Of a DNA stretch of 64,000 bases, positions 1 to 64,000 are shown piece after piece (the first letter of the stretch is position 1; every line of letters begins with the position of its first letter). The notes beneath the pieces were generated by a model. The model had not been told where the DNA came from. It saw nothing but the letters and a program-made list of their open reading frames with translations, and ran no database searches. Source of the stretch: Sulfuricurvum sp. GTDB taxonomy: Bacteria; Campylobacterota; Campylobacteria; Campylobacterales; Sulfurimonadaceae. The DNA lies in the NCBI RefSeq assembly GCF_030691015.1, contig NZ_JAUYFF010000001.1, positions 434,001 through 498,000 on the forward strand, given 5' to 3'. The position numbers and the translations under genes were made by a program.

Positions 1-180
1 GCCGATGAAGCATTCCTCACCGGAACGGCGGCAGAAATCACCCCGATTCGCGAAGTAGACGCACGGGTACTCGGTGCGGGCGGACGCGGGCCGTTGACGG
101 AAAAAATTCAAGCGGCTTATTTCGACATCGTATGCGGACGTAATCCCGATTACGATCACTACCTAACGTACATCAACTAA
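1..180 (+). CDS. ilvE: Branched-chain amino acid aminotransferase, C-terminal fragment
   Basis: This is the last 59 codons of a gene that begins before the window. The reading frame is open from base 1 to a TAA at 178-180. The fragment has the class IV aminotransferase (IlvE) ending: a [10 protein letters not shown] stretch, an [10 protein letters not shown] glycine-rich segment near the cofactor phosphate, and the terminal [11 protein letters not shown] helix. The family transfers the amino group between glutamate and the 2-oxo acids of valine, leucine and isoleucine, using PLP in the cytoplasm. An SPFH gene follows 9 bases later, as it does beside ilvE in Campylobacter. Without the N-terminal half, the lysine that binds PLP cannot be checked. 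Confidence 0.88.
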
Positions 181-189
181 GGATCCTGC

Positions 190-1227
190 ATGGCAAGTGA
201 TATGAACGACTATTTTAACAAAAAGAAAAAAGAAGAGCAACGAGGGAGCGGATTTAATGCTCCTAAACCGCCAAAATTTGATTTTAATATGAACGGCCAA
301 AAAGCAGGGATGTTTTGGATTGTCGGCGGATTTATTTTGCTCCTTGTTTTGGCAAAACCGTTCATTATTATCACGGAGGGGGAACGCGGTATCCTCTCTA
401 CCAACGGTAAATATGAAGATCAGGCATTAATGCCGGGCCTTCATTTCCTGATTCCGTTGATCCAAAAAGTCTACATCGTCGATACCAAAGTACGTATTAT
501 TAACTATGCCGACAAAATCGAACGTGCATCGACGGCGGGTGATGGAATCGTTCTCAAACCGGCGATTACGGTTTTGGATAAGCGCGGACTTCCGGTTACA
601 ATCGAGCTGACTGTACAGTACCGTTTAAATGCACAGCTAGCGGCCCAAACAATCTCTAACTGGGGCTTTAGTTGGGAAGATAAAATCATCGATCCTGTTG
701 CTCGTGATGTTGTTCGTAACGTCATCGGTCAATACGATGCAGAAACGCTTCCGATTATGCGTAATGCAATCGCACTCAAAATTGAAGCGGGTATTCGAGC
801 CAGCGTTGATCGCCAAAAAAATGGCCCTGCCGATCTTGAATCCATTCAATTACGCGAGATTGGTCTTCCCCAAAAAGTAAAAGATCAAATTGAGCGGGTT
901 CAGGTTGCCAAACAAGAGGTTGAAAAAGCTCAACAGGATGTCGAACGGGCAAAACAAGAGGCGTTCAAAAAAGAGACTGAAGCGCAAGGTACCGCAAATG
1001 CACTTACCATTGAAGCAGCCGCTCAAGCTAAAGCCAATCATCTCGTAGGGCAGTCGATTACTCCGGGATTGCTAAAATTGGAACAAATCAAGGTACAAGG
1101 AAAATTTAACGAAGCACTTAAAGAAAATAAAGATGCTAAAATTTTCCTCACACCGGGAGGCTCTACTCCAAATATTTGGCTCGACACCAAAACAGGCGAT
1201 TCACAAAAAATATCATCTACACGCTAA
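190..1227 (+). CDS. SPFH/Band 7 (prohibitin-like) membrane protein
   Basis: A 345-residue protein of the stomatin/prohibitin/HflK-C (SPFH) family. A charged, lysine-rich cytoplasmic start (1-40) is followed by one membrane segment (about 41-61, MFWIVGGFILLLVLAKPFII). The SPFH domain follows (about 62-225), beginning at the typical EGERGILS turn. An alanine/glutamate/lysine-rich coiled coil comes next (about 228-290), as is usual for oligomerising SPFH proteins. Family members form membrane scaffolds and often modulate FtsH proteolysis; the exact role here is not shown by sequence. The start is preceded by AAGGA. It probably shares a transcript with ilvE, and a GC-rich hairpin follows the stop. 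Confidence 0.85.
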   Translation: MASDMNDYFNKKKKEEQRGSGFNAPKPPKFDFNMNGQKAGMFWIVGGFILLLVLAKPFIIITEGERGILSTNGKYEDQALMPGLHFLIPLIQKVYIVDTKVRIINYADKIERASTAGDGIVLKPAITVLDKRGLPVTIELTVQYRLNAQLAAQTISNWGFSWEDKIIDPVARDVVRNVIGQYDAETLPIMRNAIALKIEAGIRASVDRQKNGPADLESIQLREIGLPQKVKDQIERVQVAKQEVEKAQQDVERAKQEAFKKETEAQGTANALTIEAAAQAKANHLVGQSITPGLLKLEQIKVQGKFNEALKENKDAKIFLTPGGSTPNIWLDTKTGDSQKISSTR

Positions 1228-1253
1228 AAGCTCTCCTTCCGGAGAGTTTCTTT
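1228..1253 (+). terminator. Rho-independent terminator-like hairpin after the SPFH gene
   Basis: CTCTCC (1231-1236), loop TTCC and GGAGAG (1241-1246) form a perfect 6-bp stem, followed by TTTCTTTC. This fits termination of the ilvE-SPFH transcript before hisIE. Confidence 0.65.
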
Positions 1254-1298
1254 CGTCTTCATTCGTGAGCACAAAAGAAACCCTTAAAAGGTATAACT

Positions 1299-1973
1299 AT
1301 GAATCTCGATCTTATTGATTGGCAAAAATCTGAACTTCTCCCTGTTATTATTCAAGACTCCACTACGCTTGAAGTACTTATGATGGCGTACATGAACCGG
1401 GAAGCGTTGGAACTCTCTTTATCCACCCGTATCGCACACTATTATTCCCGTTCCAAAAAACGTCTTTGGAAGAAAGGGGAATCCAGCGGTCATCTACAGC
1501 ATATCGAACAATTTCTCCTCGACTGCGATAACGACACCCTTTTACTAATCGTCCGCCAAGACGGTGTTGCCTGCCATACAGGACGCAAATCGTGTTTCTT
1601 TACCAACATCGAAAGCGGTGAGAGTATTAGTGAGCCTACCATCGATACAGCGGCAGCCTACGGTATTATTGACGAACTGTATCATACAATCCTCAGCCGT
1701 AAAAATAGCGATCCCGAAACATCATGGACCGCTAAACTCCTCTCAAAAGGGGACAACGCTATCCTCAAAAAAGTGGTCGAAGAGGCGGGAGAGTTTAGTT
1801 TCGCGATCAAAGACGGCAACGAAGATGAAATTATTTACGAATGTGCCGATTTAGTGTATCACGTCTTAGTCGCACTGGGACACAAAAATATTTCTCCCGA
1901 TCGCATTAAACAAGAATTAGCGCGCCGCTTCGGAATAAGTGGGATTGCGGAGAAAAACTCGCGGGAACAATGA
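1299..1973 (+). CDS. hisIE: Bifunctional phosphoribosyl-AMP cyclohydrolase / phosphoribosyl-ATP pyrophosphatase
   Basis: A 224-residue HisI-HisE fusion catalysing steps 2 and 3 of histidine synthesis in the cytoplasm: PR-ATP to PR-AMP (HisE part), then ring opening to ProFAR (HisI part). The HisI half (about 1-110) has the WKKGESSGH substrate motif (57-65), the DCDNDT metal motif (75-80), and cysteines 92 and 99 for zinc. The HisE half (about 120-215) has KKVVEEAGE (157-165) and ECADLVYH (181-188), the MazG-like acidic helices that bind magnesium. Length and order match the usual fusion. An AAAAGG lies before the ATG. The stop overlaps the next start (ATGA), so a DUF2393 gene is translationally coupled. 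Confidence 0.95.
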   Translation: MNLDLIDWQKSELLPVIIQDSTTLEVLMMAYMNREALELSLSTRIAHYYSRSKKRLWKKGESSGHLQHIEQFLLDCDNDTLLLIVRQDGVACHTGRKSCFFTNIESGESISEPTIDTAAAYGIIDELYHTILSRKNSDPETSWTAKLLSKGDNAILKKVVEEAGEFSFAIKDGNEDEIIYECADLVYHVLVALGHKNISPDRIKQELARRFGISGIAEKNSREQ

Positions 1974-2485
1974 AAACAAAAATAATCGATTTTATAAACC
2001 ACTTACTTATTTATGACTACCTCCTGTTCGGGGGTATCTTTGTCCTCTTTATTCTATTGTTAGTGTTGGCTATCGCTCTAAAAAATAAAATGGGTCTAGC
2101 CATTTTTATGGTTCTATTGGCGTTTGGAGTATTAACCGTAGGTTCAGTCGTTGGGTACATCAAACTGCATCAATACCTATTTAAAAATAAAATAGCGCTC
2201 CATGAAGTAAAAGCATTAGAATTTACCGAAGCACTTCTGATAAAAGGGGAGATCACGAATACTTCAAAACGCCCTTTTCAAGAGTGTACACTTTACGCAG
2301 GAGTCCATAAAGTGAGTCATAACCGATACCTTGACCGACTTTACCCCCTTCTCCCTTTTAAAAAGGGTTCTCTAAAACTTAAAGAGAGTATAGCCCCTGG
2401 CGGATCGGCATCCTTTAAACTTTTTGTTGAGCCGTTTCGCTATACTAAAGACTACAATATTACAATAAAAGGAGAATGTCGATGA
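1970..2485 (+). CDS. DUF2393-type membrane protein (first copy)
   Basis: A 171-residue protein with two hydrophobic N-terminal segments (about 15-37 and 43-65) and a soluble C-terminal domain (about 80-171) of beta-sandwich character. It includes the segment LLIKGEITNTSKRPFQECTL, typical of proteins with FxxE/extracytoplasmic CARDB-like folds. I match it to the DUF2393 family found mainly in Campylobacterota; function unknown. It overlaps hisIE by 4 bases and the next, related gene by 4 bases, so the three are probably co-transcribed. It resembles the next protein in architecture (two membrane spans, then an '-IKG-x-VxN-' domain), suggesting an old tandem duplication. Confidence 0.7.
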   Translation: MKTKIIDFINHLLIYDYLLFGGIFVLFILLLVLAIALKNKMGLAIFMVLLAFGVLTVGSVVGYIKLHQYLFKNKIALHEVKALEFTEALLIKGEITNTSKRPFQECTLYAGVHKVSHNRYLDRLYPLLPFKKGSLKLKESIAPGGSASFKLFVEPFRYTKDYNITIKGECR

Positions 2486-3018
2486 GCCCGCTAACACTTT
2501 GGCATTATCTTTTACTCATTGTTTTAGGATTACTGCTTATTGTTGGATTTCTGATTTCAATGCGCACGAACTCTAAATTTTCTGTTTTTACGACGATATC
2601 CCTCATCCTTTTACTCATAGGAATTTTTGTCTGGAAATCAATCAATGAAAACGTTTATCTCGTTGAAATATCTAATCTTGACGAAGAGCGCTATTACCAA
2701 TCGGAACAAATAGTGATAAAAGGGACAGTTCGTAATATCGGTAACTTTCCGGTTGCCAATGTCGTTGCAATCATAAGGTTAGCAAATTCCCGAGGTGGTG
2801 GAGACGGAAGTAATAACGAGTCTCTGTTTACACAGCCCTCTGTATTCGCAGAAATATACGAAGGGGACAATCCTGATTTTAAAAAACAAAATGTTGTCGA
2901 AGAACACCTGATAGCGGAATATTTAAATCCCGGAAAATCTAAAACATTCACCATCATGATGGATTATCCCCCTCACTTTAAAAGGGCATCCTTTGACGTT
3001 ACCGCCAAAGTCAACTAA
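2482..3018 (+). CDS. DUF2393-type membrane protein (second copy)
   Basis: A 178-residue protein starting MSPLTLWHYL, with two membrane segments (about 6-28 and 35-53) and a soluble domain outside them. That domain contains IVIKGTVRNIGNFPVANV, which aligns with the same region of the preceding gene. I chose the ATG at 2482 over one at 2476 because GGAG (2471-2474) lies 7 bases from it and it gives the ATGA overlap with the upstream stop. The family (DUF2393) has no assigned function. The gene ends 7 bases from the convergent radical SAM gene, with no clear terminator between. Confidence 0.7.
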   Translation: MSPLTLWHYLLLIVLGLLLIVGFLISMRTNSKFSVFTTISLILLLIGIFVWKSINENVYLVEISNLDEERYYQSEQIVIKGTVRNIGNFPVANVVAIIRLANSRGGGDGSNNESLFTQPSVFAEIYEGDNPDFKKQNVVEEHLIAEYLNPGKSKTFTIMMDYPPHFKRASFDVTAKVN

Positions 3019-3025
3019 AACAATC

Positions 3026-3988
3026 TTAATATTTTAGCCCAACGGCTTCCAATGCTTTGTTAATGGAACGGATTTGTCCGTTCTTATCTTTACACCATAG
3101 CGGTGCGATCAAACTTTCATCATCAATCCCGGCACTGATACGCTGCACACTCACATGTAACGGCTTAAGGACTAACGCCTCTTTCAGAATCTCGCAATAA
3201 AGTTCTTCGTCTATAGGTTCAAACTCACCTCGAGTATATTCATTCGCCAAAGCTGTCCGCTTAACAACATACAGCGGATGGTATTTGACTGAATCAATCC
3301 CCAGTGCGTATGCCTCTTTCGTCGTCTCCAGCATCATCTCTTTACTCTCTCCCGGAAGACCGAAAATGAGATGACCGCACACATTCAGTCCATACGATTT
3401 AGCTCTTAGAATACTCTCTTTGACATTGGCACTATTATGCCCGCGATTAATCCTCTCCAGCGTCTCATCATAGATGGATTGAATCCCGAACTCAATCCAA
3501 ATCTCCGTTTTTTGTGAGAGCTCTGAGAGGTATTCAAACGTCTCATCACTGATACAGTCTGAACGGGTTCCGATACTAAGCCCTACGACATTCTCAAAAG
3601 AGAGCGCTTTTTCATAAAGAGCTTTGAGGGTTTCGAGGGGGGCATACGTATTGGTAAAGCTTTGAAAATAGACCATAAACTTCTCAGCGTTATTCTCTTT
3701 TTGCAACCGTTTTGAAAGGGAGGTGAATTGCCATTCTAACTGCTGAAGCTGCTTTTCTAAATGGGGATTAGCGGTTGAGTCCAGATTGAGGTAAAACCCC
3801 TTTAGCTCACGGGCACGGTCAAGACTTGGACTAAAAGAGTCGTTCTCACAAAAGGTACATCCCCCTTTTGCCACCGTTCCGTCAATATTAGGGCAGGTAA
3901 ATCCGGAAATAGAGACGGGAACTTTAGAGACTTTTACCCCGAATTTACGGTGCAGATATTGCCCAAACGTGAAAATCTGCTCCCGCAT
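3026..3988 (-). CDS. TIGR01212-family radical SAM protein (YhcC-like)
   Basis: A 320-residue radical SAM enzyme. The N-terminal motif CPNIDGTVAKGGCTFC supplies the cluster cysteines in the spacing typical of the YhcC/TIGR01212 group. These enzymes split S-adenosylmethionine at a [4Fe-4S] cluster. The rest is the TIM-barrel core (GLSIGTRSDCI, IEFGIQS, NVCGHLIFGLPGE, the last being the Elp3-like signature region). The substrate of the family is not established, although an RNA-modifying or oxidoreductase role has been discussed for Elp3-like members. It lies 8 bases downstream of purF and is probably the last gene of a dapB-purF-yhcC transcript. Confidence 0.85.
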   Translation of the reverse strand: MREQIFTFGQYLHRKFGVKVSKVPVSISGFTCPNIDGTVAKGGCTFCENDSFSPSLDRARELKGFYLNLDSTANPHLEKQLQQLEWQFTSLSKRLQKENNAEKFMVYFQSFTNTYAPLETLKALYEKALSFENVVGLSIGTRSDCISDETFEYLSELSQKTEIWIEFGIQSIYDETLERINRGHNSANVKESILRAKSYGLNVCGHLIFGLPGESKEMMLETTKEAYALGIDSVKYHPLYVVKRTALANEYTRGEFEPIDEELYCEILKEALVLKPLHVSVQRISAGIDDESLIAPLWCKDKNGQIRSINKALEAVGLKY

Positions 3989-3996
3989 AACGGACT

Positions 3997-5346
3997 CTAA
4001 ATAATGTATTTGCCGGTAAAACAGGCAGTACAGTAATTCTCTTCTTTGCCGTTTACACTATCGAGTAATGCTTCATTACTCAAATATCCCAGTGAATCGG
4101 CTTCGATAAAGGCACAAATCTCTGCATTCGTCATATTCGACGCAATCAGTTTCTCTTTATCGGGAGTATCAACCCCATAGTAGCACGGATCGGTTGTCGG
4201 TGGACTCGATATTCGCATATGTACCTCTGCCGCCCCTGCCGCTTTTAGCATCCTTACGATTTGTCGGCTCGTCGTTCCACGTACAATAGAGTCGTCAACT
4301 ACGATAAGACGTTTCCCTTTAATAAGGCGCTCAATCGGAGAAAGTTTCATTTTTACTTTCAAGTCACGCATCTCTTGCGTCGGCTCGATGAACGTACGTC
4401 CGATGTAGTGATTACGCATAATTGCCATCTCAAAAGGGATGCCGCTCGCTTGCGAATAGCCGATCGCTGCAGGAACACCCCCATCAGGAACCGGTACAAC
4501 CATATCGGCAACAACAGGCTGCTCTTTGGCAAGCGCTTTCCCCATGGCTTTTCGCATCTCATAAACGTTTTGGGTATACACATTGGAATCGGGTCGGGCA
4601 AAATAGACGTATTCAAAAATACAGTGTTTCGGAGTCGGCTCAAACACTTTGATCGATTGCGGGGCTTTCCCTTTTTCAAAAATCAACAACTCGCCGGGCT
4701 CAACGTCACGAATATACTCCGCGCCGATCAGATCAAATGCACACGTCTCTGAAGCAACAACATAACCATCACCGACGCGTCCGAGGCTTAGCGGACGAAA
4801 ACCATGAGGATCACGCATCGCGAACATTTTAGAGCGGCTTAAGAAAACAAGCGAGTAGGCACCCTCGATCTTTTTCACCGCATCGATGATACGGTCTGTC
4901 AAATGGTGCTGATCGCTTTTTGCGATCAGATGAATCAGGTTTTCCGTATCCATAAACGTTTGGAAAATTGCCCCTTTTTTGATGAGGGCATCACGAACCT
5001 CTTTGGCATTGGTGAGATTACCGTTGTGAACAATCGACATCTCTCCCAAATCATAGCGAGCAAATACCGGTTGAGCATCAAGGATAGAATCATCTCCGGC
5101 CGTCGAGTAACGGGTATGCCCGATTGCCATATGCCCTTTGAGGGTATTGAGTTTTTGGGGATCAAACACTTGTGTGACCAAACCACGATCTTTAATCGTA
5201 TAGAGCTTTTCCCCATCGCTGGTACTGATTCCGGCTGCTTCCTGACCTCTATGTTGAAGGGCATGGAGGGAAAAGTAAGCCAGTTTTGACGCTTCCGGAT
5301 GGTCGAAAATACCGACTACTGCACATTTTTCATTTAAGCTACGCAC
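3997..5346 (-). CDS. purF: Amidophosphoribosyltransferase (first step of purine synthesis)
   Basis: A 449-residue glutamine PRPP amidotransferase that makes 5-phosphoribosylamine from PRPP and glutamine. A short propeptide (MRSLNEK) precedes Cys8, which becomes the N-terminal nucleophile after cleavage. The glutaminase part includes ALQHRGQEAAG and GHTRYST. The phosphoribosyltransferase part has the PRPP loop VVDDSIVRGTTS (about 349-360). Late cysteines (KHCIFEYVYF, EICAFIEAD, NYCTACF) match the [4Fe-4S] ligands of the Bacillus subtilis type, so this should be the iron-sulfur, oxygen-sensitive form. It follows dapB after 11 bases on the same strand. Confidence 0.96.
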   Translation of the reverse strand: MRSLNEKCAVVGIFDHPEASKLAYFSLHALQHRGQEAAGISTSDGEKLYTIKDRGLVTQVFDPQKLNTLKGHMAIGHTRYSTAGDDSILDAQPVFARYDLGEMSIVHNGNLTNAKEVRDALIKKGAIFQTFMDTENLIHLIAKSDQHHLTDRIIDAVKKIEGAYSLVFLSRSKMFAMRDPHGFRPLSLGRVGDGYVVASETCAFDLIGAEYIRDVEPGELLIFEKGKAPQSIKVFEPTPKHCIFEYVYFARPDSNVYTQNVYEMRKAMGKALAKEQPVVADMVVPVPDGGVPAAIGYSQASGIPFEMAIMRNHYIGRTFIEPTQEMRDLKVKMKLSPIERLIKGKRLIVVDDSIVRGTTSRQIVRMLKAAGAAEVHMRISSPPTTDPCYYGVDTPDKEKLIASNMTNAEICAFIEADSLGYLSNEALLDSVNGKEENYCTACFTGKYII

Positions 5347-5357
5347 TTTTTATTTCC

Positions 5358-6137
5358 TTATGCTAGTTCTAAACAGTCTTGAATGCTGTAAAGACCGTTT
5401 GGTTTTCCGGCCAACCATTTTGCGGCACGAATGGCACCTTTTGAAAAGGTATTGCGACTGGTTGCGGTATGGTGAAGCTCGATGAATTCACCCTCATTGT
5501 AAAATCCGACCGTATGACGACCGACGATATCACCGCCGCGCAATGCCATCACGGCAATCTCATCTTTGGTTCTTTCACCGATATTTCCGTTACGTCCGCT
5601 GACACGCACCGCATCAAGATCAAGATTCCGTCCCGCTGCCGCCGAGTGGGCAAGGGTGAGAGCCGTACCGCTAGGGGCATCTTTTTTATGACGGTGATGT
5701 TGTTCGACGATTTCTATATCAAATCCGTCAAGTGTTTTGGCGGCTAAGTGAACAAGTTGATTCAGCAGGGCAACACCCAAAGACATATTCGTTGCGTACA
5801 AAATCGGCATCGATTCACTCGCTGTTTTAAGGAGATTCATCTGATGGGTATCAAGACCCGTTGTTCCGATAACCAAAGGTTTAGGATGTTCAATCGCTTT
5901 TTCGAGCAACACCTGCGTTGCTTCAGGTAACGAAAAATCGATAATAACATCCGATCCTTTGAGTAACGTTGTCATATCGTTCGTTACCAAGACCGAAGGA
6001 TCAATTGAGAAATTAAGCTCATTACGGACATAGACAGCACCTAGTGAAATCTCACTTTCATGACGCAAATCTTCAATCAATAGCTTCCCGACACGCCCGC
6101 CAGCGCCAAATACACCTGCTCTTATCATTGTGGACAA
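5358..6137 (-). CDS. dapB: 4-hydroxy-tetrahydrodipicolinate reductase
   Basis: A 259-residue DapB that reduces the dihydrodipicolinate intermediate in lysine and meso-diaminopimelate synthesis, feeding peptidoglycan. Visible are the Rossmann nucleotide motif GAGGRVGK (11-18), the active-site HHRHK (147-151) followed by DAPSGTA, and the tail [20 protein letters not shown]. Length is normal for the family. It is first of the dapB-purF-radical SAM group, and 51 bases separate it from trxB upstream, so it may have its own promoter or be read through from trxB. Confidence 0.96.
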
Positions 6138-6188
6138 TCCCTATACTGCATTATTCTAATGACATTTTACACTCATAGTGTTTAAAAG

Positions 6189-7130
6189 CTATTGATGTCC
6201 ATCCACATACCCAATCGCTTGAAGTGCGGCAACGGCACCGTCCCCTGCCGCACAAACGACTTGTTTCGGAGCCGATTCGCGCATATCCCCTGCTGCGAAA
6301 AGACCCGAAACCGATGTTTTCATACTCAAATCGACTTTTACTTCGCCCCACTGGGTCATATCACATAAAAATGTTCCGTCTTCTTGGATTAAAACCTGAT
6401 TGTTTACATTATTACCGACAAATACGAATACCCCCGGAACATCAATTTGACGCACGGAACCGTCTTCGAGTTTTACGCGAAGTCCATCAACTCCCATTGC
6501 ACCCCCAAATACCTCTTCAGGGATAGCATTCAACACCAATTCGATATTCGCCGTCCCTTTTACTCTTGCAATAGTATTAGGGGCTGAACGAAAGGTGTCT
6601 CGACGATGGATAAGATAGACTTTGGAACAGATTTTTGCCAAGTAGAGTGCCTCTTCAAGTGCCGTATCACCGCCGCCGACAACCGCTACCTCTTTATTTT
6701 TGTAAAAGAACCCGTCGCATGTGGCACACGTACTCACGCCGCGGCCGAAAAACGTATCTTCTCCGATAAATCCGGCACGTTTCGGAGCTGAACCGGTGCA
6801 GACAATCACACTTTTAGCCTCATCGGATGTACCATCAGATTTTTGGATCATAAAAATTCCGTCTTCACGACGTGATACCCGTGTTACTTCCGACATTTCA
6901 TGTTTCAATCCGAAACGCTGACATTGCTCCGGCCATGGACTCATAAAATCCATCCCGCTTAAGTTATGAGCTGTTGCCCCCGGATAGTTTTCAATCTCTG
7001 AACTCATCGTTATCTGACCGCCCGGCATCCCTTTTTCAAACATCGTGACATTATCTAATCCACCCCGTGTGGTATATAACCCTGCAGTCAAACCAGCAGG
7101 TCCTCCTCCGATAATTGCACAATCTAACAT
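6189..7130 (-). CDS. trxB: Thioredoxin-disulfide reductase
   Basis: A 313-residue low-molecular-weight thioredoxin reductase. FAD-binding [10 protein letters not shown] lies near the N-terminus. The redox pair is CATC (Cys135, Cys138), and the NADPH site is [10 protein letters not shown]. The C-terminal FAD motif is [11 protein letters not shown]. It passes electrons from NADPH through FAD to thioredoxin in the cytoplasm. trxA lies upstream on the same strand, separated by 176 bases that hold a strong hairpin, so the two genes are neighbours but may be transcribed separately. Confidence 0.96.
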
Positions 7131-7267
7131 GAATAGTCTCCTGTTTATAAAACATTATTTGAGCATGATACTGTGTAATAAATAAAGGGGTACTTTTAAG
7201 CAACTAAGGGCTAAATAATTAAGAGTTTATTTATAATTAAAATAAATGAAAGGAATACTAGTGAAGA

Positions 7268-7297
7268 TTTTAGGAGAGTTTAATCCCTCTCCTAAAA
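7268..7297 (-). terminator. Terminator-like hairpin after trxA
   Basis: TTTTAGGAGAG (7268-7278) and CTCTCCTAAAA (7287-7297) form a perfect 11-bp stem with an 8-base loop, just past the trxA stop. On the minus strand the hairpin is followed by TCTTCAC, a weak T-tract. Position and stem strength suggest partial or full termination between trxA and trxB. The rest of the 176-base gap is A/T-rich with no promoter I would trust. Confidence 0.6.
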
Positions 7298-7306
7298 AAG
7301 TAATGA

Positions 7307-7624
7307 TTAAAGAAGAGCGTTTAGTTTATCAGCAAATGCTTGTTTTGAAGCCGCACCAACCATTTGTTCAACCACTTCACCGTTTTTGAAGAAAAGTATA
7401 GTAGGGATAGAGCGAATACCGTATTTAACCGCGATATCTTGTTCTTCATCCGTATTTACTTTACAGATGTTTGCTTTTCCTTCAAATTCACCTGCCAACT
7501 CTTCGATAACCGGAGCGATCATACGGCAAGGTCCACACCAAGGAGCCCAAAAATCGACCAATGAGACACCCTCTTTGGTTACTTCATCAAAATTTGATAC
7601 TGTTAATTCAACGTATTTACCCAT
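7307..7624 (-). CDS. trxA: Thioredoxin 1
   Basis: A 105-residue thioredoxin with the active site WCGPC (Cys30, Cys33), the cis-proline region IRSIPTILFF, and standard family length. It is the general protein disulfide reductant of the cytoplasm and is recycled by TrxB encoded downstream. I start at the ATG at 7624 rather than an upstream in-frame ATG (7645). AAGGA lies 6 bases before it, and the 7 extra residues would be atypical. A TATAAT box lies about 40 bases upstream. Confidence 0.96.
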   Translation of the reverse strand: MGKYVELTVSNFDEVTKEGVSLVDFWAPWCGPCRMIAPVIEELAGEFEGKANICKVNTDEEQDIAVKYGIRSIPTILFFKNGEVVEQMVGAASKQAFADKLNALL

Positions 7625-7660
7625 TGTACTTCCTTGATTACGCAATGTTTGTTATAAGCT

Positions 7661-7666
7661 ATTATA
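7661..7666 (-). promoter_or_regulatory. -10 box of the trxA promoter
   Basis: Minus-strand TATAAT lies about 37 bases before the trxA start. No convincing -35 is seen, which is common for sigma-70 promoters in Campylobacterota. Confidence 0.5.
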
Positions 7667-7786
7667 ACGCTCCAATCTTTAAAATGACTTATTACATTAT
7701 TCTCACAGAATTCCTCAGGTATAACCGTCTGTTGACTTCTTTTGATCTCCCTTAACCTTCAATCAATTATAGGGTTAAACGGTAGC

Positions 7787-8251
7787 TTATTGCATTCTCT
7801 CTAAAGCTTCAGAAAAGTACTCCCTCCCCTCATTTCGACAGACCTCTTGCTCCATCATTTCGACATATTTGCTTTTCATCTCTTGGAGAGTCAATGCTCC
7901 CGGCGGCTTTCTTAGCGCAATAAATCCGCACAAGGTTCCTTTCTCATCATACTTAGGCGTTACGGTCACAACAACCCAGTAAAATGCCCCGTCTTTACGT
8001 AAGTTTTTTACATATCCTTCCCATGGATATCCCCGCTCAACAGTCTCCCACATTGATTTAAAACAGCATTTCGGCATATCGGGATGTCGAATAAGCGAAT
8101 GCGGTTTGCCAATCAATTCCTCTTTTTCATAACCCGACATTTGGATAAACAAACGGTTTACATATGTAATTTTGCCATGAAGATCGGTCTCCGTAATCAT
8201 ATTACCGCCTTCAAACTTTACTTCAACATCTGTCGGTGTAGGCCTTTGCAT
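7787..8251 (-). CDS. PAS-domain energy-taxis sensor (CetB/Aer-type)
   Basis: A 154-residue single-PAS protein without membrane segments. The PAS core (about 14-115) carries GNMITETDLHGKITYVN, the Aer/CetB signature GKPHSLIRHPDMP, and YPWEGYVKNLRKDGAFYWV. These regions bind FAD in Aer-type sensors. A short charged helical tail follows. In Campylobacter jejuni CetB, a free PAS protein of this kind, senses redox state and signals through a separate membrane partner (CetA); no such partner is in the window. The gene has its own promoter and is monocistronic. A role in energy taxis is inferred from the family. Confidence 0.85.
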   Translation of the reverse strand: MQRPTPTDVEVKFEGGNMITETDLHGKITYVNRLFIQMSGYEKEELIGKPHSLIRHPDMPKCCFKSMWETVERGYPWEGYVKNLRKDGAFYWVVVTVTPKYDEKGTLCGFIALRKPPGALTLQEMKSKYVEMMEQEVCRNEGREYFSEALERMQ

Positions 8252-8287
8252 TTTAAAACCTTCTATAACATAAAAAATTATTAAAAG

Positions 8288-8315
8288 ATTATAGCATTTG
8301 ACGTTTAAAAGTCAA
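8288..8315 (-). promoter_or_regulatory. Sigma-70 promoter of the PAS gene
   Basis: On the minus strand TTGACT (8310-8315) and TATAAT (8288-8293) are separated by 16 bases and lie about 40 bases before the PAS start. The -35 touches the T-run that terminates yraN, so terminator and promoter are fused end to end. Confidence 0.7.
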
Positions 8316-8335
8316 AAAAAAACATTCGAATGTTA
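8312..8335 (-). terminator. Terminator after yraN
   Basis: The palindrome AACATTCGAATGTT (8321-8334) overlaps the yraN stop codon. On the minus strand it is followed by nine T residues, as in an intrinsic terminator with a short AT-rich stem. Confidence 0.6.
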
Positions 8336-8665
8336 AAGGGTAATATTTTCTATCAGCTCTAGCACCTCATCATAAACAATCAAAGCATCAATGCAATAAT
8401 CAAGATTTAGCCGTTTTTGCTGGAGATAGGTTTGAATAGTGCGGTGCAGTTTTTGTAGTTTTGAAGGGGTAATATTATTGACAGCCTGCTCATACGTTTG
8501 AGCACTTTTAACTTCCACAAAATGGATCACATCATCACGCAGTGCAATGATATCGATTTCTCCGAAACGGTTATAAACATTCCGATCGATAATCCGAAAA
8601 CCGTTTTTTCGGAGATACTCACACCCGCGCTCTTCGGCTATATTGCCACGAGCGCGGGTATGCAC
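8333..8665 (-). CDS. YraN/UPF0102-family nuclease-like protein
   Basis: A 110-residue member of UPF0102. The core reads RGNIAEERGCEYLRKNGF, then FGEIDIIALRDD, then HFVEVKS, the PD-(D/E)xK-type pattern of restriction-like nucleases (acidic residue in GEID, ExK in VEVKS). Family function is not settled. The start is a GTG at 8663-8665, two bases after the stop of the formate dehydrogenase-like gene, so expression probably depends on read-through from it. Length is slightly shorter than typical (about 115-120). Confidence 0.85.
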   Translation of the reverse strand: MHTRARGNIAEERGCEYLRKNGFRIIDRNVYNRFGEIDIIALRDDVIHFVEVKSAQTYEQAVNNITPSKLQKLHRTIQTYLQQKRLNLDYCIDALIVYDEVLELIENITL

Positions 8666-8667
8666 AA

Positions 8668-10743
8668 TCAGTCCAAATAGTCGGGCTTGATCACCTCGAC
8701 CTTTATCGATTTGAACCGAGCCGTTTTAATCAGTTCATCACATTCATCTCCGAAGAGAAAATTAATATTGCTCTTGGCGTGATGAAAGGTCGTAAAGAGA
8801 GTCCCTTTTTTGACGGTCGAACTCACTTTTACCCGCAAAGGTGCACTCTGTCCATACTCACTTTTAAGAACGACAAAATCTTTGTATTCAAAAAATTCCT
8901 CATCTTCAACACTCACAAGCAACGTATCTTCACTATGACTACGGCTGAGTTTATCACATGCATTGGTTTGAGCACTGTTATTGTAATGGACCAAAACACG
9001 CCCTGTTGTGAGGTAATATCCCTCATGGCTTTGTCCCTTTAAAAGCTCTGCAACCTGACCGCGCGGTGAGTATGAGTGGTAGTGAAACGATCCAAATCCA
9101 TCTTTGGTTCGAAATGTATCAATGTGCAATACCGGTAAGTCCTCTTCCTGTACAGGCCATTGCAAGCCGCGCAAGCGATTGGATTCGAGTTTTTCATAAC
9201 TCGCACCCCCAAAACGGATCGGAGCATCGACTCGCACCCGCTCCCATACATCCCGCGAGTTTTTAAATCCGAAATCGGTACCGTAACGTTTGGATATTTC
9301 GGCGATTACTTCCCAATCATCAGGCATCATAACGTTAATAAGGGGTTGAGACAGGTGAAGTCGGCGTTCCGCATTGACATAAACACCCGTCTTCTCATAC
9401 GCGCTTTTCACCCCGAAGATAATGTCGGCAAATTTAGTAATCTCATTATCAAAGAGTTCATTGACAACCAAAAGATCGAGATTTCCCAAAGCCGCATGAA
9501 TTTTGTTTTGGTTCGGATGGATATGGGCAATGTCTTCGCTGATGTTATAGAGCGCTTTAATCTTACCATCCACCATCGCATTAATCAAATCAGGGGTCAT
9601 CATCCCCACCTCTTTAGGCGGTTGATAATCGGGAGCGTAATACGGCAACATTCCGACATCACAGGTTCCCTGCACGTTATTCTGACCTCGAAGCGGCATC
9701 AATCCCGCACCCCGTTTGCCGATATTTCCGGTCAACATTGCCAAATGGGTAATCGCCATGACAGCATAAGATCCATCTAAATGTTCCGTAATCCCCAATC
9801 CCCAGAAAAATAGGCTTTTACGAGTCGCATATTTACGGGCAACCATTCGAACTTCCTCTGCCAATGATTCATACCCCGGAATTTGGAGCAGATAGTCAGG
9901 ATTAGCATACGGATCATTCAAAATTGCGTTTTTATACTCTTCATACCCTTTAGTCCGTCCATTGACAAATTCGATATTAACCAAATCTTCCGAGAGAATA
10001 ACATACGCCATCATGTTCAGAATCATCAAATTCGCTTCATACGGAATACTTAGATGATTAGTCGCCGATTTGGAAAGCTGAATGCGACGAACATCTAATA
10101 CGGCAAGTTCGATATCTTTTTGTTTAATCACATCGAGCATGCGATTGGCGACAATCGGGTGTCCTTCAGTTGTATTAGACCCCATCACCACGATATACTC
10201 AGTCTCATAAATATCATCGAACGGGTTGGTCATAGCCCCCTCGCCGATCGTGGTACGCATCCCTTTGAGTGAGGGGGAGTGACAGACACGGGCGCAGTTG
10301 TCAACATGAGGAGAGCCTACAACGTGACGGGTAAAATGTTGAAACAGATACGACCCCTCACAACTGGTACGTGCCCCGCCGATCGCGGCAAAACTGTGCG
10401 CACCGTATTGATCCGTAATCGCTCTGAGTTTACGGGCAACGAGTTCATACGCACTCTCATAACTGATCTCGTAAAAATCATGATCGACCGGCTCAAGATA
10501 GTCCATATCCAAATCCGCAAACAATACGGCGTTTTTGGCCAAAAAGGATTTGCGAACACGTGCATTACGAAGACGTTTGGGATGGGTTACAAAGTCCCAC
10601 CCCTGTTTTCCTTTAATACACAAGCGCCCTTGAGAGACGACCCCCTCTTCTTTGGCAAAGATTTTTTGGATTTTATTATCCTCAACCTCAGCGGAAATAT
10701 CACATCCCACACCACAATAGGTACAAACGCTGTCGATCACCAT
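8668..10743 (-). CDS. Formate dehydrogenase-like molybdopterin oxidoreductase, catalytic subunit (Cys form)
   Basis: A 691-residue Mo/W-bis-MGD enzyme. Cys7, Cys10, Cys14 and Cys42 make the N-terminal [4Fe-4S] site, and RLCIKG places the electron-relay lysine at 44 as in E. coli FdhF. The metal ligand lies in VDNCARVCH: Cys154 followed by His155, where FdhF has selenocysteine-His. RGQNNVQGTCDVG carries the formate-binding arginine region. The C-terminal MGD-binding domain (GYYLTTGRVLVHYNN) is present. There is no Tat signal, so it is cytoplasmic. No FdhB-like iron-sulfur or membrane subunit lies nearby; it sits between an SDR gene and yraN on one strand. Formate oxidation is the best call, but a related CO2-reducing or other substrate role cannot be excluded. 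Confidence 0.85.
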   Translation of the reverse strand: MVIDSVCTYCGVGCDISAEVEDNKIQKIFAKEEGVVSQGRLCIKGKQGWDFVTHPKRLRNARVRKSFLAKNAVLFADLDMDYLEPVDHDFYEISYESAYELVARKLRAITDQYGAHSFAAIGGARTSCEGSYLFQHFTRHVVGSPHVDNCARVCHSPSLKGMRTTIGEGAMTNPFDDIYETEYIVVMGSNTTEGHPIVANRMLDVIKQKDIELAVLDVRRIQLSKSATNHLSIPYEANLMILNMMAYVILSEDLVNIEFVNGRTKGYEEYKNAILNDPYANPDYLLQIPGYESLAEEVRMVARKYATRKSLFFWGLGITEHLDGSYAVMAITHLAMLTGNIGKRGAGLMPLRGQNNVQGTCDVGMLPYYAPDYQPPKEVGMMTPDLINAMVDGKIKALYNISEDIAHIHPNQNKIHAALGNLDLLVVNELFDNEITKFADIIFGVKSAYEKTGVYVNAERRLHLSQPLINVMMPDDWEVIAEISKRYGTDFGFKNSRDVWERVRVDAPIRFGGASYEKLESNRLRGLQWPVQEEDLPVLHIDTFRTKDGFGSFHYHSYSPRGQVAELLKGQSHEGYYLTTGRVLVHYNNSAQTNACDKLSRSHSEDTLLVSVEDEEFFEYKDFVVLKSEYGQSAPLRVKVSSTVKKGTLFTTFHHAKSNINFLFGDECDELIKTARFKSIKVEVIKPDYLD

Positions 10744-10767
10744 AGGATATTTCCTTGATAGTACGGG

Positions 10768-11520
10768 TTATGCACCCTTTTTAAAATTAGTGAAGTGTAC
10801 AATTTTGTCTCTTAAGGACTGCGGAAATAACAAGACAATTCGAATCATTAAGTAAAATCTAAAAGGGAACGCATACCGGATTTTTTTCCGTTCAATCGCC
10901 TCTGTAATCCGTTTAATCCCCTCTTCGGTAGACATAAAGAATGGCATTTCAAACTGATTTTTCTGCGTCATCTCCGATTCGATAAATCCCGGCATGATCG
11001 TCATCACCGTAATCCCATGCGGGCAAAGCTGATGGTGCAACCCCTCCGCATAAGCGTTGAGTGCCCGTTTGGAACTGCTGTAGGCGATAGAGGTCGGCAT
11101 GGTAAACAACGAGGCAAGTGAGGAGATAAAAACGATCTCACCCGATTTTTGTTCCATCAGTTTTGGAATGATCGGCTCCAATAAAGCATGAACACTCAAA
11201 AAGTTTGTTTTAAAGAGCCGTTCAAAATCCTCAAACGGTGTGATTCCTCCGCCGTGACCGACCGATACTCCCGCGTTGAGGATAATCCGATCTATCGGTT
11301 GTTCACCCAAGTGCTCTGCGATCTCTCTCATCCGCTCAAAATCATTGACATCGGCGATAATCGTTTCAACCTCAGCACCCTTGTTTCGACATCGAGATGC
11401 TACGTCATTCAAACGATCTTCTCTGCGGGCAATCAATATCAGCTGATTCTCTTTCGTGGCGTAATGAAGCGCTAACGCTTCTCCTAAACCGCTGCTTGCC
11501 CCTGTGATTACAATTCTCAT
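10768..11520 (-). CDS. Short-chain dehydrogenase/reductase (SDR family)
   Basis: A 250-residue classical SDR. The N-terminal Rossmann motif is TGASSGLGEA, and NAG is in LNAGVSVG. The catalytic Ser-Tyr-Lys set is in FISSLAS and AYSSSKRA. The C-terminus has a hydrophobic segment (FYLMIRIVLLFP), seen in membrane-associated SDRs. The start at 11520 has GGGAG 8 bases upstream. A longer in-frame ORF would run into the divergent gene and its upstream region and adds no conserved sequence. The substrate cannot be told from sequence. It stops 24 bases before the formate dehydrogenase-like gene and may be co-transcribed with it. Confidence 0.85.
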   Translation of the reverse strand: MRIVITGASSGLGEALALHYATKENQLILIARREDRLNDVASRCRNKGAEVETIIADVNDFERMREIAEHLGEQPIDRIILNAGVSVGHGGGITPFEDFERLFKTNFLSVHALLEPIIPKLMEQKSGEIVFISSLASLFTMPTSIAYSSSKRALNAYAEGLHHQLCPHGITVMTIMPGFIESEMTQKNQFEMPFFMSTEEGIKRITEAIERKKIRYAFPFRFYLMIRIVLLFPQSLRDKIVHFTNFKKGA

Positions 11521-11560
11521 CCTTTTCTCCCGCAAGCAAATAGTCGATATAATTATACCC

Positions 11561-12400
11561 ATGAATGAAACACTAAAAATCGGGGAGATCAATATCCTCG
11601 TTATCGATCGGGATACTACACCCGGACTTTTTTTACGTGCATTGGATGAGAGTGATATTTTATTGCCCAATCAATACGTTACAGACACCATGCACATCGG
11701 TGATACCATCGATGTATTTGTCTACACCGACAGCGAAGATCGACCCGTCGCGACAACCGTAAAACCTAAAGCAATGGTAAATGAAATCGCCTTTGTCGAG
11801 GTAGTCGATACCAGCAGCATCGGTGCCTTTGTCAACTGGGGATTACCGAAAGATCTGTTTGTCCCCCGTGCACTTCAAAAACGTCCCTTCGCGATCGGCG
11901 AAAAACGACTCGTTCGGGTTATTCTCGATGAGCAGACAAACCGCCTCGTCGGAACGGAAAAAATCAGCGGTGCATTAGAGATGCCGCCAAAAAGTTTTTA
12001 TCCGAATACTCCCGTTGAGTTTATGATTATCGCTAAAACCCCTATGGGATATAAAGTGATAGTAGACCATAAATACGAGGGGATGATCTATGCCAATGAG
12101 ATTTTTGAAGATGTCCGTGTCGGTCAAATCAAAAACGGCTTTGTGAAAATACTCCGACCCGATGGTAAACTTGATTTATCCCTCCAAATGGTGGGAAAAG
12201 CAAAAGCCTCCAGTGCCGCCGATAAAATCCTCTCGATGATAAAAGGCAACGGCGGAATGCTCCCATATAACTATAAAAGTGACCCCGATTTGATCCAACG
12301 TACTTTCGGCCTTAGTAAAAAGAATTTTAAAAGTGCTTTGACACAACTCGTCGATAGCAAAAAAATAACAGTTCAGGAGAACGGAATTTATGGGATATAG
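11561..12400 (+). CDS. CvfB-family S1 RNA-binding protein
   Basis: A 279-residue protein of the CvfB/YitL family: successive S1-like OB-fold domains (about 1-60, 65-130 with the GAFVNWGLPKDLFVP hallmark, and 145-210 with GYKVIVDHKYEGMIYANEIF), then a winged-helix tail (about 225-279). Such proteins bind RNA and affect gene expression; in Staphylococcus CvfB influences virulence genes. I start at ATG 11561, because an upstream in-frame start (11504) would extend across the 40-base intergenic space into the divergent SDR gene. A small gene overlaps its 3' end by 11 bases. Confidence 0.83.
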   Translation: MNETLKIGEINILVIDRDTTPGLFLRALDESDILLPNQYVTDTMHIGDTIDVFVYTDSEDRPVATTVKPKAMVNEIAFVEVVDTSSIGAFVNWGLPKDLFVPRALQKRPFAIGEKRLVRVILDEQTNRLVGTEKISGALEMPPKSFYPNTPVEFMIIAKTPMGYKVIVDHKYEGMIYANEIFEDVRVGQIKNGFVKILRPDGKLDLSLQMVGKAKASSAADKILSMIKGNGGMLPYNYKSDPDLIQRTFGLSKKNFKSALTQLVDSKKITVQENGIYGI

Positions 12401-12605
12401 ACCACGAAAAAGCCCTTTTAGTCATTTAAAGGCGCGTAATCTTGTGTACAGTGAAGATGATCAAACCTATACACTCATCAGTTTTAATCGTGACACCATG
12501 CTCTTGGAAGTTCATATCAATGACGGAAAAGAGACGAAGATCGTCACCGATTTCCCCTTTGCCCATCTCCCTAAAAAGATCAAGCAAGAGCTCAATCCGC
12601 TATAA
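12390..12605 (+). CDS. Small conserved-looking protein of unknown function
   Basis: A 71-residue basic protein that I do not recognise as a named family. It has no signal peptide or membrane segment. The middle ([20 protein letters not shown]) looks like a short beta-strand-rich domain, and the tail is lysine-rich ([10 protein letters not shown]). Its ATG lies inside the end of the CvfB-like gene (11-base overlap) with AGGAG upstream, so it is translated with it. The tight coupling to an RNA-binding protein suggests, without proving, a role in RNA metabolism. ppnP follows after 28 bases. Confidence 0.65.
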
Positions 12606-12633
12606 TGCGGCCATTATTTATAAAAGGAATCAA

Positions 12634-12948
12634 ATGTCACAATTTGCAAATGTCACTGCTGATAAAAAAGCCAATATCTATTTTGACGGTAAAGTTACAA
12701 GCCGTACCCTTCATTTCGCAGACGGTAGTATTAAAACTCTCGGAATTATGTTGCCGGGTGAATACACGTTTAACACCGCAGATGCTGAGATCATGGAAAT
12801 TATGAGCGGAGAGATGGAGGTTCAGCTTCCGGGTTCAGACGCGTGGGTTAGTATTACAGGACCGCAAAGTTTTGATATACCTGCCAATAGTGCTTTTCAT
12901 TTGAAAGTTAAAACAATCAGCGATTACTGCTGCAGTTTCGTTAAATAA
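12634..12948 (+). CDS. ppnP: Pyrimidine/purine nucleoside phosphorylase (DUF1255)
   Basis: A 104-residue cupin of the PpnP (YaiE) family, which phosphorolyses several nucleosides to base and ribose-1-phosphate. It has [15 protein letters not shown] near the start, the core [12 protein letters not shown], then [16 protein letters not shown], and the closing [13 protein letters not shown], all typical of the family. Length is standard. AAAAGGAA precedes ATG 12634. An upstream in-frame extension (to 12442) lies in the shadow of the neighbouring gene and is not used. It is convergent with the Sel1 gene. Confidence 0.92.
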
Positions 12949-12955
12949 TTTCTAT

Positions 12956-13585
12956 TCAGCGTCGAATTTCGACGTTGCTCTCATCAATCCAACCCTCTTT
13001 TACATAGGGTTTCCACCCTTTTTTTGTCACCATACCGCTAATTTTATAAACATTGCCCCGCTTACTTGTCGACGTGAATACCGTATTGGCTTTATAGATT
13101 ACACACGCGCTACTCTTCTCACACACGCTAGCGCCAGCTTTGGTTACAATCGTTATTGGAGTTATCTCAATCGTATCGGTACTATCACTCATCTGTGTTT
13201 GACTTTTGGAATTTTTTTCCAGCGCCCCGTCTATAATACTCAGCAATAATTTACGAGCTTCATGATCTCCTTGTTTCGCCGCACGCGCAAGCCACATCAT
13301 AGCGACCCCTTCGTCTTCACTCACACCGCGTCCCGATGCGTACATCAATGCAATATTGTATTGCGCATCGACGTGTCCTTGACGTGCTGATTTTTCAAAC
13401 CACTGTGCCGCTTGTGTCTGATTCTCATCTCTCCCTATGCCGCGTTCATAAATAACGCCGACTTGAAACTGCGCAACTTTGTCTCCACGAAGAGCTGCCG
13501 TATAAGTTTCCCAAAATGATTGTTCCGGTTCTGCTGCTAAAAGTGTAGAAGAAAGAAATAGTAGTAAGTATAAGTATTTTTTCAT
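12956..13585 (-). CDS. Periplasmic Sel1-repeat protein with SH3-like tail
   Basis: A 209-residue exported protein. The signal peptide is MKKYLYLLLFLSSTLLAAEP (cleavage probably near LAA). Two to three Sel1-like repeats follow (about 35-120; AQFQVGVIYERGIGR, AQYNIALMYASGRGV, and a weaker third), helical scaffolds for protein contacts. The C-terminal part (about 150-209) contains two cysteines (CEKSSACVIY) and a pattern like bacterial SH3 domains (VTKKGWKPYVKEGWIDESNV). The function is unknown; envelope protein-protein interaction is likely. It follows infA on the same strand after 59 bases. Confidence 0.75.
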   Translation of the reverse strand: MKKYLYLLLFLSSTLLAAEPEQSFWETYTAALRGDKVAQFQVGVIYERGIGRDENQTQAAQWFEKSARQGHVDAQYNIALMYASGRGVSEDEGVAMMWLARAAKQGDHEARKLLLSIIDGALEKNSKSQTQMSDSTDTIEITPITIVTKAGASVCEKSSACVIYKANTVFTSTSKRGNVYKISGMVTKKGWKPYVKEGWIDESNVEIRR

Positions 13586-13622
13586 AAATGAAAGTCCCTT
13601 ATCAAAAAATAGTTATAGTCCA

Positions 13623-13639
13623 TTCCCCGTGGGGGGGAA
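13623..13639 (-). terminator. Possible terminator after infA
   Basis: TTCCCC (13623-13628) and GGGGAA (13634-13639) can pair around a 5-base loop just past infA. On the minus strand a TATTTTTT run follows about 12 bases later, too far for a classic terminator. It is a weak candidate for the end of the ribosomal operon. Confidence 0.35.
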
Positions 13640-13644
13640 AAGAT

Positions 13645-13863
13645 TTATTTGTAGCGATAGGTAATTCGCCCTTTGTCCAAGCTGTATGGAGTCAGTTCGA
13701 GTTTCACCGTATCACCGGGAAGAATTTTAATATAGTGCATACGCATTTTACCTGCGATGTGACACAAAATTACATGACCATTGGGCAACTCAACACGAAA
13801 CGTTGCATTCGGTAGTGCCTCAATAATCTTTCCGTCTACTTCAATGACATCATCTTTTGCCAT
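13645..13863 (-). CDS. infA: Translation initiation factor IF-1
   Basis: A 72-residue single S1/OB-fold protein with the full IF-1 pattern: [20 protein letters not shown], then [20 protein letters not shown], then [21 protein letters not shown]. It binds the A site of the 30S subunit during initiation. It is the last gene of the S10-spc operon here, 9 bases after map. The usual followers rpmJ, rpsM, rpsK, rpsD, rpoA and rplQ are absent, so that segment lies elsewhere. Confidence 0.97.
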
Positions 13864-13872
13864 ATTATTCCT

Positions 13873-14631
13873 TTACGCGATTGATAATATTTCAGCTCTA
13901 CCGTTGATAATTGCAACCGTATGCTCGTAATGAGAGCCTCTCAGCCCATCCGTGCTCACCACATCCCAGCCATTTGCCAAAATTTTGGATGTTCCCTCTT
14001 TTTGACAAATCATCGGCTCCAAACAAAATACCATCCCATTTTTGATTTTAGGGCCCTGCTTCGCATTGCCTCCATCAAGATAGTTTGGTATTTCAGGTTC
14101 TTCATGCGGCTTCTTACCGATCCCATGCCCGCAAAAACCGCGCAAAGGGGTAAAACCTCTCCCGATAATAAACTTTTCAATTTCATAAGAGAGCTCTTTA
14201 AAGCGCATCCCCTCTTGAATCGTCTCAATCGCGAAATACAAAGCATCTTTCGAACATGCGATTAATGCTTCATCTTCTGCTGAGATTTTACCGACACCGA
14301 CAGAGATTGCCGCATCGCCAAAGTAACCGTTTTTTTGCGTTCCTACGTCAAACCCGACGATATCACCCTCTTGAAGAGCGTAATCCGTCGGTATACCGTG
14401 AATAATCACGTCATTGACGGAAGTACATACCGCACTGGGAAATCCGTAAAGCCCTTTAAAAGAAGGGACAGCCCCTTGGGTGCGGATATACTCCTCACCC
14501 AAGGCATCCAACTCTTTTAATGTGACTCCCGGCTTAGTATGAGCAGCTAAAAGTTCTAAGGTCGCACCAACGATTTTATTCGCGGCACGAAGTTTGGTTA
14601 GTTCATCATTTTTTCGAAGCGCGATCGCCAT
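13873..14631 (-). CDS. map: Methionine aminopeptidase, type I
   Basis: A 252-residue MetAP that removes the initiator methionine from nascent proteins. All metal ligands are visible in their motifs: GFDVGTQKNGYFGDAA (two Asp), GHGIGKKPHEEPEIPN (His), CLEPM (Glu) and HYEHT (Glu). The substrate His is in VIIHGIP. No N-terminal zinc-finger extension is present, as expected for type Ia. It sits between secY and infA, a common order, with a 2-base gap from secY. Confidence 0.96.
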   Translation of the reverse strand: MAIALRKNDELTKLRAANKIVGATLELLAAHTKPGVTLKELDALGEEYIRTQGAVPSFKGLYGFPSAVCTSVNDVIIHGIPTDYALQEGDIVGFDVGTQKNGYFGDAAISVGVGKISAEDEALIACSKDALYFAIETIQEGMRFKELSYEIEKFIIGRGFTPLRGFCGHGIGKKPHEEPEIPNYLDGGNAKQGPKIKNGMVFCLEPMICQKEGTSKILANGWDVVSTDGLRGSHYEHTVAIINGRAEILSIA

Positions 14632-14633
14632 TG

Positions 14634-15896
14634 TTACAGGCCAACCGCACTAAGAGTCTGGTATTTAGACATATAAACTTGTGCTTCGATTCGACGCATT
14701 GTATCTAGGGCTACTTGAACCACGATAAGAACGGCTGTTCCTCCAAAGAAGAACGGCACTCCCATCGCTTTAACAATTACCCACGGCAGTGTTGCCACTA
14801 GACCGAGATAAATAGCACCCGTAATGGTCAAACGTCCTGCCGTATCATTCAAAAACTCTTTGGTTGATTCTCCAGGACGAACACCCGGAATAAACCCGCC
14901 TTGACGTTTTAAATTATCCGCAATATCTTTGGCATTAAATACGATTGACGCATAGAAAAATGCAAAGAATACAACAAATACAAAGGTCAAAAAGTTAAAG
15001 AAATAGTGATTAGGATTAAGTACGTCCGCGATTGCTTGAACCGTCGGATTGGTACTTGATGACATGACTGTCATCGGGAACATCAAAATTGCCGAAGCAA
15101 AAATTACCGGGATAACCCCGGAGAGATTCACTTTAACCGGAATATAGTTCATAACCCGTTTGTTTTGATTTTGCATCATAGTCTTTTTGGCATAGGTAAC
15201 CGGAATACGGCGTTCACCCAGCTCTACATAGATTATGACTAAAATCGTCGCAATAATGAGGGCAATAATACCTACAAGCGACAGAAATCCCATCGCTCCG
15301 GTATTCACCATCGTTACCGCTTGTGAAATCGCGCTCGGGATTGCCGAAACAATACCGGCGAAGATAATCAAAGAGACACCGTTACCGATACCGCTTTGAG
15401 TAATCTGCTCACCGATCCACATCAACAACATCGTGCCTGCCAGCATCGAAACGACTGCCAACAACATAAAGGTGCTGTGATCAACTAAGATAGCACTGCT
15501 GCCGTCTTTCCCGGTCATACTCTGCAATCCTACACTGACGCCGATTGCTTGTACAATCGTAATGGCAATCGTTGCATAGCGGATAATCTGCATGTATTTA
15601 ACCATACCGTCACGCTCTTTTTTCATTTGCGCTAAGTTCGGAAAAGTGGCTGCTAAAAGTTCCATAATAATTGAGGCTGTGATGTAGGGCATAATGCCAA
15701 GAGAGATGATAGATAAACGTTCTACGGCATTTCCGCTGAACATATTGAATAGACCTAACGCATCTGCCGCGTGATCATCAAAAAACGAAGCGATGACAGC
15801 TGTGTCAACACCCGGTACCGGCACGTATGCCAGTAGACGGAAGATAAAGAGAAAACCGATCGTAATTAAGATCTTGTTTACAAGTTGTTGGTTCAT
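14634..15896 (-). CDS. secY: Preprotein translocase subunit SecY
   Basis: A 420-residue ten-span channel protein of the Sec translocon. Family features include the start INKILITIGFLFIFRLLAYVPVPGVD (positions 5-30 region), the plug region GLFNMFSGNAVERLSI, the cytoplasmic ELGERRIPVTYA loop for SecA and ribosome contact, and GFIPGVRPGESTKEFL near the end. Length is slightly short compared with E. coli (443) but usual in this phylum. It overlaps the rplO stop by one base, in the classical spc-operon position. Confidence 0.97.
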   Translation of the reverse strand: MNQQLVNKILITIGFLFIFRLLAYVPVPGVDTAVIASFFDDHAADALGLFNMFSGNAVERLSIISLGIMPYITASIIMELLAATFPNLAQMKKERDGMVKYMQIIRYATIAITIVQAIGVSVGLQSMTGKDGSSAILVDHSTFMLLAVVSMLAGTMLLMWIGEQITQSGIGNGVSLIIFAGIVSAIPSAISQAVTMVNTGAMGFLSLVGIIALIIATILVIIYVELGERRIPVTYAKKTMMQNQNKRVMNYIPVKVNLSGVIPVIFASAILMFPMTVMSSSTNPTVQAIADVLNPNHYFFNFLTFVFVVFFAFFYASIVFNAKDIADNLKRQGGFIPGVRPGESTKEFLNDTAGRLTITGAIYLGLVATLPWVIVKAMGVPFFFGGTAVLIVVQVALDTMRRIEAQVYMSKYQTLSAVGL

Positions 15897-16294
15897 TATT
15901 TACCAGTTGTTGTAACGTTTTCGTCTTTGATTTTAGATGCTAAATCTTTTGCACTTGCACCAACGAGTTTTACCTTAGTGACCGATTTGTTCAAACGGTG
16001 TACACTACGGATACTCTCCATTGTAATCTCTGCAAGTTCAGCAATTACCTTTGTTTTTTCAACATTGATAATTGTTGGTTTAACAACACGTGATGTAAAA
16101 CCGATTTTTGGCAAACGGCGCGCAAGTGGCTGTTGTCCACCCTCAAAGTTACGCTTTTCATTGTAACCTTTACGTGCTTTTTGACCTTTGTGACCTTTAC
16201 CGGCTGTTTTACCTTGGCCACTTCCTTGGCCACGGCCAAGACGTTTTGTGCTGTGGGTTGAACCCTCAGCAGGTGTAAGGTTTTCTAATGCCAT
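15896..16294 (-). CDS. rplO: 50S ribosomal protein L15
   Basis: A 132-residue L15 with the glycine/arginine-rich N-terminal arm ([20 protein letters not shown]) that threads into 23S rRNA, and the globular part starting [17 protein letters not shown]. Between rpsE and rplO most bacteria carry rpmD (L30). Here only 3 bases separate the genes, so L30 is missing, as known for this phylum. Confidence 0.96.
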
Positions 16295-16297
16295 AAC

Positions 16298-16741
16298 TTA
16301 TCCTTTGATACGTGATAGTGCATCGATTGTTGCACGTACCACGGTGTTTGGATTGTTAGAACCCAAAGACTTCGTCAAGATGTCTTGGATTCCCGCAAGC
16401 TCGAGTACCGGACGAGTAGCGCCACCGGCGATAACCCCTGTACCTTCAGATGCAGGTTTTAGCAAGATACGACTCGCGTTGTATTTAACTTCGATATCGT
16501 GAGCGATGGTAGTACCTTTGATCTTCACTTCTGTCAAGTTTTTAAACGCTTCGTCAACCGCTTTACGGATAGCGTCGGGAACCTCTTTGGCTTTACCGAC
16601 TCCGTAACCTACGGTTCCTTTTTTATTTCCTACAACTACGAGAGCGGTAAAACGAAAACGTCTACCACCCTTTACAACTTTGGTTACACGACCGATGTTT
16701 ACAATCGCTTCTGAAAATTCTTCTCTGTTAATTGGATTCAT
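16298..16741 (-). CDS. rpsE: 30S ribosomal protein S5
   Basis: A 147-residue S5, important for decoding accuracy and mRNA entry. The N-terminal dsRBD-like domain has the motif [20 protein letters not shown], followed by [20 protein letters not shown], and the C-terminal domain has [16 protein letters not shown]. Two adjacent ATGs exist (16744 and 16741). I prefer the second, which lies 7 bases from AAGG rather than 4. It lies 9 bases after rplR. Confidence 0.96.
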
Positions 16742-16750
16742 CATCGTGCC

Positions 16751-17107
16751 TTAAAACTTGATTTCATTTGCACGAAGTGCTTCGGCAAACGCTTTTACGA
16801 CACCGTGATACAAAAATCCGTTACGATCAAACGTAACTTCATTGATACCGGCATCTTTTAGGGTTTTTGCAAATACTGCAGCCGCTTTTTCAGCGTCCGC
16901 TTTATTGGCTTTAAGACCCAAAGTTTTTGAGTGTACTGCTGCTAACGTTACTGCCGATTCATCATTAATCGCTTGCGCGCTGATGTAACGGTTTGAACGG
17001 AAGATAGAGACACGAGGCAATGACGCGCATCCTGAAATTTTAGAGCGAATACGGCGTTTACGCTGAAGGCGTTTTGCCGATTTATTTTTAAGTGTTTTAC
17101 CTGTCAT
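16751..17107 (-). CDS. rplR: 50S ribosomal protein L18
   Basis: A 118-residue L18, which binds 5S rRNA. It shows the basic start KRLQRKRRIRSKI, the core LPRVSIFRSNRYISAQAI, and the C-terminal FDRNGFLYHGVVKAFAEALR. Standard length and spc-operon position between rplF and rpsE. Confidence 0.96.
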   Translation of the reverse strand: MTGKTLKNKSAKRLQRKRRIRSKISGCASLPRVSIFRSNRYISAQAINDESAVTLAAVHSKTLGLKANKADAEKAAAVFAKTLKDAGINEVTFDRNGFLYHGVVKAFAEALRANEIKF

Positions 17108-17118
17108 ATCATCGCTCC

Positions 17119-17655
17119 TTATTTCTTAGATGTCTTACCGGCTTTACGCAGGATAGTCTCATCAGAGTATTTAACACCTTTACCTTTGTACGGCTCAGGT
17201 GGACGGAATGAACGGATTACAGCTGCAATTTGTCCAATTTGTTGTTTATCTACACCTTTGATGGTGATAACGTTTTTCTCTACAGAAATATCAACACCGG
17301 CAGGGATATCAAAGTTGATATCATGGCTGAAACCGAGTTGAAGATTCAATACGTTACCTTGTACCGCAGCACGATAACCAACTCCGTTGATCTCTAGTTT
17401 TTTCTCAAAACCTGTTGTCAAACCTGTGATGATGTTTGCCGCTAGTGCACGGTAAGTACCCCAGAATGCGCGATCAGCACGTTGATCAGAGTTTGTACTA
17501 AACGTTAAAGTGTTATCTTCAAGTACCACACCACAGTTACCGAGGGTATCCAAGGTTTGAGTTGTTGCACCTTTCGCAAACGTCAATACCGTTCCATCAA
17601 GTGTCGCTTTAATTTCAGCTGGGATAGAAATAGGAAGTTTTCCAATACGTGACAT
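17119..17655 (-). CDS. rplF: 50S ribosomal protein L6
   Basis: A 178-residue L6 with two repeated domains. It starts MSRIGKLPI and contains [15 protein letters not shown]. The C-terminal signature [15 protein letters not shown] marks the site near the sarcin-ricin loop. AAGGAG lies just before the start. It follows rpsH after 9 bases. Confidence 0.97.
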
Positions 17656-17664
17656 CTTATCTCC

Positions 17665-18060
17665 TTACCAAATTGTACAAAGGACTTCTCCGCCTACGCC
17701 AAGCTCGAATGCTTTATCGTTAGGAAGAACCCCTTTTGAACTGCTGACAATGATGGTACCGTAACCGTTTTTGAAACGTTTAAGTTCATCTTTACCTTTG
17801 TAAACACGACGTCCCGGTTTAGAGACACGTTTTACTTCATTGATAACCGTACGACCTTTTTCGTCGTATTTCAACACTACGTTGATGGTTTTTTTAACGC
17901 CGTCTTCAACAACGTTAAAGCTCTCGATGTAGCCTTTGTCCACCAAAATGGCAACTACAGCTTCTACAACTTTAGAGTGAACCAATGTTGTAGAATCTAA
18001 ACGACGCATAGCCGCATTACGGATACGAGTCAACGAATCCGCGATCAAATCATTAATCAT
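17665..18060 (-). CDS. rpsH: 30S ribosomal protein S8
   Basis: A 131-residue S8 starting [16 protein letters not shown], with [13 protein letters not shown] and the C-terminal [20 protein letters not shown] that contacts 16S rRNA helix 21. In E. coli S8 represses its own operon by binding rplE mRNA. The 42-base gap before this gene (18061-18102) is the longest in the operon, but I see no clear structure in it. Confidence 0.96.
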
Positions 18061-18102
18061 TTATATTTCCTTATCTTAGTCGTAAGTAGTATCGAGCCGG
18101 AA

Positions 18103-18288
18103 TTACCAGCTTGACTTTCTAACGCCTGGGATTAACCCTTCGTTTGCCATTTTACGGAAGCAAACGCGACAAATTCCAAAATCACTGATGACAGAGTGTG
18201 GACGACCACAGATCTGACAACGAGTATACGCGCGAACAGCGAACTTTGGAGTTCGTTGTTGCTTAGCGATCATTGACTTTTTAGCCAT
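18103..18288 (-). CDS. rpsN: 30S ribosomal protein S14, zinc-binding type
   Basis: A 61-residue short S14 with a zinc ribbon: CQIC and CRVC flank [12 protein letters not shown]. This C+ form is about 40 residues shorter than the zinc-free E. coli protein. Its start overlaps the rplE stop by one base, so the two are coupled. No zinc-independent paralogue is in the window. Confidence 0.97.
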
Positions 18289-18833
18289 TATTCTCTCCCT
18301 TTAGCAAACGGCATACCGATCATTTCAAGAAGTTTGAATGCATCTTTATCGGCTGTAGCGCTTGTTACCACGGTGATGTTCATCCCGTGGATTTGCATAA
18401 TTGAATCGTAATCAACTTCCGGGAAAATCAACTGCTCGGTCAAACCGAAGTTGTAGTTTCCGCGACCGTCAAAACCGTTACGTGGAATACCACGGAAGTC
18501 TTTAACACGTGGAAGAGATACAGAGATCAATTTATCCATGAAATCGTACATTTGAGCACCGCGTAGTGTAACTTTAACACCGACCGGCATCCCTTCACGT
18601 ACTTTAAAACCAGCTACTGATTTACGAGCAACAACAACTGAAGCACGTTGACCAGCGATGTTGCTGATTGTATCTTGGATACTTTGGATCAATTTGTTGT
18701 CTTTCATGGCAAAACCACAACCGACAGAGATGATCACTTTTTCTAGAGCTGGAACTTGCATTACATTTGCAATTCCAAGAGCGGTTTGGAGCTCAGGTTT
18801 GAGCGCCAAGTATTTATCTTTTAGTCGTGCCAT
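18288..18833 (-). CDS. rplE: 50S ribosomal protein L5
   Basis: A 181-residue L5, which bridges 5S rRNA and the peptidyl-tRNA region. It shows [14 protein letters not shown], then the RNA-binding [23 protein letters not shown] in the middle, and [20 protein letters not shown]. Two bases separate it from rplX. Confidence 0.97.
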
Positions 18834-18835
18834 GA

Positions 18836-19069
18836 TTACGCCTCAACTTTACGGACATTTGATGCATCAACAGGCATTTCTTTATTCAAGAATCCGCCTT
18901 GTGGATTTTGCTCGCTAGGTTTGATCGCTTTTTTAGCAACGCGAACACCCTTAACGATTACTTTGTTTTTCTTAGGCATAACTTGAAGCAATTCTGCTTT
19001 AGTCCCTTTATCGTCACCGGCGATCACTTCAACAATGTCGCCTTTTTTGAAATTAAATTTTGCCATCAT
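18836..19069 (-). CDS. rplX: 50S ribosomal protein L24
   Basis: A 77-residue L24 with a KOW motif ([20 protein letters not shown]), an assembly initiator of the large subunit. It is shorter than the E. coli form (104), as in related bacteria. Two adjacent ATGs (19069, 19066) are possible starts; the second has better spacing from GAGG. Either choice overlaps the rplN stop by at least one base. Confidence 0.95.
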
Positions 19070-19434
19070 ACAACCTCTGGAGCAAGTGATACGATTTTCA
19101 TGAAACCTGCGTAACGAACTTCACGGCTTACAGGTCCGAAAATACGTGTACCGATCGGCTCACGTTTTTTATCAAGGATTACGGCTGCATTTTCGTCGAA
19201 ACGGATAAGTGAACCGTTTTCACGGTGAACCTCTTTTTTCGTACGTACAACAACTGCAGTAACAACTTGACCTTTTTTTACTTTACCGGTTGGAGCCGCT
19301 TTTTTAACAGAAGCGATGATAACATCACCTACTGTTGCATAACGACGTTTTGAACCGCCAAGAACCTTGATACACATGATCTCTTTAGCCCCTGTGTTAT
19401 CGGCTACTGCTAGACGAGTAAAACTTTGAATCAT
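19066..19434 (-). CDS. rplN: 50S ribosomal protein L14
   Basis: A 122-residue L14, at the subunit interface with L19 and 16S rRNA. Typical sequence includes [38 protein letters not shown], and the tail [21 protein letters not shown]. It overlaps rpsQ by four bases (ATGA). Confidence 0.97.
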
Positions 19435-19682
19435 GCATTCACTCCTTTAACCAGAGTTTTAAGACGGAACGATTTGCTTTTTGAAAGTGGACGACACTCG
19501 ATCGCGATCACTTCATCACCAATGTTAAGTTGGTTGTTCTCATCATGAATCATGTATTTTTTGAAACGTTTTACCGTTTTGTGGTAACGTGGGTGCATTA
19601 CACGGCGCTCAACAACGATAGTTGCTGTTTTTTCGCCGGCTTTTGTAACTACGATACCTTGAATTTCACGTTTATGTGTCAT
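19431..19682 (-). CDS. rpsQ: 30S ribosomal protein S17
   Basis: An 83-residue OB-fold S17 with the start [20 protein letters not shown], the [16 protein letters not shown] loop, and [20 protein letters not shown]. It binds the 5' domain of 16S rRNA early in assembly. It lies 10 bases after rpmC. Confidence 0.97.
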
Positions 19683-19692
19683 AGCTCTGCCC

Positions 19693-19878
19693 TTACTTCA
19701 CTGCGTTCATAGCAGTGTTAATGCGTGCAATGTCTTTTTTCGCCGTGCGAAGTTCGCTCGTGTTAGTCAATTGCATCATTTTTTGCTTAATTTTCAAAGT
19801 GAAAAGCTCAATTTTTTTCTCTTTGAGCATACCTTGAAGTTCAGCAGCTGTTTTGTCGTTCAAATCAGTATATTTCAT
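19693..19878 (-). CDS. rpmC: 50S ribosomal protein L29
   Basis: A 61-residue two-helix protein: [20 protein letters not shown] followed by [19 protein letters not shown]29 sits at the exit-tunnel rim beside L23, near the sites used by trigger factor and SRP. Its start overlaps the rplP end by 14 bases. Confidence 0.95.
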
Positions 19879-20290
19879 TGCTCATCTCCGCAGTTACAAT
19901 TTTGGTTTTGAACGGAAGTTTTTGCATCGCAAGCGCTAATGCTTCACGTGCAAGAGTCTCTTCAACACCACCCATTTCAAAAATGATACGGCCTGGTTTG
20001 ATGTTCATTACCCATTGGTCAACAGAACCTTTACCTTTACCCATACGCACTTCAAGTGGTTTGGCAGTCAATGGTTTAGCCGGGAACACACGGATCCAGA
20101 TTTTACCTTGACGTTTGATATGACGGTTTGCTGCAATACGAGCCGCTTCGATTTGACGAGAGTTAATACGTCCCGCTTCCGTTGCTTTGAATCCGATAGA
20201 ACCGAAATCAAGTTTGTTAGCATTTGTGGCGTAACCGCGGTTACGCCCTTTCATCATTTTACGATATTTCGTACGTTTAGGCATCAACAT
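19865..20290 (-). CDS. rplP: 50S ribosomal protein L16
   Basis: A 141-residue L16, near the A-site tRNA. It begins [19 protein letters not shown], has [20 protein letters not shown], and [13 protein letters not shown] with the conserved arginine of the hydroxylated loop. I keep the first methionine because the family normally has two residues before PKRT. Confidence 0.97.
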
Positions 20291-20292
20291 GA

Positions 20293-21003
20293 TTAGTTAG
20301 CCTTTCGTCGTGGACGACGTTGTTGATCGTCCCCACGCTCTTCTTTAGATTCTTTAGCTTCTGGTTGAATTCCTTTAGTGAGAACCTCACCTTTGAAAAT
20401 CCAAACTTTGATACCGATTACACCGTAAGTGGTGTGTGCTTCAGCAAAACCGTAATCGATTTTTGCACGAAGCGTATGCAACGGTACGCGACCTTCAAGG
20501 TACCACTCAGTACGAGCGATCTCAGCACCGCCAAGACGACCTGCAACTGAAACTTTAATACCTTTAGCTCCTGCACGTTGTGCATTTTGCATAACTTTTT
20601 TCATCGCGCGGCGGAAAGCAACACGTTTTTCAAGTTGAGTAGCAACGTTCTCTGCAACGAGTTGTGCAGATGCTTGTGCTTTTTTCTCTTCTTTAATGTT
20701 AACTGCTACCGGTTTACCGATAAGGGTTTGAAGAGATTCTTTGATTTTTTCAATGTCAGAACCTTTCTTACCGATGATGATACCAGGACGAGCCGCGATG
20801 ATCGTAACGCGAAGACGTTTCGCAGTACGCTCGATCACGATGTTGCTCACACCAGCATAGTAGAGTTCTTTTTTCAAATAGGTACGGATTTTATGGTCTT
20901 CGCCCAAAGAAACCGCAGCTGTTTTAAAGTTAGGGAACCAACGAGATTCCCAGTTGCGGTTGATACCGAGACGAAGTCCGATAGGATTAACTTTATGACC
21001 CAT
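20293..21003 (-). CDS. rpsC: 30S ribosomal protein S3
   Basis: A 236-residue S3, part of the mRNA entry helicase of the 30S subunit. The start [20 protein letters not shown], the KH domain ([17 protein letters not shown]) and the C-terminal domain ([20 protein letters not shown]) are all present. A charged tail of about 25 residues ([19 protein letters not shown]) is species-variable. It has a 2-base gap from rplV. Confidence 0.97.
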
Positions 21004-21005
21004 AA

Positions 21006-21323
21006 TTATTTACCCTCTACTTCTACCAAAATGTGTGCTGTCGGCTTACGGATACCAGAAGCGGTACCACGTGCACGTTGAGTGAAACGTTTAAGTACCG
21101 GACCGTTATCAACGCGGCATGATTTGATAACACAATCTTGCGCATCAATACCGCTGTTAGCTACTGCTGACGCAACCACTTTAGCGATGATTTTTGCAGC
21201 TTTGTTTGGAGTAAACTCCAATGCAGCCATTGCTTGCTCTGCATTCATTCCTTGAACTTCGCGAGCGATCAAACGAGATTTAGTCGGAGATACGCGAACG
21301 AATTTTAATAGTGCTCTTGCCAT
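21006..21323 (-). CDS. rplV: 50S ribosomal protein L22
   Basis: A 105-residue L22 whose beta-hairpin lines the exit tunnel. It shows [20 protein letters not shown], and the hairpin region [20 protein letters not shown]. It is typical in length; changes in this loop affect macrolide binding in other bacteria, and I see nothing unusual in it. Confidence 0.96.
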
Positions 21324-21332
21324 ATCTCTTCC

Positions 21333-21614
21333 TTATTTCCCGATTTTCTTTTGTACAGAACCTTTATGGCCCTTAAACGTACGTGTTGGTGAAAATTCAC
21401 CAAGTTTGTAACCAACGTGGTTTTCCGTTACGAAAACCGGTACAAACTGACGGCCATTGTGGACGGTAAACGTTAAACCGATCATATCTGGCAAGATCAC
21501 ACTACGGCGTGACCAAGTTTTGATAGGCTTGTTGCTTTTCGTCTCTTTGGCAGCAATCACTTTTTTCATTAGGTGTCCGTCAACAAACGGTCCTTTTTTT
21601 ACTGATCTAGCCAT
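21333..21614 (-). CDS. rpsS: 30S ribosomal protein S19
   Basis: A 93-residue S19, in the 30S head near the A-site finger. It has [18 protein letters not shown], then [20 protein letters not shown], and the tail HKLGEF-type segment [17 protein letters not shown]. Standard length and position after rplB. Confidence 0.97.
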
Positions 21615-21617
21615 TAT

Positions 21618-22457
21618 CTACCTCTTCGGATTTGATTTACGGCGAGTAATAATAAGTCTATCACTTGCTTTCTTCTTACGTGTTTTAGCACCTTTAGTCG
21701 GTTTACCCCATGGAGTAACCGGGTGACGTCCTGAGTTTGTTTTACCTTCACCACCACCATGCGGGTGATCGATAGGATTCATAGCAGAACCACGTGTTTG
21801 AGGACGGATACCCATATGACGAGTACGACCTGCTTTACCAAGAACGATGTTGATGTACTCTTCGTTACCGACAGTACCGACAGTCGCCATACATTCACCC
21901 AATACATAACGCATTTCACTTGATGGAAGACGAAGAGAAACATATTTCCCCTCACGACCCATGATTTGCGCAGATGTTCCGGCTGAACGGACGATTTGCC
22001 CACCTTTGCCCGGTTTAAGTTCGATGTTATGAATCGTTGTCCCCACAGGGATATTCATCAATTTCATCGCGTTACCCGCTTTAATGTCCAAACCGCTCTC
22101 AGCAGCAGCAACAACATCACCAACTACCAAACCTTTAGGTTGGAGGATGTAACGTTTGTCACCGTCTACATAATTGATAAGAGCGATACGACAGTTACGG
22201 TACGGATCGTATTCGATTGCAGCAACAGTACCCGGAACACCGAATTTGTTACGTTTGAAATCGATAATACGGTAAAGCTTTTTAGCTCCCGCTTCTTTAT
22301 GACGTGATGTGATACGACCGTTGTTGTTACGTCCCGCAGCTGCAGGAATTTTAATCAACAAAGAACGAACAGACGCTTTTGCCGTGATATCCGAGTTGTC
22401 AACGTTGGTATAGAAACGTCGGCTCGGGGTTGTTGGTTTATACGTTTTGATCGCCAT
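21618..22457 (-). CDS. rplB: 50S ribosomal protein L2
   Basis: A 279-residue L2, needed for subunit joining and peptidyl transfer. It starts [15 protein letters not shown] and has [19 protein letters not shown]. The C-terminal signature [15 protein letters not shown] holds the conserved histidine close to the catalytic centre. Its start is one base after the rplW stop. Confidence 0.97.
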
Positions 22458-22458
22458 A

Positions 22459-22740
22459 TTACACCGCCAAACTATCGATTTGTGCGCCTTCTGGCAATTT
22501 CACATAAAACTTTTTAAAGTCATTTTGTTTGCCAGCAAGACCACGGAAACGTTTAACTTTTCCGCTTTGGTTTAGTGAGTTTACGCGAGCCGGAACGATT
22601 CCGAAATACTCTCTAAACACCTCTTTAAGAGCGTTCTTTGTCATACGTGGAGACGTTTGAACAACGATTACACCCTCTTCTTGAAGACCAAGGGTCTTCT
22701 CTGTATACAGGATTGATTTGATATCAGTAATATCTGCCAT
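22459..22740 (-). CDS. rplW: 50S ribosomal protein L23
   Basis: A 93-residue L23, the docking site for trigger factor and SRP at the tunnel exit. It shows [20 protein letters not shown], then [20 protein letters not shown], and [20 protein letters not shown]. Standard position between rplD and rplB. Confidence 0.95.
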
Positions 22741-22741
22741 C

Positions 22742-23353
22742 TTAGCTCTCTTTAGTCAGATTTTCCCATACCGCTTTTTCGATAACCACCGAACGGTATG
22801 TCGCAGCCAAAAAGGCGTTGAGTTCATTCTCTTCTACAACGTACGTAGAAGCAATGTTACGGAATGCAAGATAGGTATTCTCATCGAGAATCTTTTTCAC
22901 CAACAACGCATCACGAACATTCAATGCATTGAACAACGCCAATGCGTCTTTTGTTTTACCAGTCGGAACTTCAATCGAATCAACGATGAAAAGTTTCCCA
23001 GCTGTTGCCAAAGCATCCAACGCACATTTAAGCGCTAGTTTCTTTTGCTTTTTATTGATCTTCTGATCGTAGTTACGACCTGTGTTTGGACCATGTGCAA
23101 CAGCACCGCCAACGAAGATCGGTGAACGACGTGAACCGGCACGTGCGCCACCTTTACCTTTTTGAGCCCATGGTTTTTTCCCACCACCGCGCATCTCAGA
23201 ACGAGTTTTTGCAGATGCCGTATTAGAACGGATACTCGCTTGGTACGATTTAACGTACAAATAGAGGTTATGGGTATTGATACCGCTGAAGCTCTCAGGC
23301 AATGCCAATTCAGAGGCTTTTTCGAATTTTTCGTTCAGTACAATCGCGCTCAT
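22742..23353 (-). CDS. rplD: 50S ribosomal protein L4
   Basis: A 203-residue L4 with the tunnel-lining extended loop ([20 protein letters not shown]). In E. coli L4 autoregulates the S10 operon through its leader; no leader structure of that kind was evident upstream of rpsJ here. It overlaps rplC by 4 bases. Confidence 0.96.
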
Positions 23354-23928
23354 TGTTTCACTACCTTTACTCGACCTAATGCACCGTTTGCACCTGGGAC
23401 AGCGCCCACTACAACTAATACACCGTTTTCTGCGTCGTATGACATTACTTCATTTTTTACAGTAACTAATTCGTTACCGTATTGACCTGACATTTTACGT
23501 CCTTTTTGGACTTTACCAGGCCATTCGCGGTTACCGATAGATCCACCAGTACGGTGAAAACGGTGACCGTGTGCGCCAGGTCCGCCGGCAAAATTCCAAC
23601 GTTTCATAACGCCGGTAAAACCGCGACCTTTAGTATTGAATGCACTTTTAACTTTTTTAGCATCCGCTAAAGGTGTCATATCCAAATCACCGGCTTCGGT
23701 GTTAGCAACTTCCAATGTAGCGAATTTGTTGAATTCAGCAGAAAGGTTATATTTCTTTTGCTGACCCTCAATAGGCTTATTGCGTGCTTTTCCTTGGCTA
23801 TATGCTACGAGAGCAGTGCCATCTACTACTTCGCAAACTTTCACTTCTTTTACTTTTAAAAGAGTTACCGCTTTACTTGGTACGCCAATTGTTCGGCTCA
23901 TGCCGATCTTTTCTACAATGTATTCCAC
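23350..23928 (-). CDS. rplC: 50S ribosomal protein L3
   Basis: A 192-residue L3. It starts [20 protein letters not shown]; the first methionine is kept because relatives in this phylum also begin [10 protein letters not shown]. The core loop near the peptidyl centre is [20 protein letters not shown], followed by [20 protein letters not shown]. It lies 10 bases after rpsJ. Confidence 0.96.
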
Positions 23929-23938
23929 ACCCTACTCC

Positions 23939-24250
23939 TTACTTGTCCATAGAGCGAACTTCTACGTCCACTTCCGGAGCCAAGTCAAGCTTCATCAACG
24001 AATCAACTGTATCTGGCGTAGCCGACACGATGTCGATCAAACGTGCGTGCATACGAATCTCAAATTGCTCGCGTGAGTCTTTATTGACGTGCGGAGATTT
24101 AAGAACCGTATATTTACGAATCTTGGTTGGCAAAGGGATTGGGCCGCGGATTTCCGCACCCGTTCGCTTTACAGCTTCAACGATAGAGGCAACTGAACGA
24201 TCAAGTACACGATGATCGTACGCTCTAAGTTTTAAACGAATTTTTTCCAT
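23939..24250 (-). CDS. rpsJ: 30S ribosomal protein S10
   Basis: A 103-residue S10 (also NusE in antitermination). It starts [20 protein letters not shown] and has the loop [20 protein letters not shown], then [18 protein letters not shown]. It is the first gene of the 23-gene minus-strand operon and follows a near-consensus promoter. Confidence 0.97.
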
Positions 24251-24310
24251 AATGTTTTCCTTAGATAAAAGAACTCGTCAGATCTAGTCTGAACTATATA
24301 AGGCGGCGAA

Positions 24311-24339
24311 ATTATACTGACATATCCCCTTCGGGTCAA
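24311..24339 (-). promoter_or_regulatory. Sigma-70 promoter of the S10-spc operon
   Basis: On the minus strand TTGACC (24334-24339), a 17-base spacer, and TATAAT (24311-24316) lie about 60 bases before rpsJ. This is the best sigma-70 promoter in the window, as expected for the ribosomal operon. The 163-base gap 24251-24413 otherwise holds the rpsJ leader with no strong hairpin. Confidence 0.85.
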
Positions 24340-24413
24340 GGATTTTAGGGGTAAAAAATGCTAATAGTATTAAATTTGCTTCCTTTTAATAAGGATGTAC
24401 TATTTTTTAGGGT

Positions 24414-25490
24414 ATGATTTTAGGTATGAATGCTTTATTAGATGAATACTATCGGTACGATTTGCACAATGTTGGATTTATTGAACGCAAGCACTCAATC
24501 GGCGATGAAAATACCCTGATTTACGGAATTACCCAGTCAGGGAAGAGTGCGCTGATTAAAAATTATCTCCTCACCCATAAAAAATCAACCTATCTTTATA
24601 TCGACTGCCGTGACATGCGGATCGACATCACTGAGTTAAACGACACGTTGAGCCAATTTTGCCGTGAACATAAAATATCGATACTTGCACTGGATAACTA
24701 TTATGAAGAGATTACTCTAATAGAAATCGATCAAATCATCCTCTCAAGCGAAACCTCACTGGAACTCCCCTATCATACGATTCATCTTGAACTACTAGAT
24801 TATGAAGAGTTTTTAGCGTTTGAGAGTAAATTTGATAGTACGGCACTGAACCATTTTTTCCAGCTCGGGGGATTCCCCGCAATGCACCGTATCCCCAGCG
24901 AAGATCGGGTTCTTTATCTTCAAAGCACCATGAGCCGTGCATTGGAGCCGATTGAGTTTTCAATCCTCTCCCAAGCCTCGAAAATGGTGACACAAAAAGT
25001 TTCTGCCTTTAATCTGTATGAGCGGCTTAAAGGGGAGAGAAAAATATCCAAAGATAAACTCTACCTCCATCTGCAATCACTGTTTGATCGCGGGTATCTT
25101 AAAAGCTTGAGTAAATTTAACCACCCCAGTGCCGTCAAAAAACTCTATTTGTGCGATATTGCTATCAAGCATGCCCTGACCCTCCAAAAACATTTCGGCC
25201 GTATTTTTGAAAACCTCGTATTTTTGGAACTCGATAAGCACCACATCGAATGTTATTATGATGAGGGGATTGATTTTTATCTCCCTGAACGTGGGCAAAT
25301 TATTATTGCATCTGCGTTTGCGAATGAACATGCTCTCTTTAAGAAGGTAGAAGCGTTAGAGGGATTTATCGTATCCAATCGTGTCCGCGAAGTCATTGCG
25401 GTAACGATGAATTTAGAGAGTACCCTCTCACACCCCATCTCACGAATTGAGATGATTCCGTTTGAAAGATGGGCGTTATCAGATGAATAG
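24414..25490 (+). CDS. Orphan P-loop ATPase with DUF4143-like C-terminal region
   Basis: A 358-residue protein resembling archaeal-type AAA ATPases followed by a DUF4143-like region. The P-loop is GITQSGKSALI (about 39-49), and a Walker B-like ILALDNYYEEI lies near 88. Then come a winged-helix-like stretch (about 195-235, KDKLYLHLQSLFDRGYLKSL) and a nuclease-fold-like tail (FENLVFLEL, then a charged DFYLPERGQIIIAS). Proteins of this build are common and poorly understood. The P-loop deviates from GxxGxGKT. Start choice (24414 or 24426) is uncertain because neither has a well-spaced ribosome site. rnhB follows after 8 bases. Confidence 0.7.
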   Translation: MILGMNALLDEYYRYDLHNVGFIERKHSIGDENTLIYGITQSGKSALIKNYLLTHKKSTYLYIDCRDMRIDITELNDTLSQFCREHKISILALDNYYEEITLIEIDQIILSSETSLELPYHTIHLELLDYEEFLAFESKFDSTALNHFFQLGGFPAMHRIPSEDRVLYLQSTMSRALEPIEFSILSQASKMVTQKVSAFNLYERLKGERKISKDKLYLHLQSLFDRGYLKSLSKFNHPSAVKKLYLCDIAIKHALTLQKHFGRIFENLVFLELDKHHIECYYDEGIDFYLPERGQIIIASAFANEHALFKKVEALEGFIVSNRVREVIAVTMNLESTLSHPISRIEMIPFERWALSDE

Positions 25491-25498
25491 GAGAATAT

Positions 25499-26047
25499 AT
25501 GAAACTCTGCGGAATCGATGAAGCGGGACGGGGACCATTGGCGGGGCCGCTTACTATCGCAGGGGTTATTTTACATGTGCCGATTAGCGGGTTAAATGAC
25601 TCTAAAAAACTGACTGAGAAAAAGCGCGAAGAGCTCTTCGAACTCATTCGTGAGAACTCAACGTATCATATCGCACGATTTAGTGCCGCACAAATCGATG
25701 AACTGGGGCTATCTGCATGTTTGGCGACGGGGTTGCGTGAGATCATGGCTGCCATAGGGGAAGCCGATTATCTCTATGATGGTAATTCTAAATTCGGCGT
25801 GAGCGGTCTGCGAACCATGGTAAAAGCCGACGCGACCATTCCTGAAGTTAGTGCCGCATCGATATTGGCCAAAGTAACGCGAGATCGTGAGATGGTAGAA
25901 CTTTCCCCCCTCTATCCTCAGTACGGCTTTGAAGGGCACAAGGGATATGGAAGTGCCTCCCATATCGAAGCAATCCGCCAATACGGGCATTGCGAGATCC
26001 ACCGTAAAAGTTTTAAACTCAAAACCCTCCAGCCCAGTTTGTTTTAA
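25499..26047 (+). CDS. rnhB: Ribonuclease HII
   Basis: A 182-residue RNase HII that nicks RNA in RNA-DNA hybrids, including single embedded ribonucleotides. The DEAGRG motif (7-12) supplies the catalytic Asp-Glu pair. The other acidic residues lie in YLYDGNSKFG and SILAKVTRDREM, and HKGYGSASH is the family closing motif. GGAGA precedes the start. It is slightly short but complete. Confidence 0.95.
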   Translation: MKLCGIDEAGRGPLAGPLTIAGVILHVPISGLNDSKKLTEKKREELFELIRENSTYHIARFSAAQIDELGLSACLATGLREIMAAIGEADYLYDGNSKFGVSGLRTMVKADATIPEVSAASILAKVTRDREMVELSPLYPQYGFEGHKGYGSASHIEAIRQYGHCEIHRKSFKLKTLQPSLF

Positions 26048-26070
26048 TCTCCTCTTACTCCCTCATAAAC

Positions 26071-26090
26071 GTGTCAAGAAAGTGTCAAGA
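26071..26090. promoter_or_regulatory. Direct repeat, likely response-regulator operator
   Basis: GTGTCAAGA occurs at 26071-26079 and again at 26082-26090, an exact 11-base period on one face of the helix. The inverse TTGACAC follows at 26107-26113. It lies about 70 bases before the cytochrome operon, whose last genes encode an OmpR-type regulator and kinase. Tandem 11-base repeats are the usual binding pattern of such regulators, so autoregulation is inferred. Confidence 0.5.
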
Positions 26091-26156
26091 GAGTCACCGT
26101 GAGCTATTGACACCTTTATCCTAATATTTGAACATCAAAAGTTTAGGAGGCAGGTT

Positions 26157-26564
26157 ATGAAATACCTAGCATTGGCATTACTCTTCTCAACGTCGCTTAT
26201 GGCGGCTTCACCCGAAGTGGTTCAATATATGAAAGAACTGGAATCGGTGGCAAAAACTGAAAACCGCACTTTTAATGGATTTGACGCAGTGAGAGGTAAA
26301 GAGATTTTTACCTCTACCCATACCGGAAAACAAGGCAAACCGATGGCATGTACCAGTTGTCACTCCCTCAATCTCGCTAACCCCGGCAAAAACTCTCTTA
26401 CCGGAAAAGTGATCGATCCCCTCTCCCCTCGTGCGAATCCGCAACGGCTCACCAGCGCAAAAGAGGTCAAAAAGTGGCTGAAACGCAATTTTATGGATGT
26501 CTATGCACGCGAAGGGACGGCTCAAGAAAAAGGGGACGTCCTTACCTATATCATGAAAAATTAA
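26157..26564 (+). CDS. SHP-type monoheme cytochrome c (DUF1924)
   Basis: A 135-residue periplasmic cytochrome. The signal peptide is MKYLALALLFSTSLMA, and one heme site is CTSCH (65-69). The C-terminal NPQRLTSAKEVKKWLKRNF block is typical of DUF1924, the family of Sphaeroides heme protein. SHP binds small ligands such as oxygen or NO at an open heme, and its genes commonly neighbour diheme DHC and a cytochrome b, exactly as seen here. Its ribosome site (AGGAGG) is strong. First gene of a six-gene operon with a two-component system. The sixth heme ligand cannot be confirmed from sequence alone. Confidence 0.85.
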   Translation: MKYLALALLFSTSLMAASPEVVQYMKELESVAKTENRTFNGFDAVRGKEIFTSTHTGKQGKPMACTSCHSLNLANPGKNSLTGKVIDPLSPRANPQRLTSAKEVKKWLKRNFMDVYAREGTAQEKGDVLTYIMKN

Positions 26565-26579
26565 TACAAAGGAAACACA

Positions 26580-27119
26580 ATGAAAACACTGTTAAACCTA
26601 TCAGTAGCAGCACTTATTTTGGCAGGCGGAGTCTATCTGTATGCGGATGATGATCATGAAGAAGGCGAACACCACCGCTCTTCCGTCGTTGCAAAGCCGT
26701 TGAGCAAGCAAGATCAAGTATCCGCAGCACTCTACAAAAAAGAGTGCTCTTCGTGTCATATGGCCTATCAGCCCTCATTGTTGCCAAAACGTTCATGGGA
26801 TAAAACAATGAATACGTTGGATAACCATTTCGGCACTGATGCGACACTCGATCCGTCGGATCATAAAACAATTCAAAATTATTTAGCATCGTATGCATCG
26901 AAAAATGATCGCCTCGTCGATATGAAAGGAGCTGTTGCTCTGCGTATTTCAGAAACACCGTACTTCGTCCGCAAACATCGAGAGGTAACCAAAAAAATGG
27001 TGACTCAACCTCAGGTCAAAAGTTTTGCCAACTGTAACGCATGTCACACCAAAGCCGAAAGCGGAAGCTACCGTGAACGTGAAATCAGTATTCCCAATTA
27101 CGGACGCTGGGAAGATTAA
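26580..27119 (+). CDS. Diheme cytochrome c (DHC family)
   Basis: A 179-residue periplasmic diheme protein. An N-terminal hydrophobic stretch (about 5-22) acts as signal or anchor. A histidine/aspartate-rich segment (DDDHEEGEHH) follows and could bind metal. Heme sites are CSSCH (56-60) and CNACH (152-156), separated by helices with SLLPKRSWDKTM and LDNHFGTDATLDPSDH. The latter pattern is repeated in the C-terminal half of the next gene. DHC passes electrons to SHP in characterised relatives. It lies 15 bases after the SHP gene. Confidence 0.88.
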   Translation: MKTLLNLSVAALILAGGVYLYADDDHEEGEHHRSSVVAKPLSKQDQVSAALYKKECSSCHMAYQPSLLPKRSWDKTMNTLDNHFGTDATLDPSDHKTIQNYLASYASKNDRLVDMKGAVALRISETPYFVRKHREVTKKMVTQPQVKSFANCNACHTKAESGSYREREISIPNYGRWED

Positions 27120-27138
27120 TAGAGTATAGGAGCACATT

Positions 27139-28260
27139 ATGAAACGAGTATATGTCTGGACACTTCCTACGCGGCTGTTTCACTGGCTGTTTGTCTTACT
27201 GATTATAGCTAGCTTGATCAGTACCGAAGAAGATCGATGGTTAAATATCCATGCTGCGATCGGGAGTGCCGTGGGCGCATTGGTTCTCTTTCGGATTGTG
27301 TGGGGAATCATAGGGCCAAGATATTCCCGTTTCGGTGATTTTCATCTCTCTATTGATGCATTAAAAGAGTACCTTTTATCCCTTTTAAACCCATCTCGCC
27401 GCACTATTGGGCACAATCCGGCGGCTAGCTATGTGATGGTTGCGATGCTCTCTACGGTAGTTCTTGCCGTATCCAGCGGTATGCTTGCCTATGGCATAGC
27501 GGAAAACAGAGGTCTACTCGCATCGTTGCATACAGGTTTTTTTCAAGACATGGAGATATTTGAAGAGATTCACGAGTTTTTTGTCAATCTCTTATGGGTT
27601 TTGATTGCGGCACATGTGGGGGGAGTGTTGGTTGATCGACTCCTGCACAAAGAGGATCGCACCCTCAACTCTATCATCGACGGACATAAAAATATGGAGG
27701 GGGAGAGTGCCACTTTATCATGGTACCAAAAAGTCGTAGCCCTTATCGGTATCGGCGGTACTATTGCACTTCTCGTCTATGCTCTCACAACTCCAAACAA
27801 CCCTCTTATCGCAGGGTACAATAAAAAGGTTGATTACGCAAAAGTCAATCCCGTTTTCGTTAATGAATGCGGTTCATGCCATACCCTCTATCCCCCTTCC
27901 CTTCTGCCCAGGGAGTCGTGGGTGAAATTGATGGGGGATTTATCGAATCATTTTGGTGACGATGCTTCGCTAGATTCGGCCGATCAGCAATCAATACGTG
28001 AGTATCTCTTAGCACATTCGGCAGAAACTTCCACGCAGGAGATGTCGTTCAAAATGATGCAATCACTTGAAAAACGCGATATGATAGCAATTACCCAAAC
28101 ACCGTTTTGGAAAAAAAGACATAAGCATATATCGGAAGAGATTTTTAAAAGCGATAAGGTTAAAAGCCGCGCAAACTGCAAAGTGTGTCACTCCGATGTA
28201 GAGGAGGGACGTATTGAAGACAGTGCCATTAAAATCCTACCGATCGGAGGGAACGGATGA
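27139..28260 (+). CDS. Cytochrome b561-type membrane protein fused to a DHC-like diheme domain
   Basis: A 373-residue fusion. Residues 1-170 are a four-helix cytochrome b561-type domain, with candidate heme-b histidines in TRLFHWLFVL, NIHAA, SLHTGFF and IAAHVGG. A fifth membrane segment (about 197-217) leads to a periplasmic diheme domain (about 236-360), with CGSCH (244-248) and CKVCH (347-351). That domain shares SLLPRESWVKLMGDLSNHFG with the separate DHC protein encoded just upstream. It likely takes electrons from the quinol pool and hands them through its own c-hemes to DHC/SHP. It overlaps the next gene by 4 bases. Confidence 0.85.
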   Translation: MKRVYVWTLPTRLFHWLFVLLIIASLISTEEDRWLNIHAAIGSAVGALVLFRIVWGIIGPRYSRFGDFHLSIDALKEYLLSLLNPSRRTIGHNPAASYVMVAMLSTVVLAVSSGMLAYGIAENRGLLASLHTGFFQDMEIFEEIHEFFVNLLWVLIAAHVGGVLVDRLLHKEDRTLNSIIDGHKNMEGESATLSWYQKVVALIGIGGTIALLVYALTTPNNPLIAGYNKKVDYAKVNPVFVNECGSCHTLYPPSLLPRESWVKLMGDLSNHFGDDASLDSADQQSIREYLLAHSAETSTQEMSFKMMQSLEKRDMIAITQTPFWKKRHKHISEEIFKSDKVKSRANCKVCHSDVEEGRIEDSAIKILPIGGNG

Positions 28261-28640
28261 AATCCTATATTTTTTTAATACTAGCGATGATGTTAGCTCT
28301 CACCCATGCCTACGCCGATGATGACAATCACCGTTTTCCGATGGATCTGCATGATTTGAAGTTGTCCCCGCAGCAACACAAAGCGGTAGAATCGGCTATG
28401 AAAGAGTACCAACACGACTACCGCCGCTTTCACCGCCAAAATGAGCAAATAGAAAAAGAATCGAATCTCTTGCTTCTGGATCCAATATTCGATGAAAAAA
28501 CATTTCGCACTAAAAACATGGAGATGGCACGTGGCTCAATAGAGATTCGAATACGATTGTTTTCCCGCCTCCATACGATTTTGACTCCTGAGCAGAAACG
28601 GCGTTTTATTCGACATATTGAGGAGTGGGACATTGAGTAA
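28257..28640 (+). CDS. Periplasmic CpxP/Spy-like LTxxQ protein
   Basis: A 127-residue exported protein. The signal peptide is MKSYIFLILAMMLALTHAYA, followed by a mostly helical, charged mature part. Two motifs resemble the LTxxQ boxes of the Spy/CpxP family: LSPQQHKAVE near 38 and LTPEQKRRFI near 111. Proteins of this family chaperone or sense envelope proteins and dampen two-component kinases. Here it is encoded directly before a response regulator and kinase (8-base overlap with the regulator), so a sensor-accessory role is inferred. Confidence 0.7.
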   Translation: MKSYIFLILAMMLALTHAYADDDNHRFPMDLHDLKLSPQQHKAVESAMKEYQHDYRRFHRQNEQIEKESNLLLLDPIFDEKTFRTKNMEMARGSIEIRIRLFSRLHTILTPEQKRRFIRHIEEWDIE

Positions 28641-29304
28641 AAAAGTCCTTTTAATAGAAGATGACATCTCATTACAAGAGTTAATTATCTCTTTTTTGGA
28701 TTCGTACGGATTTGAAACCCTCGGGTATGCCGATCCGAAAAAGGCTCTTGAAGCTTTGTTGGATCGCCGCGAGCCTTTTGACATCGTCGTTCTTGATCTG
28801 ATGCTGCCGGGAATGGATGGATTTGATGTCGCCAAAAAGATTAAAAGCCAGCTCGATATACCTATCATAATCTCCTCTGCCCGTACCGATATTGGAAATA
28901 AAATCTACGGCTACGATTTGGGTGCCGATGATTATCTTGACAAACCGTATGAGCCCCGAGAACTAGTCCTCCGCTTAGAAGCTATACTCCGCCGATATGG
29001 ACGTAAAAATGAACTTGTCGTCTCCGATTTCGCGATCAATGAAGCCAATCATTCGATACTTATGGAGGGGTATCCGATCGATTTAACACGGATTGAATTC
29101 GATATCTTTTTACTCTTGATCAAAAATCGGGGTAAAAATCTCTCCCGTGATCAGATCATCGGCTCTTTAGGACTCGGCGATGAAACCAAACACCGTACCA
29201 TCGATATGCATATCAGCAATATCCGCCAAAAAATAGGGGATGATGCAAAAGAGCCCCGTTACATCAAATCGGTGTGGGGAATCGGCTACAAATTTACAGG
29301 ATAA
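28633..29304 (+). CDS. OmpR/PhoB-family response regulator
   Basis: A 223-residue regulator. The receiver domain (about 1-118) has the acidic pair EDD (9-11), the phosphoacceptor Asp55 in VVLDLMLPG, the SSART switch residue region, and Lys in LDKPYEPRE. The DNA-binding winged helix (about 125-222) ends VWGIGYKF. I start at TTG 28633 (SKKVLLIEDD, normal length), with GGAG 8 bases upstream. An earlier in-frame TTG at 28618 adds five residues. It is paired with the kinase 3 bases downstream and probably regulates its own cytochrome operon. Confidence 0.88.
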   Translation: MSKKVLLIEDDISLQELIISFLDSYGFETLGYADPKKALEALLDRREPFDIVVLDLMLPGMDGFDVAKKIKSQLDIPIIISSARTDIGNKIYGYDLGADDYLDKPYEPRELVLRLEAILRRYGRKNELVVSDFAINEANHSILMEGYPIDLTRIEFDIFLLLIKNRGKNLSRDQIIGSLGLGDETKHRTIDMHISNIRQKIGDDAKEPRYIKSVWGIGYKFTG

Positions 29305-29307
29305 TCT

Positions 29308-30525
29308 ATGTCTATCTTTACGAAAATTACCCTTTTATTCAGTATCAGCTTCCTCCTTATGGTGGGAATCGGCTATCAAATAGACACGATCAATACCCAA
29401 AAATATGAATCGATTATTCTCCAAAAATACAAAACAGATGCTCGTAAAATATTTACGTGGATGGCAACATCCTCGACCGACCAACTTGATAATCAGCTTA
29501 AAACATTAAATCTACTAAAAACACCCCCCTCTTCCCCCAAACGGATCATTCTGCGCCAACCTCATACGTTCGGTATTCTTGAGGTATATGAATCGTTCAA
29601 TGAAGAATACATCCTCCATGTCCGATATTTTGACGAAGATCTTTATTTATGTGATACAACATTAGAGGAGACACAAAAAGAGGGATGGGTGCTTAACGCT
29701 TTGGTTCTTGCCGATATGGTGGTATTGGCGATTATTTTTATCATTATTCTTAGGATGCTCTCCCCTCTTAATTCTATCGCGACAAGTATGCGCCGATTTG
29801 CGCGGGGAGAGTATGAAAGCCGTAGCACTATAAACACTCACGATGAGATAGGAGAAGTGGCACATACCTATAATGAAATGGCCCAAACGATCGAGAATCT
29901 GATCATTTCGCGCCAAGAGTTACTCCGTGATGTCGGACATGAACTGCGTACCCCCATTGCCAGAGGATTGTTTGCGCTTGAGGAGATCGACGATTCCAAA
30001 GGGCGAGATATCTTAAAACACTCTTTTAAAGAACTCGATCAATTGACTCGGGAACTTCTCGAGATCGAAAAACTACAGGCAACTGACATCATAAAATCTG
30101 AGAGCTTCAGTAGTGAAACACTCATTTTGGAAGCCCTCTCTAAGCTTTGCCTTAGCGACGAATCCTCTATCCACGTGACTATCAAAGAAAATTTTATCCT
30201 TAAAGGGGATCTGCAGTATCTTTCACTGGCATTGAAAAATCTGCTCGACAATGCCCTCAAATACACCGATCAGCTTCCCATAACGTTGGAAGTCGCCTCG
30301 AATCGTATCAGCGTTTTTAATCACGGAGGCCCGCTGGAGAGAGAGTTCGGCTATTTTCTGACCCCTTTTACCCGTCAAGAGAGTTCACGCACGACTCAAG
30401 GGTTCGGTTTGGGGCTTAATATCGTCAGTAAAATTGTGAGTAAACACGGTTTTTCACTTATCTACGATTACAAAAATGGATATCACTGTTTCTCAATCAT
30501 TACCGATTCTGATGAATTATCTTAA
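29308..30525 (+). CDS. Sensor histidine kinase (HAMP, HisKA, HATPase)
   Basis: A 405-residue membrane kinase. The first span is near 7-23, a periplasmic loop of about 110 residues follows, and the second span is near 131-150. A HAMP linker (LNSIATSMRRFARGEYESRS), a H-box with His211 (GHELRTP), an N-box (NLLDNALKY) and G-boxes (GFGLGLNIVSKI) complete the standard order. The ligand of the short periplasmic domain is unknown. The location beside SHP/DHC/CpxP-like genes suggests sensing of an envelope redox or ligand state. Partner of the regulator upstream. Confidence 0.88.
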   Translation: MSIFTKITLLFSISFLLMVGIGYQIDTINTQKYESIILQKYKTDARKIFTWMATSSTDQLDNQLKTLNLLKTPPSSPKRIILRQPHTFGILEVYESFNEEYILHVRYFDEDLYLCDTTLEETQKEGWVLNALVLADMVVLAIIFIIILRMLSPLNSIATSMRRFARGEYESRSTINTHDEIGEVAHTYNEMAQTIENLIISRQELLRDVGHELRTPIARGLFALEEIDDSKGRDILKHSFKELDQLTRELLEIEKLQATDIIKSESFSSETLILEALSKLCLSDESSIHVTIKENFILKGDLQYLSLALKNLLDNALKYTDQLPITLEVASNRISVFNHGGPLEREFGYFLTPFTRQESSRTTQGFGLGLNIVSKIVSKHGFSLIYDYKNGYHCFSIITDSDELS

Positions 30526-30561
30526 ATCATGTGAGCAAAGTTGGTTTTAGAACCTCGTCGC

Positions 30562-30567
30562 TATAAT
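30562..30567 (+). promoter_or_regulatory. -10 box before the 77-residue protein
   Basis: TATAAT lies 25 bases before the start at 30593, with a TTGGTT possible -35 15 bases upstream. It suggests that this small gene is transcribed apart from the kinase operon. Confidence 0.45.
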
Positions 30568-30592
30568 CTCTTGTCTATTAAAAAGAGGTTTT

Positions 30593-30826
30593 ATGATTTC
30601 ACTTACCCATATTGAAGCGGCACTGGCTGCCGTTGATGCCGAAGTCAAAGCTCTGCTTTACAATAACTCCCTCTCACTGAGTGAAAAAGATGAAAAGATG
30701 CTGCCGTTGTTGAGAGAGAGCAAGGTACTGAAACAAGCGCATGAGGATTTATGTTATTTACGAGACAATCCACCCAGCAGTCCAAGCGGCTGCAAGGCGG
30801 GAAGTTATAGAAAAGAAGACGAATAG
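30593..30826 (+). CDS. Small hypothetical protein
   Basis: A 77-residue acidic protein that I do not recognise. The first 55 residues are predicted helical with a heptad-like leucine pattern (LTHIEAALAAVDAEVKALLY, then LPLLRESKVLKQAHEDLCYL). The tail is proline/serine-rich (NPPSSPSGC). It has no signal peptide. GAGG with 6-base spacing supports the start, and a TATAAT box precedes it. It is convergent with the OmpA-family gene 12 bases away. Confidence 0.6.
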   Translation: MISLTHIEAALAAVDAEVKALLYNNSLSLSEKDEKMLPLLRESKVLKQAHEDLCYLRDNPPSSPSGCKAGSYRKEDE

Positions 30827-30838
30827 AGCGCCTTCCCC

Positions 30839-31948
30839 TTAGTGGGTAAGCTCAACTTCGATACGACGGTTTTCAGCACGTCCTGATTTCGTTTTATTCG
30901 AGGCAACCGGCTGTGATTCACCTTTGCCTGCACTACTTAAACGAGAAGCATCAACACCGTTTTCTACAAGCATTGATTTTACTTTTTCCGCACGTTTTTC
31001 GGAGAGTTTTTGATTGTATACGTCTGATGCTGTGCTATCGGTATGTCCGATAATATTTGCACTGTACGCCGGACTCGCTTTTAAGAAATCAGCGAATGCC
31101 GCAACTTTTGCAGTCCCTTGCGCATCTACTTTATTGGAATTTGTACCAAAATTCAAATGCAATGTCGCTTTAAGAGGACACCCGTCCACATCCACTTTAA
31201 ATCCTGCAGGCGTGCCTGGACATTTATCGCTATCATCCATTACACCGTCTTTGTCGCTGTCGATCGGTGCAGCAGCTTTTGCAGGTTGTACCACAGGGGC
31301 AGGGACAACTACCGGCTTCGGCTCAGGTTTCGGTTCAGGTGCAAGCGCTGTAGCGACAACCGGAGCGGCAACGGCAGCAACTACCGGAGCCGCCTTTTCG
31401 TCAAAACTAAATGTCAATCCTGCAAGTGCGGCAACATTATGAACTTCACCGTTGCTTCCGTCAACTCCGTTATTGTTCATTTTATACAGATAAAGTGCCT
31501 CAAGTTTGAGCGCAATTTGTTTGGTAATGTCCGCTTTTAATCCAAGACCCGCATCTAAAAGCATCCCATCATAATCGCTTGGATGTGTGTTCGTGTACCA
31601 CTCGTACCCCAAACCTGCTTTCGCAAACGGAGTAATCATGCTATCGGTCGGCATTTCATAAACACCGTTGAGCATTGTTGTCAAAACTCCGGTTTTGCCT
31701 GCTTCACCTGTAACTTTGTCACGTCCGTATAGAACGGAAAGCTCTGGTTTAATAGTTTCACAGGCATTATTCATTTGTAGCTCCACGCCGTACACAGCGT
31801 GATTATCCACACCACCCATAGCGCTTGGGTTAGTTTCATCGGATGTGCTGTTCCAGAGATAGCCGACTACCGGCGTCACTTCATAATTATAATCGCTTGC
31901 GCCAAGCAGTGTTGCGGCAAGTAAGCTGGAAAATACTAATTTTTTCAT
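30839..31948 (-). CDS. OmpA-family outer membrane protein
   Basis: A 369-residue envelope protein. The signal peptide is MKKLVFSSLLAATLLGAS. An eight-strand beta-barrel-like N-terminal domain follows (about 20-185). A proline/valine/alanine linker (PEPKPEPKPVVVPAPVV) comes next, then a calcium-binding thrombospondin type 3-like segment (DSDKDGVMDDSDKCPGTP), and an OmpA peptidoglycan-binding domain (about 265-369; IIGHTDSTAS, LSEKRAEKVK, NRRIEVEL). It tethers outer membrane to cell wall. It has an AAGGAG ribosome site and its own promoter. Confidence 0.9.
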   Translation of the reverse strand: MKKLVFSSLLAATLLGASDYNYEVTPVVGYLWNSTSDETNPSAMGGVDNHAVYGVELQMNNACETIKPELSVLYGRDKVTGEAGKTGVLTTMLNGVYEMPTDSMITPFAKAGLGYEWYTNTHPSDYDGMLLDAGLGLKADITKQIALKLEALYLYKMNNNGVDGSNGEVHNVAALAGLTFSFDEKAAPVVAAVAAPVVATALAPEPKPEPKPVVVPAPVVQPAKAAAPIDSDKDGVMDDSDKCPGTPAGFKVDVDGCPLKATLHLNFGTNSNKVDAQGTAKVAAFADFLKASPAYSANIIGHTDSTASDVYNQKLSEKRAEKVKSMLVENGVDASRLSSAGKGESQPVASNKTKSGRAENRRIEVELTH

Positions 31949-31981
31949 GGTATAGTCTCCTTAAGACAGTAGTATAAAATA

Positions 31982-31987
31982 ATTATA
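31982..31987 (-). promoter_or_regulatory. -10 box of the OmpA-family gene
   Basis: Minus-strand TATAAT lies 34 bases before the start, within an A/T-rich stretch. No clear -35 is present. Confidence 0.5.
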
Positions 31988-32021
31988 ACAAAAACACATT
32001 CTGAATATCGCTAAAAAATAT

Positions 32022-32354
32022 TTAATTGTTTTTCTTAATGGTTTCAAATTCAGTTTGCATCGTCGTGAGCATCGCAAAAACCTCTTGGTTAAGTTGCGCT
32101 TCAGCGGCATCTATCCGTTCAAGATGTGAACGCTTAAGACCTTCAAGTTTTTGAAGTGTCGTTTGAAAAAGCTGTTCGTCATCCGTCAGAAGAACAATCT
32201 CATCTTTAGGAGCCCATTTACGTTTTACCGTATCATTGTGGCGAAATTCAAAAATAATATTCTGAGAATTCTCAGAACTAATATATCGTGGTACGGTGTA
32301 CGCAAGATAATGTTTTTTTGGATCGCCATGGTGTCGTTGGATTACATAGTACAT
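32022..32354 (-). CDS. Hypothetical protein
   Basis: A 110-residue cytoplasmic protein that I do not recognise. The N-terminal half looks beta-rich and basic (MYYVIQRHHGDPKKHYLAYT). The C-terminal half (about 60-108) is a long acidic helix, possibly coiled coil (LQKLEGLKRSHLERIDAAEA). Codon use looks normal and it is divergent from the oxidoreductase gene at 32428. It is not linked to OmpA beyond strand. Confidence 0.6.
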   Translation of the reverse strand: MYYVIQRHHGDPKKHYLAYTVPRYISSENSQNIIFEFRHNDTVKRKWAPKDEIVLLTDDEQLFQTTLQKLEGLKRSHLERIDAAEAQLNQEVFAMLTTMQTEFETIKKNN

Positions 32355-32427
32355 CGGATAAGTATAACATAAATTGAATTTTATCGCTCTTTGTGATAAA
32401 GTATTGGAAGATTAAAAGGGAGTGTAT

Positions 32428-33375
32428 ATGGAACATCTGTATGAGTTAGCCATTATAGGAGCAGGTCCTGCAGGGATAGCGACAGCGATCGAAAGCTATG
32501 CGGTAGGAATGCGGGATATTATCTTGCTCGAAAAAGATGAAAACCATAACGCAACTATTCGAAAGTTTTATAAAGATAACAAACGGGTCGATAAAGATTG
32601 GAAAGGGCAAAAAGTAGAACTGGACGGCACTATCTATTTTATGGACGGAACCAAAGAGTCTACCCTCGATTTTTTCGATCAACTCCTCGATCATGAATCT
32701 TTAGAGCTTCGAACCCATACGGAAGTGCAAAAGATAGTAAAAACATCCGAAGGATTTGAGGTGTTTATTGCCGGAGGATCTATTCGGGCTAAATATGTCG
32801 TCGTCACCATCGGGCGTATGGGTAAACCGAATAAGCCCGATTACAAAATCCCCCCCTCTATCAAAAATCAAATCCATTTTACCCTTGATGGATGCGGAAC
32901 CAATGAAAAGATCATGGTCGTCGGAGGTGGAGACTCTGCCATCGAATACGCTGTAGAGTTGTGTGATAAAAATGAGGTATCCATCTGTTATCGTCGAGGG
33001 ACATTCCGTCGAGCCAATCCTACCAATCAGGCCGATATCGATAAAGCTGTTTCCAATGGATGTGTTAGAGCACTACTGAATACTGAAATTACAGAGCTTG
33101 ATAGTGAATCCGGAAAAGTAAAAGTCCACTTTGGGGACGACTCATCCGAACTTTTTGATCGGATTGTCTATGCTATCGGAGGAACAACACCAAGCGGATT
33201 TTTATCGGGGAGCGGCATCCGTGAAGAAGACGGCAAACCGGTACATGATGAAAATTATCAAACCAATGTTGAGGGATTGTTTGTAGCAGGTGATATCACT
33301 CAAGAATCGGGCGGTTCGATTGCATTAGGGCTAAATCACGGTTTTGCGATTGCCCACTATATAAAATCTTTATAA
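32428..33375 (+). CDS. FAD/NAD(P)-binding oxidoreductase (YpdA/thioredoxin reductase-like)
   Basis: A 315-residue flavoprotein. The FAD-binding motif IIGAGPAGIA is near the N-terminus, the NADPH motif is MVVGGGDSAIEYA, and the C-terminal FAD motif is GLFVAGDIT. It lacks the CxxC redox pair of true thioredoxin reductase, so it resembles YpdA/ferredoxin-NADP reductase-like members (bacillithiol disulfide reductase in Gram-positives); its substrate here is unknown. I start at ATG 32428, 7 bases from AAAAGGGAG, rather than a GTG at 32422 which is too close. Confidence 0.82.
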   Translation: MEHLYELAIIGAGPAGIATAIESYAVGMRDIILLEKDENHNATIRKFYKDNKRVDKDWKGQKVELDGTIYFMDGTKESTLDFFDQLLDHESLELRTHTEVQKIVKTSEGFEVFIAGGSIRAKYVVVTIGRMGKPNKPDYKIPPSIKNQIHFTLDGCGTNEKIMVVGGGDSAIEYAVELCDKNEVSICYRRGTFRRANPTNQADIDKAVSNGCVRALLNTEITELDSESGKVKVHFGDDSSELFDRIVYAIGGTTPSGFLSGSGIREEDGKPVHDENYQTNVEGLFVAGDITQESGGSIALGLNHGFAIAHYIKSL

Positions 33376-33376
33376 A

Positions 33377-33730
33377 TTAATCTTTCAGGATAGGTTCGCT
33401 TTGATGGCTTAATTCTCCATCAGGGCTAAAAACGGTGAGCTGTATTGTCGCATGAAGGTATTCAGAGGTGACGAGAGGATCAAAATCTTCATCCTGAAAT
33501 GCGGCTGCTTTAGCATTATAGATGATATCTTCCAAAAGAGAACGCTCTACTGTTTGCGTCTTAGACATCCCTCGAATTTTAGTACCGAGATAAAGGGTAA
33601 TTTGTGTCGCCATCGGCTCACGTAAAATCGGGTATTGTTCAAGTAGTTCACGTCGCTCTATAGAATTTTGTCCTTGTAAAACTTCTTCGATAGAGGTTCG
33701 TGCGATGGTTAATAATACGGATTGAGACAT
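33377..33730 (-). CDS. Small degenerate AMMECR1-like protein
   Basis: A 117-residue protein whose order of motifs matches AMMECR1: LLTIARTSIEEVLQG at the start, a strand with ITLYLGTKIRG, then IYNAKAAAFQDEDFDPL, and YLHATIQLTVFSPDG at the end. AMMECR1 proteins are usually 170-200 residues and carry an RGCIG core; here the core reads RGMSKT and the cysteine is lost, and the C-terminal part is missing. It may be a reduced family member or an unrelated protein with similar helices. The gene is alone, convergent with the oxidoreductase (1-base gap). Confidence 0.55.
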   Translation of the reverse strand: MSQSVLLTIARTSIEEVLQGQNSIERRELLEQYPILREPMATQITLYLGTKIRGMSKTQTVERSLLEDIIYNAKAAAFQDEDFDPLVTSEYLHATIQLTVFSPDGELSHQSEPILKD

Positions 33731-33773
33731 ATCTATTAACCCCTTTTAACTATTTTTATGCTGTTATTATAGC

Positions 33774-34625
33774 TTACTTATCCTCAGGTGTTATCGCAAT
33801 TTCGAATCCGAGGTCTTTAAGCATCATCAAATCGCTGTGAGCTTCTCGTCCAGCTGTCGTGAGATAATTTCCGATCACAATACTATTAGCGCCTGCTTTG
33901 AAAATTTCATGCTGACGCTCTTTAAAGGTGATCTCCCTCCCTCCGGCAATCATAATCCGATCCGCATTCTCCAAAATTTCCCGTGCAAGGGTAATCAAAC
34001 CCAATGATTCATCGACGCTAAGCGGATTAGGATTAAGCGGCAATGCAGAATTATGATGATAAAAATTAAGGGGGACCGAAATTGGATTCAATTCTTTTAG
34101 AGAATAAAGCATACTAAGGCGATCGTCCTGTGTTTCACCCATTCCGAAAATCCCGCCACTGATTAGTTTTAAACCTGAGCGGTTAACGTTTTCACACGTC
34201 TCATACCGCTCATCCCATGGATGTGTCGTGCACACCTGAGGATAAAAATCGCGACTCGTTTCGAGATTGTGGTTGTAGGCACTTATCCCTGCCTGCTTAA
34301 GCTCGTTTAATTGCTCCAACGTTGCCGTACCGTTACAGGCGATCAGACGTAAACGGGGAACTTCGCGCTTCAGAGTAGAGGCAACATTACAGACAAAATC
34401 GAGCGTCTTATCATCCAACCCTTTTTGTGCGGTTACAAGACAAAATCCTAATGCCCCTAATGCCTCAAGTCGGTGTGCCTCTTCTAAAATTTCCGCAATC
34501 GGTTTTTGTTTATAACGCTCAATATCGGCTTTGTATTTGACGCTTTGGCTACAAAATTTGCAATCTTCGTTACAAGTTCCACTGTTAATATTACAAATTG
34601 AGCAGAGAAAAATCTTTTGAGCCAT
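33774..34625 (-). CDS. bioB: Biotin synthase
   Basis: A 283-residue radical SAM enzyme that inserts sulfur into dethiobiotin. Cys18, Cys22 and Cys25 in TCNEDCKFC bind the SAM cluster. The barrel has GFCLVTAQKG, NHNLETSRDFYP, and the SGGIFGMGETQDDRL segment. A conserved arginine of the [2Fe-2S] site region lies in IMIAGGREI. It is shorter than E. coli BioB (346) because the N- and C-terminal extensions are reduced, as in Campylobacter. I start at ATG 34625. The longer ORF overlaps the phosphodiesterase gene and adds nothing conserved. Confidence 0.92.
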   Translation of the reverse strand: MAQKIFLCSICNINSGTCNEDCKFCSQSVKYKADIERYKQKPIAEILEEAHRLEALGALGFCLVTAQKGLDDKTLDFVCNVASTLKREVPRLRLIACNGTATLEQLNELKQAGISAYNHNLETSRDFYPQVCTTHPWDERYETCENVNRSGLKLISGGIFGMGETQDDRLSMLYSLKELNPISVPLNFYHHNSALPLNPNPLSVDESLGLITLAREILENADRIMIAGGREITFKERQHEIFKAGANSIVIGNYLTTAGREAHSDLMMLKDLGFEIAITPEDK

Positions 34626-34626
34626 A

Positions 34627-35142
34627 TTATGCCCTTTCAAATGAATAATGGCGCTCTTCAAAATGTTCACTCCCGACTTCGCGGAAATAATGGGTAACAT
34701 TGAAGGCATTATCGGTAATCTCTAACATGGCGCAACCAGAGAACGGTTCATCACGTGCGCATGTCTCTCCCGGATTCAAAAAGAGCGTTCTATTTTTAAA
34801 ATCGCATTCAAACACGTGCGTATGTCCGAAGACAATCACTTCGACATCACCGTTCATATAAAAAGGTAAATGCATCAGTTTGAAGCTCGCTCCGCCGAGT
34901 TTAAAATAATGGGGTTCCTGGACGAGATTATACCGGTCATGGTACTCAATCAATCCTGCATCGTTATTCCCATACACGGCAACATAACGCAATCCGCTAC
35001 TTTTAAGCTGTTCTAGAATTTCGGGTTTGACAATATCCCCCGCATGAATTAAAAATTCAGCCCCTTCTTGAACCAAATGATCAATTACTTTTTGCGAACG
35101 CCCTTTTTTAGAATGGGTATCGGATAACAATCCGATTTTCAT
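34627..35142 (-). CDS. YfcE/MJ0936-family metallophosphodiesterase
   Basis: A 171-residue metallophosphoesterase. The four metal motifs are present: SDTHSKKG (D-x-H), HAGDIV (GD), YGNNDA (GN) and FGHTHVFE (GHTH). Family members hydrolyse phosphodiesters with manganese; the natural substrate is unknown. The start overlaps the topA stop by 4 bases, and bioB starts 1 base after its stop, so topA-yfcE-bioB form a transcript. Confidence 0.9.
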   Translation of the reverse strand: MKIGLLSDTHSKKGRSQKVIDHLVQEGAEFLIHAGDIVKPEILEQLKSSGLRYVAVYGNNDAGLIEYHDRYNLVQEPHYFKLGGASFKLMHLPFYMNGDVEVIVFGHTHVFECDFKNRTLFLNPGETCARDEPFSGCAMLEITDNAFNVTHYFREVGSEHFEERHYSFERA

Positions 35143-37361
35143 TCACCGGTTTCCTCTCGCGGAGTACGGTCTTTGCATTTGACACACTCGTATACCTCTT
35201 TGTTGCGGTAGGTTCGCGGTGCCAAAGCCCCACCGCACCCTTCGACTTCACATTTTTTATCGGATGGTTCAAATTTGGAGATGAATTTACATTTCGGATA
35301 GTGTTCACATCCCCAAAAAGCCCCTCTTCGTGATTGACGCCATAGCAGTTTACCGCCGCATTCAGGACACGGCACTTCGGAAAATTTACTCTCTTGGTTA
35401 AGTGTTTTCGTATTTTTACATTTCGGATAGCCGCTGCACGCCAAAAATTTCCCGTTACGACCGTTTTTTACCACCATCGCGCTACCGCATTTGTCACATA
35501 CCTCTTCACTCACTTCATCGGGAGTTGCGGGATTTTCTTTTTGGTTTTCTTCGGTTTGCTCGGTGTATTTACACTTCGGAAAACCGCTACATGCTATAAA
35601 CTCTCCGAAGCGTCCGGAGCGAAGTAATAGTTCACTGCCGCACTGCGGGCAGTTTCGTCCGAGAGGTTTTGCCATTTTAAGACTGACGATATTGCTTTTA
35701 CCGGCGTCGATTTTTTCGATAAACGGGTAGTAAAAATCAAGTAAGATTTTATGCCATGATTTTCCGCTCTCACTGATCTCATCAAGCGTCTCTTCCATCG
35801 TTGCGGTAAAAGAGGCATCAACGATTTCATTAAAATGCGTTTCCAGCATTTCCGTTACCGTAAAAGCGATCTCAGTGGGGACTATGGCACGTTTCTCGAT
35901 TTCGATGTAATTGCGCGCTTGAAGGGTACTGATCGTCGGTGCATACGTTGATGGGCGACCGATCCCTTCGGATTCGAGTTTTTTGATCAAACTCGCTTCA
36001 GAGTAACGTGATGGCGGCTCGGTGAAGTGTTGTTCCGTCGATATGCTTTGGATATCGATTGCATCACCCGTTGTAAGAGAGGGGAGCAACTTGTCTTTGT
36101 CGTCGCTTCCCGTTACACGGTAAAAGCCGTCAAACAAGAGTTTACGTCCGGTGGCACGGAACTCCGCTTTTTCCGATTCAAATGTGATACTTTGCTGCTC
36201 GAAGCGGGCATCGTTCATCTGACACGCTAAAAAGCGATTATAGATCAAACGGTAGAGTTTAATCTCATCGGGCTTGAGAAACGTTGCCGCTATTTCAGGG
36301 GTAAAGTCGAGCATCGTCGGACGAATCGCTTCATGCGCCTCTTGTGCCCCTTTGGATTTTTTCGTATAAACTTTTACCTCTTTAGGGAGGTACTCTTTGC
36401 CGTAACGACTCAAAATCACTTCACGCGCAGCTTCAACCGCTTCGGCTGCGAGGTTCAGTGAGTCGGTACGCATATAGGTGATAACCCCGCTTGTCCCCTC
36501 AGGAGTTTTAACCCCTTCGTATAATGATTGGGCGACCATCATCGTCTTTTTAGGAGAAAATCCAAGCTGTGAGCTGGCCGTTTGCTGGAGTGTCGAGGTC
36601 ATAAACGGCGGAGGGGTAGAGCTTTTACGCTCTTTCGTCTCAATCTCACCGACTTTAAACGCCTCTTTTTTCAGAGTCTCTACGATCCGAGCAGCTTCAG
36701 CACCCGTTTTGACGGTGAGTTTATCAATTTTCTCATTTTCAAAATTGACGAGAGTTGCTTCAATATCTTTTTTGAAAAGGGTATCGATTGTCCAATACTC
36801 TTCGGGAACAAAGGCACGGATTTCACGTTCACGATCTATAACGATTTTAAGTGTTGAGGACTGTACCCGTCCTGCGGATAGCCCTTTTTGAATTTTACTG
36901 GCAAGAAGCGGAGAGAGCTTATACCCCACGATACGATCCAGCAATCGACGTGCCTGCTGTGCATTAACACGGTCCATATCGATGCTACGAGGAGTTTCCA
37001 ACGCATGAATGATCGCATTTTTCGTAATCTCATGAAACACAATACGGGGAAGTGACTCGGGATCTTTGTCAATCGCATGGGCAATGTGCCATCCGATCGC
37101 TTCTCCCTCACGGTCTTCGTCGGTCGCGATATAGATAGTATCGCTTTTCTTCGCCAACTCTTGGATCTGTTTGACGGTAGCGGTACTGTCTTCACTGATA
37201 CGATACTCAGCAACGATTTTTTCGTTATCGATTTTAATACCGAAACGGTTTTTAGGAAGATCTCGGATATGCCCTTTTGAAGCAATTACCTCGTAATCTT
37301 TGGAGAGAAAGTTTTTGATCGTCTTGGCTTTGGCCGGAGACTCGACAATGATGAGTTTCAA
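35139..37361 (-). CDS. topA: DNA topoisomerase I
   Basis: A 740-residue type IA topoisomerase that relaxes negative supercoils. The TOPRIM domain starts MKLIIVESPAKAKTIKNFL and contains ATDEDREGEAIGWH. The catalytic tyrosine is Tyr296 in TYMRTDS. Other core motifs are RRLLDRIVGYKLSP and EGIGRPSTYAPTI. The C-terminus has four zinc-ribbon repeats (CPQCG, CDKCG, CPECG, and a shorter CEVEGCGG one), each followed by the CSGFPKC-like pair. Length and layout are typical. Confidence 0.97.
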   Translation of the reverse strand: MKLIIVESPAKAKTIKNFLSKDYEVIASKGHIRDLPKNRFGIKIDNEKIVAEYRISEDSTATVKQIQELAKKSDTIYIATDEDREGEAIGWHIAHAIDKDPESLPRIVFHEITKNAIIHALETPRSIDMDRVNAQQARRLLDRIVGYKLSPLLASKIQKGLSAGRVQSSTLKIVIDREREIRAFVPEEYWTIDTLFKKDIEATLVNFENEKIDKLTVKTGAEAARIVETLKKEAFKVGEIETKERKSSTPPPFMTSTLQQTASSQLGFSPKKTMMVAQSLYEGVKTPEGTSGVITYMRTDSLNLAAEAVEAAREVILSRYGKEYLPKEVKVYTKKSKGAQEAHEAIRPTMLDFTPEIAATFLKPDEIKLYRLIYNRFLACQMNDARFEQQSITFESEKAEFRATGRKLLFDGFYRVTGSDDKDKLLPSLTTGDAIDIQSISTEQHFTEPPSRYSEASLIKKLESEGIGRPSTYAPTISTLQARNYIEIEKRAIVPTEIAFTVTEMLETHFNEIVDASFTATMEETLDEISESGKSWHKILLDFYYPFIEKIDAGKSNIVSLKMAKPLGRNCPQCGSELLLRSGRFGEFIACSGFPKCKYTEQTEENQKENPATPDEVSEEVCDKCGSAMVVKNGRNGKFLACSGYPKCKNTKTLNQESKFSEVPCPECGGKLLWRQSRRGAFWGCEHYPKCKFISKFEPSDKKCEVEGCGGALAPRTYRNKEVYECVKCKDRTPREETGE

Positions 37362-37444
37362 AAAATGAATCCTATATATATGGATGAGTTTCGAAAGTGT
37401 AACAAAAAAATGTCAAAATAAAGCCATATCTTATAAGTAAGAAA

Positions 37445-37990
37445 CTAACCTCTCCACGCTCTCTCTCGCCAAGTGTCCACATGAACGAAGCTGGAATAGA
37501 TTCCGATCCCCGATCCACCGCACATTCGAAGGAGTCGTGCCAGATAATCGCTGGGAATTCCCTCGATTTTAATATCGGCCGCTTTGCCGTACAAATGCAT
37601 TGAGTTGAAGGCTGCCCCTTCGATCGAATTATTGGTATGTTCGGTTCGATAGCCTGAGGTCAATATAATGGGACGATTGATGTGATTACTCGATAACCAC
37701 TGTTGCGCTTTTGATAAAACCATAAATAGGTTTGGATCCATTTGAACGGCTACACCAGCACGTACATCGGCAAAAATGCGGCACAAATCGCTATAACCTT
37801 CTTCTTCTATCTTACCGTTTCGAACAAAAGGAATTTTATAACTGGTGCCGTTTCGAATCACATTCAAAACTTCATCTTTCTCTTTCACGTTTGCATATAG
37901 AGGTGCCGATAGGCTCAGAGCAAGTGCACTTTTGATAAACACTCTCCGCGAAGGATCAAAAAGGGAAGGTTCACTCGTTTGTCTATTCAT
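37445..37990 (-). CDS. DUF882/YcbK-type M15 peptidase fold protein with Tat signal
   Basis: A 181-residue exported protein. The twin-arginine signal is SRRVFIKSALALSLSAPLYA. The mature domain (about 90-180) has MHLYGKAADIKI (H-x-x-G-x-x-x-D) and FVHVDT, the metal ligands of the peptidase M15A/DUF882 fold, which acts on peptidoglycan. The start at 37990 lacks a good ribosome site, and a longer ORF (to 38041) adds a basic stretch before the signal. Substrate unproven. It is divergent from the pilus-like operon across a 161-base gap. Confidence 0.8.
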   Translation of the reverse strand: MNRQTSEPSLFDPSRRVFIKSALALSLSAPLYANVKEKDEVLNVIRNGTSYKIPFVRNGKIEEEGYSDLCRIFADVRAGVAVQMDPNLFMVLSKAQQWLSSNHINRPIILTSGYRTEHTNNSIEGAAFNSMHLYGKAADIKIEGIPSDYLARLLRMCGGSGIGIYSSFVHVDTWRERAWRG

Positions 37991-38099
37991 AATGTGAAAT
38001 ATTCTTTTTCTATTATTTACGTTCTTATCAAGAATAAGCAATTAATAGTCCATCTTATTCCTATAGCATCAAGGTCTTATAAAAAAACGAAATTTAAAA

Positions 38100-38117
38100 T
38101 TGGCACACTTCTTGCTT
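38100..38117 (+). promoter_or_regulatory. Sigma-54 promoter before the pilus/secretion-like operon
   Basis: TTGGCACACTTCTTGCTT matches the RpoN consensus: GG (38102-38103) and GC (38114-38115) are exactly 10 bases apart, with TTGGCAC and TTGCTT in full. It lies about 35 bases before the first gene's ATG. In Campylobacterota RpoN with FlgRS drives rod, hook and minor flagellin genes, so membership in the flagellar hierarchy is inferred. Confidence 0.85.
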
Positions 38118-38151
38118 TTTATCCTCAAATAATCTCAATGAAAGTGGTGGC

Positions 38152-38541
38152 ATGAACTATTTTTGGTCATTTCTTTTCCTTACACTCTCGCTAAATGCGG
38201 CTTATAACCCGTTTTTTCGTGAACCTGTAAAACCGAAGAAAGCTCCCGTAGTAACGTCAGAACGTCCTATGCCTCTGCCGCCATTATTAGCTCCACCTTC
38301 ATTGCCGGCCGTTAAACCGACTTTTGATCTATCTCAACTCGTCTATAACTGTTTTTTAGAAACAGATAAGGGGAAATTCATACTCCTTAAAATAGGAGAA
38401 AATACCGTTGTTCTAAAAGAGGGCGATCCTTTTTATGCGAATAACACTAAATATTTCATACGAAACATCACCAGCAACTATATTACCGTTGATGATGCCG
38501 GACGAACCCAAACCATCTATTTCACGACAGGAGGTCAATAA
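38152..38541 (+). CDS. PilP/GspC-like (CtsR-position) periplasmic protein of a pilus/secretion system
   Basis: A 129-residue protein. A short N-terminal hydrophobic segment (about 3-16) is followed by NPFFREPVKPKK, then a proline-rich linker (PMPLPPLLAPPSLPAVKP). The last 75 residues form a small beta domain (FILLKIGENTVVLKEGDPF) that resembles the homology region of PilP/GspC, which couples inner-membrane proteins to the secretin. It precedes the secretin directly (1-base overlap), the same place as ctsR in Campylobacter jejuni. It is first after the sigma-54 promoter. Confidence 0.65.
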   Translation: MNYFWSFLFLTLSLNAAYNPFFREPVKPKKAPVVTSERPMPLPPLLAPPSLPAVKPTFDLSQLVYNCFLETDKGKFILLKIGENTVVLKEGDPFYANNTKYFIRNITSNYITVDDAGRTQTIYFTTGGQ

Positions 38542-39992
38542 TGCGTTCTCTTATACTTGCTGTCGTCCTTTTAGGATTGAGCGGATGTAGTGTCGCCAGT
38601 AAAAAAGAGACCCTGACTCCGGAAATGCAGCTTAAAGAACTGGACAATCCGATCACACAGATTCAGCGTACAGAACCGGCAATGCAAGTCGTTGAAGTGA
38701 ATGCTGATAATTTTCATATTGAAACACAAACCATCCCCGATAAAGAGATCATCAAGCGGGCGAAAATTATGGGTGCGGAGCTCAGTGATGTCATCGCATT
38801 GCTGACCGAAGCGACCAACGAAAACATTGTCTTCCAACTTCAGGCTGAATCTGTCAATTCGAACAAATATAATACAACTTCATCCTCCTCTAGCGGAAAC
38901 GCTGCCAATGCATACACAGGCAAAAATGATTATTTGCTTTCTGAAACAAATATCAACCTCTCGGCCTCCAATATCCCTTTTGGAAAAATGCTTCAAAAAA
39001 CAGTAGGAGATAAACTCAGCATTCTCTATGATGACGATACCTTTTATCTAGGAAATTTGCGGACAGTGACCCTCAAAATCCCTTCGGTTAGCGGTCTTCC
39101 TGAAATCCTAAAAGCAAGTATCTCTTCTATGGGTGCAAGCAATGTAACGACAGATGCTATTACCTCTTCCGTCAGCTTTTCAGCACGCGAAAAAGAGTAC
39201 GGGGATATTATGAAGTATCTTGAGATACTCCGAAACAATCTCTATGTCATTGAATATGAAATATCCATTTACGATGTCGAGCTCAAAGACAACTATGCCC
39301 TCGGTATTGACTGGAGCCTCGTTCCTACCCTCGCTCAAAACGGTATCGGCTTCGTCGCTTCTGCTGCAGCAGGACTGGGATCAGCCGGTGCATCAGCCGC
39401 TCCTCTCACCTTTGGGATGATCTTGAAAAATGATAACTACAACGGAAAAGCCCTCGTCAATGCCTTGGAGAATTTCGGAAAAGTTGAAAGCGTTCAACGA
39501 CCAAAACTTTTAGGACTTGCAGGAACCAATGTCAAACTCACCGACGGCATCGAAGCCCCCTACATCAGCGGAATTCAAAACACCTCCGTTGGCGGCAGCG
39601 GGGCATCTCAGGTTTCTACTACCAGTGCAACCGCCCTCAGCGGTTTAGAGATCAATCTTAAATCCAATATGCTCGATGGTACGGTTATCACCGATATCGG
39701 TCTGAAAATAAATGATATCGTCGGTTATACCTCATTTGAAATCGATGGAAACAAATTTTCTCAACCGCAAACCGTCACGAAAGCTATCAACAATACGATG
39801 CGCGTTCAGCCGGGTGTTCCGATCGTTATCTCAGGCCTTTTCCGCAATAAAAGCGATAAAGGGTGGAGTGGGCTTCCGGGACTCGGTGATAGCGCAGCAG
39901 GAGTTGTAGGGGGAGCGCGCCATGTCTCCAGTACGAAAAGTGAAATGGTAATCGTTGTTACCCCTCGCGTAATTAAGTATGTGATGAGATAA
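38541..39992 (+). CDS. Secretin (PilQ/MshL/GspD/CtsD type)
   Basis: A 483-residue outer-membrane secretin lipoprotein. The lipobox is LLGLSGCS. N-domain regions (about 50-250) include MGAELSDVIALLTEATNENI, an STN/N0-like start, with a serine-rich linker (TTSSSSSG). The secretin domain (about 270-483) has GKVESVQRPKLLGLAGTNVK and the C-terminal signature VQPGVPIVISGLFRNKSDKG, with LPGLGD. It should form the ring through which a pilus or substrate leaves. It matches the MshL/CtsD size rather than long GspD. Positioned between PilP-like and bitopic genes. Confidence 0.88.
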   Translation: MRSLILAVVLLGLSGCSVASKKETLTPEMQLKELDNPITQIQRTEPAMQVVEVNADNFHIETQTIPDKEIIKRAKIMGAELSDVIALLTEATNENIVFQLQAESVNSNKYNTTSSSSSGNAANAYTGKNDYLLSETNINLSASNIPFGKMLQKTVGDKLSILYDDDTFYLGNLRTVTLKIPSVSGLPEILKASISSMGASNVTTDAITSSVSFSAREKEYGDIMKYLEILRNNLYVIEYEISIYDVELKDNYALGIDWSLVPTLAQNGIGFVASAAAGLGSAGASAAPLTFGMILKNDNYNGKALVNALENFGKVESVQRPKLLGLAGTNVKLTDGIEAPYISGIQNTSVGGSGASQVSTTSATALSGLEINLKSNMLDGTVITDIGLKINDIVGYTSFEIDGNKFSQPQTVTKAINNTMRVQPGVPIVISGLFRNKSDKGWSGLPGLGDSAAGVVGGARHVSSTKSEMVIVVTPRVIKYVMR

Positions 39993-39994
39993 CC

Positions 39995-40789
39995 ATGGCA
40001 ATTTTTACGGCAGGATCTCTTGATTTTAGTAGTGATATTAGCAATATCCGCGCACAGATATACCGCTACGCACGTAGCGATCTTGATTCTACCGCGGTTA
40101 AAGTCTCTTTGAGAAAACATAGCAATGGGATTAACTATATTGCATTTCTCCCTAAAGAGAAACTCGTTTATGAAAACGTCCTCTCTTTGGCTTCCAAGAA
40201 TCAAGGGAACAGTGTGATCATTTTTGAACTTGATTATAAAAATGTGGGTGTGGTTGTTGAAGATGACAAAATCATTGACTATATTCTTGATAAACCTGAA
40301 GAATTTGCAACGGAGCGCAGTTATGGAACCCTTTATGCTGATAACACTAAAGGGGACAAACTCGTCTCTCTCAATCTTGATAAGGAGCGACAAGATACAT
40401 GGGTTGGAAGCTTTTTGTTAGCGTGTACCATCGTTATTACCTCAGGAATTCTGTATGCGGGGTATGGATATTTAAATGCTACGGAAATCAATCTTACAAA
40501 CAGGGATGTACTGGTTAAAGAATACAAAGAACTGGTGACTAAAAATTGCCAAACCTCATTTGCAATGACCAAAAAAGTGGATATTGTCCATGAATTGGAG
40601 AAAGTAGAGCAAATGACTAAAGAAACGGAGTCCACCCTTCAGCAGATAAGCTATCAAAATGATAGCTTATGTGCTGAGGTGGTGACACCAAACCTCAACG
40701 CTTTTGTCAGGTTGTTACCACCGGAAGCGAAAATTATAAAGGAAGACGTTGCTCTAGGCATCGTGCAATATTGTAATGAAAAAATATAG
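39995..40789 (+). CDS. Bitopic assembly protein, GspL/PilM-N-like candidate (CtsX position)
   Basis: A 264-residue protein. A cytoplasmic domain of about 135 residues contains SVIIFELDYKNVGVVVEDDK, which is reminiscent of the phosphate-1 loop strand of actin-like PilM/GspL proteins but not clearly homologous. One membrane span follows (about 136-158, VGSFLLACTIVITSGILYAGY), then a periplasmic helical part with a coiled-coil segment (DIVHELEKVEQMTKETESTL). Its position after the secretin fits the alignment subcomplex of pilus or type II systems. It has one N-glycosylation-type sequon (EINLT) in the periplasmic part. It overlaps the next gene. Confidence 0.6.
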   Translation: MAIFTAGSLDFSSDISNIRAQIYRYARSDLDSTAVKVSLRKHSNGINYIAFLPKEKLVYENVLSLASKNQGNSVIIFELDYKNVGVVVEDDKIIDYILDKPEEFATERSYGTLYADNTKGDKLVSLNLDKERQDTWVGSFLLACTIVITSGILYAGYGYLNATEINLTNRDVLVKEYKELVTKNCQTSFAMTKKVDIVHELEKVEQMTKETESTLQQISYQNDSLCAEVVTPNLNAFVRLLPPEAKIIKEDVALGIVQYCNEKI

Positions 40790-41216
40790 TCTTGTTGGTC
40801 TTTTTATTGTTATTTTAATAACAATTTTAGTCTCAGCATACTTCTATTTTCTCGATATTGTATACGAAAATAAAACGGTAGCCGAAGAGGTGAAGACCTT
40901 TAGTGCTTTAAAAACTGCCGTTGAGCAACCAGTTGCTGTGTATGCGGAAGATGATGTTCTGCGTACTAAAAATGATCAATACAACGCTCTAATCCAAGAA
41001 TTGGGTATGGAAGCGGAAGTAAAGATCGACCAAAAAAAATTAATTATCCAAGGAGGCATTCATGACACCTATTCATACTTACTATTGAAACGGCTCTTGG
41101 ATGTTGTCAAGAATGATGACGTTGAATTAGTCAACAGCTGCATCGGACAAGGATGCACGGGGGATGAATTTGGATTTTCAATCACAATTCATCCGTATGT
41201 CTTAAAGATTCCATAA
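40776..41216 (+). CDS. Small bitopic protein, PilO/GspM-like candidate
   Basis: A 146-residue protein with one N-terminal span (about 5-27, LVGLFIVILITILVSAYFYF) and a periplasmic domain. A helical part (about 35-75) is followed by an alpha/beta domain (KIDQKKLIIQGGIHDTYSYL) containing two close cysteines (CIGQGC). Topology and position match PilO/GspM-type alignment proteins, but sequence similarity is too weak to call. It overlaps the previous gene by 14 bases, which fits joint production of the two partners. Confidence 0.55.
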   Translation: MKKYSLVGLFIVILITILVSAYFYFLDIVYENKTVAEEVKTFSALKTAVEQPVAVYAEDDVLRTKNDQYNALIQELGMEAEVKIDQKKLIIQGGIHDTYSYLLLKRLLDVVKNDDVELVNSCIGQGCTGDEFGFSITIHPYVLKIP

Positions 41217-41232
41217 TTAAAAAAACCGATCT
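41203..41232 (+). promoter_or_regulatory. Degenerate sigma-28-like site before prepilin 1
   Basis: TAAAGATT (41203-41210) and ACCGATCT (41225-41232) resemble the two halves of a FliA promoter, but are 14 rather than 11 bases apart. If not functional, prepilin 1 relies on the sigma-54 transcript from upstream. Confidence 0.3.
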
Positions 41233-41271
41233 TGCAGTAAAAAACTGTTGATCACAAAAAAAGGATACACA

Positions 41272-41874
41272 ATGAAACAGTACACAGGAATGAGAAAAGG
41301 TATCTCTCTCGTAGAGATGATTGTTGCAGTTATTTTGTTTGCTACTTTATCAGCAATTGGTATTAAGTACTATAAAAACTTTTTTAACACCGAATTGACG
41401 GCTAAAAAAGCACGTGTTGCGGCATTGCTTGATCAAGGTGCACAAATGTCAAATGCGTATGATGCATACATCGTACAAGTAGGAACCATTGCAAATCTTG
41501 ATGTCAACTTGACAGAACTTGATGATGCTAACGTATCAATCCTCTCTAGACTTCCTGTCGCAATCGCTGGAATGGCAACTGGACTTGCTGATGGCACCGG
41601 AGCTTGGGAATTGAATAAAAGTACCGGCATTAGCGGAACAAGCGGTATTGCACTCCAATACAAATTGGATATGAATGCAACAGGTCGATCAATTACATCG
41701 GATGATGAGCAATACTGCGCGATTATCAACCATGAGTTTAATGCAAGTGTTGAATTCAATGCTTCAAATGCTACAGTATTCCCTACAGTTGTAACAGATG
41801 CATACAATGCATATGGTCCAGTATTTTGCTGGGATAACGGTACACATTTGACTCTCTTTATCGTCAAACCATAA
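41272..41874 (+). CDS. Prepilin 1 (type IV pilin-like, major-pilin candidate)
   Basis: A 200-residue prepilin. The class III leader MKQYTGMRKG ends in a prepilin peptidase site, followed by ISLVEM with Glu at +5 and a hydrophobic helix (about 11-35). The globular part has two cysteines (149 and 186) that could close a C-terminal D-loop. Six D/E-X-N-X-S/T sequons lie at Asn79, 87, 115, 135, 157 and 163. It is nearly identical to prepilin 2 (most differences in the last 35 residues). I start at ATG 41272; a longer ORF (41248) adds an atypical leader. A GC-rich hairpin follows. Role: filament subunit, inferred. Confidence 0.82.
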   Translation: MKQYTGMRKGISLVEMIVAVILFATLSAIGIKYYKNFFNTELTAKKARVAALLDQGAQMSNAYDAYIVQVGTIANLDVNLTELDDANVSILSRLPVAIAGMATGLADGTGAWELNKSTGISGTSGIALQYKLDMNATGRSITSDDEQYCAIINHEFNASVEFNASNATVFPTVVTDAYNAYGPVFCWDNGTHLTLFIVKP

Positions 41875-41916
41875 GTGTAAGGTCGGCACAAGCCGCCTCT
41901 TCACAATTTTCTACCC

Positions 41917-41935
41917 ATCCCCCTTTATGGGGGAT
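41917..41935 (+). terminator. Hairpin after prepilin 1
   Basis: ATCCCCC (41917-41923), loop TTTAT, GGGGGAT (41929-41935): a perfect 7-bp GC-rich stem followed by AAAACC, and a long T-run only 30 bases later. It may terminate or stabilise the upstream transcript, isolating prepilin 2. Confidence 0.55.
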
Positions 41936-41984
41936 AAAACCACTCCCCCTTTTCCTCTCTTTTTTTTAACTTACACTTTTTTAT

Positions 41985-42011
41985 TAAAGTTTTTTTATTC
42001 AGTACCGATAT
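41985..42011 (+). promoter_or_regulatory. Sigma-28 (FliA) promoter of prepilin 2
   Basis: TAAAGTTT (41985-41992), 11 bases, ACCGATAT (42004-42011), 31 bases before the start. The pattern equals the enteric and Campylobacter flagellin promoter (TAAAGTTT-N11-GCCGATAA) and that of flaA in this window. Confidence 0.85.
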
Positions 42012-42041
42012 ACTCAAAATCAATGATAAAAGGAGTTTGAC

Positions 42042-42647
42042 ATGACACAACCCTACAATGGAATGAGAAAGGGTATCTCTCTCGTTGAGATGATTATCGC
42101 CGTTATTTTATTTGCTACCTTGGCAGCGATCGGTATTAAGTACTATAAAAACTTTTTCAACACCGAATTGACGGCTAAAAAAGCACGTGTTGCGGCATTG
42201 CTCGATCAAGGTTCGCAAATGTCAAATGCGTATGATGCCTATATTGTACAAGTAGGGACAATTGCAAATCTTGATGTCAACTTGACAGAGCTTGACGATC
42301 ACAACGTATCGATCCTTACTAGACTTCCGGTAGCAATCGATGGAATGGCAACGGGGCTTGCTGATGGTACCGGTGCATGGGAATTGAATAAAAGTACCGG
42401 TATTGTCGGAACAAGCGGTATTGCACTCCAATACAAATTGGACATGAATGCGACAGGTCGATCAGTTACATCGGATGATGAGCAATACTGCGCGATTATC
42501 AACCATGAGTTTAATGCAAGTGTTGAATTCAACGCTTCAAACGCTACACTCTTCCCTACAAATCCAACAACAGCATATACGAACCTTGGTCCGGTATTTT
42601 GCTGGAATAACGGTTCGCATTTGACTCTCTTTATCGTCAAACCGTAA
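42042..42647 (+). CDS. Prepilin 2 (type IV pilin-like)
   Basis: A 201-residue prepilin almost identical to prepilin 1. The leader MTQPYNGMRKG is cleaved before ISLVEM (Glu at +5), then the hydrophobic helix follows. It has cysteines 150 and 187 and six D/E-X-N-X-S/T sequons (Asn80, 88, 116, 136, 158, 164). Differences from copy 1 cluster in the leader and in the C-terminal loop (NPTTAYTNLGPVFCWNN). It has its own sigma-28 promoter, an AAAGGAG ribosome site and a following hairpin, so it is a monocistronic unit. It is probably a filament subunit made with flagellin at a late stage. Confidence 0.84.
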   Translation: MTQPYNGMRKGISLVEMIIAVILFATLAAIGIKYYKNFFNTELTAKKARVAALLDQGSQMSNAYDAYIVQVGTIANLDVNLTELDDHNVSILTRLPVAIDGMATGLADGTGAWELNKSTGIVGTSGIALQYKLDMNATGRSVTSDDEQYCAIINHEFNASVEFNASNATLFPTNPTTAYTNLGPVFCWNNGSHLTLFIVKP

Positions 42648-42660
42648 TTCTTTTCTACAC

Positions 42661-42681
42661 ATCCCCTCTTTTGCAGGGGAT
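42661..42681 (+). terminator. Hairpin after prepilin 2
   Basis: ATCCCCT (42661-42667), loop CTTTTGC, AGGGGAT (42675-42681): a 7-bp stem like the one after prepilin 1, without an immediate T-tract. Confidence 0.5.
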
Positions 42682-42733
42682 CACATATCATCCACTACGT
42701 CCTCAGTTTTTCTTCATTTTAAAACCTTCTTAT

Positions 42734-42760
42734 TAAAGTTTTTTTCTTCCCTGCCGATAT
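42734..42760 (+). promoter_or_regulatory. Sigma-28 (FliA) promoter of the prepilin 3-ATPase-GspF operon
   Basis: TAAAGTTT (42734-42741), 11 bases, GCCGATAT (42753-42760): seven of eight bases of the -10 consensus and a perfect -35. It lies 32 bases before prepilin 3 and is the nearest promoter for the minor prepilin, ATPase, platform and last prepilin genes. Confidence 0.87.
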
Positions 42761-42792
42761 ACCCGAATACTGTGTTATAAAAGGAGTTTTAC

Positions 42793-43380
42793 ATGACACA
42801 ACCCTACAATGGAATGAGAAAGGGTATCTCTCTTGTCGAGATGACGATTGCCGTTATCTTATTCGCTCTCTTATCGACGGTTGCAATGCTCTATTACAAA
42901 AATCTTTTTAATATTGATTTAACATCAAAAAAAGCACGGATTGCTGCTTTGATGGATCAAGGTTATCAGCTCTCAGGAGCCTATGATGTATTTCAGGCTC
43001 AAATGGGTTATTCACCCTCTCTTACTGATTTAAGTGAATTTAATGCTACCAATGTATTGATTCTACGAAGACTTCCAAATGATATCCGTGAAATGACCTC
43101 CGTCGGATGGGAATTGAATACCACAACACCGGTAGGACGTCCTGCATTCTTATTTCCGATCGATCTTAACGGTACTACGTATAATTCGTTAGGGGATGAT
43201 GATCTTTACTGTGCGATTTATAATCATGAAATCAATAAAACAGTAGAACTTAACACCTCCAACCATGCTGTGGACTATGGTGATATGGTTACAAACTATG
43301 CACGATACGGAGATAGTTTTTGCTTTTCCGAGAGTAATGGTACCACCGGTTACAAACATTGGATAGCGGTTGTAAAATAA
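42793..43380 (+). CDS. Prepilin 3 (type IV pilin-like)
   Basis: A 195-residue prepilin. Its leader and cleavage region are the same as in prepilin 2 (MRKG then ISLVEM), but the globular part is diverged. Cysteines 140 and 177 are in matching places (DDDLYCAIYNHE corresponds to DDEQYCAIINHE). Six D/E-X-N-X-S/T sequons occur at Asn84, 109, 126, 148, 154 and 182; the total is kept although most lie in different sequence contexts. First gene of a probable sigma-28 operon; the minor prepilin gene starts 4 bases after its stop. Confidence 0.83.
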   Translation: MTQPYNGMRKGISLVEMTIAVILFALLSTVAMLYYKNLFNIDLTSKKARIAALMDQGYQLSGAYDVFQAQMGYSPSLTDLSEFNATNVLILRRLPNDIREMTSVGWELNTTTPVGRPAFLFPIDLNGTTYNSLGDDDLYCAIYNHEINKTVELNTSNHAVDYGDMVTNYARYGDSFCFSESNGTTGYKHWIAVVK

Positions 43381-43384
43381 AACG

Positions 43385-43879
43385 ATGCAAAGAAGCGCTT
43401 TTACTCAAATTGAAATAGCCTTGAGTGTTTTCTTAGCGGGGCTTATGGGAGCATTGACATACTATTATATCAATCTCTCATCGCTCAATAAAAGTCAGTA
43501 TAAAAGCGCGTTACAATCACATTTCAATTTAATTGAATCTATGGTTTTCCAGTGTAAAAGTTTATCCGAGCAGTTTCCTAAAGAGCTTGATAGCTCTACT
43601 AATGCGTCGAATACCCTTTTAACAGAGCTGGAGTGCAATACCTCAATTCCTTATTCTTTGAATGGAGGGAGAAATGGATTTATTCCCCTTCCCCCTACCG
43701 GTTTTACACCCTATAAAGCAACAGAATCAGGAAGTATATTTTTCATTGCAACGAGTGCAGACAATAATTCCACGCAAGACGATGCCCTTAAAAGTCTTAT
43801 CCTTAACTACACCCCTCAACAAGCAAGTTTGGAGCACAATGCCACTTCGGCAATTTTCAAATTTTACCTATCACGCTGA
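43385..43879 (+). CDS. Minor prepilin-like protein
   Basis: A 164-residue protein with a very short class III leader. The leader is MQRSA followed by FTQIEIALSVFLAG, so Glu is at +5 but Ala instead of Gly is at -1, which some minor pilins tolerate. A hydrophobic helix (about 6-28) leads into a globular part with cysteines 57 and 84. Three sequons (Asn85, 128, 152) are present. It sits between prepilin 3 and the ATPase, as minor pilins that prime assembly often do. Confidence 0.72.
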   Translation: MQRSAFTQIEIALSVFLAGLMGALTYYYINLSSLNKSQYKSALQSHFNLIESMVFQCKSLSEQFPKELDSSTNASNTLLTELECNTSIPYSLNGGRNGFIPLPPTGFTPYKATESGSIFFIATSADNNSTQDDALKSLILNYTPQQASLEHNATSAIFKFYLSR

Positions 43880-43919
43880 TTATCCCCTTTTTGTGTTATA
43901 ATTAAACCAAAAAGTGCCA

Positions 43920-45482
43920 ATGAATATTAAAAAGATATTAACGCCAAAGCAATTTGAAGTATGCCAAAAAGAGCAATACTATTATCAGCAAATCGGCATT
44001 AAAAAACATCTTCTCGATATTGCACTTTCTCATCACTTTGTCCAGAAAAAAGAGACTTCTAAAACCTACAATCTAGAACTCATGAAAGAGTATGAGATGG
44101 TCATCGCCGAAGAGAGCGATGATCTTCTCAAAATTCTCCGTAAAGAGCTTTTGGGCGAAAAACGCCTTGCTGAACTCAGTCAAAAAGTACATAAAAAAGT
44201 TGAACAAAAAAATATTCCCGTACGTGAATTTCAACAAAAATATACAGCTCTTCTTCGTGTTGACCCCGAAAGCATTGAACGCAAAATCAAACAATTTAAT
44301 GCGATGGATTACGAAGAAAATGAAGTTATTGATATCTTTGAAATGCTCCTCGAATACGGCATTCAACGTTCTGCCAGTGATATTCATATCAATGCGTATG
44401 AGTCATTTTATTGGCTCCGATATCGAATCGACGGCAAAATCATAGCCCGCTACCTTCTAAACCATGAACTGGCCGGACGTTTTGCACTCATCATCAAAGA
44501 GCGTTGTAATATCGATATGATCAATGTTTTTGCCCCACAGGGGGGAAGCTTTTCACGCGAATACGAAAACCGTACGATCGATTTTCGTATTGAGATTGCT
44601 CCCTCACAATATGGCGAAAATGTTGTTTTACGTATTTTGGACAAAGCCAGTAATATCAAATCACTCAATACCCTTTTTCCTAAAAGCCATCCGATGTCGG
44701 AGCACGTTCACCATTTCGTCAACCAATCCAGCGGATTCTTCCTCGTCGTAGGACCGACCGGAAGCGGTAAAACAACGACGCTCAATGCTATTTTGAATCA
44801 ACGCGACAGATTGCATGAAATTATTTATACGATTGAAGATCCGATCGAGTACAAAATCGACTTTGTAACCCAATACCAAATAAATGAATCCAGTGGTTTT
44901 ACCTTTGCGGAGGGGATGAAATCAATCATGCGTCAAGACCCTGACGTCATCGTCATCGGGGAGATGCGTGATCGTGAATCGATCCTCACCGGACTTAAAG
45001 CGGCCCACAGCGGACACATGGTTTTCTCCACCCTCCATACCCCCAACAGTTTTATGGCGATGGAACGGATCCGAGATGAGGGGGGAGATTTATTTATCCT
45101 TGCCTATTCTCTCAGCGGTGTTGTCGCACAGCGCCTAGTCCCAAAACTTTGTACATGTAAACAACCGTGTAATGTTGAAGACGGAAAAGCATTTTTTACG
45201 ACTGAGAGTTACGGTTTTGAGAAAAGTGGCTGTATCCGGTGTAATTTTACCGGGTACAGCGGACGGGCATTGCTCATGGATATGGTCTTTATACCCGGAG
45301 ATATGAAGGTTCGTTATCAATTCTATCTTGCCCTCAAAAACAGTACGGTGTTTAAAGCATGGGAGCACTTTATTACCTTTAGCTATTTTCAATCTGCCGC
45401 CTATTTATTCGAAATGGGACTCTGCGATTACGAAACGCTCTCTCGTGAATTGTTGTCCTTAGGATACGTTCATGAAACCTGA
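43920..45482 (+). CDS. GspE/PilB-type assembly ATPase (CtsE-like)
   Basis: A 520-residue hexameric assembly ATPase. An unusual N-terminal region (1-125) is followed by the core: arginine-finger/Asp-box area (DIHINAYESFYWLRYRIDGK), Walker A GPTGSGKT (278-285), Asp box TIEDPIEY, Walker B DPDVIVIGEMRD, His box TLHT. Near the C-terminus a cysteine set (KLCTCKQPC, then CIRC) forms the zinc site seen in GspE and MshE. It powers pilin polymerisation at the inner membrane. No PilT-type retraction ATPase is present. I start at ATG 43920; a GTG at 43914 is possible. Confidence 0.92.
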   Translation: MNIKKILTPKQFEVCQKEQYYYQQIGIKKHLLDIALSHHFVQKKETSKTYNLELMKEYEMVIAEESDDLLKILRKELLGEKRLAELSQKVHKKVEQKNIPVREFQQKYTALLRVDPESIERKIKQFNAMDYEENEVIDIFEMLLEYGIQRSASDIHINAYESFYWLRYRIDGKIIARYLLNHELAGRFALIIKERCNIDMINVFAPQGGSFSREYENRTIDFRIEIAPSQYGENVVLRILDKASNIKSLNTLFPKSHPMSEHVHHFVNQSSGFFLVVGPTGSGKTTTLNAILNQRDRLHEIIYTIEDPIEYKIDFVTQYQINESSGFTFAEGMKSIMRQDPDVIVIGEMRDRESILTGLKAAHSGHMVFSTLHTPNSFMAMERIRDEGGDLFILAYSLSGVVAQRLVPKLCTCKQPCNVEDGKAFFTTESYGFEKSGCIRCNFTGYSGRALLMDMVFIPGDMKVRYQFYLALKNSTVFKAWEHFITFSYFQSAAYLFEMGLCDYETLSRELLSLGYVHET

Positions 45483-46512
45483 TATTCTCACTCTCTTAAA
45501 GACGCTTCAACTCTCATTGGAAAATGGCAAAAGTCTTACCAATGCCCTTAATTTATTGCAAAATACAACAAAAAACAAAGATGAGCGTATTGCTTACGGG
45601 AAAATCACACGCTCTATCCAAGAGGGCGCTTCGTTTTCAAAAGCGGTAGAAAAATATGTCTCTCCTTCTCCCGACATTATCCAATTTGTTGCCATGGCGG
45701 AAAAGGGGGGATCGTTTGTAAAAACCCTAAAATCTGTGGTGAGCTATCTTGAAATAAAAAATAAGTTTCACCAAGAGTCTAATGATAAAATTGCTCTTCC
45801 GATGATCTATTTTACGTTAACGGCTACGATTATTATTTTCGTCCGTTTCTTTGCGGTCCCCTTTCATATACAAGAAGCCAAAACGTATGACCCGAAAATT
45901 TTTGTCATTATTGCCGAGCATTTAGATATGGCTCTTGCTTTAAGCAATTTGCTCTTCGGGGGGCTACTTCTCTTTTCAGCCTATTTTTTTATTGTTATGA
46001 TTGCCCTCTTTAACTACACGGGGATCGTGCAAGGAATTGCTAAACGATTTGCTTCACGGCTTCCTATGTCATCAAAAATCATTGAGTACTTCGAAAAATT
46101 TATCCTGTTGAGTTTACTCAGTGCCATGTTAAAAAATGGAGTCTCCTTGAAGACAGCTTTTAAAACAGCAGCAGCAGGCACGCTGGTTCCCAGTATTGCA
46201 AAACAATTTAACGGAATTCTTGCCCAAGTGAGTCGAGGTGAAAAAAACTTTTGGACTATCCCATTTTTCGAAGATATCGAACAGCATTTGCTAGCAGGCG
46301 CAGGAACCGTTACTCAACTGGGAGATATATTAGAACAATTTGCCGATCGTGCGAGACTTAATGCACTTGCTATGGCAGGGAAATTTTTTCGTATCATTAC
46401 TATACTGGCTATCTTATTATTGGCATTTGCGGTATTTGTCGAATTTTTCACGATTGTCTTGACCCAAGTGTTGATTCAGCAAGAAATCGTTAATAGTGCG
46501 GGTCGGGCATAA
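45472..46512 (+). CDS. GspF/PilC-type inner-membrane platform protein (CtsF-like)
   Basis: A 346-residue platform protein with two GspF domains. The first cytoplasmic domain (about 1-110; KTLQLSLENGKSLTNALNLL, QFVAMAEKGGSFVKTLKSV) is followed by a span near 111-133 and another near 150-177. The second domain follows (about 195-310; LLSLLSAMLKNGVSLKTAFK), with a last span near 312-335. It overlaps the ATPase gene by 11 bases. With the ATPase it should form the pilin-assembly motor. Confidence 0.9.
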   Translation: MKPDILTLLKTLQLSLENGKSLTNALNLLQNTTKNKDERIAYGKITRSIQEGASFSKAVEKYVSPSPDIIQFVAMAEKGGSFVKTLKSVVSYLEIKNKFHQESNDKIALPMIYFTLTATIIIFVRFFAVPFHIQEAKTYDPKIFVIIAEHLDMALALSNLLFGGLLLFSAYFFIVMIALFNYTGIVQGIAKRFASRLPMSSKIIEYFEKFILLSLLSAMLKNGVSLKTAFKTAAAGTLVPSIAKQFNGILAQVSRGEKNFWTIPFFEDIEQHLLAGAGTVTQLGDILEQFADRARLNALAMAGKFFRIITILAILLLAFAVFVEFFTIVLTQVLIQQEIVNSAGRA

Positions 46513-46522
46513 GGGGGATCGG

Positions 46523-47182
46523 ATGAGAAAAGGGTTTATGCTGATAGAAGTAATGGTTGCGATTATTATGGCCGGGCTTCTTGCTGCTGTCTTAGCTACG
46601 ATCGGTTATTACACGGTTATCCAAGGCAATACCCTCAAGCAGCAAAATAGCAAAACAATACTGGAAGTTATCCGAAGCCGTTTGCTCAATTCGGCTTCAA
46701 ACCCTGATAATGACTCCTATTTTGAGTTACTTAAAGAAGAAGCCGGTTCAACGGTTCCGGTTGTAGTGGGTCTTGGTAAAGATGCTTGGGGACGTAATAT
46801 TTACTATTCTACCTACGATTTCGGTGCCCATAATTCTAATGCAACCTATGCCGATAACAATACAACCTCTATCTCTCCCAATGCCAATATACTTGGGCGT
46901 CTGATCAGCCGAGGAGAAGACGGTATTTTACAAACCAATGCAACCCATTCAAGTGCTCAAAGCGATGATATTATGGTCGAAATTGGAATTGGTGAAACGA
47001 ATCACTTAAAACTCTATAACGGTTCAGAAGTCACCACTCAAACTCGTGGCTACAACAGTGCCATTGTATCCGCAACAGAGCCCGCATCGCCGATTCATGG
47101 AACACTCTGGTACAGCGAGAACAATTCCACTTTGTATATGTATAATACCACCGATGGCAACTGGACTCAAATTTCCCCCTAA
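46523..47182 (+). CDS. Minor prepilin/pseudopilin-like protein
   Basis: A 219-residue protein with a four-residue class III leader (MRKG) followed by FMLIEVMVAIIMAG, giving Gly at -1 and Glu at +5. A GspG-like segment occurs in the middle (GKDAWGRNIYYSTYD), then threonine/asparagine-rich sequence. Three sequons occur (Asn113, 201, 213). I start at ATG 46523 with GGGGG 6 bases upstream; an earlier GTG start would lie inside the GspF gene. It ends 5 bases before the flaA promoter. Confidence 0.75.
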   Translation: MRKGFMLIEVMVAIIMAGLLAAVLATIGYYTVIQGNTLKQQNSKTILEVIRSRLLNSASNPDNDSYFELLKEEAGSTVPVVVGLGKDAWGRNIYYSTYDFGAHNSNATYADNNTTSISPNANILGRLISRGEDGILQTNATHSSAQSDDIMVEIGIGETNHLKLYNGSEVTTQTRGYNSAIVSATEPASPIHGTLWYSENNSTLYMYNTTDGNWTQISP

Positions 47183-47186
47183 TCGT

Positions 47187-47213
47187 TAAAGTTTTTTGTT
47201 TATCCTCCGATAT
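47187..47213 (+). promoter_or_regulatory. Sigma-28 (FliA) promoter of flaA
   Basis: TAAAGTTT (47187-47194), 11 bases, TCCGATAT (47206-47213), 67 bases before the flaA start. It matches the flagellin promoter consensus closely and is the reference for the two prepilin promoters upstream. Confidence 0.88.
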
Positions 47214-47280
47214 AGTCTGTAACAGCAAGGACGCTGAACTAACTTAAGAGCAAAACGCTCTTGCGATAAAAGGATTTATC

Positions 47281-49302
47281 ATGGGTTTCAGAATTAACAC
47301 TAACATTGCGGCAATGAACGCACACACAAATTCAACGGTTAATAATCGTAGTTTGGATGATTCTCTCTCTAAATTGAGTTCGGGTCTACGTATTAATAAA
47401 GCGGCGGATGATGCATCGGGGATGGTTATTGCCGATTCTCTACGAACACAAGCAAACTCACTAGGACAAGCTATTTCCAATGCAAATGACGGAATCGGAA
47501 TTATCCAGGTTGCCGACAAAGCAATGGATGAGCAATTAAAAATTCTCGATACCATTAAAACCAAAGCGATTCAAGCAGGGTCTGATTCACAAAGTACTTC
47601 ATCACGTACAGCGATTCAAAAAGACGTTAACCGTCTCTTGGAACAATTGGACAATATCGCAAAAACAACGGCGTTCAACGGAACACAGCTTTTGAGCGGA
47701 AACTTCTCGAATAAAGAGTTCCAAGTCGGTGCATACAGCAATCAAACCATTAAAGCTTCTATCGCTAATACTCAAAGTTTGGCTATCGGAAATACCTCTA
47801 CGAAAGTGGACCAAGTTCAAGTAGGAAATTTTGCAACCAGCACTTTAGCGCATCCTCTTGATAAAAATGCAACGGTATTGACATTTACCGGAGCCGATGG
47901 TATCAATGCACAAGGTTTGGCGGCAGGTGATACAATCCGTATCGACGGTGTCGGCGATTTTACAATCCAACACATCAGCGGAACAATGACTACTGCGGGA
48001 ACCATGTCAGGTATCGCGATCACACTCGATCGTGCACTCGGTAAAACAGTGAGCGTCGGTTCTTCTTTTGGTGTGTCATTAGTAAAAACAACCGCTGAAA
48101 ACCTCAGTACGTTTTCTCCTGCAGCAGTCACGGGCGGTGTTACTATGACTACCAATAGCAGTAACATTAACGGGTTTGCGATCGGCGATAAAATGAACGT
48201 TACCATCAGTGACGGTTCATCTTTAGTCTATACTCTTGTCAGTGTCGCCGGAGCATCAACAGGGACAACTTCAGGTGTTCTTATCTGGTCTGCCGCTGCT
48301 GCAGGTACAGCCGGAGTTATTTCTCTTGCAACCGTCTCGGTAAATGACCGTGCGAGCATGGGTACCGATTTTACATCAGCTGATTACGCTCAATATACCA
48401 TCGAAGGTGTTAAACTTGACGGTGTACAAATGACCGATTCAAGCGGTAACGGTGTAGCGCAAAGTGGTCTTGGCCGTATTGCCGATCTTATCAATGCTGC
48501 TTCCGGTCAAACCGGTGTTAAAGCGGTTGCGAATACTGAAATCAACAGTAATATCGCCGTACAAGGGGGAACATTACTCTCCAATATCACCATCAACGGA
48601 ACAACAATCCTCAGTTCTGGAGCGTCGATCCTAAGTAGTGATACGGATAATACCTTGGTTACGGCTATCAACGATAAAACGTCATTGACCGGTGTTACCG
48701 CCAGTTTGGAAAGTGACGGTACGTTAACTCTTTCTTCTGATGGACGTGCGGTTAACTTGAGCGGTATGAGTGCTGCAGCAGGACTTAACGACGGTGTTTA
48801 TGCCGGACGTTTGGAATTGGTCAAACAAGGCGGCGGTGATATCACGGTTAGTTCGTCTCACTTCAGCAATTCAGGGTTAACTGCCTCACTTACAACAGCG
48901 AAGGCTTTAACAGATACAACAAGTTCAAGCGTACTCAGCGATTTGATCTACGGTCAAGTAGATGATAACAATGACGGCTTGGTAAACACCAGTGACAAAG
49001 TAGGTCTTTTGTTAACTCGTGAGGGTGCAACAAAAGCTATGGATATCACAGAATCTGCGATTGCCCGTTTGGATGCGATCCGTGCAGACCTCGGGTCGGT
49101 ACAAAACCAACTCGTTGTTACGGTGAATAACATCGCGGTAACACAAGTTAACGTTAGAGCGGCAGAATCACAAATCCGTGATGTCGACTTTGCAGCTGAG
49201 AGTGCAAACTTCTCTAAATTCAATATCCTTGCGCAATCTGGCTCATACGCTATGAGTCAAGCAAACGCTGTTCAACAAAACGTCCTAAGACTACTTCAGT
49301 AG
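47281..49302 (+). CDS. flaA: Flagellin A (sigma-28 controlled)
   Basis: A 673-residue flagellin. The N-terminal D0/D1 (about 1-170) has MGFRINTNIAAMNAH and LSSGLRINKAADDASGM. The C-terminal D1/D0 (about 590-673) has NQLVVTVNNIAVTQVNVRAA and ends in LLQ. The middle D2/D3 (about 170-590) is threonine/serine/glycine-rich, larger than the roughly 575-residue Campylobacter flagellins and exposed for glycosylation. The D1 segment LDTIKTKAIQ (89-98) is the epsilon type that does not trigger TLR5 in pathogens. It has the same length as flaB (673), and the two differ mainly in the middle and in scattered substitutions. A hairpin pair follows. Confidence 0.96.
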   Translation: MGFRINTNIAAMNAHTNSTVNNRSLDDSLSKLSSGLRINKAADDASGMVIADSLRTQANSLGQAISNANDGIGIIQVADKAMDEQLKILDTIKTKAIQAGSDSQSTSSRTAIQKDVNRLLEQLDNIAKTTAFNGTQLLSGNFSNKEFQVGAYSNQTIKASIANTQSLAIGNTSTKVDQVQVGNFATSTLAHPLDKNATVLTFTGADGINAQGLAAGDTIRIDGVGDFTIQHISGTMTTAGTMSGIAITLDRALGKTVSVGSSFGVSLVKTTAENLSTFSPAAVTGGVTMTTNSSNINGFAIGDKMNVTISDGSSLVYTLVSVAGASTGTTSGVLIWSAAAAGTAGVISLATVSVNDRASMGTDFTSADYAQYTIEGVKLDGVQMTDSSGNGVAQSGLGRIADLINAASGQTGVKAVANTEINSNIAVQGGTLLSNITINGTTILSSGASILSSDTDNTLVTAINDKTSLTGVTASLESDGTLTLSSDGRAVNLSGMSAAAGLNDGVYAGRLELVKQGGGDITVSSSHFSNSGLTASLTTAKALTDTTSSSVLSDLIYGQVDDNNDGLVNTSDKVGLLLTREGATKAMDITESAIARLDAIRADLGSVQNQLVVTVNNIAVTQVNVRAAESQIRDVDFAAESANFSKFNILAQSGSYAMSQANAVQQNVLRLLQ

Positions 49303-49311
49303 TCTGACTGA

Positions 49312-49327
49312 GCTATCGTAAGATAGC
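49312..49327 (+). terminator. Hairpin 1 after flaA
   Basis: GCTATC (49312-49317), loop GTAA, GATAGC (49322-49327) immediately follows the flaA stop; no T-tract. Confidence 0.45.
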
Positions 49328-49342
49328 GAGGACAATTTCTCG

Positions 49343-49367
49343 TGACAGCAGTCTTTTGACTGCGTCA
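49343..49367 (+). terminator. Hairpin 2 after flaA
   Basis: TGAC-A-GCAGTC, loop TTTT, GACTGC-GTCA forms a 10-bp stem with one bulge (core stems 49348-49353 and 49358-49363). It is the likely 3' end of flaA mRNA, although no run of T follows. Confidence 0.5.
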
Positions 49368-49458
49368 TCTCTCTAATCCCCTCTCTTCACAACCTAAAAA
49401 ACATTACTTTCTTTATCGATTCTTCTTTTTCTCTATTTATTATTGTTATATCCAAATA

Positions 49459-49476
49459 TTGGAACTCTTTTTGCTT
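49459..49476 (+). promoter_or_regulatory. Sigma-54 promoter of flaB
   Basis: TTGGAACTCTTTTTGCTT matches the RpoN consensus; GG (49461-49462) and GC (49473-49474) are 10 bases apart. It lies about 52 bases before the flaB start. The same flaA(sigma-28)/flaB(sigma-54) split exists in Campylobacter. Confidence 0.88.
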
Positions 49477-49527
49477 TAATTCTGACTAGATAAGCGCATG
49501 GACGCAAAACCACATCAAGGATTTATC

Positions 49528-51549
49528 ATGGGTTTCAGAATTAACACTAACATTGCGGCAATGAACGCACATACAAATTCAACGGTTAACAATCGTAGTT
49601 TGGATGATTCTCTCTCTAAATTGAGTTCGGGGCTACGTATTAATAAAGCGGCGGATGATGCATCTGGGATGTCTATTGCGGATTCCTTGCGTATGCAGTC
49701 AAACTCATTAGGACAAGCAATTGCCAATGCAAATGATGCGGTCGGAATTATCCAAGTTGCCGATAAAGCAATGGATGAGCAATTAAAAATTCTCGATACC
49801 ATTAAAACCAAAGCAATTCAAGCAGCATCGGATTCACAAAGTGCTTCATCACGTACTGCGATTCAAAAAGACGTTAACCGTCTCTTGGAACAATTGGACA
49901 ATATTGCAAAAACAACGGCGTTCAACGGAACACAGCTTTTGAGCGGAAACTTCTCGAATAAAGAGTTCCAAGTCGGGGCTTACAGCAATCAAACGATTAA
50001 AACGTCTATTTCCAATACCCAAAGTTTGGCTATCGGAAATACGACCAGTAAGGTCGACCAAGTTCAAGTAGGAAATTTTGCAACCAGCACATTGCTCCAT
50101 CCTCTTGATAAAAATACAACGGTATTGACATTTACCGGAGCCGATGGTATCAATGCACAAGGTTTGGCGGCAGGTGATACAATCCGTATCGACGGTGTCG
50201 GCGATTTTACAATCCAACACATCAGCGGAACGATGACTACAGCTGGAACCATGTCAGGGATCGCAATTACACTCGATCGTGCACTCGGTAAAACATTGAG
50301 CGTCGGTTCTTCTTTCGGTGTCGGTTTGGTTAAAACCACATCTGAAAATCTGAGCTCTTTCTCAGCTACAGCGGTTACCGGCGGTGTTACCATGACACTA
50401 AATACTACCAATACAACAGGTTTTGCGATCGGCGATAAAATGAGCGTTACCATCAGTGACGGCTCATCCATGACCTATACACTTGTCAGTGTTGCCGGAG
50501 CATCAACAGGGACAACTTCAGGGGTTCTTATCTGGTCTGCCGCTGCTGCAGGTACAGCCGGAGTTATTTCAAATGCAACCGTATCGATGAATACCCGTGC
50601 CAGTATGGGAACGACCTTCGCATCGTCGGATTATGCTCAATACACGGTTGAAGGCGTTAAACTTGACGGTGTACAAATGACCGATTCAAGTGGTAACGGT
50701 GTAGCGCAAACCGGTATTGGCCGTATTGCCGATCTTATCAATGCTGCTTCCGGTCAAACCGGTGTTAAAGCGGTTGCGAATACCGATATCAACAGTACTA
50801 TCGCCGTACAAGGGGGAACATTACTCTCCAATATCACCATCAACGGAACAACCATCCTTAGTGCCGGGGCATCGATTGAGAGCGGAGACACCAATAATAT
50901 TCTTGTTGGAGCCATCAATTCCCAATCTTCTATTACAGGGGTCAAAGCGAATCTTGAGAATGACGGTACGATCACTATTTCATCCGATGGACGCGCTATT
51001 AATGTGAGCGGTTTGAGTGCGGCGGCAGGAATTAATGACGGTGTTTATGCCGGACGTTTAGAATTGGTCAAACAAGGTGGCGGTGATATCACGGCCAGTT
51101 CAGCCCACTACAGCAATGCAGGATTGACAACTGCCATTACTACAGCAAAAACAATGGGTGAAGTGGGAAGTACTCGCGTTCTCAGCGATTTGATCTACGG
51201 TCAAGTTGATGATAATAACGACGGATTAATCAACAGTACGGACGAAGTAGGTCTATTGTTAACCCGTCAAGGAGCAGCAAAAGCGATGGATATCACCGAA
51301 GCTGCAATTGCCCGTTTGGATGCGATCCGTGCAGACCTCGGGTCGGTACAAAACCAACTCGTTGTTACGGTCAATAATATCTCGGTAACACAAGTAAACG
51401 TTAGAGCGGCAGAATCACAAATCCGTGATGTCGACTTTGCAGCAGAGAGTGCTAACTTCTCTAAATACAATATCCTTGCGCAATCGGGCTCATACGCTAT
51501 GAGTCAGGCAAATGCCGTTCAACAAAACGTACTTAAACTTCTCCAATAA
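49528..51549 (+). CDS. flaB: Flagellin B (sigma-54 controlled)
   Basis: A 673-residue flagellin paralogous to flaA, with identical D0/D1 ends apart from a few changes (for example SIADSLRMQSN instead of VIADSLRTQAN) and the same LDTIKTKAIQ epsilon-type segment. The central domain diverges more (for example the region after SVGSSFGVGLVKTTSENLSS). I start at ATG 49528 (MGFRINTN) and not the in-frame ATG at 49498. This start has AAGGATTTATC upstream exactly as flaA does. In Campylobacter the sigma-54 flagellin is the minor, hook-proximal one; the same is inferred here. Confidence 0.95.
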   Translation: MGFRINTNIAAMNAHTNSTVNNRSLDDSLSKLSSGLRINKAADDASGMSIADSLRMQSNSLGQAIANANDAVGIIQVADKAMDEQLKILDTIKTKAIQAASDSQSASSRTAIQKDVNRLLEQLDNIAKTTAFNGTQLLSGNFSNKEFQVGAYSNQTIKTSISNTQSLAIGNTTSKVDQVQVGNFATSTLLHPLDKNTTVLTFTGADGINAQGLAAGDTIRIDGVGDFTIQHISGTMTTAGTMSGIAITLDRALGKTLSVGSSFGVGLVKTTSENLSSFSATAVTGGVTMTLNTTNTTGFAIGDKMSVTISDGSSMTYTLVSVAGASTGTTSGVLIWSAAAAGTAGVISNATVSMNTRASMGTTFASSDYAQYTVEGVKLDGVQMTDSSGNGVAQTGIGRIADLINAASGQTGVKAVANTDINSTIAVQGGTLLSNITINGTTILSAGASIESGDTNNILVGAINSQSSITGVKANLENDGTITISSDGRAINVSGLSAAAGINDGVYAGRLELVKQGGGDITASSAHYSNAGLTTAITTAKTMGEVGSTRVLSDLIYGQVDDNNDGLINSTDEVGLLLTRQGAAKAMDITEAAIARLDAIRADLGSVQNQLVVTVNNISVTQVNVRAAESQIRDVDFAAESANFSKYNILAQSGSYAMSQANAVQQNVLKLLQ

Positions 51550-51553
51550 AAAT

Positions 51554-51577
51554 CATACTGCCATCAACGGCAGTATG
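51554..51577 (+). terminator. Hairpin after flaB
   Basis: CATACTGCC (51554-51562), loop ATCAAC, GGCAGTATG (51569-51577): a perfect 9-bp stem just after the stop, followed by AATCATCACA. It is terminator-like without a T-run. Confidence 0.55.
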
Positions 51578-51639
51578 AATCATCACATCTACTACTCGTC
51601 GCTATAGCTATTTACCAAGTCATTTAATACGGGAAAATC

Positions 51640-53547
51640 ATGGAAAATCAATATTATAAAAATCTTGCTATCTTAAAAGAGATCGATTCTCCTCTCTATC
51701 CGCGATTAGAAATAATCGGCGAAAACAAACGGTATCGTCTCGATCAAACGGTAGAGGGAAAATACAAAATTTTCGATACCCAATTAAATGTTTTTATTTA
51801 TAGTAATGATGAAAACAGAGCCTCCCTCGAACATTTCAAACAATATCGTGAATATTTATACCTCTATTTATTCGGTATAGCCGATGGTGAACTCATCTCG
51901 CGATTGCTTGAAAACGCAAAGCATCAGCAAATTATTGTCATTGAACCAGAAATAGAACTTATCTATATCGCTTTGCATCTTATCGATGTTAGTGATGTCA
52001 TGCAAAGTAAACGACTCGTTATTTTGCAGCCCGAAGATTTGACTTTTCAAAGAGGTATAGAGATCGTCATTAATGAAAATGTCCGTTTTTATGCAAAAGT
52101 ATTTTATCTGCACAGTGTTGCTGAGTATTATCTTGAACATTATCTCGAATCTTACCGAGGAGTGTTAGAGATTTATCTAAAATCTTTCGAGCATGTTATT
52201 ACCGCTTTTGGTAACAACATACAAGACGCGATGCTCGGTCTTCGTCATCACGTAAAAAACTTATCCCGAATGGTTGAACATCCAAGATACCGTGATTTTA
52301 TCAAACACCAAAACAGCAAACTTGCCGTAGTCGTCTCCACAGGACCGAGTCTTGCTAAACAACTTCCGCTGTTAAAAGAGGCCGCACCGTATATCACTAT
52401 CATCAGTGTTGATGCTTCGTTTCCGATTCTTGTTCGTAGCGGTATTAAGCCGGATATCGTTGTCTCCATGGAAAGAGATGAACCGACCGCTAAATTCTTC
52501 CAAGAAACAACCCAAGAAGAACAAGAGGGGATCATTTTTTTATGTGCTTCATTACAGCATCAGGCAGTTTTTGATGCTATTAAAGGGGGAACCACTCTAC
52601 TCGCAATGCGACCGCTTGGGGTAAGTCTCTATTTTGAATTACAAGATTACGGATATGTCGGCGGAGGGATGAGTGCTGCAAATATGGCTCATGAAGTCGC
52701 CTTTCATATGGGATATGAGAAATGTGCCTTTATCGGACAAGACTTGGCGTACGGAAAAGACGGAACAAGTCATAGTAAAGGACATGTTTATGGGGAAGAA
52801 CAAATTAAAGACGGTATAGATACTGCTGATAATAATGCCCATTATGAAACGATTCTCATCCCGGCATACGGGGGAGACGGAATGGTAGAGAGTATGATAT
52901 TCTGGGAAGTGTTTTTACGGTTTATCGAACAGACGATAGAGCAATCGGATGGGATAATGGAAACCATTAATGCAACAGAGGGCGGTGCTCGAATTCACGG
53001 TTCAACCGAAATGCCGTTTGCGGAAGTATTAAAATTATATGCATTAGAAGCACCGAAAAAAGAGATCCACGTTGATAGGATATCGGCAAAAGAACACAAA
53101 AAGAATCTCAAGAAGATTAAAGAGAAACTCACTATTTTATTGACAGAAGGGGTAGAGCTTCAAAATAAAATCGACACAAGTTTTCTTCTGATAACCGAAG
53201 CATGTAAAGTATTTGAGAATATCGGTATGGATGAAGCGATTGAAGCTATGGATACCAATACGACCATCCAAATACTGGATGAAATTTCTTCTATTCGTGA
53301 AACTATCATGACGAATAGAGTCTATCGTGATTTCTTTGCCAGCCTTGCACAATCAATGCTCTATCAGCAAGAACTCGATTTAGCTGAAATCAAAGTGCGT
53401 TATGTTGATAATCCTCGTGACAATCAAATCAAAGCAATCCAATGGATCTTAGCGCACCGCTATTGGTTATTTACCCTCAGTGGAATTATTCATAATTCAC
53501 TGGAAATTATTGAAACTGAATCTCCTAAAGAGATCCTCGGAAAATAA
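51640..53547 (+). CDS. Motility-associated glycosyltransferase, Maf/DUF115 family
   Basis: A 635-residue Maf-type protein. The central DUF115 (MptE-like) domain (about 215-410) has KLAVVVSTGPSLAKQLPLL, then ISVDASFPILVRSGIKPDIV and GYEKCAFIGQDLAYGKDG. The C-terminal part is helical. Maf proteins transfer pseudaminic or legionaminic acid onto flagellin in the cytoplasm before export, and without them filaments fail to assemble. Location right after flaB and next to the pse genes fits this role. No sigma-28 or sigma-54 site precedes it, so it may use read-through or a vegetative promoter. Confidence 0.88.
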   Translation: MENQYYKNLAILKEIDSPLYPRLEIIGENKRYRLDQTVEGKYKIFDTQLNVFIYSNDENRASLEHFKQYREYLYLYLFGIADGELISRLLENAKHQQIIVIEPEIELIYIALHLIDVSDVMQSKRLVILQPEDLTFQRGIEIVINENVRFYAKVFYLHSVAEYYLEHYLESYRGVLEIYLKSFEHVITAFGNNIQDAMLGLRHHVKNLSRMVEHPRYRDFIKHQNSKLAVVVSTGPSLAKQLPLLKEAAPYITIISVDASFPILVRSGIKPDIVVSMERDEPTAKFFQETTQEEQEGIIFLCASLQHQAVFDAIKGGTTLLAMRPLGVSLYFELQDYGYVGGGMSAANMAHEVAFHMGYEKCAFIGQDLAYGKDGTSHSKGHVYGEEQIKDGIDTADNNAHYETILIPAYGGDGMVESMIFWEVFLRFIEQTIEQSDGIMETINATEGGARIHGSTEMPFAEVLKLYALEAPKKEIHVDRISAKEHKKNLKKIKEKLTILLTEGVELQNKIDTSFLLITEACKVFENIGMDEAIEAMDTNTTIQILDEISSIRETIMTNRVYRDFFASLAQSMLYQQELDLAEIKVRYVDNPRDNQIKAIQWILAHRYWLFTLSGIIHNSLEIIETESPKEILGK

Positions 53548-53563
53548 TAACAGTAGAGAGAGA

Positions 53564-54751
53564 CTAAATATAGCCTTTTTCTAAAAGGGTATATCCCTCT
53601 TCTTTCACACTCGGTGATTTTGAAAGTGTTAAGGTAAATCGGCACTCCTTCGGCGGCTCCGCGGAATAATGAGCCGCCGGTACTTTCGGTACTACTTTTT
53701 GAAACGGTGCCAGTAGAGTCGATAGTTCCTCTTCACTCATCTCCAACCACTCAAGCAAATAGCGGGTATCCGAGGGGAGAATACCTTCATACGCATTGAC
53801 TAATTCAAAGGCTTCATCACGGCTCAAACGTCCCCATCGTATTTCACGGCAGGCATGGTCGGTTGCTTTGGCATAACCGAATTTCATATATTTGATAAAA
53901 TCATGCAATCCCGAGTAATGGACGCAATCGACATCATTGTAACTATCAAAGGTACGCTGCTGCGACAAGGTTTCATATCCGTACTTTTCGATCATTTCCT
54001 CATGCTGCTTTTTCGTATCCCAAGAGATATAATTACCCAGATAGATACCGCGAACCCCTACTTTTTCAATCTCTTTATCATGCGGATAGACATACTGTAT
54101 AAGATCGTTTTGGGTGAGATCAGGATCAAGAGTGAGTAAATCCTCAGCCTCGTACCCCATCAAATCATGCTCTTTGCGATAGCGTCGTGTCATCTCAACT
54201 TCATCGGTATGCGAATACATACCGACTTGATCAACGCCCTGATGCACACCCCAGACAATCAGAGGTATTTTAAAACGAACCGCACACTGAACCGGAAAGA
54301 CACTCTGCCCCGCCAGAACATGCCAGTAGATGCTTCCCAAGTGTTTGATCGTCGATTTGGTAATCTTTTTAACCTTTTGAGGTTGAACGACCATCTGCAA
54401 CGTATCGCAATCAAAAATCGTCTTGAGATACTGAAAATTTCGGATTCCGACATGGGTGTTATAGTGTTTGTTGTAACTTACGAGTAACGGATTCATGCCG
54501 TAAACATTTTTGAGTAGATGAACAATGTAGTACGAATCACGTCCTCCGCTAACGGGGACGATACAGTCGTAATTCATCCCATCAGCGTTACGGTAACTCT
54601 CCAAGATGGCACGGAGTTTTTCTTCTCTCTCACTCCAATCAAGAGTAAATTTCTCTTCATGCACTCGGCACCCGCTGCATACACCCTCGTCGTCAAACGT
54701 GATATTGAGCGGATGGTTTTCCGTGTATAAACATCGTTTGCATTGCTTCAT
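53564..54751 (-). CDS. N-acetyl sugar amidotransferase (PseA/WbpG-like), copy 1
   Basis: A 395-residue ATP-dependent amidotransferase of the TIGR03573 family. Its zinc-ribbon-like start is MKQCKRCLYTENH with CSGC. The PP-loop is VPVSGGRDSYY (about 66-76). It converts an N-acetyl group of a nonulosonic-acid precursor or sugar to acetamidino, taking ammonia supplied by HisH through HisF2. PseA is the Campylobacter homologue. It is the last gene of the minus-strand operon, coupled to HisF2 by a 4-base overlap. A second copy sits upstream (56246-57379). Confidence 0.85.
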   Translation of the reverse strand: MKQCKRCLYTENHPLNITFDDEGVCSGCRVHEEKFTLDWSEREEKLRAILESYRNADGMNYDCIVPVSGGRDSYYIVHLLKNVYGMNPLLVSYNKHYNTHVGIRNFQYLKTIFDCDTLQMVVQPQKVKKITKSTIKHLGSIYWHVLAGQSVFPVQCAVRFKIPLIVWGVHQGVDQVGMYSHTDEVEMTRRYRKEHDLMGYEAEDLLTLDPDLTQNDLIQYVYPHDKEIEKVGVRGIYLGNYISWDTKKQHEEMIEKYGYETLSQQRTFDSYNDVDCVHYSGLHDFIKYMKFGYAKATDHACREIRWGRLSRDEAFELVNAYEGILPSDTRYLLEWLEMSEEELSTLLAPFQKVVPKVPAAHYSAEPPKECRFTLTLSKSPSVKEEGYTLLEKGYI

Positions 54752-55623
54752 ATCACTTCCTTCGGATGAAATTCAAACAACATATCCCGCAAGGATTTAT
54801 CCTCTTTTTTTACGATTCGACCTCTTTCGTCAAAAGAAAAATCTCGATAATCGCTATAACCGTCCAGTCGAATCTGATCCGGAAAATAACGTGAAAGATA
54901 GGCTTTTGCTATCGTCGCACTGTGTTCGACAAAATGAAAATAATTGCCTGCGGCGATTGCCGATACGTCGCAACTTTCCAGCAAAATTTTCATACAAAGG
55001 GGATCTTTCGCCCCCCCAAGAGCGATAAGGGGAAGATTAGTAGCACTCAAGAGACTACGGATCAAATCGATATCGTATCCGTTTTTATATCCGTCACGAT
55101 CAATCGAATTGATCAGAATTTCTCCTGCACCGCACTCTTGTATCTGTCGTGCGAGCTCTGCTGGTGACAAGGCAGTATCTGCTTTCCCGCCGTGCGTATA
55201 CGCTCTGTAGCTTCCATCAGCATCCCCTTTAGCATCAATGGAGACAACCATACACTGGCTCCCGAAAAAACGTGCCCCCTCTTCTATCAAGGAAGGGTTT
55301 ATAAATGCTTGGGTGTTGAGTGAAATTTTATCTGCCCCTGAATGGATCAGAGTATGAATCTGATCCACGCTCGTGATTCCTCCCCCGACACTCAAAGGGA
55401 CGAAACATCGTTTCGCGACTCTTTTGACCAACTCGGGATCAATACATCGACCCTCACGCGCCGCATCAATATCCACCATAATGATCTCATCAATTCCCCA
55501 CTGATTCAAATAATCAACCGTGATTTCGGGTTTTCCGATCGGGAGGTACCGTTCAAATCCGATACTTTGAACAACGATTCCGTTTTTAATCACCAATGAA
55601 GCAATCAGCCGTTTTTTCAGCAT
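54748..55623 (-). CDS. AglZ/HisF2-family acetamidino modification protein
   Basis: A 291-residue HisF paralogue. The barrel is well preserved: VPLSVGGGI, ISLNTQAF, VSIDAKGDADGS (with the residue equivalent to HisF Asp130) and INSIDRDGYKNGYD. The first-strand catalytic Asp11 of true HisF (CLDVKDG) is replaced: ASLVIKNG here. A C-terminal extension of about 40 residues (FDERGRIVKKEDKSL) is absent from true HisF. It should act as an ammonia conduit between HisH and the sugar amidotransferases, not in histidine synthesis. Flanked by hisH and an amidotransferase gene. Confidence 0.85.
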   Translation of the reverse strand: MLKKRLIASLVIKNGIVVQSIGFERYLPIGKPEITVDYLNQWGIDEIIMVDIDAAREGRCIDPELVKRVAKRCFVPLSVGGGITSVDQIHTLIHSGADKISLNTQAFINPSLIEEGARFFGSQCMVVSIDAKGDADGSYRAYTHGGKADTALSPAELARQIQECGAGEILINSIDRDGYKNGYDIDLIRSLLSATNLPLIALGGAKDPLCMKILLESCDVSAIAAGNYFHFVEHSATIAKAYLSRYFPDQIRLDGYSDYRDFSFDERGRIVKKEDKSLRDMLFEFHPKEVI

Positions 55624-56249
55624 GGATATTCCTCGACAAAATTGAGAAAGTTGCGGAGAAGTTTAAGACCTTTGGTTTGACTCTTTTCAGGATGAAACTG
55701 AGTGGCAAACAGGTTTTTATACTGCAATGCGGCAGTCAGTTCATAAGAGCCGTACTGACATTTTGCACTGATATAACGCTCTTCACACACAACATGATAC
55801 GAATGATCAAAATAAAAATGGGCGTCTTTATTTATCCCCATAAAAAGAGGAGAGTCCTCTTTCGCAATAATATCATTCCACCCGACATGGGGAACCCGCA
55901 AAGTGCTATCAGGCTTCATAGCTATCACTTTCCCCTCGATCCAGCCGAGCCCCTCATGCAATCCCATCTCTTCGGAGCTTTGTAAAAACAGTTGCATTCC
56001 CAAACAGATACCAAAAATCGGTTTGCCCGCTTCTATCACCTGCGTATGAAGCAAAGGGAGCAAATGACGCGCACGAAGATTGTTCATCGCTTCGGCAAAT
56101 GCACCGACACCGGGAAGAATATAAGCATCAGCCGCTTTGAGTACCTCATGATCATCCGTAATCGTGGCGGTATATCCCAACAATTCAAGCGCATTGGCAA
56201 CGCTTTGAACATTTCCCATCCCATAATCGATAATAGCGATTTTTTTCAT
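55617..56249 (-). CDS. hisH: HisH-type glutamine amidotransferase of the sugar pathway
   Basis: A 210-residue class I glutaminase. It begins MKKIAIIDYGMGNVQSV and has the nucleophile in GICLGMQLFLQ and the His-Glu pair in TQFHPEKSQ. It releases ammonia from glutamine for the HisF2-like partner encoded next (7-base overlap). I start at ATG 56249, which overlaps the preceding stop as ATGA. A paralogue for histidine synthesis must be elsewhere. Location in this operon assigns it to acetamidino-sugar formation. Confidence 0.88.
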   Translation of the reverse strand: MKKIAIIDYGMGNVQSVANALELLGYTATITDDHEVLKAADAYILPGVGAFAEAMNNLRARHLLPLLHTQVIEAGKPIFGICLGMQLFLQSSEEMGLHEGLGWIEGKVIAMKPDSTLRVPHVGWNDIIAKEDSPLFMGINKDAHFYFDHSYHVVCEERYISAKCQYGSYELTAALQYKNLFATQFHPEKSQTKGLKLLRNFLNFVEEYPC

Positions 56250-57379
56250 CGGTAAAGCTCTTCTTTTAAATGCCACACTCCCGCATCATCGCGATCAAAA
56301 AACTCTACGCCGCGATAGTGCTCGGCAATTTCCCAAAATTCATCTTCACTCATTTCAAGATAATCGGTGAGAGCTTTAATATATTTAGGATGACATTTTC
56401 CATCATAGCGACGTATCAATTCAAGCCCTTCTTCTCGGCTCATCAGGTGATTTCGAACAGCAACGCCCACTTCCTGAGTACATTTTCCAAATCCGAATTT
56501 CATATATTTAAGCATCTGATTAACGATAACAAAATCATCATCCAGCGCTACTTCCGTCGCCAATCCCCCGATATTTTCGGGTTTAGCATCTTCTCCCATA
56601 CGCACTTGTAATCCGTGTTCAATCGCGATACGGGCATTCGTATGATCGTTAAAATCGCTCATAAAATAACCCAGATAGACGATCCTCAGATCGGCTCGCT
56701 CCATCGCATCATCACTCGGATAACGGTACCAGTAGAGTTGGTTATCCTCCATCTCATCCGTAGCGAAACGTCTCGGATCACCGCCTTGGAGGGTGTTCAT
56801 ATTTTTCATTTTATTGCCGTTGTAGTCACGGCTTCCGACATCTGTTCCGAACGAGAGTCCCGGATTTTCTCCAAGTAAAATTAGGGGGATGTTATACGCA
56901 ATCGCCGTAATCGGTAAGGAAGCGTATAGAGCAAGTTCCGATGCGTTAAAAAGGTTCCCTAAGCTCTTAAAACAGTTCCTCATCAGTTTTTTAGAGATCT
57001 GTGGAGCCGGCGCAACGACTATCGTATCAAATCCAAGTTCAATGAGATTGGCTAGATTCGCCGCTCCCCGCTTCGTTTGCTGTTCAGGGGGATAGACACA
57101 CGAAACGAGCAAAGGGTTCAAACCTATTTCACGGGCATACAAGGCTTGGCGAGTACTGTCTTTTCCTCCGCTGACACCGATGATGCAATCGTATCCAGAG
57201 GGGCCGCTGTGCGCTTTTCCCCATACAATAATCTCTTTCAAAATCGCATTGCGTTCATCCCAATCGATCGCTTCGACACTGGTAAGCGAAACAGAACGGC
57301 ACGGGAGACACACGCCATGCTCATCAAAATCCGTTGTAGGACGGGTATCGGTTTCGACACACGTTTTGCACCGTCTCAT
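56246..57379 (-). CDS. N-acetyl sugar amidotransferase (PseA-like), copy 2
   Basis: A 377-residue member of the same family as the protein at 53564-54751 but clearly diverged. A CxxC start (MRRCKTCVETDTR, then CLPC) and a PP-loop GVSGGKDSTRQALYA are present. Further family blocks include MKYMKFGFGKCTQEVGVAVR. Two amidotransferase copies share one HisH/HisF2 pair here, suggesting two different amidinated positions or sugars. It is overlapped by 4 bases on both sides. Confidence 0.85.
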   Translation of the reverse strand: MRRCKTCVETDTRPTTDFDEHGVCLPCRSVSLTSVEAIDWDERNAILKEIIVWGKAHSGPSGYDCIIGVSGGKDSTRQALYAREIGLNPLLVSCVYPPEQQTKRGAANLANLIELGFDTIVVAPAPQISKKLMRNCFKSLGNLFNASELALYASLPITAIAYNIPLILLGENPGLSFGTDVGSRDYNGNKMKNMNTLQGGDPRRFATDEMEDNQLYWYRYPSDDAMERADLRIVYLGYFMSDFNDHTNARIAIEHGLQVRMGEDAKPENIGGLATEVALDDDFVIVNQMLKYMKFGFGKCTQEVGVAVRNHLMSREEGLELIRRYDGKCHPKYIKALTDYLEMSEDEFWEIAEHYRGVEFFDRDDAGVWHLKEELYR

Positions 57380-57918
57380 CTTAATCCCTCTGAATATTCA
57401 TCCGCTAAAATTCCATATTCCACTATATCGGCAAAATAACCGTTTTTGAAAAGAGCGTCACGTCTACGCCCCTCTTCGCTCATCCCCAGTTTAAGGGCTA
57501 AGTTCTGCATTGCATTATTTTCCGCGTGCGTCCCGCAATAGAGACGATGCAGCTTTAAGGTGTTGAAAGCATACTCCAGCAACAGGGTTCCCGCTTCATA
57601 CCCGATCCCTCTTCCGTATACGAAAGGATCTCCGATCAAAATCGCAAACTCGGCACTGCTGTTTTTAACTGAAATCTGCTGGAGGGATAAATTGCCGACA
57701 TGACGATCATCCTCTTGTAAACAAATCGCAAAAACAACGCAAGAGGGGTTGTTGATTGTATTTTCAATATACGCCTGAGCCATTTCACGCGTATACAAAA
57801 TCTCGCCGTGTGAGTTATAGCGGCATACTTCGGGATTATTGAGCCATGAGGGGTATGCTCCGGTTGCATCACTGAGTGCAATCGGCCGCAAATAAATTTG
57901 CTCTCCTTCTAATCTCAT
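57376..57918 (-). CDS. GNAT acetyltransferase (RimJ/RimL-type) of sugar pathway
   Basis: A 180-residue acetyltransferase. The start is MRLEGEQIYLRPIALSDATG, and the acetyl-CoA loop lies in GDPFVYGRGIGYEAGTLLLE, followed by LHRLYCGTHAENNAMQNLA, the typical late GNAT motif. By position after a sugar aminotransferase it probably acetylates the new amino group. It is separate from and unlike PseH at 62199. I start at ATG 57918, which forms an ATGA overlap with the upstream stop. Confidence 0.82.
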   Translation of the reverse strand: MRLEGEQIYLRPIALSDATGAYPSWLNNPEVCRYNSHGEILYTREMAQAYIENTINNPSCVVFAICLQEDDRHVGNLSLQQISVKNSSAEFAILIGDPFVYGRGIGYEAGTLLLEYAFNTLKLHRLYCGTHAENNAMQNLALKLGMSEEGRRRDALFKNGYFADIVEYGILADEYSEGLR

Positions 57919-59213
57919 AAAAGCTCCGACCGGTTTTCCCATACTTTTTGAAATGCTCTCACCACATCATCCATATCACTTTTCATCATTCCCGGACGCA
58001 TAAACTCATGCGTGACGAGGCGATTAAAATGCATCTCTTCCGTTATCGGGCAAAGTCCTTTTTCGTAGGTAACCTCACTAAGTGTAAACGGATATCCGTC
58101 CCGCCCGAATGCAATCCGCTCTTGATACAGAGGCTGAAGATAGAGCGGTTTCACATACCCATAACTAAGCAGTACTACCGACTCTTCGCGTAACAGCGTC
58201 GGAGGAAGTTCCGCTTTTACCGCATCGATAAAACGGTTGCGGTGCATGTGTGCAACCTCCGCGTCAAATTGCAATGGATGCACGTAAAAAGCGTGTTTTG
58301 CCCCCTTACGGATTTTGGTCGGCTTGATGCAGGGGATTTGTCCTAACTGCTCATTGAGATACTCGGTATTTTCAAGCCTTTGCGCCAATAATGCAGGGAG
58401 TTTTTTGAGCTGACATCGGGCAATAGCGGCTTCGATCTCCGTCATTCGGTAGTTGTAACCGACCATATTGACGAGTTCAGATTTATCCTTGATCCCCCGT
58501 GCGGAGAGAACCGCTTCGGCATGATTTCGGATCAAGCGGATTTTATCGGCTAAGGTATCATCATCGGTGACGATAATTCCCCCCTCACCGCTGTGAATGT
58601 GTTTGTGGTAGTTCAGCGAGTACACGCCGATATCCCCCAACGTCCCTGCGTATTTCCCATCCAACATCGCACCGGGCGCTTGTGCCGTATCTTCAATCAC
58701 AAAGAGGTTGTGCTTTTTTGCAAGCGCATTGATCGCTTCCGCATCATAAGGCTGACCGAAAATATCAACAACAAGGATCGCTTTTGTTTTCGGAGTGATC
58801 TTGGCTTCGATACTTTTGACATCCAAACAATAAAAATCCTCTTCGATGTCGGCAAAGATCGGGATAGCACCGTAAACGAGAGCAGCCGTAGCCGATGCGC
58901 TCATCGTATAGGCACTGACGATAACCTCATCTCCCGGACTTATCCCGCATGCTCCAACGGCGGCATAAAGCCCCGATGTCGCGGAGTTGACACTGATCGC
59001 GTGTTTAACACCGAAATATGTCGCCCATTCGGACTCTAAAGCACGAACTTCAGGCCCTCCGAAAAAATCATCGTGCCATGTCCCTAAAAAGGTAGAGAGT
59101 TTACCGCTGCGCAATACCCGCAATACGGCCTCTTCCTCTTCAGTTCCGATCGTATTATACGCGGGAAACGGAGCCGTTCGGAGTTTCTCTCCTCCGTGAA
59201 TTGCGAGCTTCAT
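57915..59213 (-). CDS. DegT/DnrJ/EryC1/StrS family sugar aminotransferase
   Basis: A 432-residue PLP-dependent aminotransferase, longer than PseC or LegC (about 385). It shows SVNSATSGLYAAV for phosphate binding, the GVYSLNYHKHIHSGEGGI region with the internal-aldimine lysine (HK), and MVGYNYRMTEIEAAI. These enzymes transfer glutamate nitrogen to keto-sugars. It is preceded by an oxidoreductase gene and followed by an acetyltransferase, a set that would make an N-acetyl amino sugar from a keto intermediate. Exact sugar unknown. Confidence 0.87.
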   Translation of the reverse strand: MKLAIHGGEKLRTAPFPAYNTIGTEEEEAVLRVLRSGKLSTFLGTWHDDFFGGPEVRALESEWATYFGVKHAISVNSATSGLYAAVGACGISPGDEVIVSAYTMSASATAALVYGAIPIFADIEEDFYCLDVKSIEAKITPKTKAILVVDIFGQPYDAEAINALAKKHNLFVIEDTAQAPGAMLDGKYAGTLGDIGVYSLNYHKHIHSGEGGIIVTDDDTLADKIRLIRNHAEAVLSARGIKDKSELVNMVGYNYRMTEIEAAIARCQLKKLPALLAQRLENTEYLNEQLGQIPCIKPTKIRKGAKHAFYVHPLQFDAEVAHMHRNRFIDAVKAELPPTLLREESVVLLSYGYVKPLYLQPLYQERIAFGRDGYPFTLSEVTYEKGLCPITEEMHFNRLVTHEFMRPGMMKSDMDDVVRAFQKVWENRSELL

Positions 59214-60175
59214 GAGGGATATACTTTTATGAAAGCTTGAAAAATCAATTCATGCAGGTGAAGATGCTCTTTAAAAATTTCATTGCAGGTTTGATCGTTT
59301 TCACGGATCAAAAATTCAACCGAATCTAGGGCATAACGAGAAAGATTGGTCGTAATACTCTCCTTCAGCGTAAGAGCAAAGTATCCTTCATAGGTACTGG
59401 AGGGGACACGTGAATAAATCTCTATTTTATCACCCCCCTCAAGAATCTTAACGACCCCTTTTTCAAACCATACCGTGAGTTCAAACAGCGAATAATCGGG
59501 AGATCTCAAAACAGAAATATTCCCGTCGCCATTTTTTAACGAAATGCCGAATTCACCGCATAAATCACCGTTACAATGTGATGCTTTAAACGGTTTTATT
59601 GCACTTAGATGACCTAAAAAATGGCTCAAAACACCTAACAGATGCGAGCCGTTATGAAGCAGCCCTTTTGTACATACCCCTTGGAAGCCCAAAGCTTTTC
59701 CAAACTCATCATTTTTTATTCGTGCTGAGAGGGAGATAAAAGCTTTATTGTATCGGCGCATCAAATGAATCAGAATCTTTTTATCGCTATTTTGGAGCGC
59801 GCTGATCAGTGAGTGGAACTCTTCTTTGGACGCGACAATCGGTTTTTCGCATAATATCATCGAGCAATCTATCCGTTTCAGCAATGTCGTAAGATCACGG
59901 AAATGGGATGCAGTAGAGGAAGAGATGGACGCGATATCGTAATGTTCATCTGCACTGACATCATCGATTGAAAAATAGCGATGTACTTCGCCCCACCGCT
60001 CCATAAATGCAAAAACGTTCAATTCAGAGGGTTCGCAAATAGCGCTCAATTGCGTCTCAGAACAAAGCGTGTAGGCATGGGCATGGCTGGCAACCGCATT
60101 CGATGCCGGAGAGTCGATAAGGCCGCCGATACTTCCGGCTCCGATAATAAGTGCGTTAAGTCGGGTCTCGCCCAT
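59210..60175 (-). CDS. Gfo/Idh/MocA family sugar oxidoreductase
   Basis: A 321-residue NAD(P)-dependent dehydrogenase. The Rossmann motif is LIIGAGSIGG near the N-terminus, then ILCEKPIVAS (the EKP motif) and the C-terminal alpha/beta domain (GLLHNGSHLLGVLSHFLG with the His region). Such enzymes oxidise a sugar hydroxyl or ring carbon; here it would supply the keto-sugar for the DegT enzyme downstream, with which it overlaps by 4 bases. Substrate not identifiable. Confidence 0.82.
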   Translation of the reverse strand: MGETRLNALIIGAGSIGGLIDSPASNAVASHAHAYTLCSETQLSAICEPSELNVFAFMERWGEVHRYFSIDDVSADEHYDIASISSSTASHFRDLTTLLKRIDCSMILCEKPIVASKEEFHSLISALQNSDKKILIHLMRRYNKAFISLSARIKNDEFGKALGFQGVCTKGLLHNGSHLLGVLSHFLGHLSAIKPFKASHCNGDLCGEFGISLKNGDGNISVLRSPDYSLFELTVWFEKGVVKILEGGDKIEIYSRVPSSTYEGYFALTLKESITTNLSRYALDSVEFLIRENDQTCNEIFKEHLHLHELIFQAFIKVYPS

Positions 60176-61171
60176 TCAATCAGCCTTTGTAACAGTATTT
60201 ACGAATGTAGCAAAATCTATACCGAATTTATCCATGTGTAAAACAGAACCATCAAGAAGCTCATGAGAGAGGTGATCCAAATGATTTAATTGACGGTTTT
60301 TTGGCAAAGGGAGAAGAAACTCACGCGCTTTGGTAGGGAGATACGAAATAACCGATTTACCTAAAAGTGCTGCGATATAGAGAGCCATAGTATCAAATCC
60401 GATAATCACTTTGGCACACAAAAGTTCATCCATCAGCTCTGCAGAATGGATGTCATGGATTTGCACCGATATAGTGGGATAACGGCGCAGTATCGCATTG
60501 TAGTTTGAAGATCTTTCACTCGGATGGAGGCGAATAATGAGATCTTCGCATTGAAAATCCTCAAAATGCTCTAATATATCTTCCAATGCCGTATATTGGG
60601 TAAATCCCCAGTAAAGTGGATTACCGTATGTTTTTTGTGCGACTGCATCGGTCGGTTCGCTTAAAAACAACAGCGTCTTACCTACCTCAGCTTTCTGTTT
60701 CACCGCTTGCTCAATAAGACGTATGAGATAATGATTAGAGAGTTTTAACGGGTTCGGAAGACCCATCGATACGGCAAGCGAATACGCCCTCTCATCATGT
60801 ACCGCCGTAAAATCACCTAGATTTTCTTCCCATCCGTTCTTGGGATATCCGAAACGCTCCCGATAATTGCTCCAATGATCAAGAAATGCGACGGTGGGAA
60901 TCCCATGCATTTTGCAATAATGGACATAAGGTTGCTCACATTTATCTTGCCATCCGGTGCCGAAAAGCAAAAGATCGGGATGAATGTCTTCCAACTGTTC
61001 CGCCGCATCCGCCATCGGAGCATAGGGTAAATTATGGCGTTTGCATATCTCAGCCATCGGGCTGGACATTTTTGCGAAAACATGCCAATCAGCCTTTGTT
61101 GTATACTCTTTCATAAAAGCGCAAATAAGCTCTGAACTCCCGGCATCGTGAGAAACAACGGCGATTTTCAT
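60176..61171 (-). CDS. Unrecognised protein of the pse operon, GT-B-like with HP motif
   Basis: A 331-residue cytoplasmic protein. The N-terminal half begins MKIAVVSHDAGSSELICAFM, like a Rossmann-type glycosyltransferase domain. The second half has ECDLI-type strand LIIRLHPSERSSNYN, with the HP motif typical of sialyl- and polysialyltransferases and Kdo transferases, and VIIGFDTMALYIAALLGKSV, with a nucleotide-binding-like turn. I do not recognise it as a named family. It lies between pseI and the Gfo/Idh gene with ATGA coupling, so a role in making or transferring a nonulosonic acid is inferred. Confidence 0.55.
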   Translation of the reverse strand: MKIAVVSHDAGSSELICAFMKEYTTKADWHVFAKMSSPMAEICKRHNLPYAPMADAAEQLEDIHPDLLLFGTGWQDKCEQPYVHYCKMHGIPTVAFLDHWSNYRERFGYPKNGWEENLGDFTAVHDERAYSLAVSMGLPNPLKLSNHYLIRLIEQAVKQKAEVGKTLLFLSEPTDAVAQKTYGNPLYWGFTQYTALEDILEHFEDFQCEDLIIRLHPSERSSNYNAILRRYPTISVQIHDIHSAELMDELLCAKVIIGFDTMALYIAALLGKSVISYLPTKAREFLLPLPKNRQLNHLDHLSHELLDGSVLHMDKFGIDFATFVNTVTKAD

Positions 61172-62202
61172 CCGATATGTTCCCAACTCAGCGGTGTCCC
61201 TTTGGAAGCATTCGCAGCAAATGATTTACCTAGAATCTCCGAGAGATATTTTGGAGCAAGCCCGAAACCGGGACGGACGGAACGGACATTTGCGGCAGTA
61301 ATCGTCTCTCCGGCTTTCACATCCTCCGCGATAAAGAGGCTGCGAGAGAACTCGCGTGATTTGAGACTTTTCTCAGAAAGCTCATACGTCACTTTGCCCA
61401 GAAGCTTTTCGGTATCACGCACCGCATCGACCATCGCTTTAAACTCATCCGGTTCCAGACTAAACGCGCTGTCGGCTCCCCCCATTCTCCGATCGAGAAT
61501 GAAATGTTTTTCGATTACACGAGCACCTAACGCAACAGCGGCAACAGGAGCAGAGAGGCTCATCGTATGATCGCTCAAACCCACATTTTCCCCGAATCGT
61601 TTTTTCATATCGGCGATTGTGAGGAGATTCATCTCCTCCAACGCCGCAGGATAGGCAGAGGTACATTTAAGGAGGGTAATTTGATCATTTCCCATACGCT
61701 TACACGCCTCCAGAGCCGCTTCGATATCACTTAGCGTCGCGATACCGGTGGAGATGATGATCGGCTTTCCCTTAGAAGCCGTATACTCGATGAGAGGGAT
61801 ATCAGTGATCTCGAAACTGGCGATTTTATAGGCCGGAACCTCCAGCTCGGACAAGAAATCGACGGCACTGGTATCAAAAGGGGAAGAGAACGCTTCCATA
61901 CCGAGACTTTTAGCATGATCAAAAAGGATTGGATGCCACTCCCACGGCGTCATCGCTTCGGCGTAGAGATCGTGAAATTTTCGCTTGTCCCACAACGTTC
62001 CCTGAGAAATAGTGAATAGTTCGCTGTCGCAATCAAGGGTGATCGTATCAGGAGTATAGGTTTGGAGCTTTATAGCATCGGCACCGGATTCTTTCATGGC
62101 GGTAATTGTTTTGAGTGCCGTATCGAGGGAACCGTTGTGGTTGGCGGAGAGCTCGGCGATGATAAATACTTTCTCATCCGTATTATGGTGTCCGATGTTC
62201 AT
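61168..62202 (-). CDS. pseI: Pseudaminic acid synthase
   Basis: A 344-residue NeuB-family enzyme that condenses PEP with 2,4-diacetamido-2,4,6-trideoxy-altrose to make pseudaminic acid. The TIM barrel has VFIIAELSANHNGSLDTALK at the start, AIKLQTYTPDTITLD, and VGLSDHTMSL. The C-terminal SAF (antifreeze-like) domain (about 285-344) has SRSLFIAEDVKAGETIT and VRPGFGLAPKYLSEILG. The sequence fits PseI better than LegI. It has a 4-base overlap with pseH upstream. Confidence 0.92.
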   Translation of the reverse strand: MNIGHHNTDEKVFIIAELSANHNGSLDTALKTITAMKESGADAIKLQTYTPDTITLDCDSELFTISQGTLWDKRKFHDLYAEAMTPWEWHPILFDHAKSLGMEAFSSPFDTSAVDFLSELEVPAYKIASFEITDIPLIEYTASKGKPIIISTGIATLSDIEAALEACKRMGNDQITLLKCTSAYPAALEEMNLLTIADMKKRFGENVGLSDHTMSLSAPVAAVALGARVIEKHFILDRRMGGADSAFSLEPDEFKAMVDAVRDTEKLLGKVTYELSEKSLKSREFSRSLFIAEDVKAGETITAANVRSVRPGFGLAPKYLSEILGKSFAANASKGTPLSWEHIG

Positions 62203-62666
62203 TGATGCAGCTCCATTTTAATCATTTCTCTTTTTTCATACGCGGTTCGGTTTGTCTCTACAAAATCGAATTTTTCGTATAAATGTTTAGCCCTTTCGTT
62301 ATCGGCAAAAACAGTGACGATCAGCGTTTTTACCTTGAGAGTTACAAATGCATAGTCGATCAGCGCTCTCATCAGCGTTTCCCCGACACCTTTCATCTTG
62401 GGATTTGCATAAAGCCCTAGTTCGGCAGATTTTTCCGTTATATCCATAAAATCAATTACGCCGATATTTTTACCCTCTCGTTGAACCAAAAAATAGCGTC
62501 TATCCTCTCTACGTTTTAGTGATTCGACAAAATGTAGATGCTCCTCCATAGAAATTTCATTCGGATGGAGCATCCATTCACGAATTTTCGGATGATTACG
62601 CCACGATAACACTAATGTTAGCTGGTTTGTATCAAGCGTTGTAAAATCGAGTAATCGCATCGACAT
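62199..62666 (-). CDS. pseH: UDP-4-amino-4,6-dideoxy-N-acetyl-altrosamine N-acetyltransferase
   Basis: A 155-residue GNAT enzyme, third step of pseudaminic acid synthesis. It starts MSMRLLDFTTLDTNQLTLVL, has SWRNHPKIREWMLHPNEISM, and the acyl-CoA region AELGLYANPKMKGVGETLMR. The C-terminal VFADNERAKHLYEKFDFVE is typical of PseH. Start: ATG 62666 has AAGGAG nearby; two other in-frame ATGs exist. It overlaps the end of pseG by about 35 bases. Confidence 0.86.
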   Translation of the reverse strand: MSMRLLDFTTLDTNQLTLVLSWRNHPKIREWMLHPNEISMEEHLHFVESLKRREDRRYFLVQREGKNIGVIDFMDITEKSAELGLYANPKMKGVGETLMRALIDYAFVTLKVKTLIVTVFADNERAKHLYEKFDFVETNRTAYEKREMIKMELHQ

Positions 62667-63495
62667 TCCACTCCTTAAAAACGACATAGTTCTCTCTTTC
62701 TAAATATTCAACCATATCTTCTTGATTAGTAGCGCTCTGGAGCGCAATAAAGGGAATTTCCATATAAAGAACTTCATGCACCATAACACTGGGGGTGATA
62801 ATCGCTAAGCGACTTTGATGGAGAAGCTGTGCCACACGCGTTGAATTGATCTCTAACGTGATATTTTTTTTCTCTTTAACAAAGATTTCCAGTTCATTCA
62901 GGTGGGGATTTCCGGATGTCGTCACGACACAGACACTCATATCATCACGCAGTGTTTTGAGAATATCCGGCGTCATATTGATCGGATCAGTGCCCCCCAT
63001 AGCGATAAAAATATCGTACAATTTTTCCCGTTTTATCTGTTTCTCTACCTTGAATTCATCCCGTATAAGGGTATAAAGACTTCCACATCGAACTTCACAC
63101 TGTTCAGGAACCAACCCTCTGTATCGCTCTTTATCGGCTGAGATATTATGATTGAGGAGAATATCACAATGGTGTTTTTGATAGGTATCGTCAAAGCAGA
63201 GGACAATAATCCCGCTCACCTCTTTAACTTTTTTCTCGAAAACAACATCGATACCATAGTGATCGAACACCACCATGTCGATATTTTGTTCCCTAATAAG
63301 GTCTATGAATTCTTCAGGGGTATCAGATAACAAAATATGAACGGTATAGGGAATACGATCGATCATATTTCCTACTAAATCCCGACATGCAAACGACACC
63401 CTGTCCCCAGAATAGTTCTTAGCGAGAACTAAATCCCGCATAATATGTCCCATGCCGATTTCACTTGAGGAATCGGCACGTATTAGAATATTCAT
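62632..63495 (-). CDS. pseG: UDP-2,4-diacetamido-2,4,6-trideoxy-altropyranose hydrolase
   Basis: A 287-residue UDP-sugar hydrolase of the GT-B fold that frees 2,4-diacetamido-trideoxy-altrose for PseI. Key features are MNILIRADSSSEIGMGHIMR (with the catalytic His), VFDHYGIDVVFEKKV, the UDP-binding IFIAMGGTDPINMT, and SRLAIITPSVMVHEVLYM. I start at ATG 63495; the much longer ORF is an artefact overlapping pseF. ATGA overlap with pseF. Confidence 0.88.
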   Translation of the reverse strand: MNILIRADSSSEIGMGHIMRDLVLAKNYSGDRVSFACRDLVGNMIDRIPYTVHILLSDTPEEFIDLIREQNIDMVVFDHYGIDVVFEKKVKEVSGIIVLCFDDTYQKHHCDILLNHNISADKERYRGLVPEQCEVRCGSLYTLIRDEFKVEKQIKREKLYDIFIAMGGTDPINMTPDILKTLRDDMSVCVVTTSGNPHLNELEIFVKEKKNITLEINSTRVAQLLHQSRLAIITPSVMVHEVLYMEIPFIALQSATNQEDMVEYLERENYVVFKEWNVDAITRFYNA

Positions 63496-64000
63496 AGCTC
63501 TTGAAGTACTTTGTGCATCAACTCGGCGCGCATCCAATCTTCTAGCGTATCGATATCCTGCACCAAATGACGCGGCAATACAATTGTCGTCGCTGCATCG
63601 GAGAAAATAGGTTTCCCCTCCAACCATGCTTCACGAGTTCCCCAATAAAATTGCCCCACATCGTGATACGCTTCTTCGAGATCTTGAGAACGTGTTGCGA
63701 AATGTTCAGGGTAAAACATTTCGATATTTCCTTGCTCGTCACGCATCACTGCGCGCTGAATCGGAAACGGGAACGTCGTAACAGGAAAAGCGTACTGTTT
63801 GGTATGTGTGATAAGGGCGTTATAGGTATTTCGAATATCTTCTGCGCGGATAAACGGTGCTGTTGCATAGATACAACAAGCGTAATCGATAACCGAATCG
63901 TTTTGAAGTGTTTGGATGGCGTGCGCGATAACGGGGATGGTAGCGGTGTGATCGTCGCTCAACTCTTTGGGACGGATAAAAGGGACTTCCGCACCAAATG
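63492..64000 (-). CDS. pseF: Pseudaminic acid cytidylyltransferase, truncated by window edge
   Basis: The first gene of the visible operon; its 5' part lies beyond base 64000. The reading frame runs from the edge (FGAEVPFIRPKELSDDHT, the cytidylyltransferase motif) to a TGA at 63492-63494. It activates pseudaminic acid as CMP-Pse for the Maf transferase. Later family segments PFPIQRAVMRDEQGNIEMFY and YHDVGQFYWGTREAWL are present. The N-terminal CTP motif cannot be seen. Confidence 0.9.
   Translation of the reverse strand, partial: FGAEVPFIRPKELSDDHTATIPVIAHAIQTLQNDSVIDYACCIYATAPFIRAEDIRNTYNALITHTKQYAFPVTTFPFPIQRAVMRDEQGNIEMFYPEHFATRSQDLEEAYHDVGQFYWGTREAWLEGKPIFSDAATTIVLPRHLVQDIDTLEDWMRAELMHKVLQEL

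Follow-up and report, generated by a model that had tools for sequence, protein, structure and literature searches.

The locus and its genes

The window, the whole 64,000-nucleotide stretch of Sulfuricurvum sp. DNA analysed here, carries an 11-gene type IV filament (TFF) machine at 38152-47182. Open reading frame (ORF) calls, together with Pfam matches to Secretin, T2SSE and T2SSF, bear out every gene and the order given in an earlier note on this DNA: a PilP-like protein, an MshL-like secretin, two bitopic proteins, three prepilins, a minor prepilin, a GspE-type ATPase, a GspF-type platform and another minor prepilin. The genes, their neighbours and two stem-loops are as follows.

37445..38041, - strand: M15/DUF882 peptidase, divergent neighbour (Pfam Peptidase_M15_3, 1.9e-17)
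38152..38541, + strand: gene 1, small PilP/MshK-like periplasmic protein (ORF; assigned by position and size only)
38541..39992, + strand: gene 2, outer-membrane secretin, MshL-like lipoprotein (Pfam Secretin, 2.1e-15)
39995..40789, + strand: gene 3, bitopic GspL/PilO2/BfpC-type protein (AlphaFold model and VIA)
40776..41216, + strand: gene 4, bitopic PilO/GspM-like protein (position and topology)
41272..41874, + strand: gene 5, prepilin 1 (MRKGISLVEM prepilin motif; sub-threshold Pfam N_methyl)
41917..41935, + strand: stem-loop 3' of prepilin 1 (fold of 41872-41985, z -4.8)
42042..42647, + strand: gene 6, prepilin 2 (sub-threshold Pfam N_methyl prepilin signal)
42661..42681, + strand: stem-loop 3' of prepilin 2 (fold of 42645-42735, z -2.9)
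42793..43380, + strand: gene 7, prepilin 3, heading the fibre/motor operon (sub-threshold Pfam N_methyl prepilin signal)
43385..43879, + strand: gene 8, minor prepilin (ORF; position conserved)
43920..45482, + strand: gene 9, GspE/PilB-family assembly ATPase (Pfam T2SSE, 3e-81)
45472..46512, + strand: gene 10, GspF/PilC-family inner-membrane platform (Pfam T2SSF, 3.8e-19)
46523..47182, + strand: gene 11, minor prepilin with a large C-terminal region (weak GspG/prepilin match; position conserved)
47281..49302, + strand: flaA flagellin, neighbour outside the machine (ORF)
49498..51549, + strand: flaB flagellin, neighbour (ORF)

Gene 1 is kept in the complete loci of relatives and had no match in Pfam or PDB sequence searches; the PDB sequence search gave nothing meaningful for genes 3 and 4 either. 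Gene 4, also without a Pfam family match, has an N-terminal hydrophobic segment that is conserved and C-terminal residues that are invariant among relatives. A comparison of the small proteins of the locus with PHROGs was uninformative. The secretin has BfpB as its best PDB match. For gene 3, an AlphaFold model of low to moderate confidence places a cytoplasmic domain, a transmembrane segment and a periplasmic ferredoxin-like domain in succession, and VIA aligned this model with the C-terminal domain of PulL (Z 8.6, 67 aa, 2.0 A) and with the cytoplasmic domain of PilO2Bp (Z 6.2-6.3, 116-122 aa).

Prepilins 1 and 2 are 90% identical. The AlphaFold model of prepilin 2, of moderate confidence (pLDDT 73), had a type 4 pilin, 8pfb, as its top VIA row, a weak match (Z 5.6, 106 aa, 5.6 A), and a Foldseek search for a pilin fold returned no significant match. 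The stem-loop behind prepilin 1 is likely a transcript end or an mRNA-protecting hairpin, judging from its predicted fold. ATG 43920 is a more probable start codon of the ATPase than GTG 43914, as alignments with close orthologues begin at that ATG; the protein forms a clade of its own, apart from the T2SS and T4P ATPases of the same genome. The M15/DUF882 peptidase accompanies the locus in two Sulfuricurvum clades and is present in both contexts.

A TFF machine is defined by a clustered ATPase, inner-membrane platform and major pilin with a secretin, and the prepilin peptidase may lie elsewhere (PMC6668835). All four clustered components occur here: T2SSE, T2SSF and Secretin score over cut-off and prepilin motifs are present, while the one Peptidase_A24 gene of the genome, the prepilin peptidase, is found at C17. 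The narrower families scored below their cut-offs, whether the T2SS equivalogs (GspE 289 of 630 bits, GspF 56 of 424, GspD 53 of 351), those of T4aP (PilB 266 of 676 bits, PilQ 44 of 284), MshL of the MSH pilus (89.6 of 250 bits) or the TadA family of Tad/Flp systems (42 of 373 bits). The same genome holds a separate T2SS-like cluster with GspG-K-like prepilins at C15 and a separate PilMN-O-P-Q-B-C-like T4P cluster at C11; PilT is absent from the locus, and two PilT-like genes lie elsewhere in the genome. The best reading of this gene content is a self-contained third TFF machine of the genome, predicted to be separate from both the T2SS and the T4P.

What such a machine would do can be read in another way. 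Its ATPase scores best as GspE, gene 3 resembles PulL/GspL, and the best family of the platform is ComGB (64 bits), all of which would suit a flagellum-timed secretion or pseudopilus (T2SS-like) system, or a DNA-uptake system, in place of an adhesive pilus. We regard this as possible though not likely, since the genome already has its T2SS and its pilMNOPQ-type T4P, the secretin is closest to the pilus secretins MshL and BfpB, and the variable prepilins of 190-200 aa, repeated in one to four copies per locus among relatives, look like major pilins.

Candidate sigma-54 and sigma-28 promoters

The earlier note had placed a sigma-54 consensus promoter before the PilP-like/secretin/bitopic operon and FliA promoters before prepilin 2 and before the prepilin 3 operon. 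All three elements were found, and they are listed here with a relic and with the two flagellin promoters that served as yardsticks.

38100..38117, + strand: sigma-54 (-24/-12) promoter TTGGCACACTTCTTGCTT (11/11 core match; 52 bp before gene 1)
41203..41232, + strand: relic sigma-28 site before prepilin 1, TAAAG-N18-CCGATCT (18-bp spacer, 3 bp too long)
41985..42011, + strand: sigma-28 (FliA) promoter of prepilin 2, TAAAG-N15-CCGATAT (12/12)
42734..42760, + strand: sigma-28 (FliA) promoter of the prepilin 3-ATPase-platform operon, TAAAG-N15-CCGATAT (12/12)
47187..47213, + strand: sigma-28 promoter of flaA, TAAAG-N15-CCGATAT, yardstick (12/12)
49459..49476, + strand: sigma-54 promoter of flaB TTGGAACTCTTTTTGCTT, yardstick (core pattern match)

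Genome-wide statements on sites come from pattern searches and from inspected sequence stretches. The sigma-54 site at 38100 is one of 3 perfect core matches genome-wide, and the window holds 2 sigma-54 matches (0.11 expected from window shuffles), the second of which precedes flaB. The exact pattern TGGNACN5TTGCTT occurs at 8 sites in the genome (1 for the reversed-pattern control), which precede gene 1, flaB, flgH and a flagellin/FlgL-like gene, among others. Gene 1 is thus preceded by a predicted -24/-12 element of the flagellar kind, as expected of class 2.

For sigma-28, 7 matches with at most one mismatch were seen in the window against 0.29 expected from window shuffles. The 2.33 Mb genome contains 5 perfect matches, of which just 3 fall between genes, those of prepilin 2, prepilin 3 and flaA; one intergenic site with a single mismatch precedes fliD. 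The putative TAAAG-N15-CCGATAT elements of the pilins are therefore like those of flaA and fliD, that is, of flagellar class 3. Upstream of prepilin 1 there is no working-looking sigma-28 site, only the relic, so prepilin 1 probably belongs to the sigma-54 transcript; at the corresponding position, Sulfurimonas has a perfect site with a 15-bp spacer.

Conservation and location of the locus in relatives

Conservation in relatives, the check that the earlier note had set, came out in favour of both promoter types. A sigma-28 site of at least 10/12 precedes the leading pilin gene of the ATPase operon in 19/19 loci (2% of random 150-bp windows), and a sigma-54 site of at least 9/11 lies before the PilP-like gene 1 in 14/15 loci, the window counted (2.1% of random windows), with a weak site (8/11) in locus L049. 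Both sites are also kept in the locus of G418, which belongs to a different family. Non-coding flanks show near-random identity between clades, and both promoters are nevertheless conserved. In G139 and G141, which are complete Sulfurimonas genomes, no sigma-28 match genome-wide other than the pilin site is perfect, while their flagellins carry sites of the same form (10-11/12). Genes 2, 3, 4, 8, 9, 10 and 11 have no upstream sigma-28 site of at least 10/12 in the loci of relatives, and the window's own genome has no conserved sigma-54 or sigma-28 sites at its T2SS and T4P clusters.

Could both sets of sites be chance matches in genes that sigma-70 transcribes? Isolated sigma-28 matches of 10-11/12 do occur elsewhere, for instance inside the gene that precedes the T4P pilB. 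That site (11/12) was rejected as a promoter, as it lies within the coding frame of the upstream gene and is not conserved, whereas the sites of the locus recur at constant positions across 20 loci. The number of sigma-70-like sites in the region does not exceed that in shuffles (27 vs 28.2). We therefore consider a chance origin extremely unlikely.

Flagellin or FlhA is present in 22/22 genomes bearing the locus. Given that most members of the family are flagellated, this co-occurrence with flagella is only marginally above chance (hypergeometric P = 0.04, relatedness ignored), and it was dropped as strong support.

The position directly upstream of flaA and flaB, which the earlier note had given, holds in the window's clade and not as a general trait: only there does the locus lie beside flagellins. 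In Sulfurimonas, Sulfuricurvum clade 2, L049 and G418 it occurs in other contexts without flagellins, with its sites kept, and many loci of relatives are far from flagellins. Since topA directly adjoins flaA in G029, G078, G133, G139 and G141, it appears that, in the window's clade, the cassette moved in between topA and flaA and brought its promoters along. Such a late insertion means that adjacency does not explain the promoters. The pilin sites of the window, which lie within about 5 kb of flaA, do resemble the flaA site even in the spacer (TAAAGTTTTTT), as they would if pilin copies had gained flaA-type promoters beside flaA/flaB as a by-product of location, leaving the split without functional meaning. 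Sites kept in the distant loci and the topA-flaA adjacency largely refute this view; adjacency was rejected as the cause of the promoters, and we hold a by-product of location to be very improbable.

Regulators, proposed assembly and known systems

FliA is encoded exactly once per genome in the 8/8 genomes tested. The sigma-54 site before gene 1 is plausibly driven by FlgR. In G133, which keeps this site, a FlgR-type protein without helix-turn-helix is the only strong sigma-54 activator found, and FlgR is likewise the only one found in G069. The window's own genome has two activators, FlgR and a NifA-like GAF-AAA-Fis-HTH protein. The latter could act on the site, and the TTGGCAC...TTGC core is shared with the general nif-type consensus; with such an enhancer-binding activator, or another that answers a nitrogen or carbon signal, the envelope would be off the flagellar timetable and the fibre on it. 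This is improbable given the activators found in G133 and G069 and the TTGCTT extension, which matches flaB and flgH. Folding found no hairpin beyond shuffles 5' of the sigma-54 site, a result that agrees with an enhancer-independent FlgR and is no test for an enhancer.

Comparative sequence supports the proposal of the earlier note that the envelope follows sigma-54 and the fibre and motor sigma-28, in time with the flagellum: the promoters are conserved, in other contexts and in another family. We consider it likely that this third TFF machine comes on in two stages under the flagellar cascade and is probably an attachment pilus of swimmers. The timing on the cascade is strongly indicated by the promoters; actual transcription, the FlgM checkpoint in this organism, an exposed filament and the use of that filament are likewise inferences. 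In the first step, together with the rod and hook genes, FlgR-activated sigma-54 polymerase would transcribe genes 1-4, and probably prepilin 1, so that the envelope channel would be built first. In the second, together with flagellin, completion of the hook and export of FlgM would leave FliA active to transcribe prepilin 2 and the operon of prepilin 3, minor prepilin, ATPase, platform and minor prepilin. Fibre and motor would thus be made only in cells with a finished flagellar base. The pilins would be processed by the genome's single prepilin peptidase, and the product would most likely be a thin pilus with which swimmers attach to surfaces or to other cells. It is doubtful that the machine is structurally tied to the flagellum, with the secretin complex placed at the pole of the flagellum while rod and hook are assembled, and with FlgM export licensing pilus extrusion; if it were, one checkpoint would release two appendages.

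In the open-access literature we found neither a description of this locus nor one of a pilus or T2SS divided between sigma-54 and sigma-28. The earlier claim that Pil systems are not described with such a split stands to that extent, and has to make room for a published FliA-driven operon, that of the Tad (Flp, type IVb) pilus of Bdellovibrio (PMC5430801). This is the nearest precedent, and it differs in that no sigma-54 step is described for its envelope parts (PMC5430801), while the promoters here would divide the machine by assembly stage. It also differs in its machinery, which is Tad, and in that FliA of the predator has turned into a general attack-phase regulator (PMC5430801).

The MSH pilus is alike in its compact locus with secretin, bitopic proteins, ATPase, platform and pilins, and MshL is the best named family of the window's secretin. 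Its mandatory genes include the AAA protein MshM (PMC6668835); within 38100-47182 there is no AAA/ExeA-type ORF besides the assembly ATPase. The MSH definition includes no flagellar promoters, unlike the window locus. The FcpMNO flagellar cage of Campylobacterota, made of PilMNO homologues encoded in a stand-alone operon by miaB and independent of RpoN and FliA by qPCR (PMC11870540), is alike in bringing type IV pilus-type parts into the service of the flagellum, and this within the same phylum. Secretin, pilin, ATPase and platform are all missing from the cage; the window locus carries all of these and is the reverse, a whole filament machine that would stand inside the cascade.

Flagella and type IV filaments commonly count as separate surface programmes, often as opposed ones. 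A dedicated activator, PilR, and sigma-54 drive the type IVa pilin of Pseudomonas and Geobacter. Such sigma-54-dependent pilA genes (PMC12316311) are alike in placing a pilus gene under sigma-54, but there sigma-54 drives the pilin, whereas here it would drive the envelope channel, with pilins under sigma-28 and the flagellar FlgR as the likely activator. At this locus, the two-tier cascade (sigma-54 for the envelope, sigma-28 for the fibre) would overlie a different machine at matching assembly stages, an arrangement kept across genera and after the locus moved, even far from flagellar genes. Should transcripts bear this out, a second appendage would come under the FlgM/FliA hook checkpoint, giving a testable case of checkpoint reuse and a view of how swimmers of sulfidic habitats get ready to attach.

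The Cts system of Campylobacter jejuni is alike in its compact locus with secretin, GspE/GspF-type and bitopic proteins; we found no report of RpoN or FliA control of cts in the open-access literature. Among 399 genomes of the order, no relatives of the secretin at E <= 1e-60 were found outside Sulfuricurvum, Sulfurimonas and one further genus. The bearers of the locus are some of the sulfur-oxidising relatives of Campylobacter.

Genes and predicted promoters of the filament locus

The Sulfuricurvum-like source genome of the window (2.33 Mb, 19 contigs) carries eleven plus-strand genes, bounded by a divergently oriented M15/DUF882 peptidase gene (37445-38041) on one side and flaA (47281) on the other, in the order small PilP-like protein, secretin, two bitopic proteins, prepilins 1-3, minor prepilin, GspE/PilB-type ATPase, GspF/PilC-type platform, and second minor prepilin. 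The PilP-like/secretin/bitopic, prepilin, GspE, and GspF gene set that an earlier note had placed upstream of flaA is present as listed, at 38152-47182. RKG-ISLVEM motifs are present in the prepilins, and genes 1 and 4 were named by position and topology. In a structural model of gene 3, the cytoplasmic domain resembles PilO2Bp and BfpC and the periplasmic domain PulL/XcpY (Z about 6 to 8.6), a fold-level match that offers only a hint.

The same note had proposed a sigma-54 consensus before the PilP-like/secretin/bitopic operon and FliA promoters before prepilin 2 and the prepilin 3 operon, and such sites were located at each place:

38152-47182, plus strand: eleven-gene type IV filament locus
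38100: sigma-54 site TTGGCACACTTCTTGCTT, core match 11/11, 52 bp upstream of gene 1
Three positions in the window, upstream of prepilin 2, prepilin 3, and flaA: sigma-28 sites, perfect TAAAG-N15-CCGATAT

Five perfect sigma-28 matches exist in the whole genome, two within ORFs and three intergenic, the latter being exactly the prepilin 2, prepilin 3, and flaA sites; fliD and a FapA-like gene are among those with an intergenic site carrying one mismatch. The exact pattern TGGNAC-N5-TTGCTT occurs eight times, against one for a control pattern, and its targets include gene 1, flaB, flgH, and a flagellin/FlgL-like gene. Both motifs thus mark flagellar genes here, and the locus ranks among the best matches of each.

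Other genes carry these motifs too. An 11/12 sigma-28 site lies just upstream of a FapA_N-domain protein in the window's genome (L064, G000:C2:47286), and a 12/12 site with a nearly identical spacer precedes one in another genome (L195, G057:C4:946446), so that in this genus its gene is probably under FliA control as well. A 174-aa protein without a Pfam match (L071, G000:C4:113655), with an intergenic 11/12 site 61 bp upstream, is a candidate new FliA regulon member. An exact flagellar-type sigma-54 site was seen upstream of a lipoprotein-like protein (L220, G000:C17:131269, minus strand), for which the fragment tested gave no Pfam match.

Conservation in relatives and history of the pilin copies

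The locus is accessory, since a full-length ATPase orthologue (at least 64% identity) was found in 21/151 genomes of the family and the secretin in 7/399 of the order, one of the seven outside the family. The twenty compared loci share their gene order and differ only in having between one and four prepilins. The promoters are conserved in relatives, a check that the earlier note had proposed: a sigma-28 site of at least 10/12 precedes the pilin heading the ATPase operon in 19/19 loci, window counted (background, 2% of random 150-bp stretches), and a sigma-54 site of at least 9/11 precedes gene 1 in 14/15 (background 2.1%). The fifteenth, L049, falls below 9/11 but retains GG and GC at the correct spacing. 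No sigma-28 site of at least 10/12 was found upstream of internal genes 2-4 and 8-11 in the compared loci. Gapped alignment of different clades gives 49-69% identity in the sequence flanking the sigma-54 site, close to the level of unrelated AT-rich sequence, and against this background the cores are visible as a footprint. Both sites are present in G418, from another family (sigma-54, 10/11, 65 bp upstream of gene 1; sigma-28, 10/12, 84 bp upstream of the pilin). Two complete Sulfurimonas genomes, G139 and G141, each contain a single perfect sigma-28 match, which is the pilin site; their flagellins are preceded by TAAAG-N15-TCGATAT.

In two genomes from different genera, the contig bearing the locus has the same length, 14425 bases (G048:C38 and G026:C282), with clearly different ATPase sequences, either a coincidence or a binning oddity.

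The first pilin of the Sulfurimonas loci is preceded by a perfect sigma-28 site that overlaps the end of gene 4 or lies directly against it. The window's clade has a relic with a 16-18-bp spacer at that position and intact sites before later pilin copies; the sigma-28 assignment made earlier, to prepilins 2 and 3, stands, prepilin 1 having only the relic. Hairpins lie 3′ of prepilins 1 and 2, which suggests that prepilin 1 probably closes the sigma-54 transcript and that prepilin 2 is probably monocistronic. Extra prepilins in Sulfuricurvum clade 2 (L043:6291, L043:7040, and L044:7066, ATPase orientation) have their own sigma-54 sites (10-11/11) in place of sigma-28. Taken together, pilin copies seem to have shifted between both flagellar classes, never out of them.

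Genomic contexts and the neighborhood of flaA

The locus was found in at least five genomic contexts, whose neighbors were named by reading the sequence alone.

Genomic contexts of the locus
Window's clade: adjoins flaA
Sulfuricurvum clade 2: near ribonucleotide-reductase-like and purB-like genes
L048/L049: another place
Sulfurimonas: near ppx-like and outer-membrane-assembly-like genes
G026/G048 and G418: elsewhere again

While topA directly adjoins flagellin in five genomes (G029, G078, G133, G139, and G141), the peptidase and the entire locus sit between topA and flaA in the window. By parsimony, a cassette would have been inserted beside flaA in the window's clade, bringing its own promoters along. 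The position beside flaA is largely ruled out as the cause of the promoters, as the sites are kept in other contexts and the locus would have arrived by insertion.

The stretch downstream of flaB (51640-63962) encodes a Maf-type flagellin glycosyltransferase as well as a minus-strand DegT/StrS aminotransferase, which may form a sugar pathway that serves glycosylation of flagellin (or pilin). Flagellin length varies about three-fold in the family through the protein's middle part (window 47281-51549 compared with L206/L207), from 266 aa in Sulfurimonas G141 to 673-683 aa in the window and open frames of >800 aa in G057.

Regulation, related machines, and possible function

The window's genome encodes two strong sigma-54 activators, a NifA-like GAF-AAA-HTH protein and an FlgR-type response regulator that, like H. 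pylori FlgR (PMC3930126), lacks a C-terminal HTH. In G133, rated 100% complete, the FlgR type is the only strong activator and the sigma-54 site is retained. Exactly one FliA above the family cut-off was found in 8/8 genomes tested. Flagellin or FlhA is present in 22/22 bearers of the locus (P = 0.04, relatedness ignored), which is weak support in a family whose members are mostly flagellated. In G069, the FlgR-type gene (L179, G069:C99) and the filament locus (L050) share a contig, about 38 kb apart.

In the flagellar cascade of this phylum, expression of the sigma-54/FlgR genes waits for the assembled export apparatus, and that of the FliA genes for the release of FlgM that follows completion of the hook (PMC3930126, PMC11187230). 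Combined with this cascade, the promoter layout predicts that the channel and inner-membrane frame would be made first, at the sigma-54/FlgR stage, and the fibre and motor second, at the FliA stage after FlgM release. The claim that such a split is undescribed holds with one qualification: the literature searched offered no case of a filament machine divided between sigma-54 and sigma-28 by assembly stage, whereas a FliA-driven filament is known, the Tad operon of Bdellovibrio (PMC5430801), the only one that this literature yielded. Type IV pilus parts also occur in the flagellar motor of Campylobacterota, but, unlike the locus with its predicted sites, their genes were found to lie outside RpoN and FliA control (PMC11870540).

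Two other clusters are present in the genome: a T2SS-like one with GspG-K-like prepilins (contig C15) and a PilMN-O-P-Q-B-C-like one (C11), whose order agrees with the pilMNOPQ order of Campylobacterota (PMC11870540); neither has conserved sigma-54/sigma-28 sites. In the tree, the family of the window's ATPase is a separate clade with full support, and, judged by sequence, the locus is a third machine beside these two. Its GspE, PilB, MshL, PilQ, GspF, and TadA scores are all far below curated cut-offs, so under a published scheme (PMC6668835) it would be a generic type IV filament with an MshL/BfpB-like secretin. Secretion or DNA uptake could be its role, but we favor an attachment pilus, as about twice as probable and not more, because its secretin resembles those of pili, its pilins occur as multiple diverse copies, and T2SS and T4P clusters already exist in the genome.
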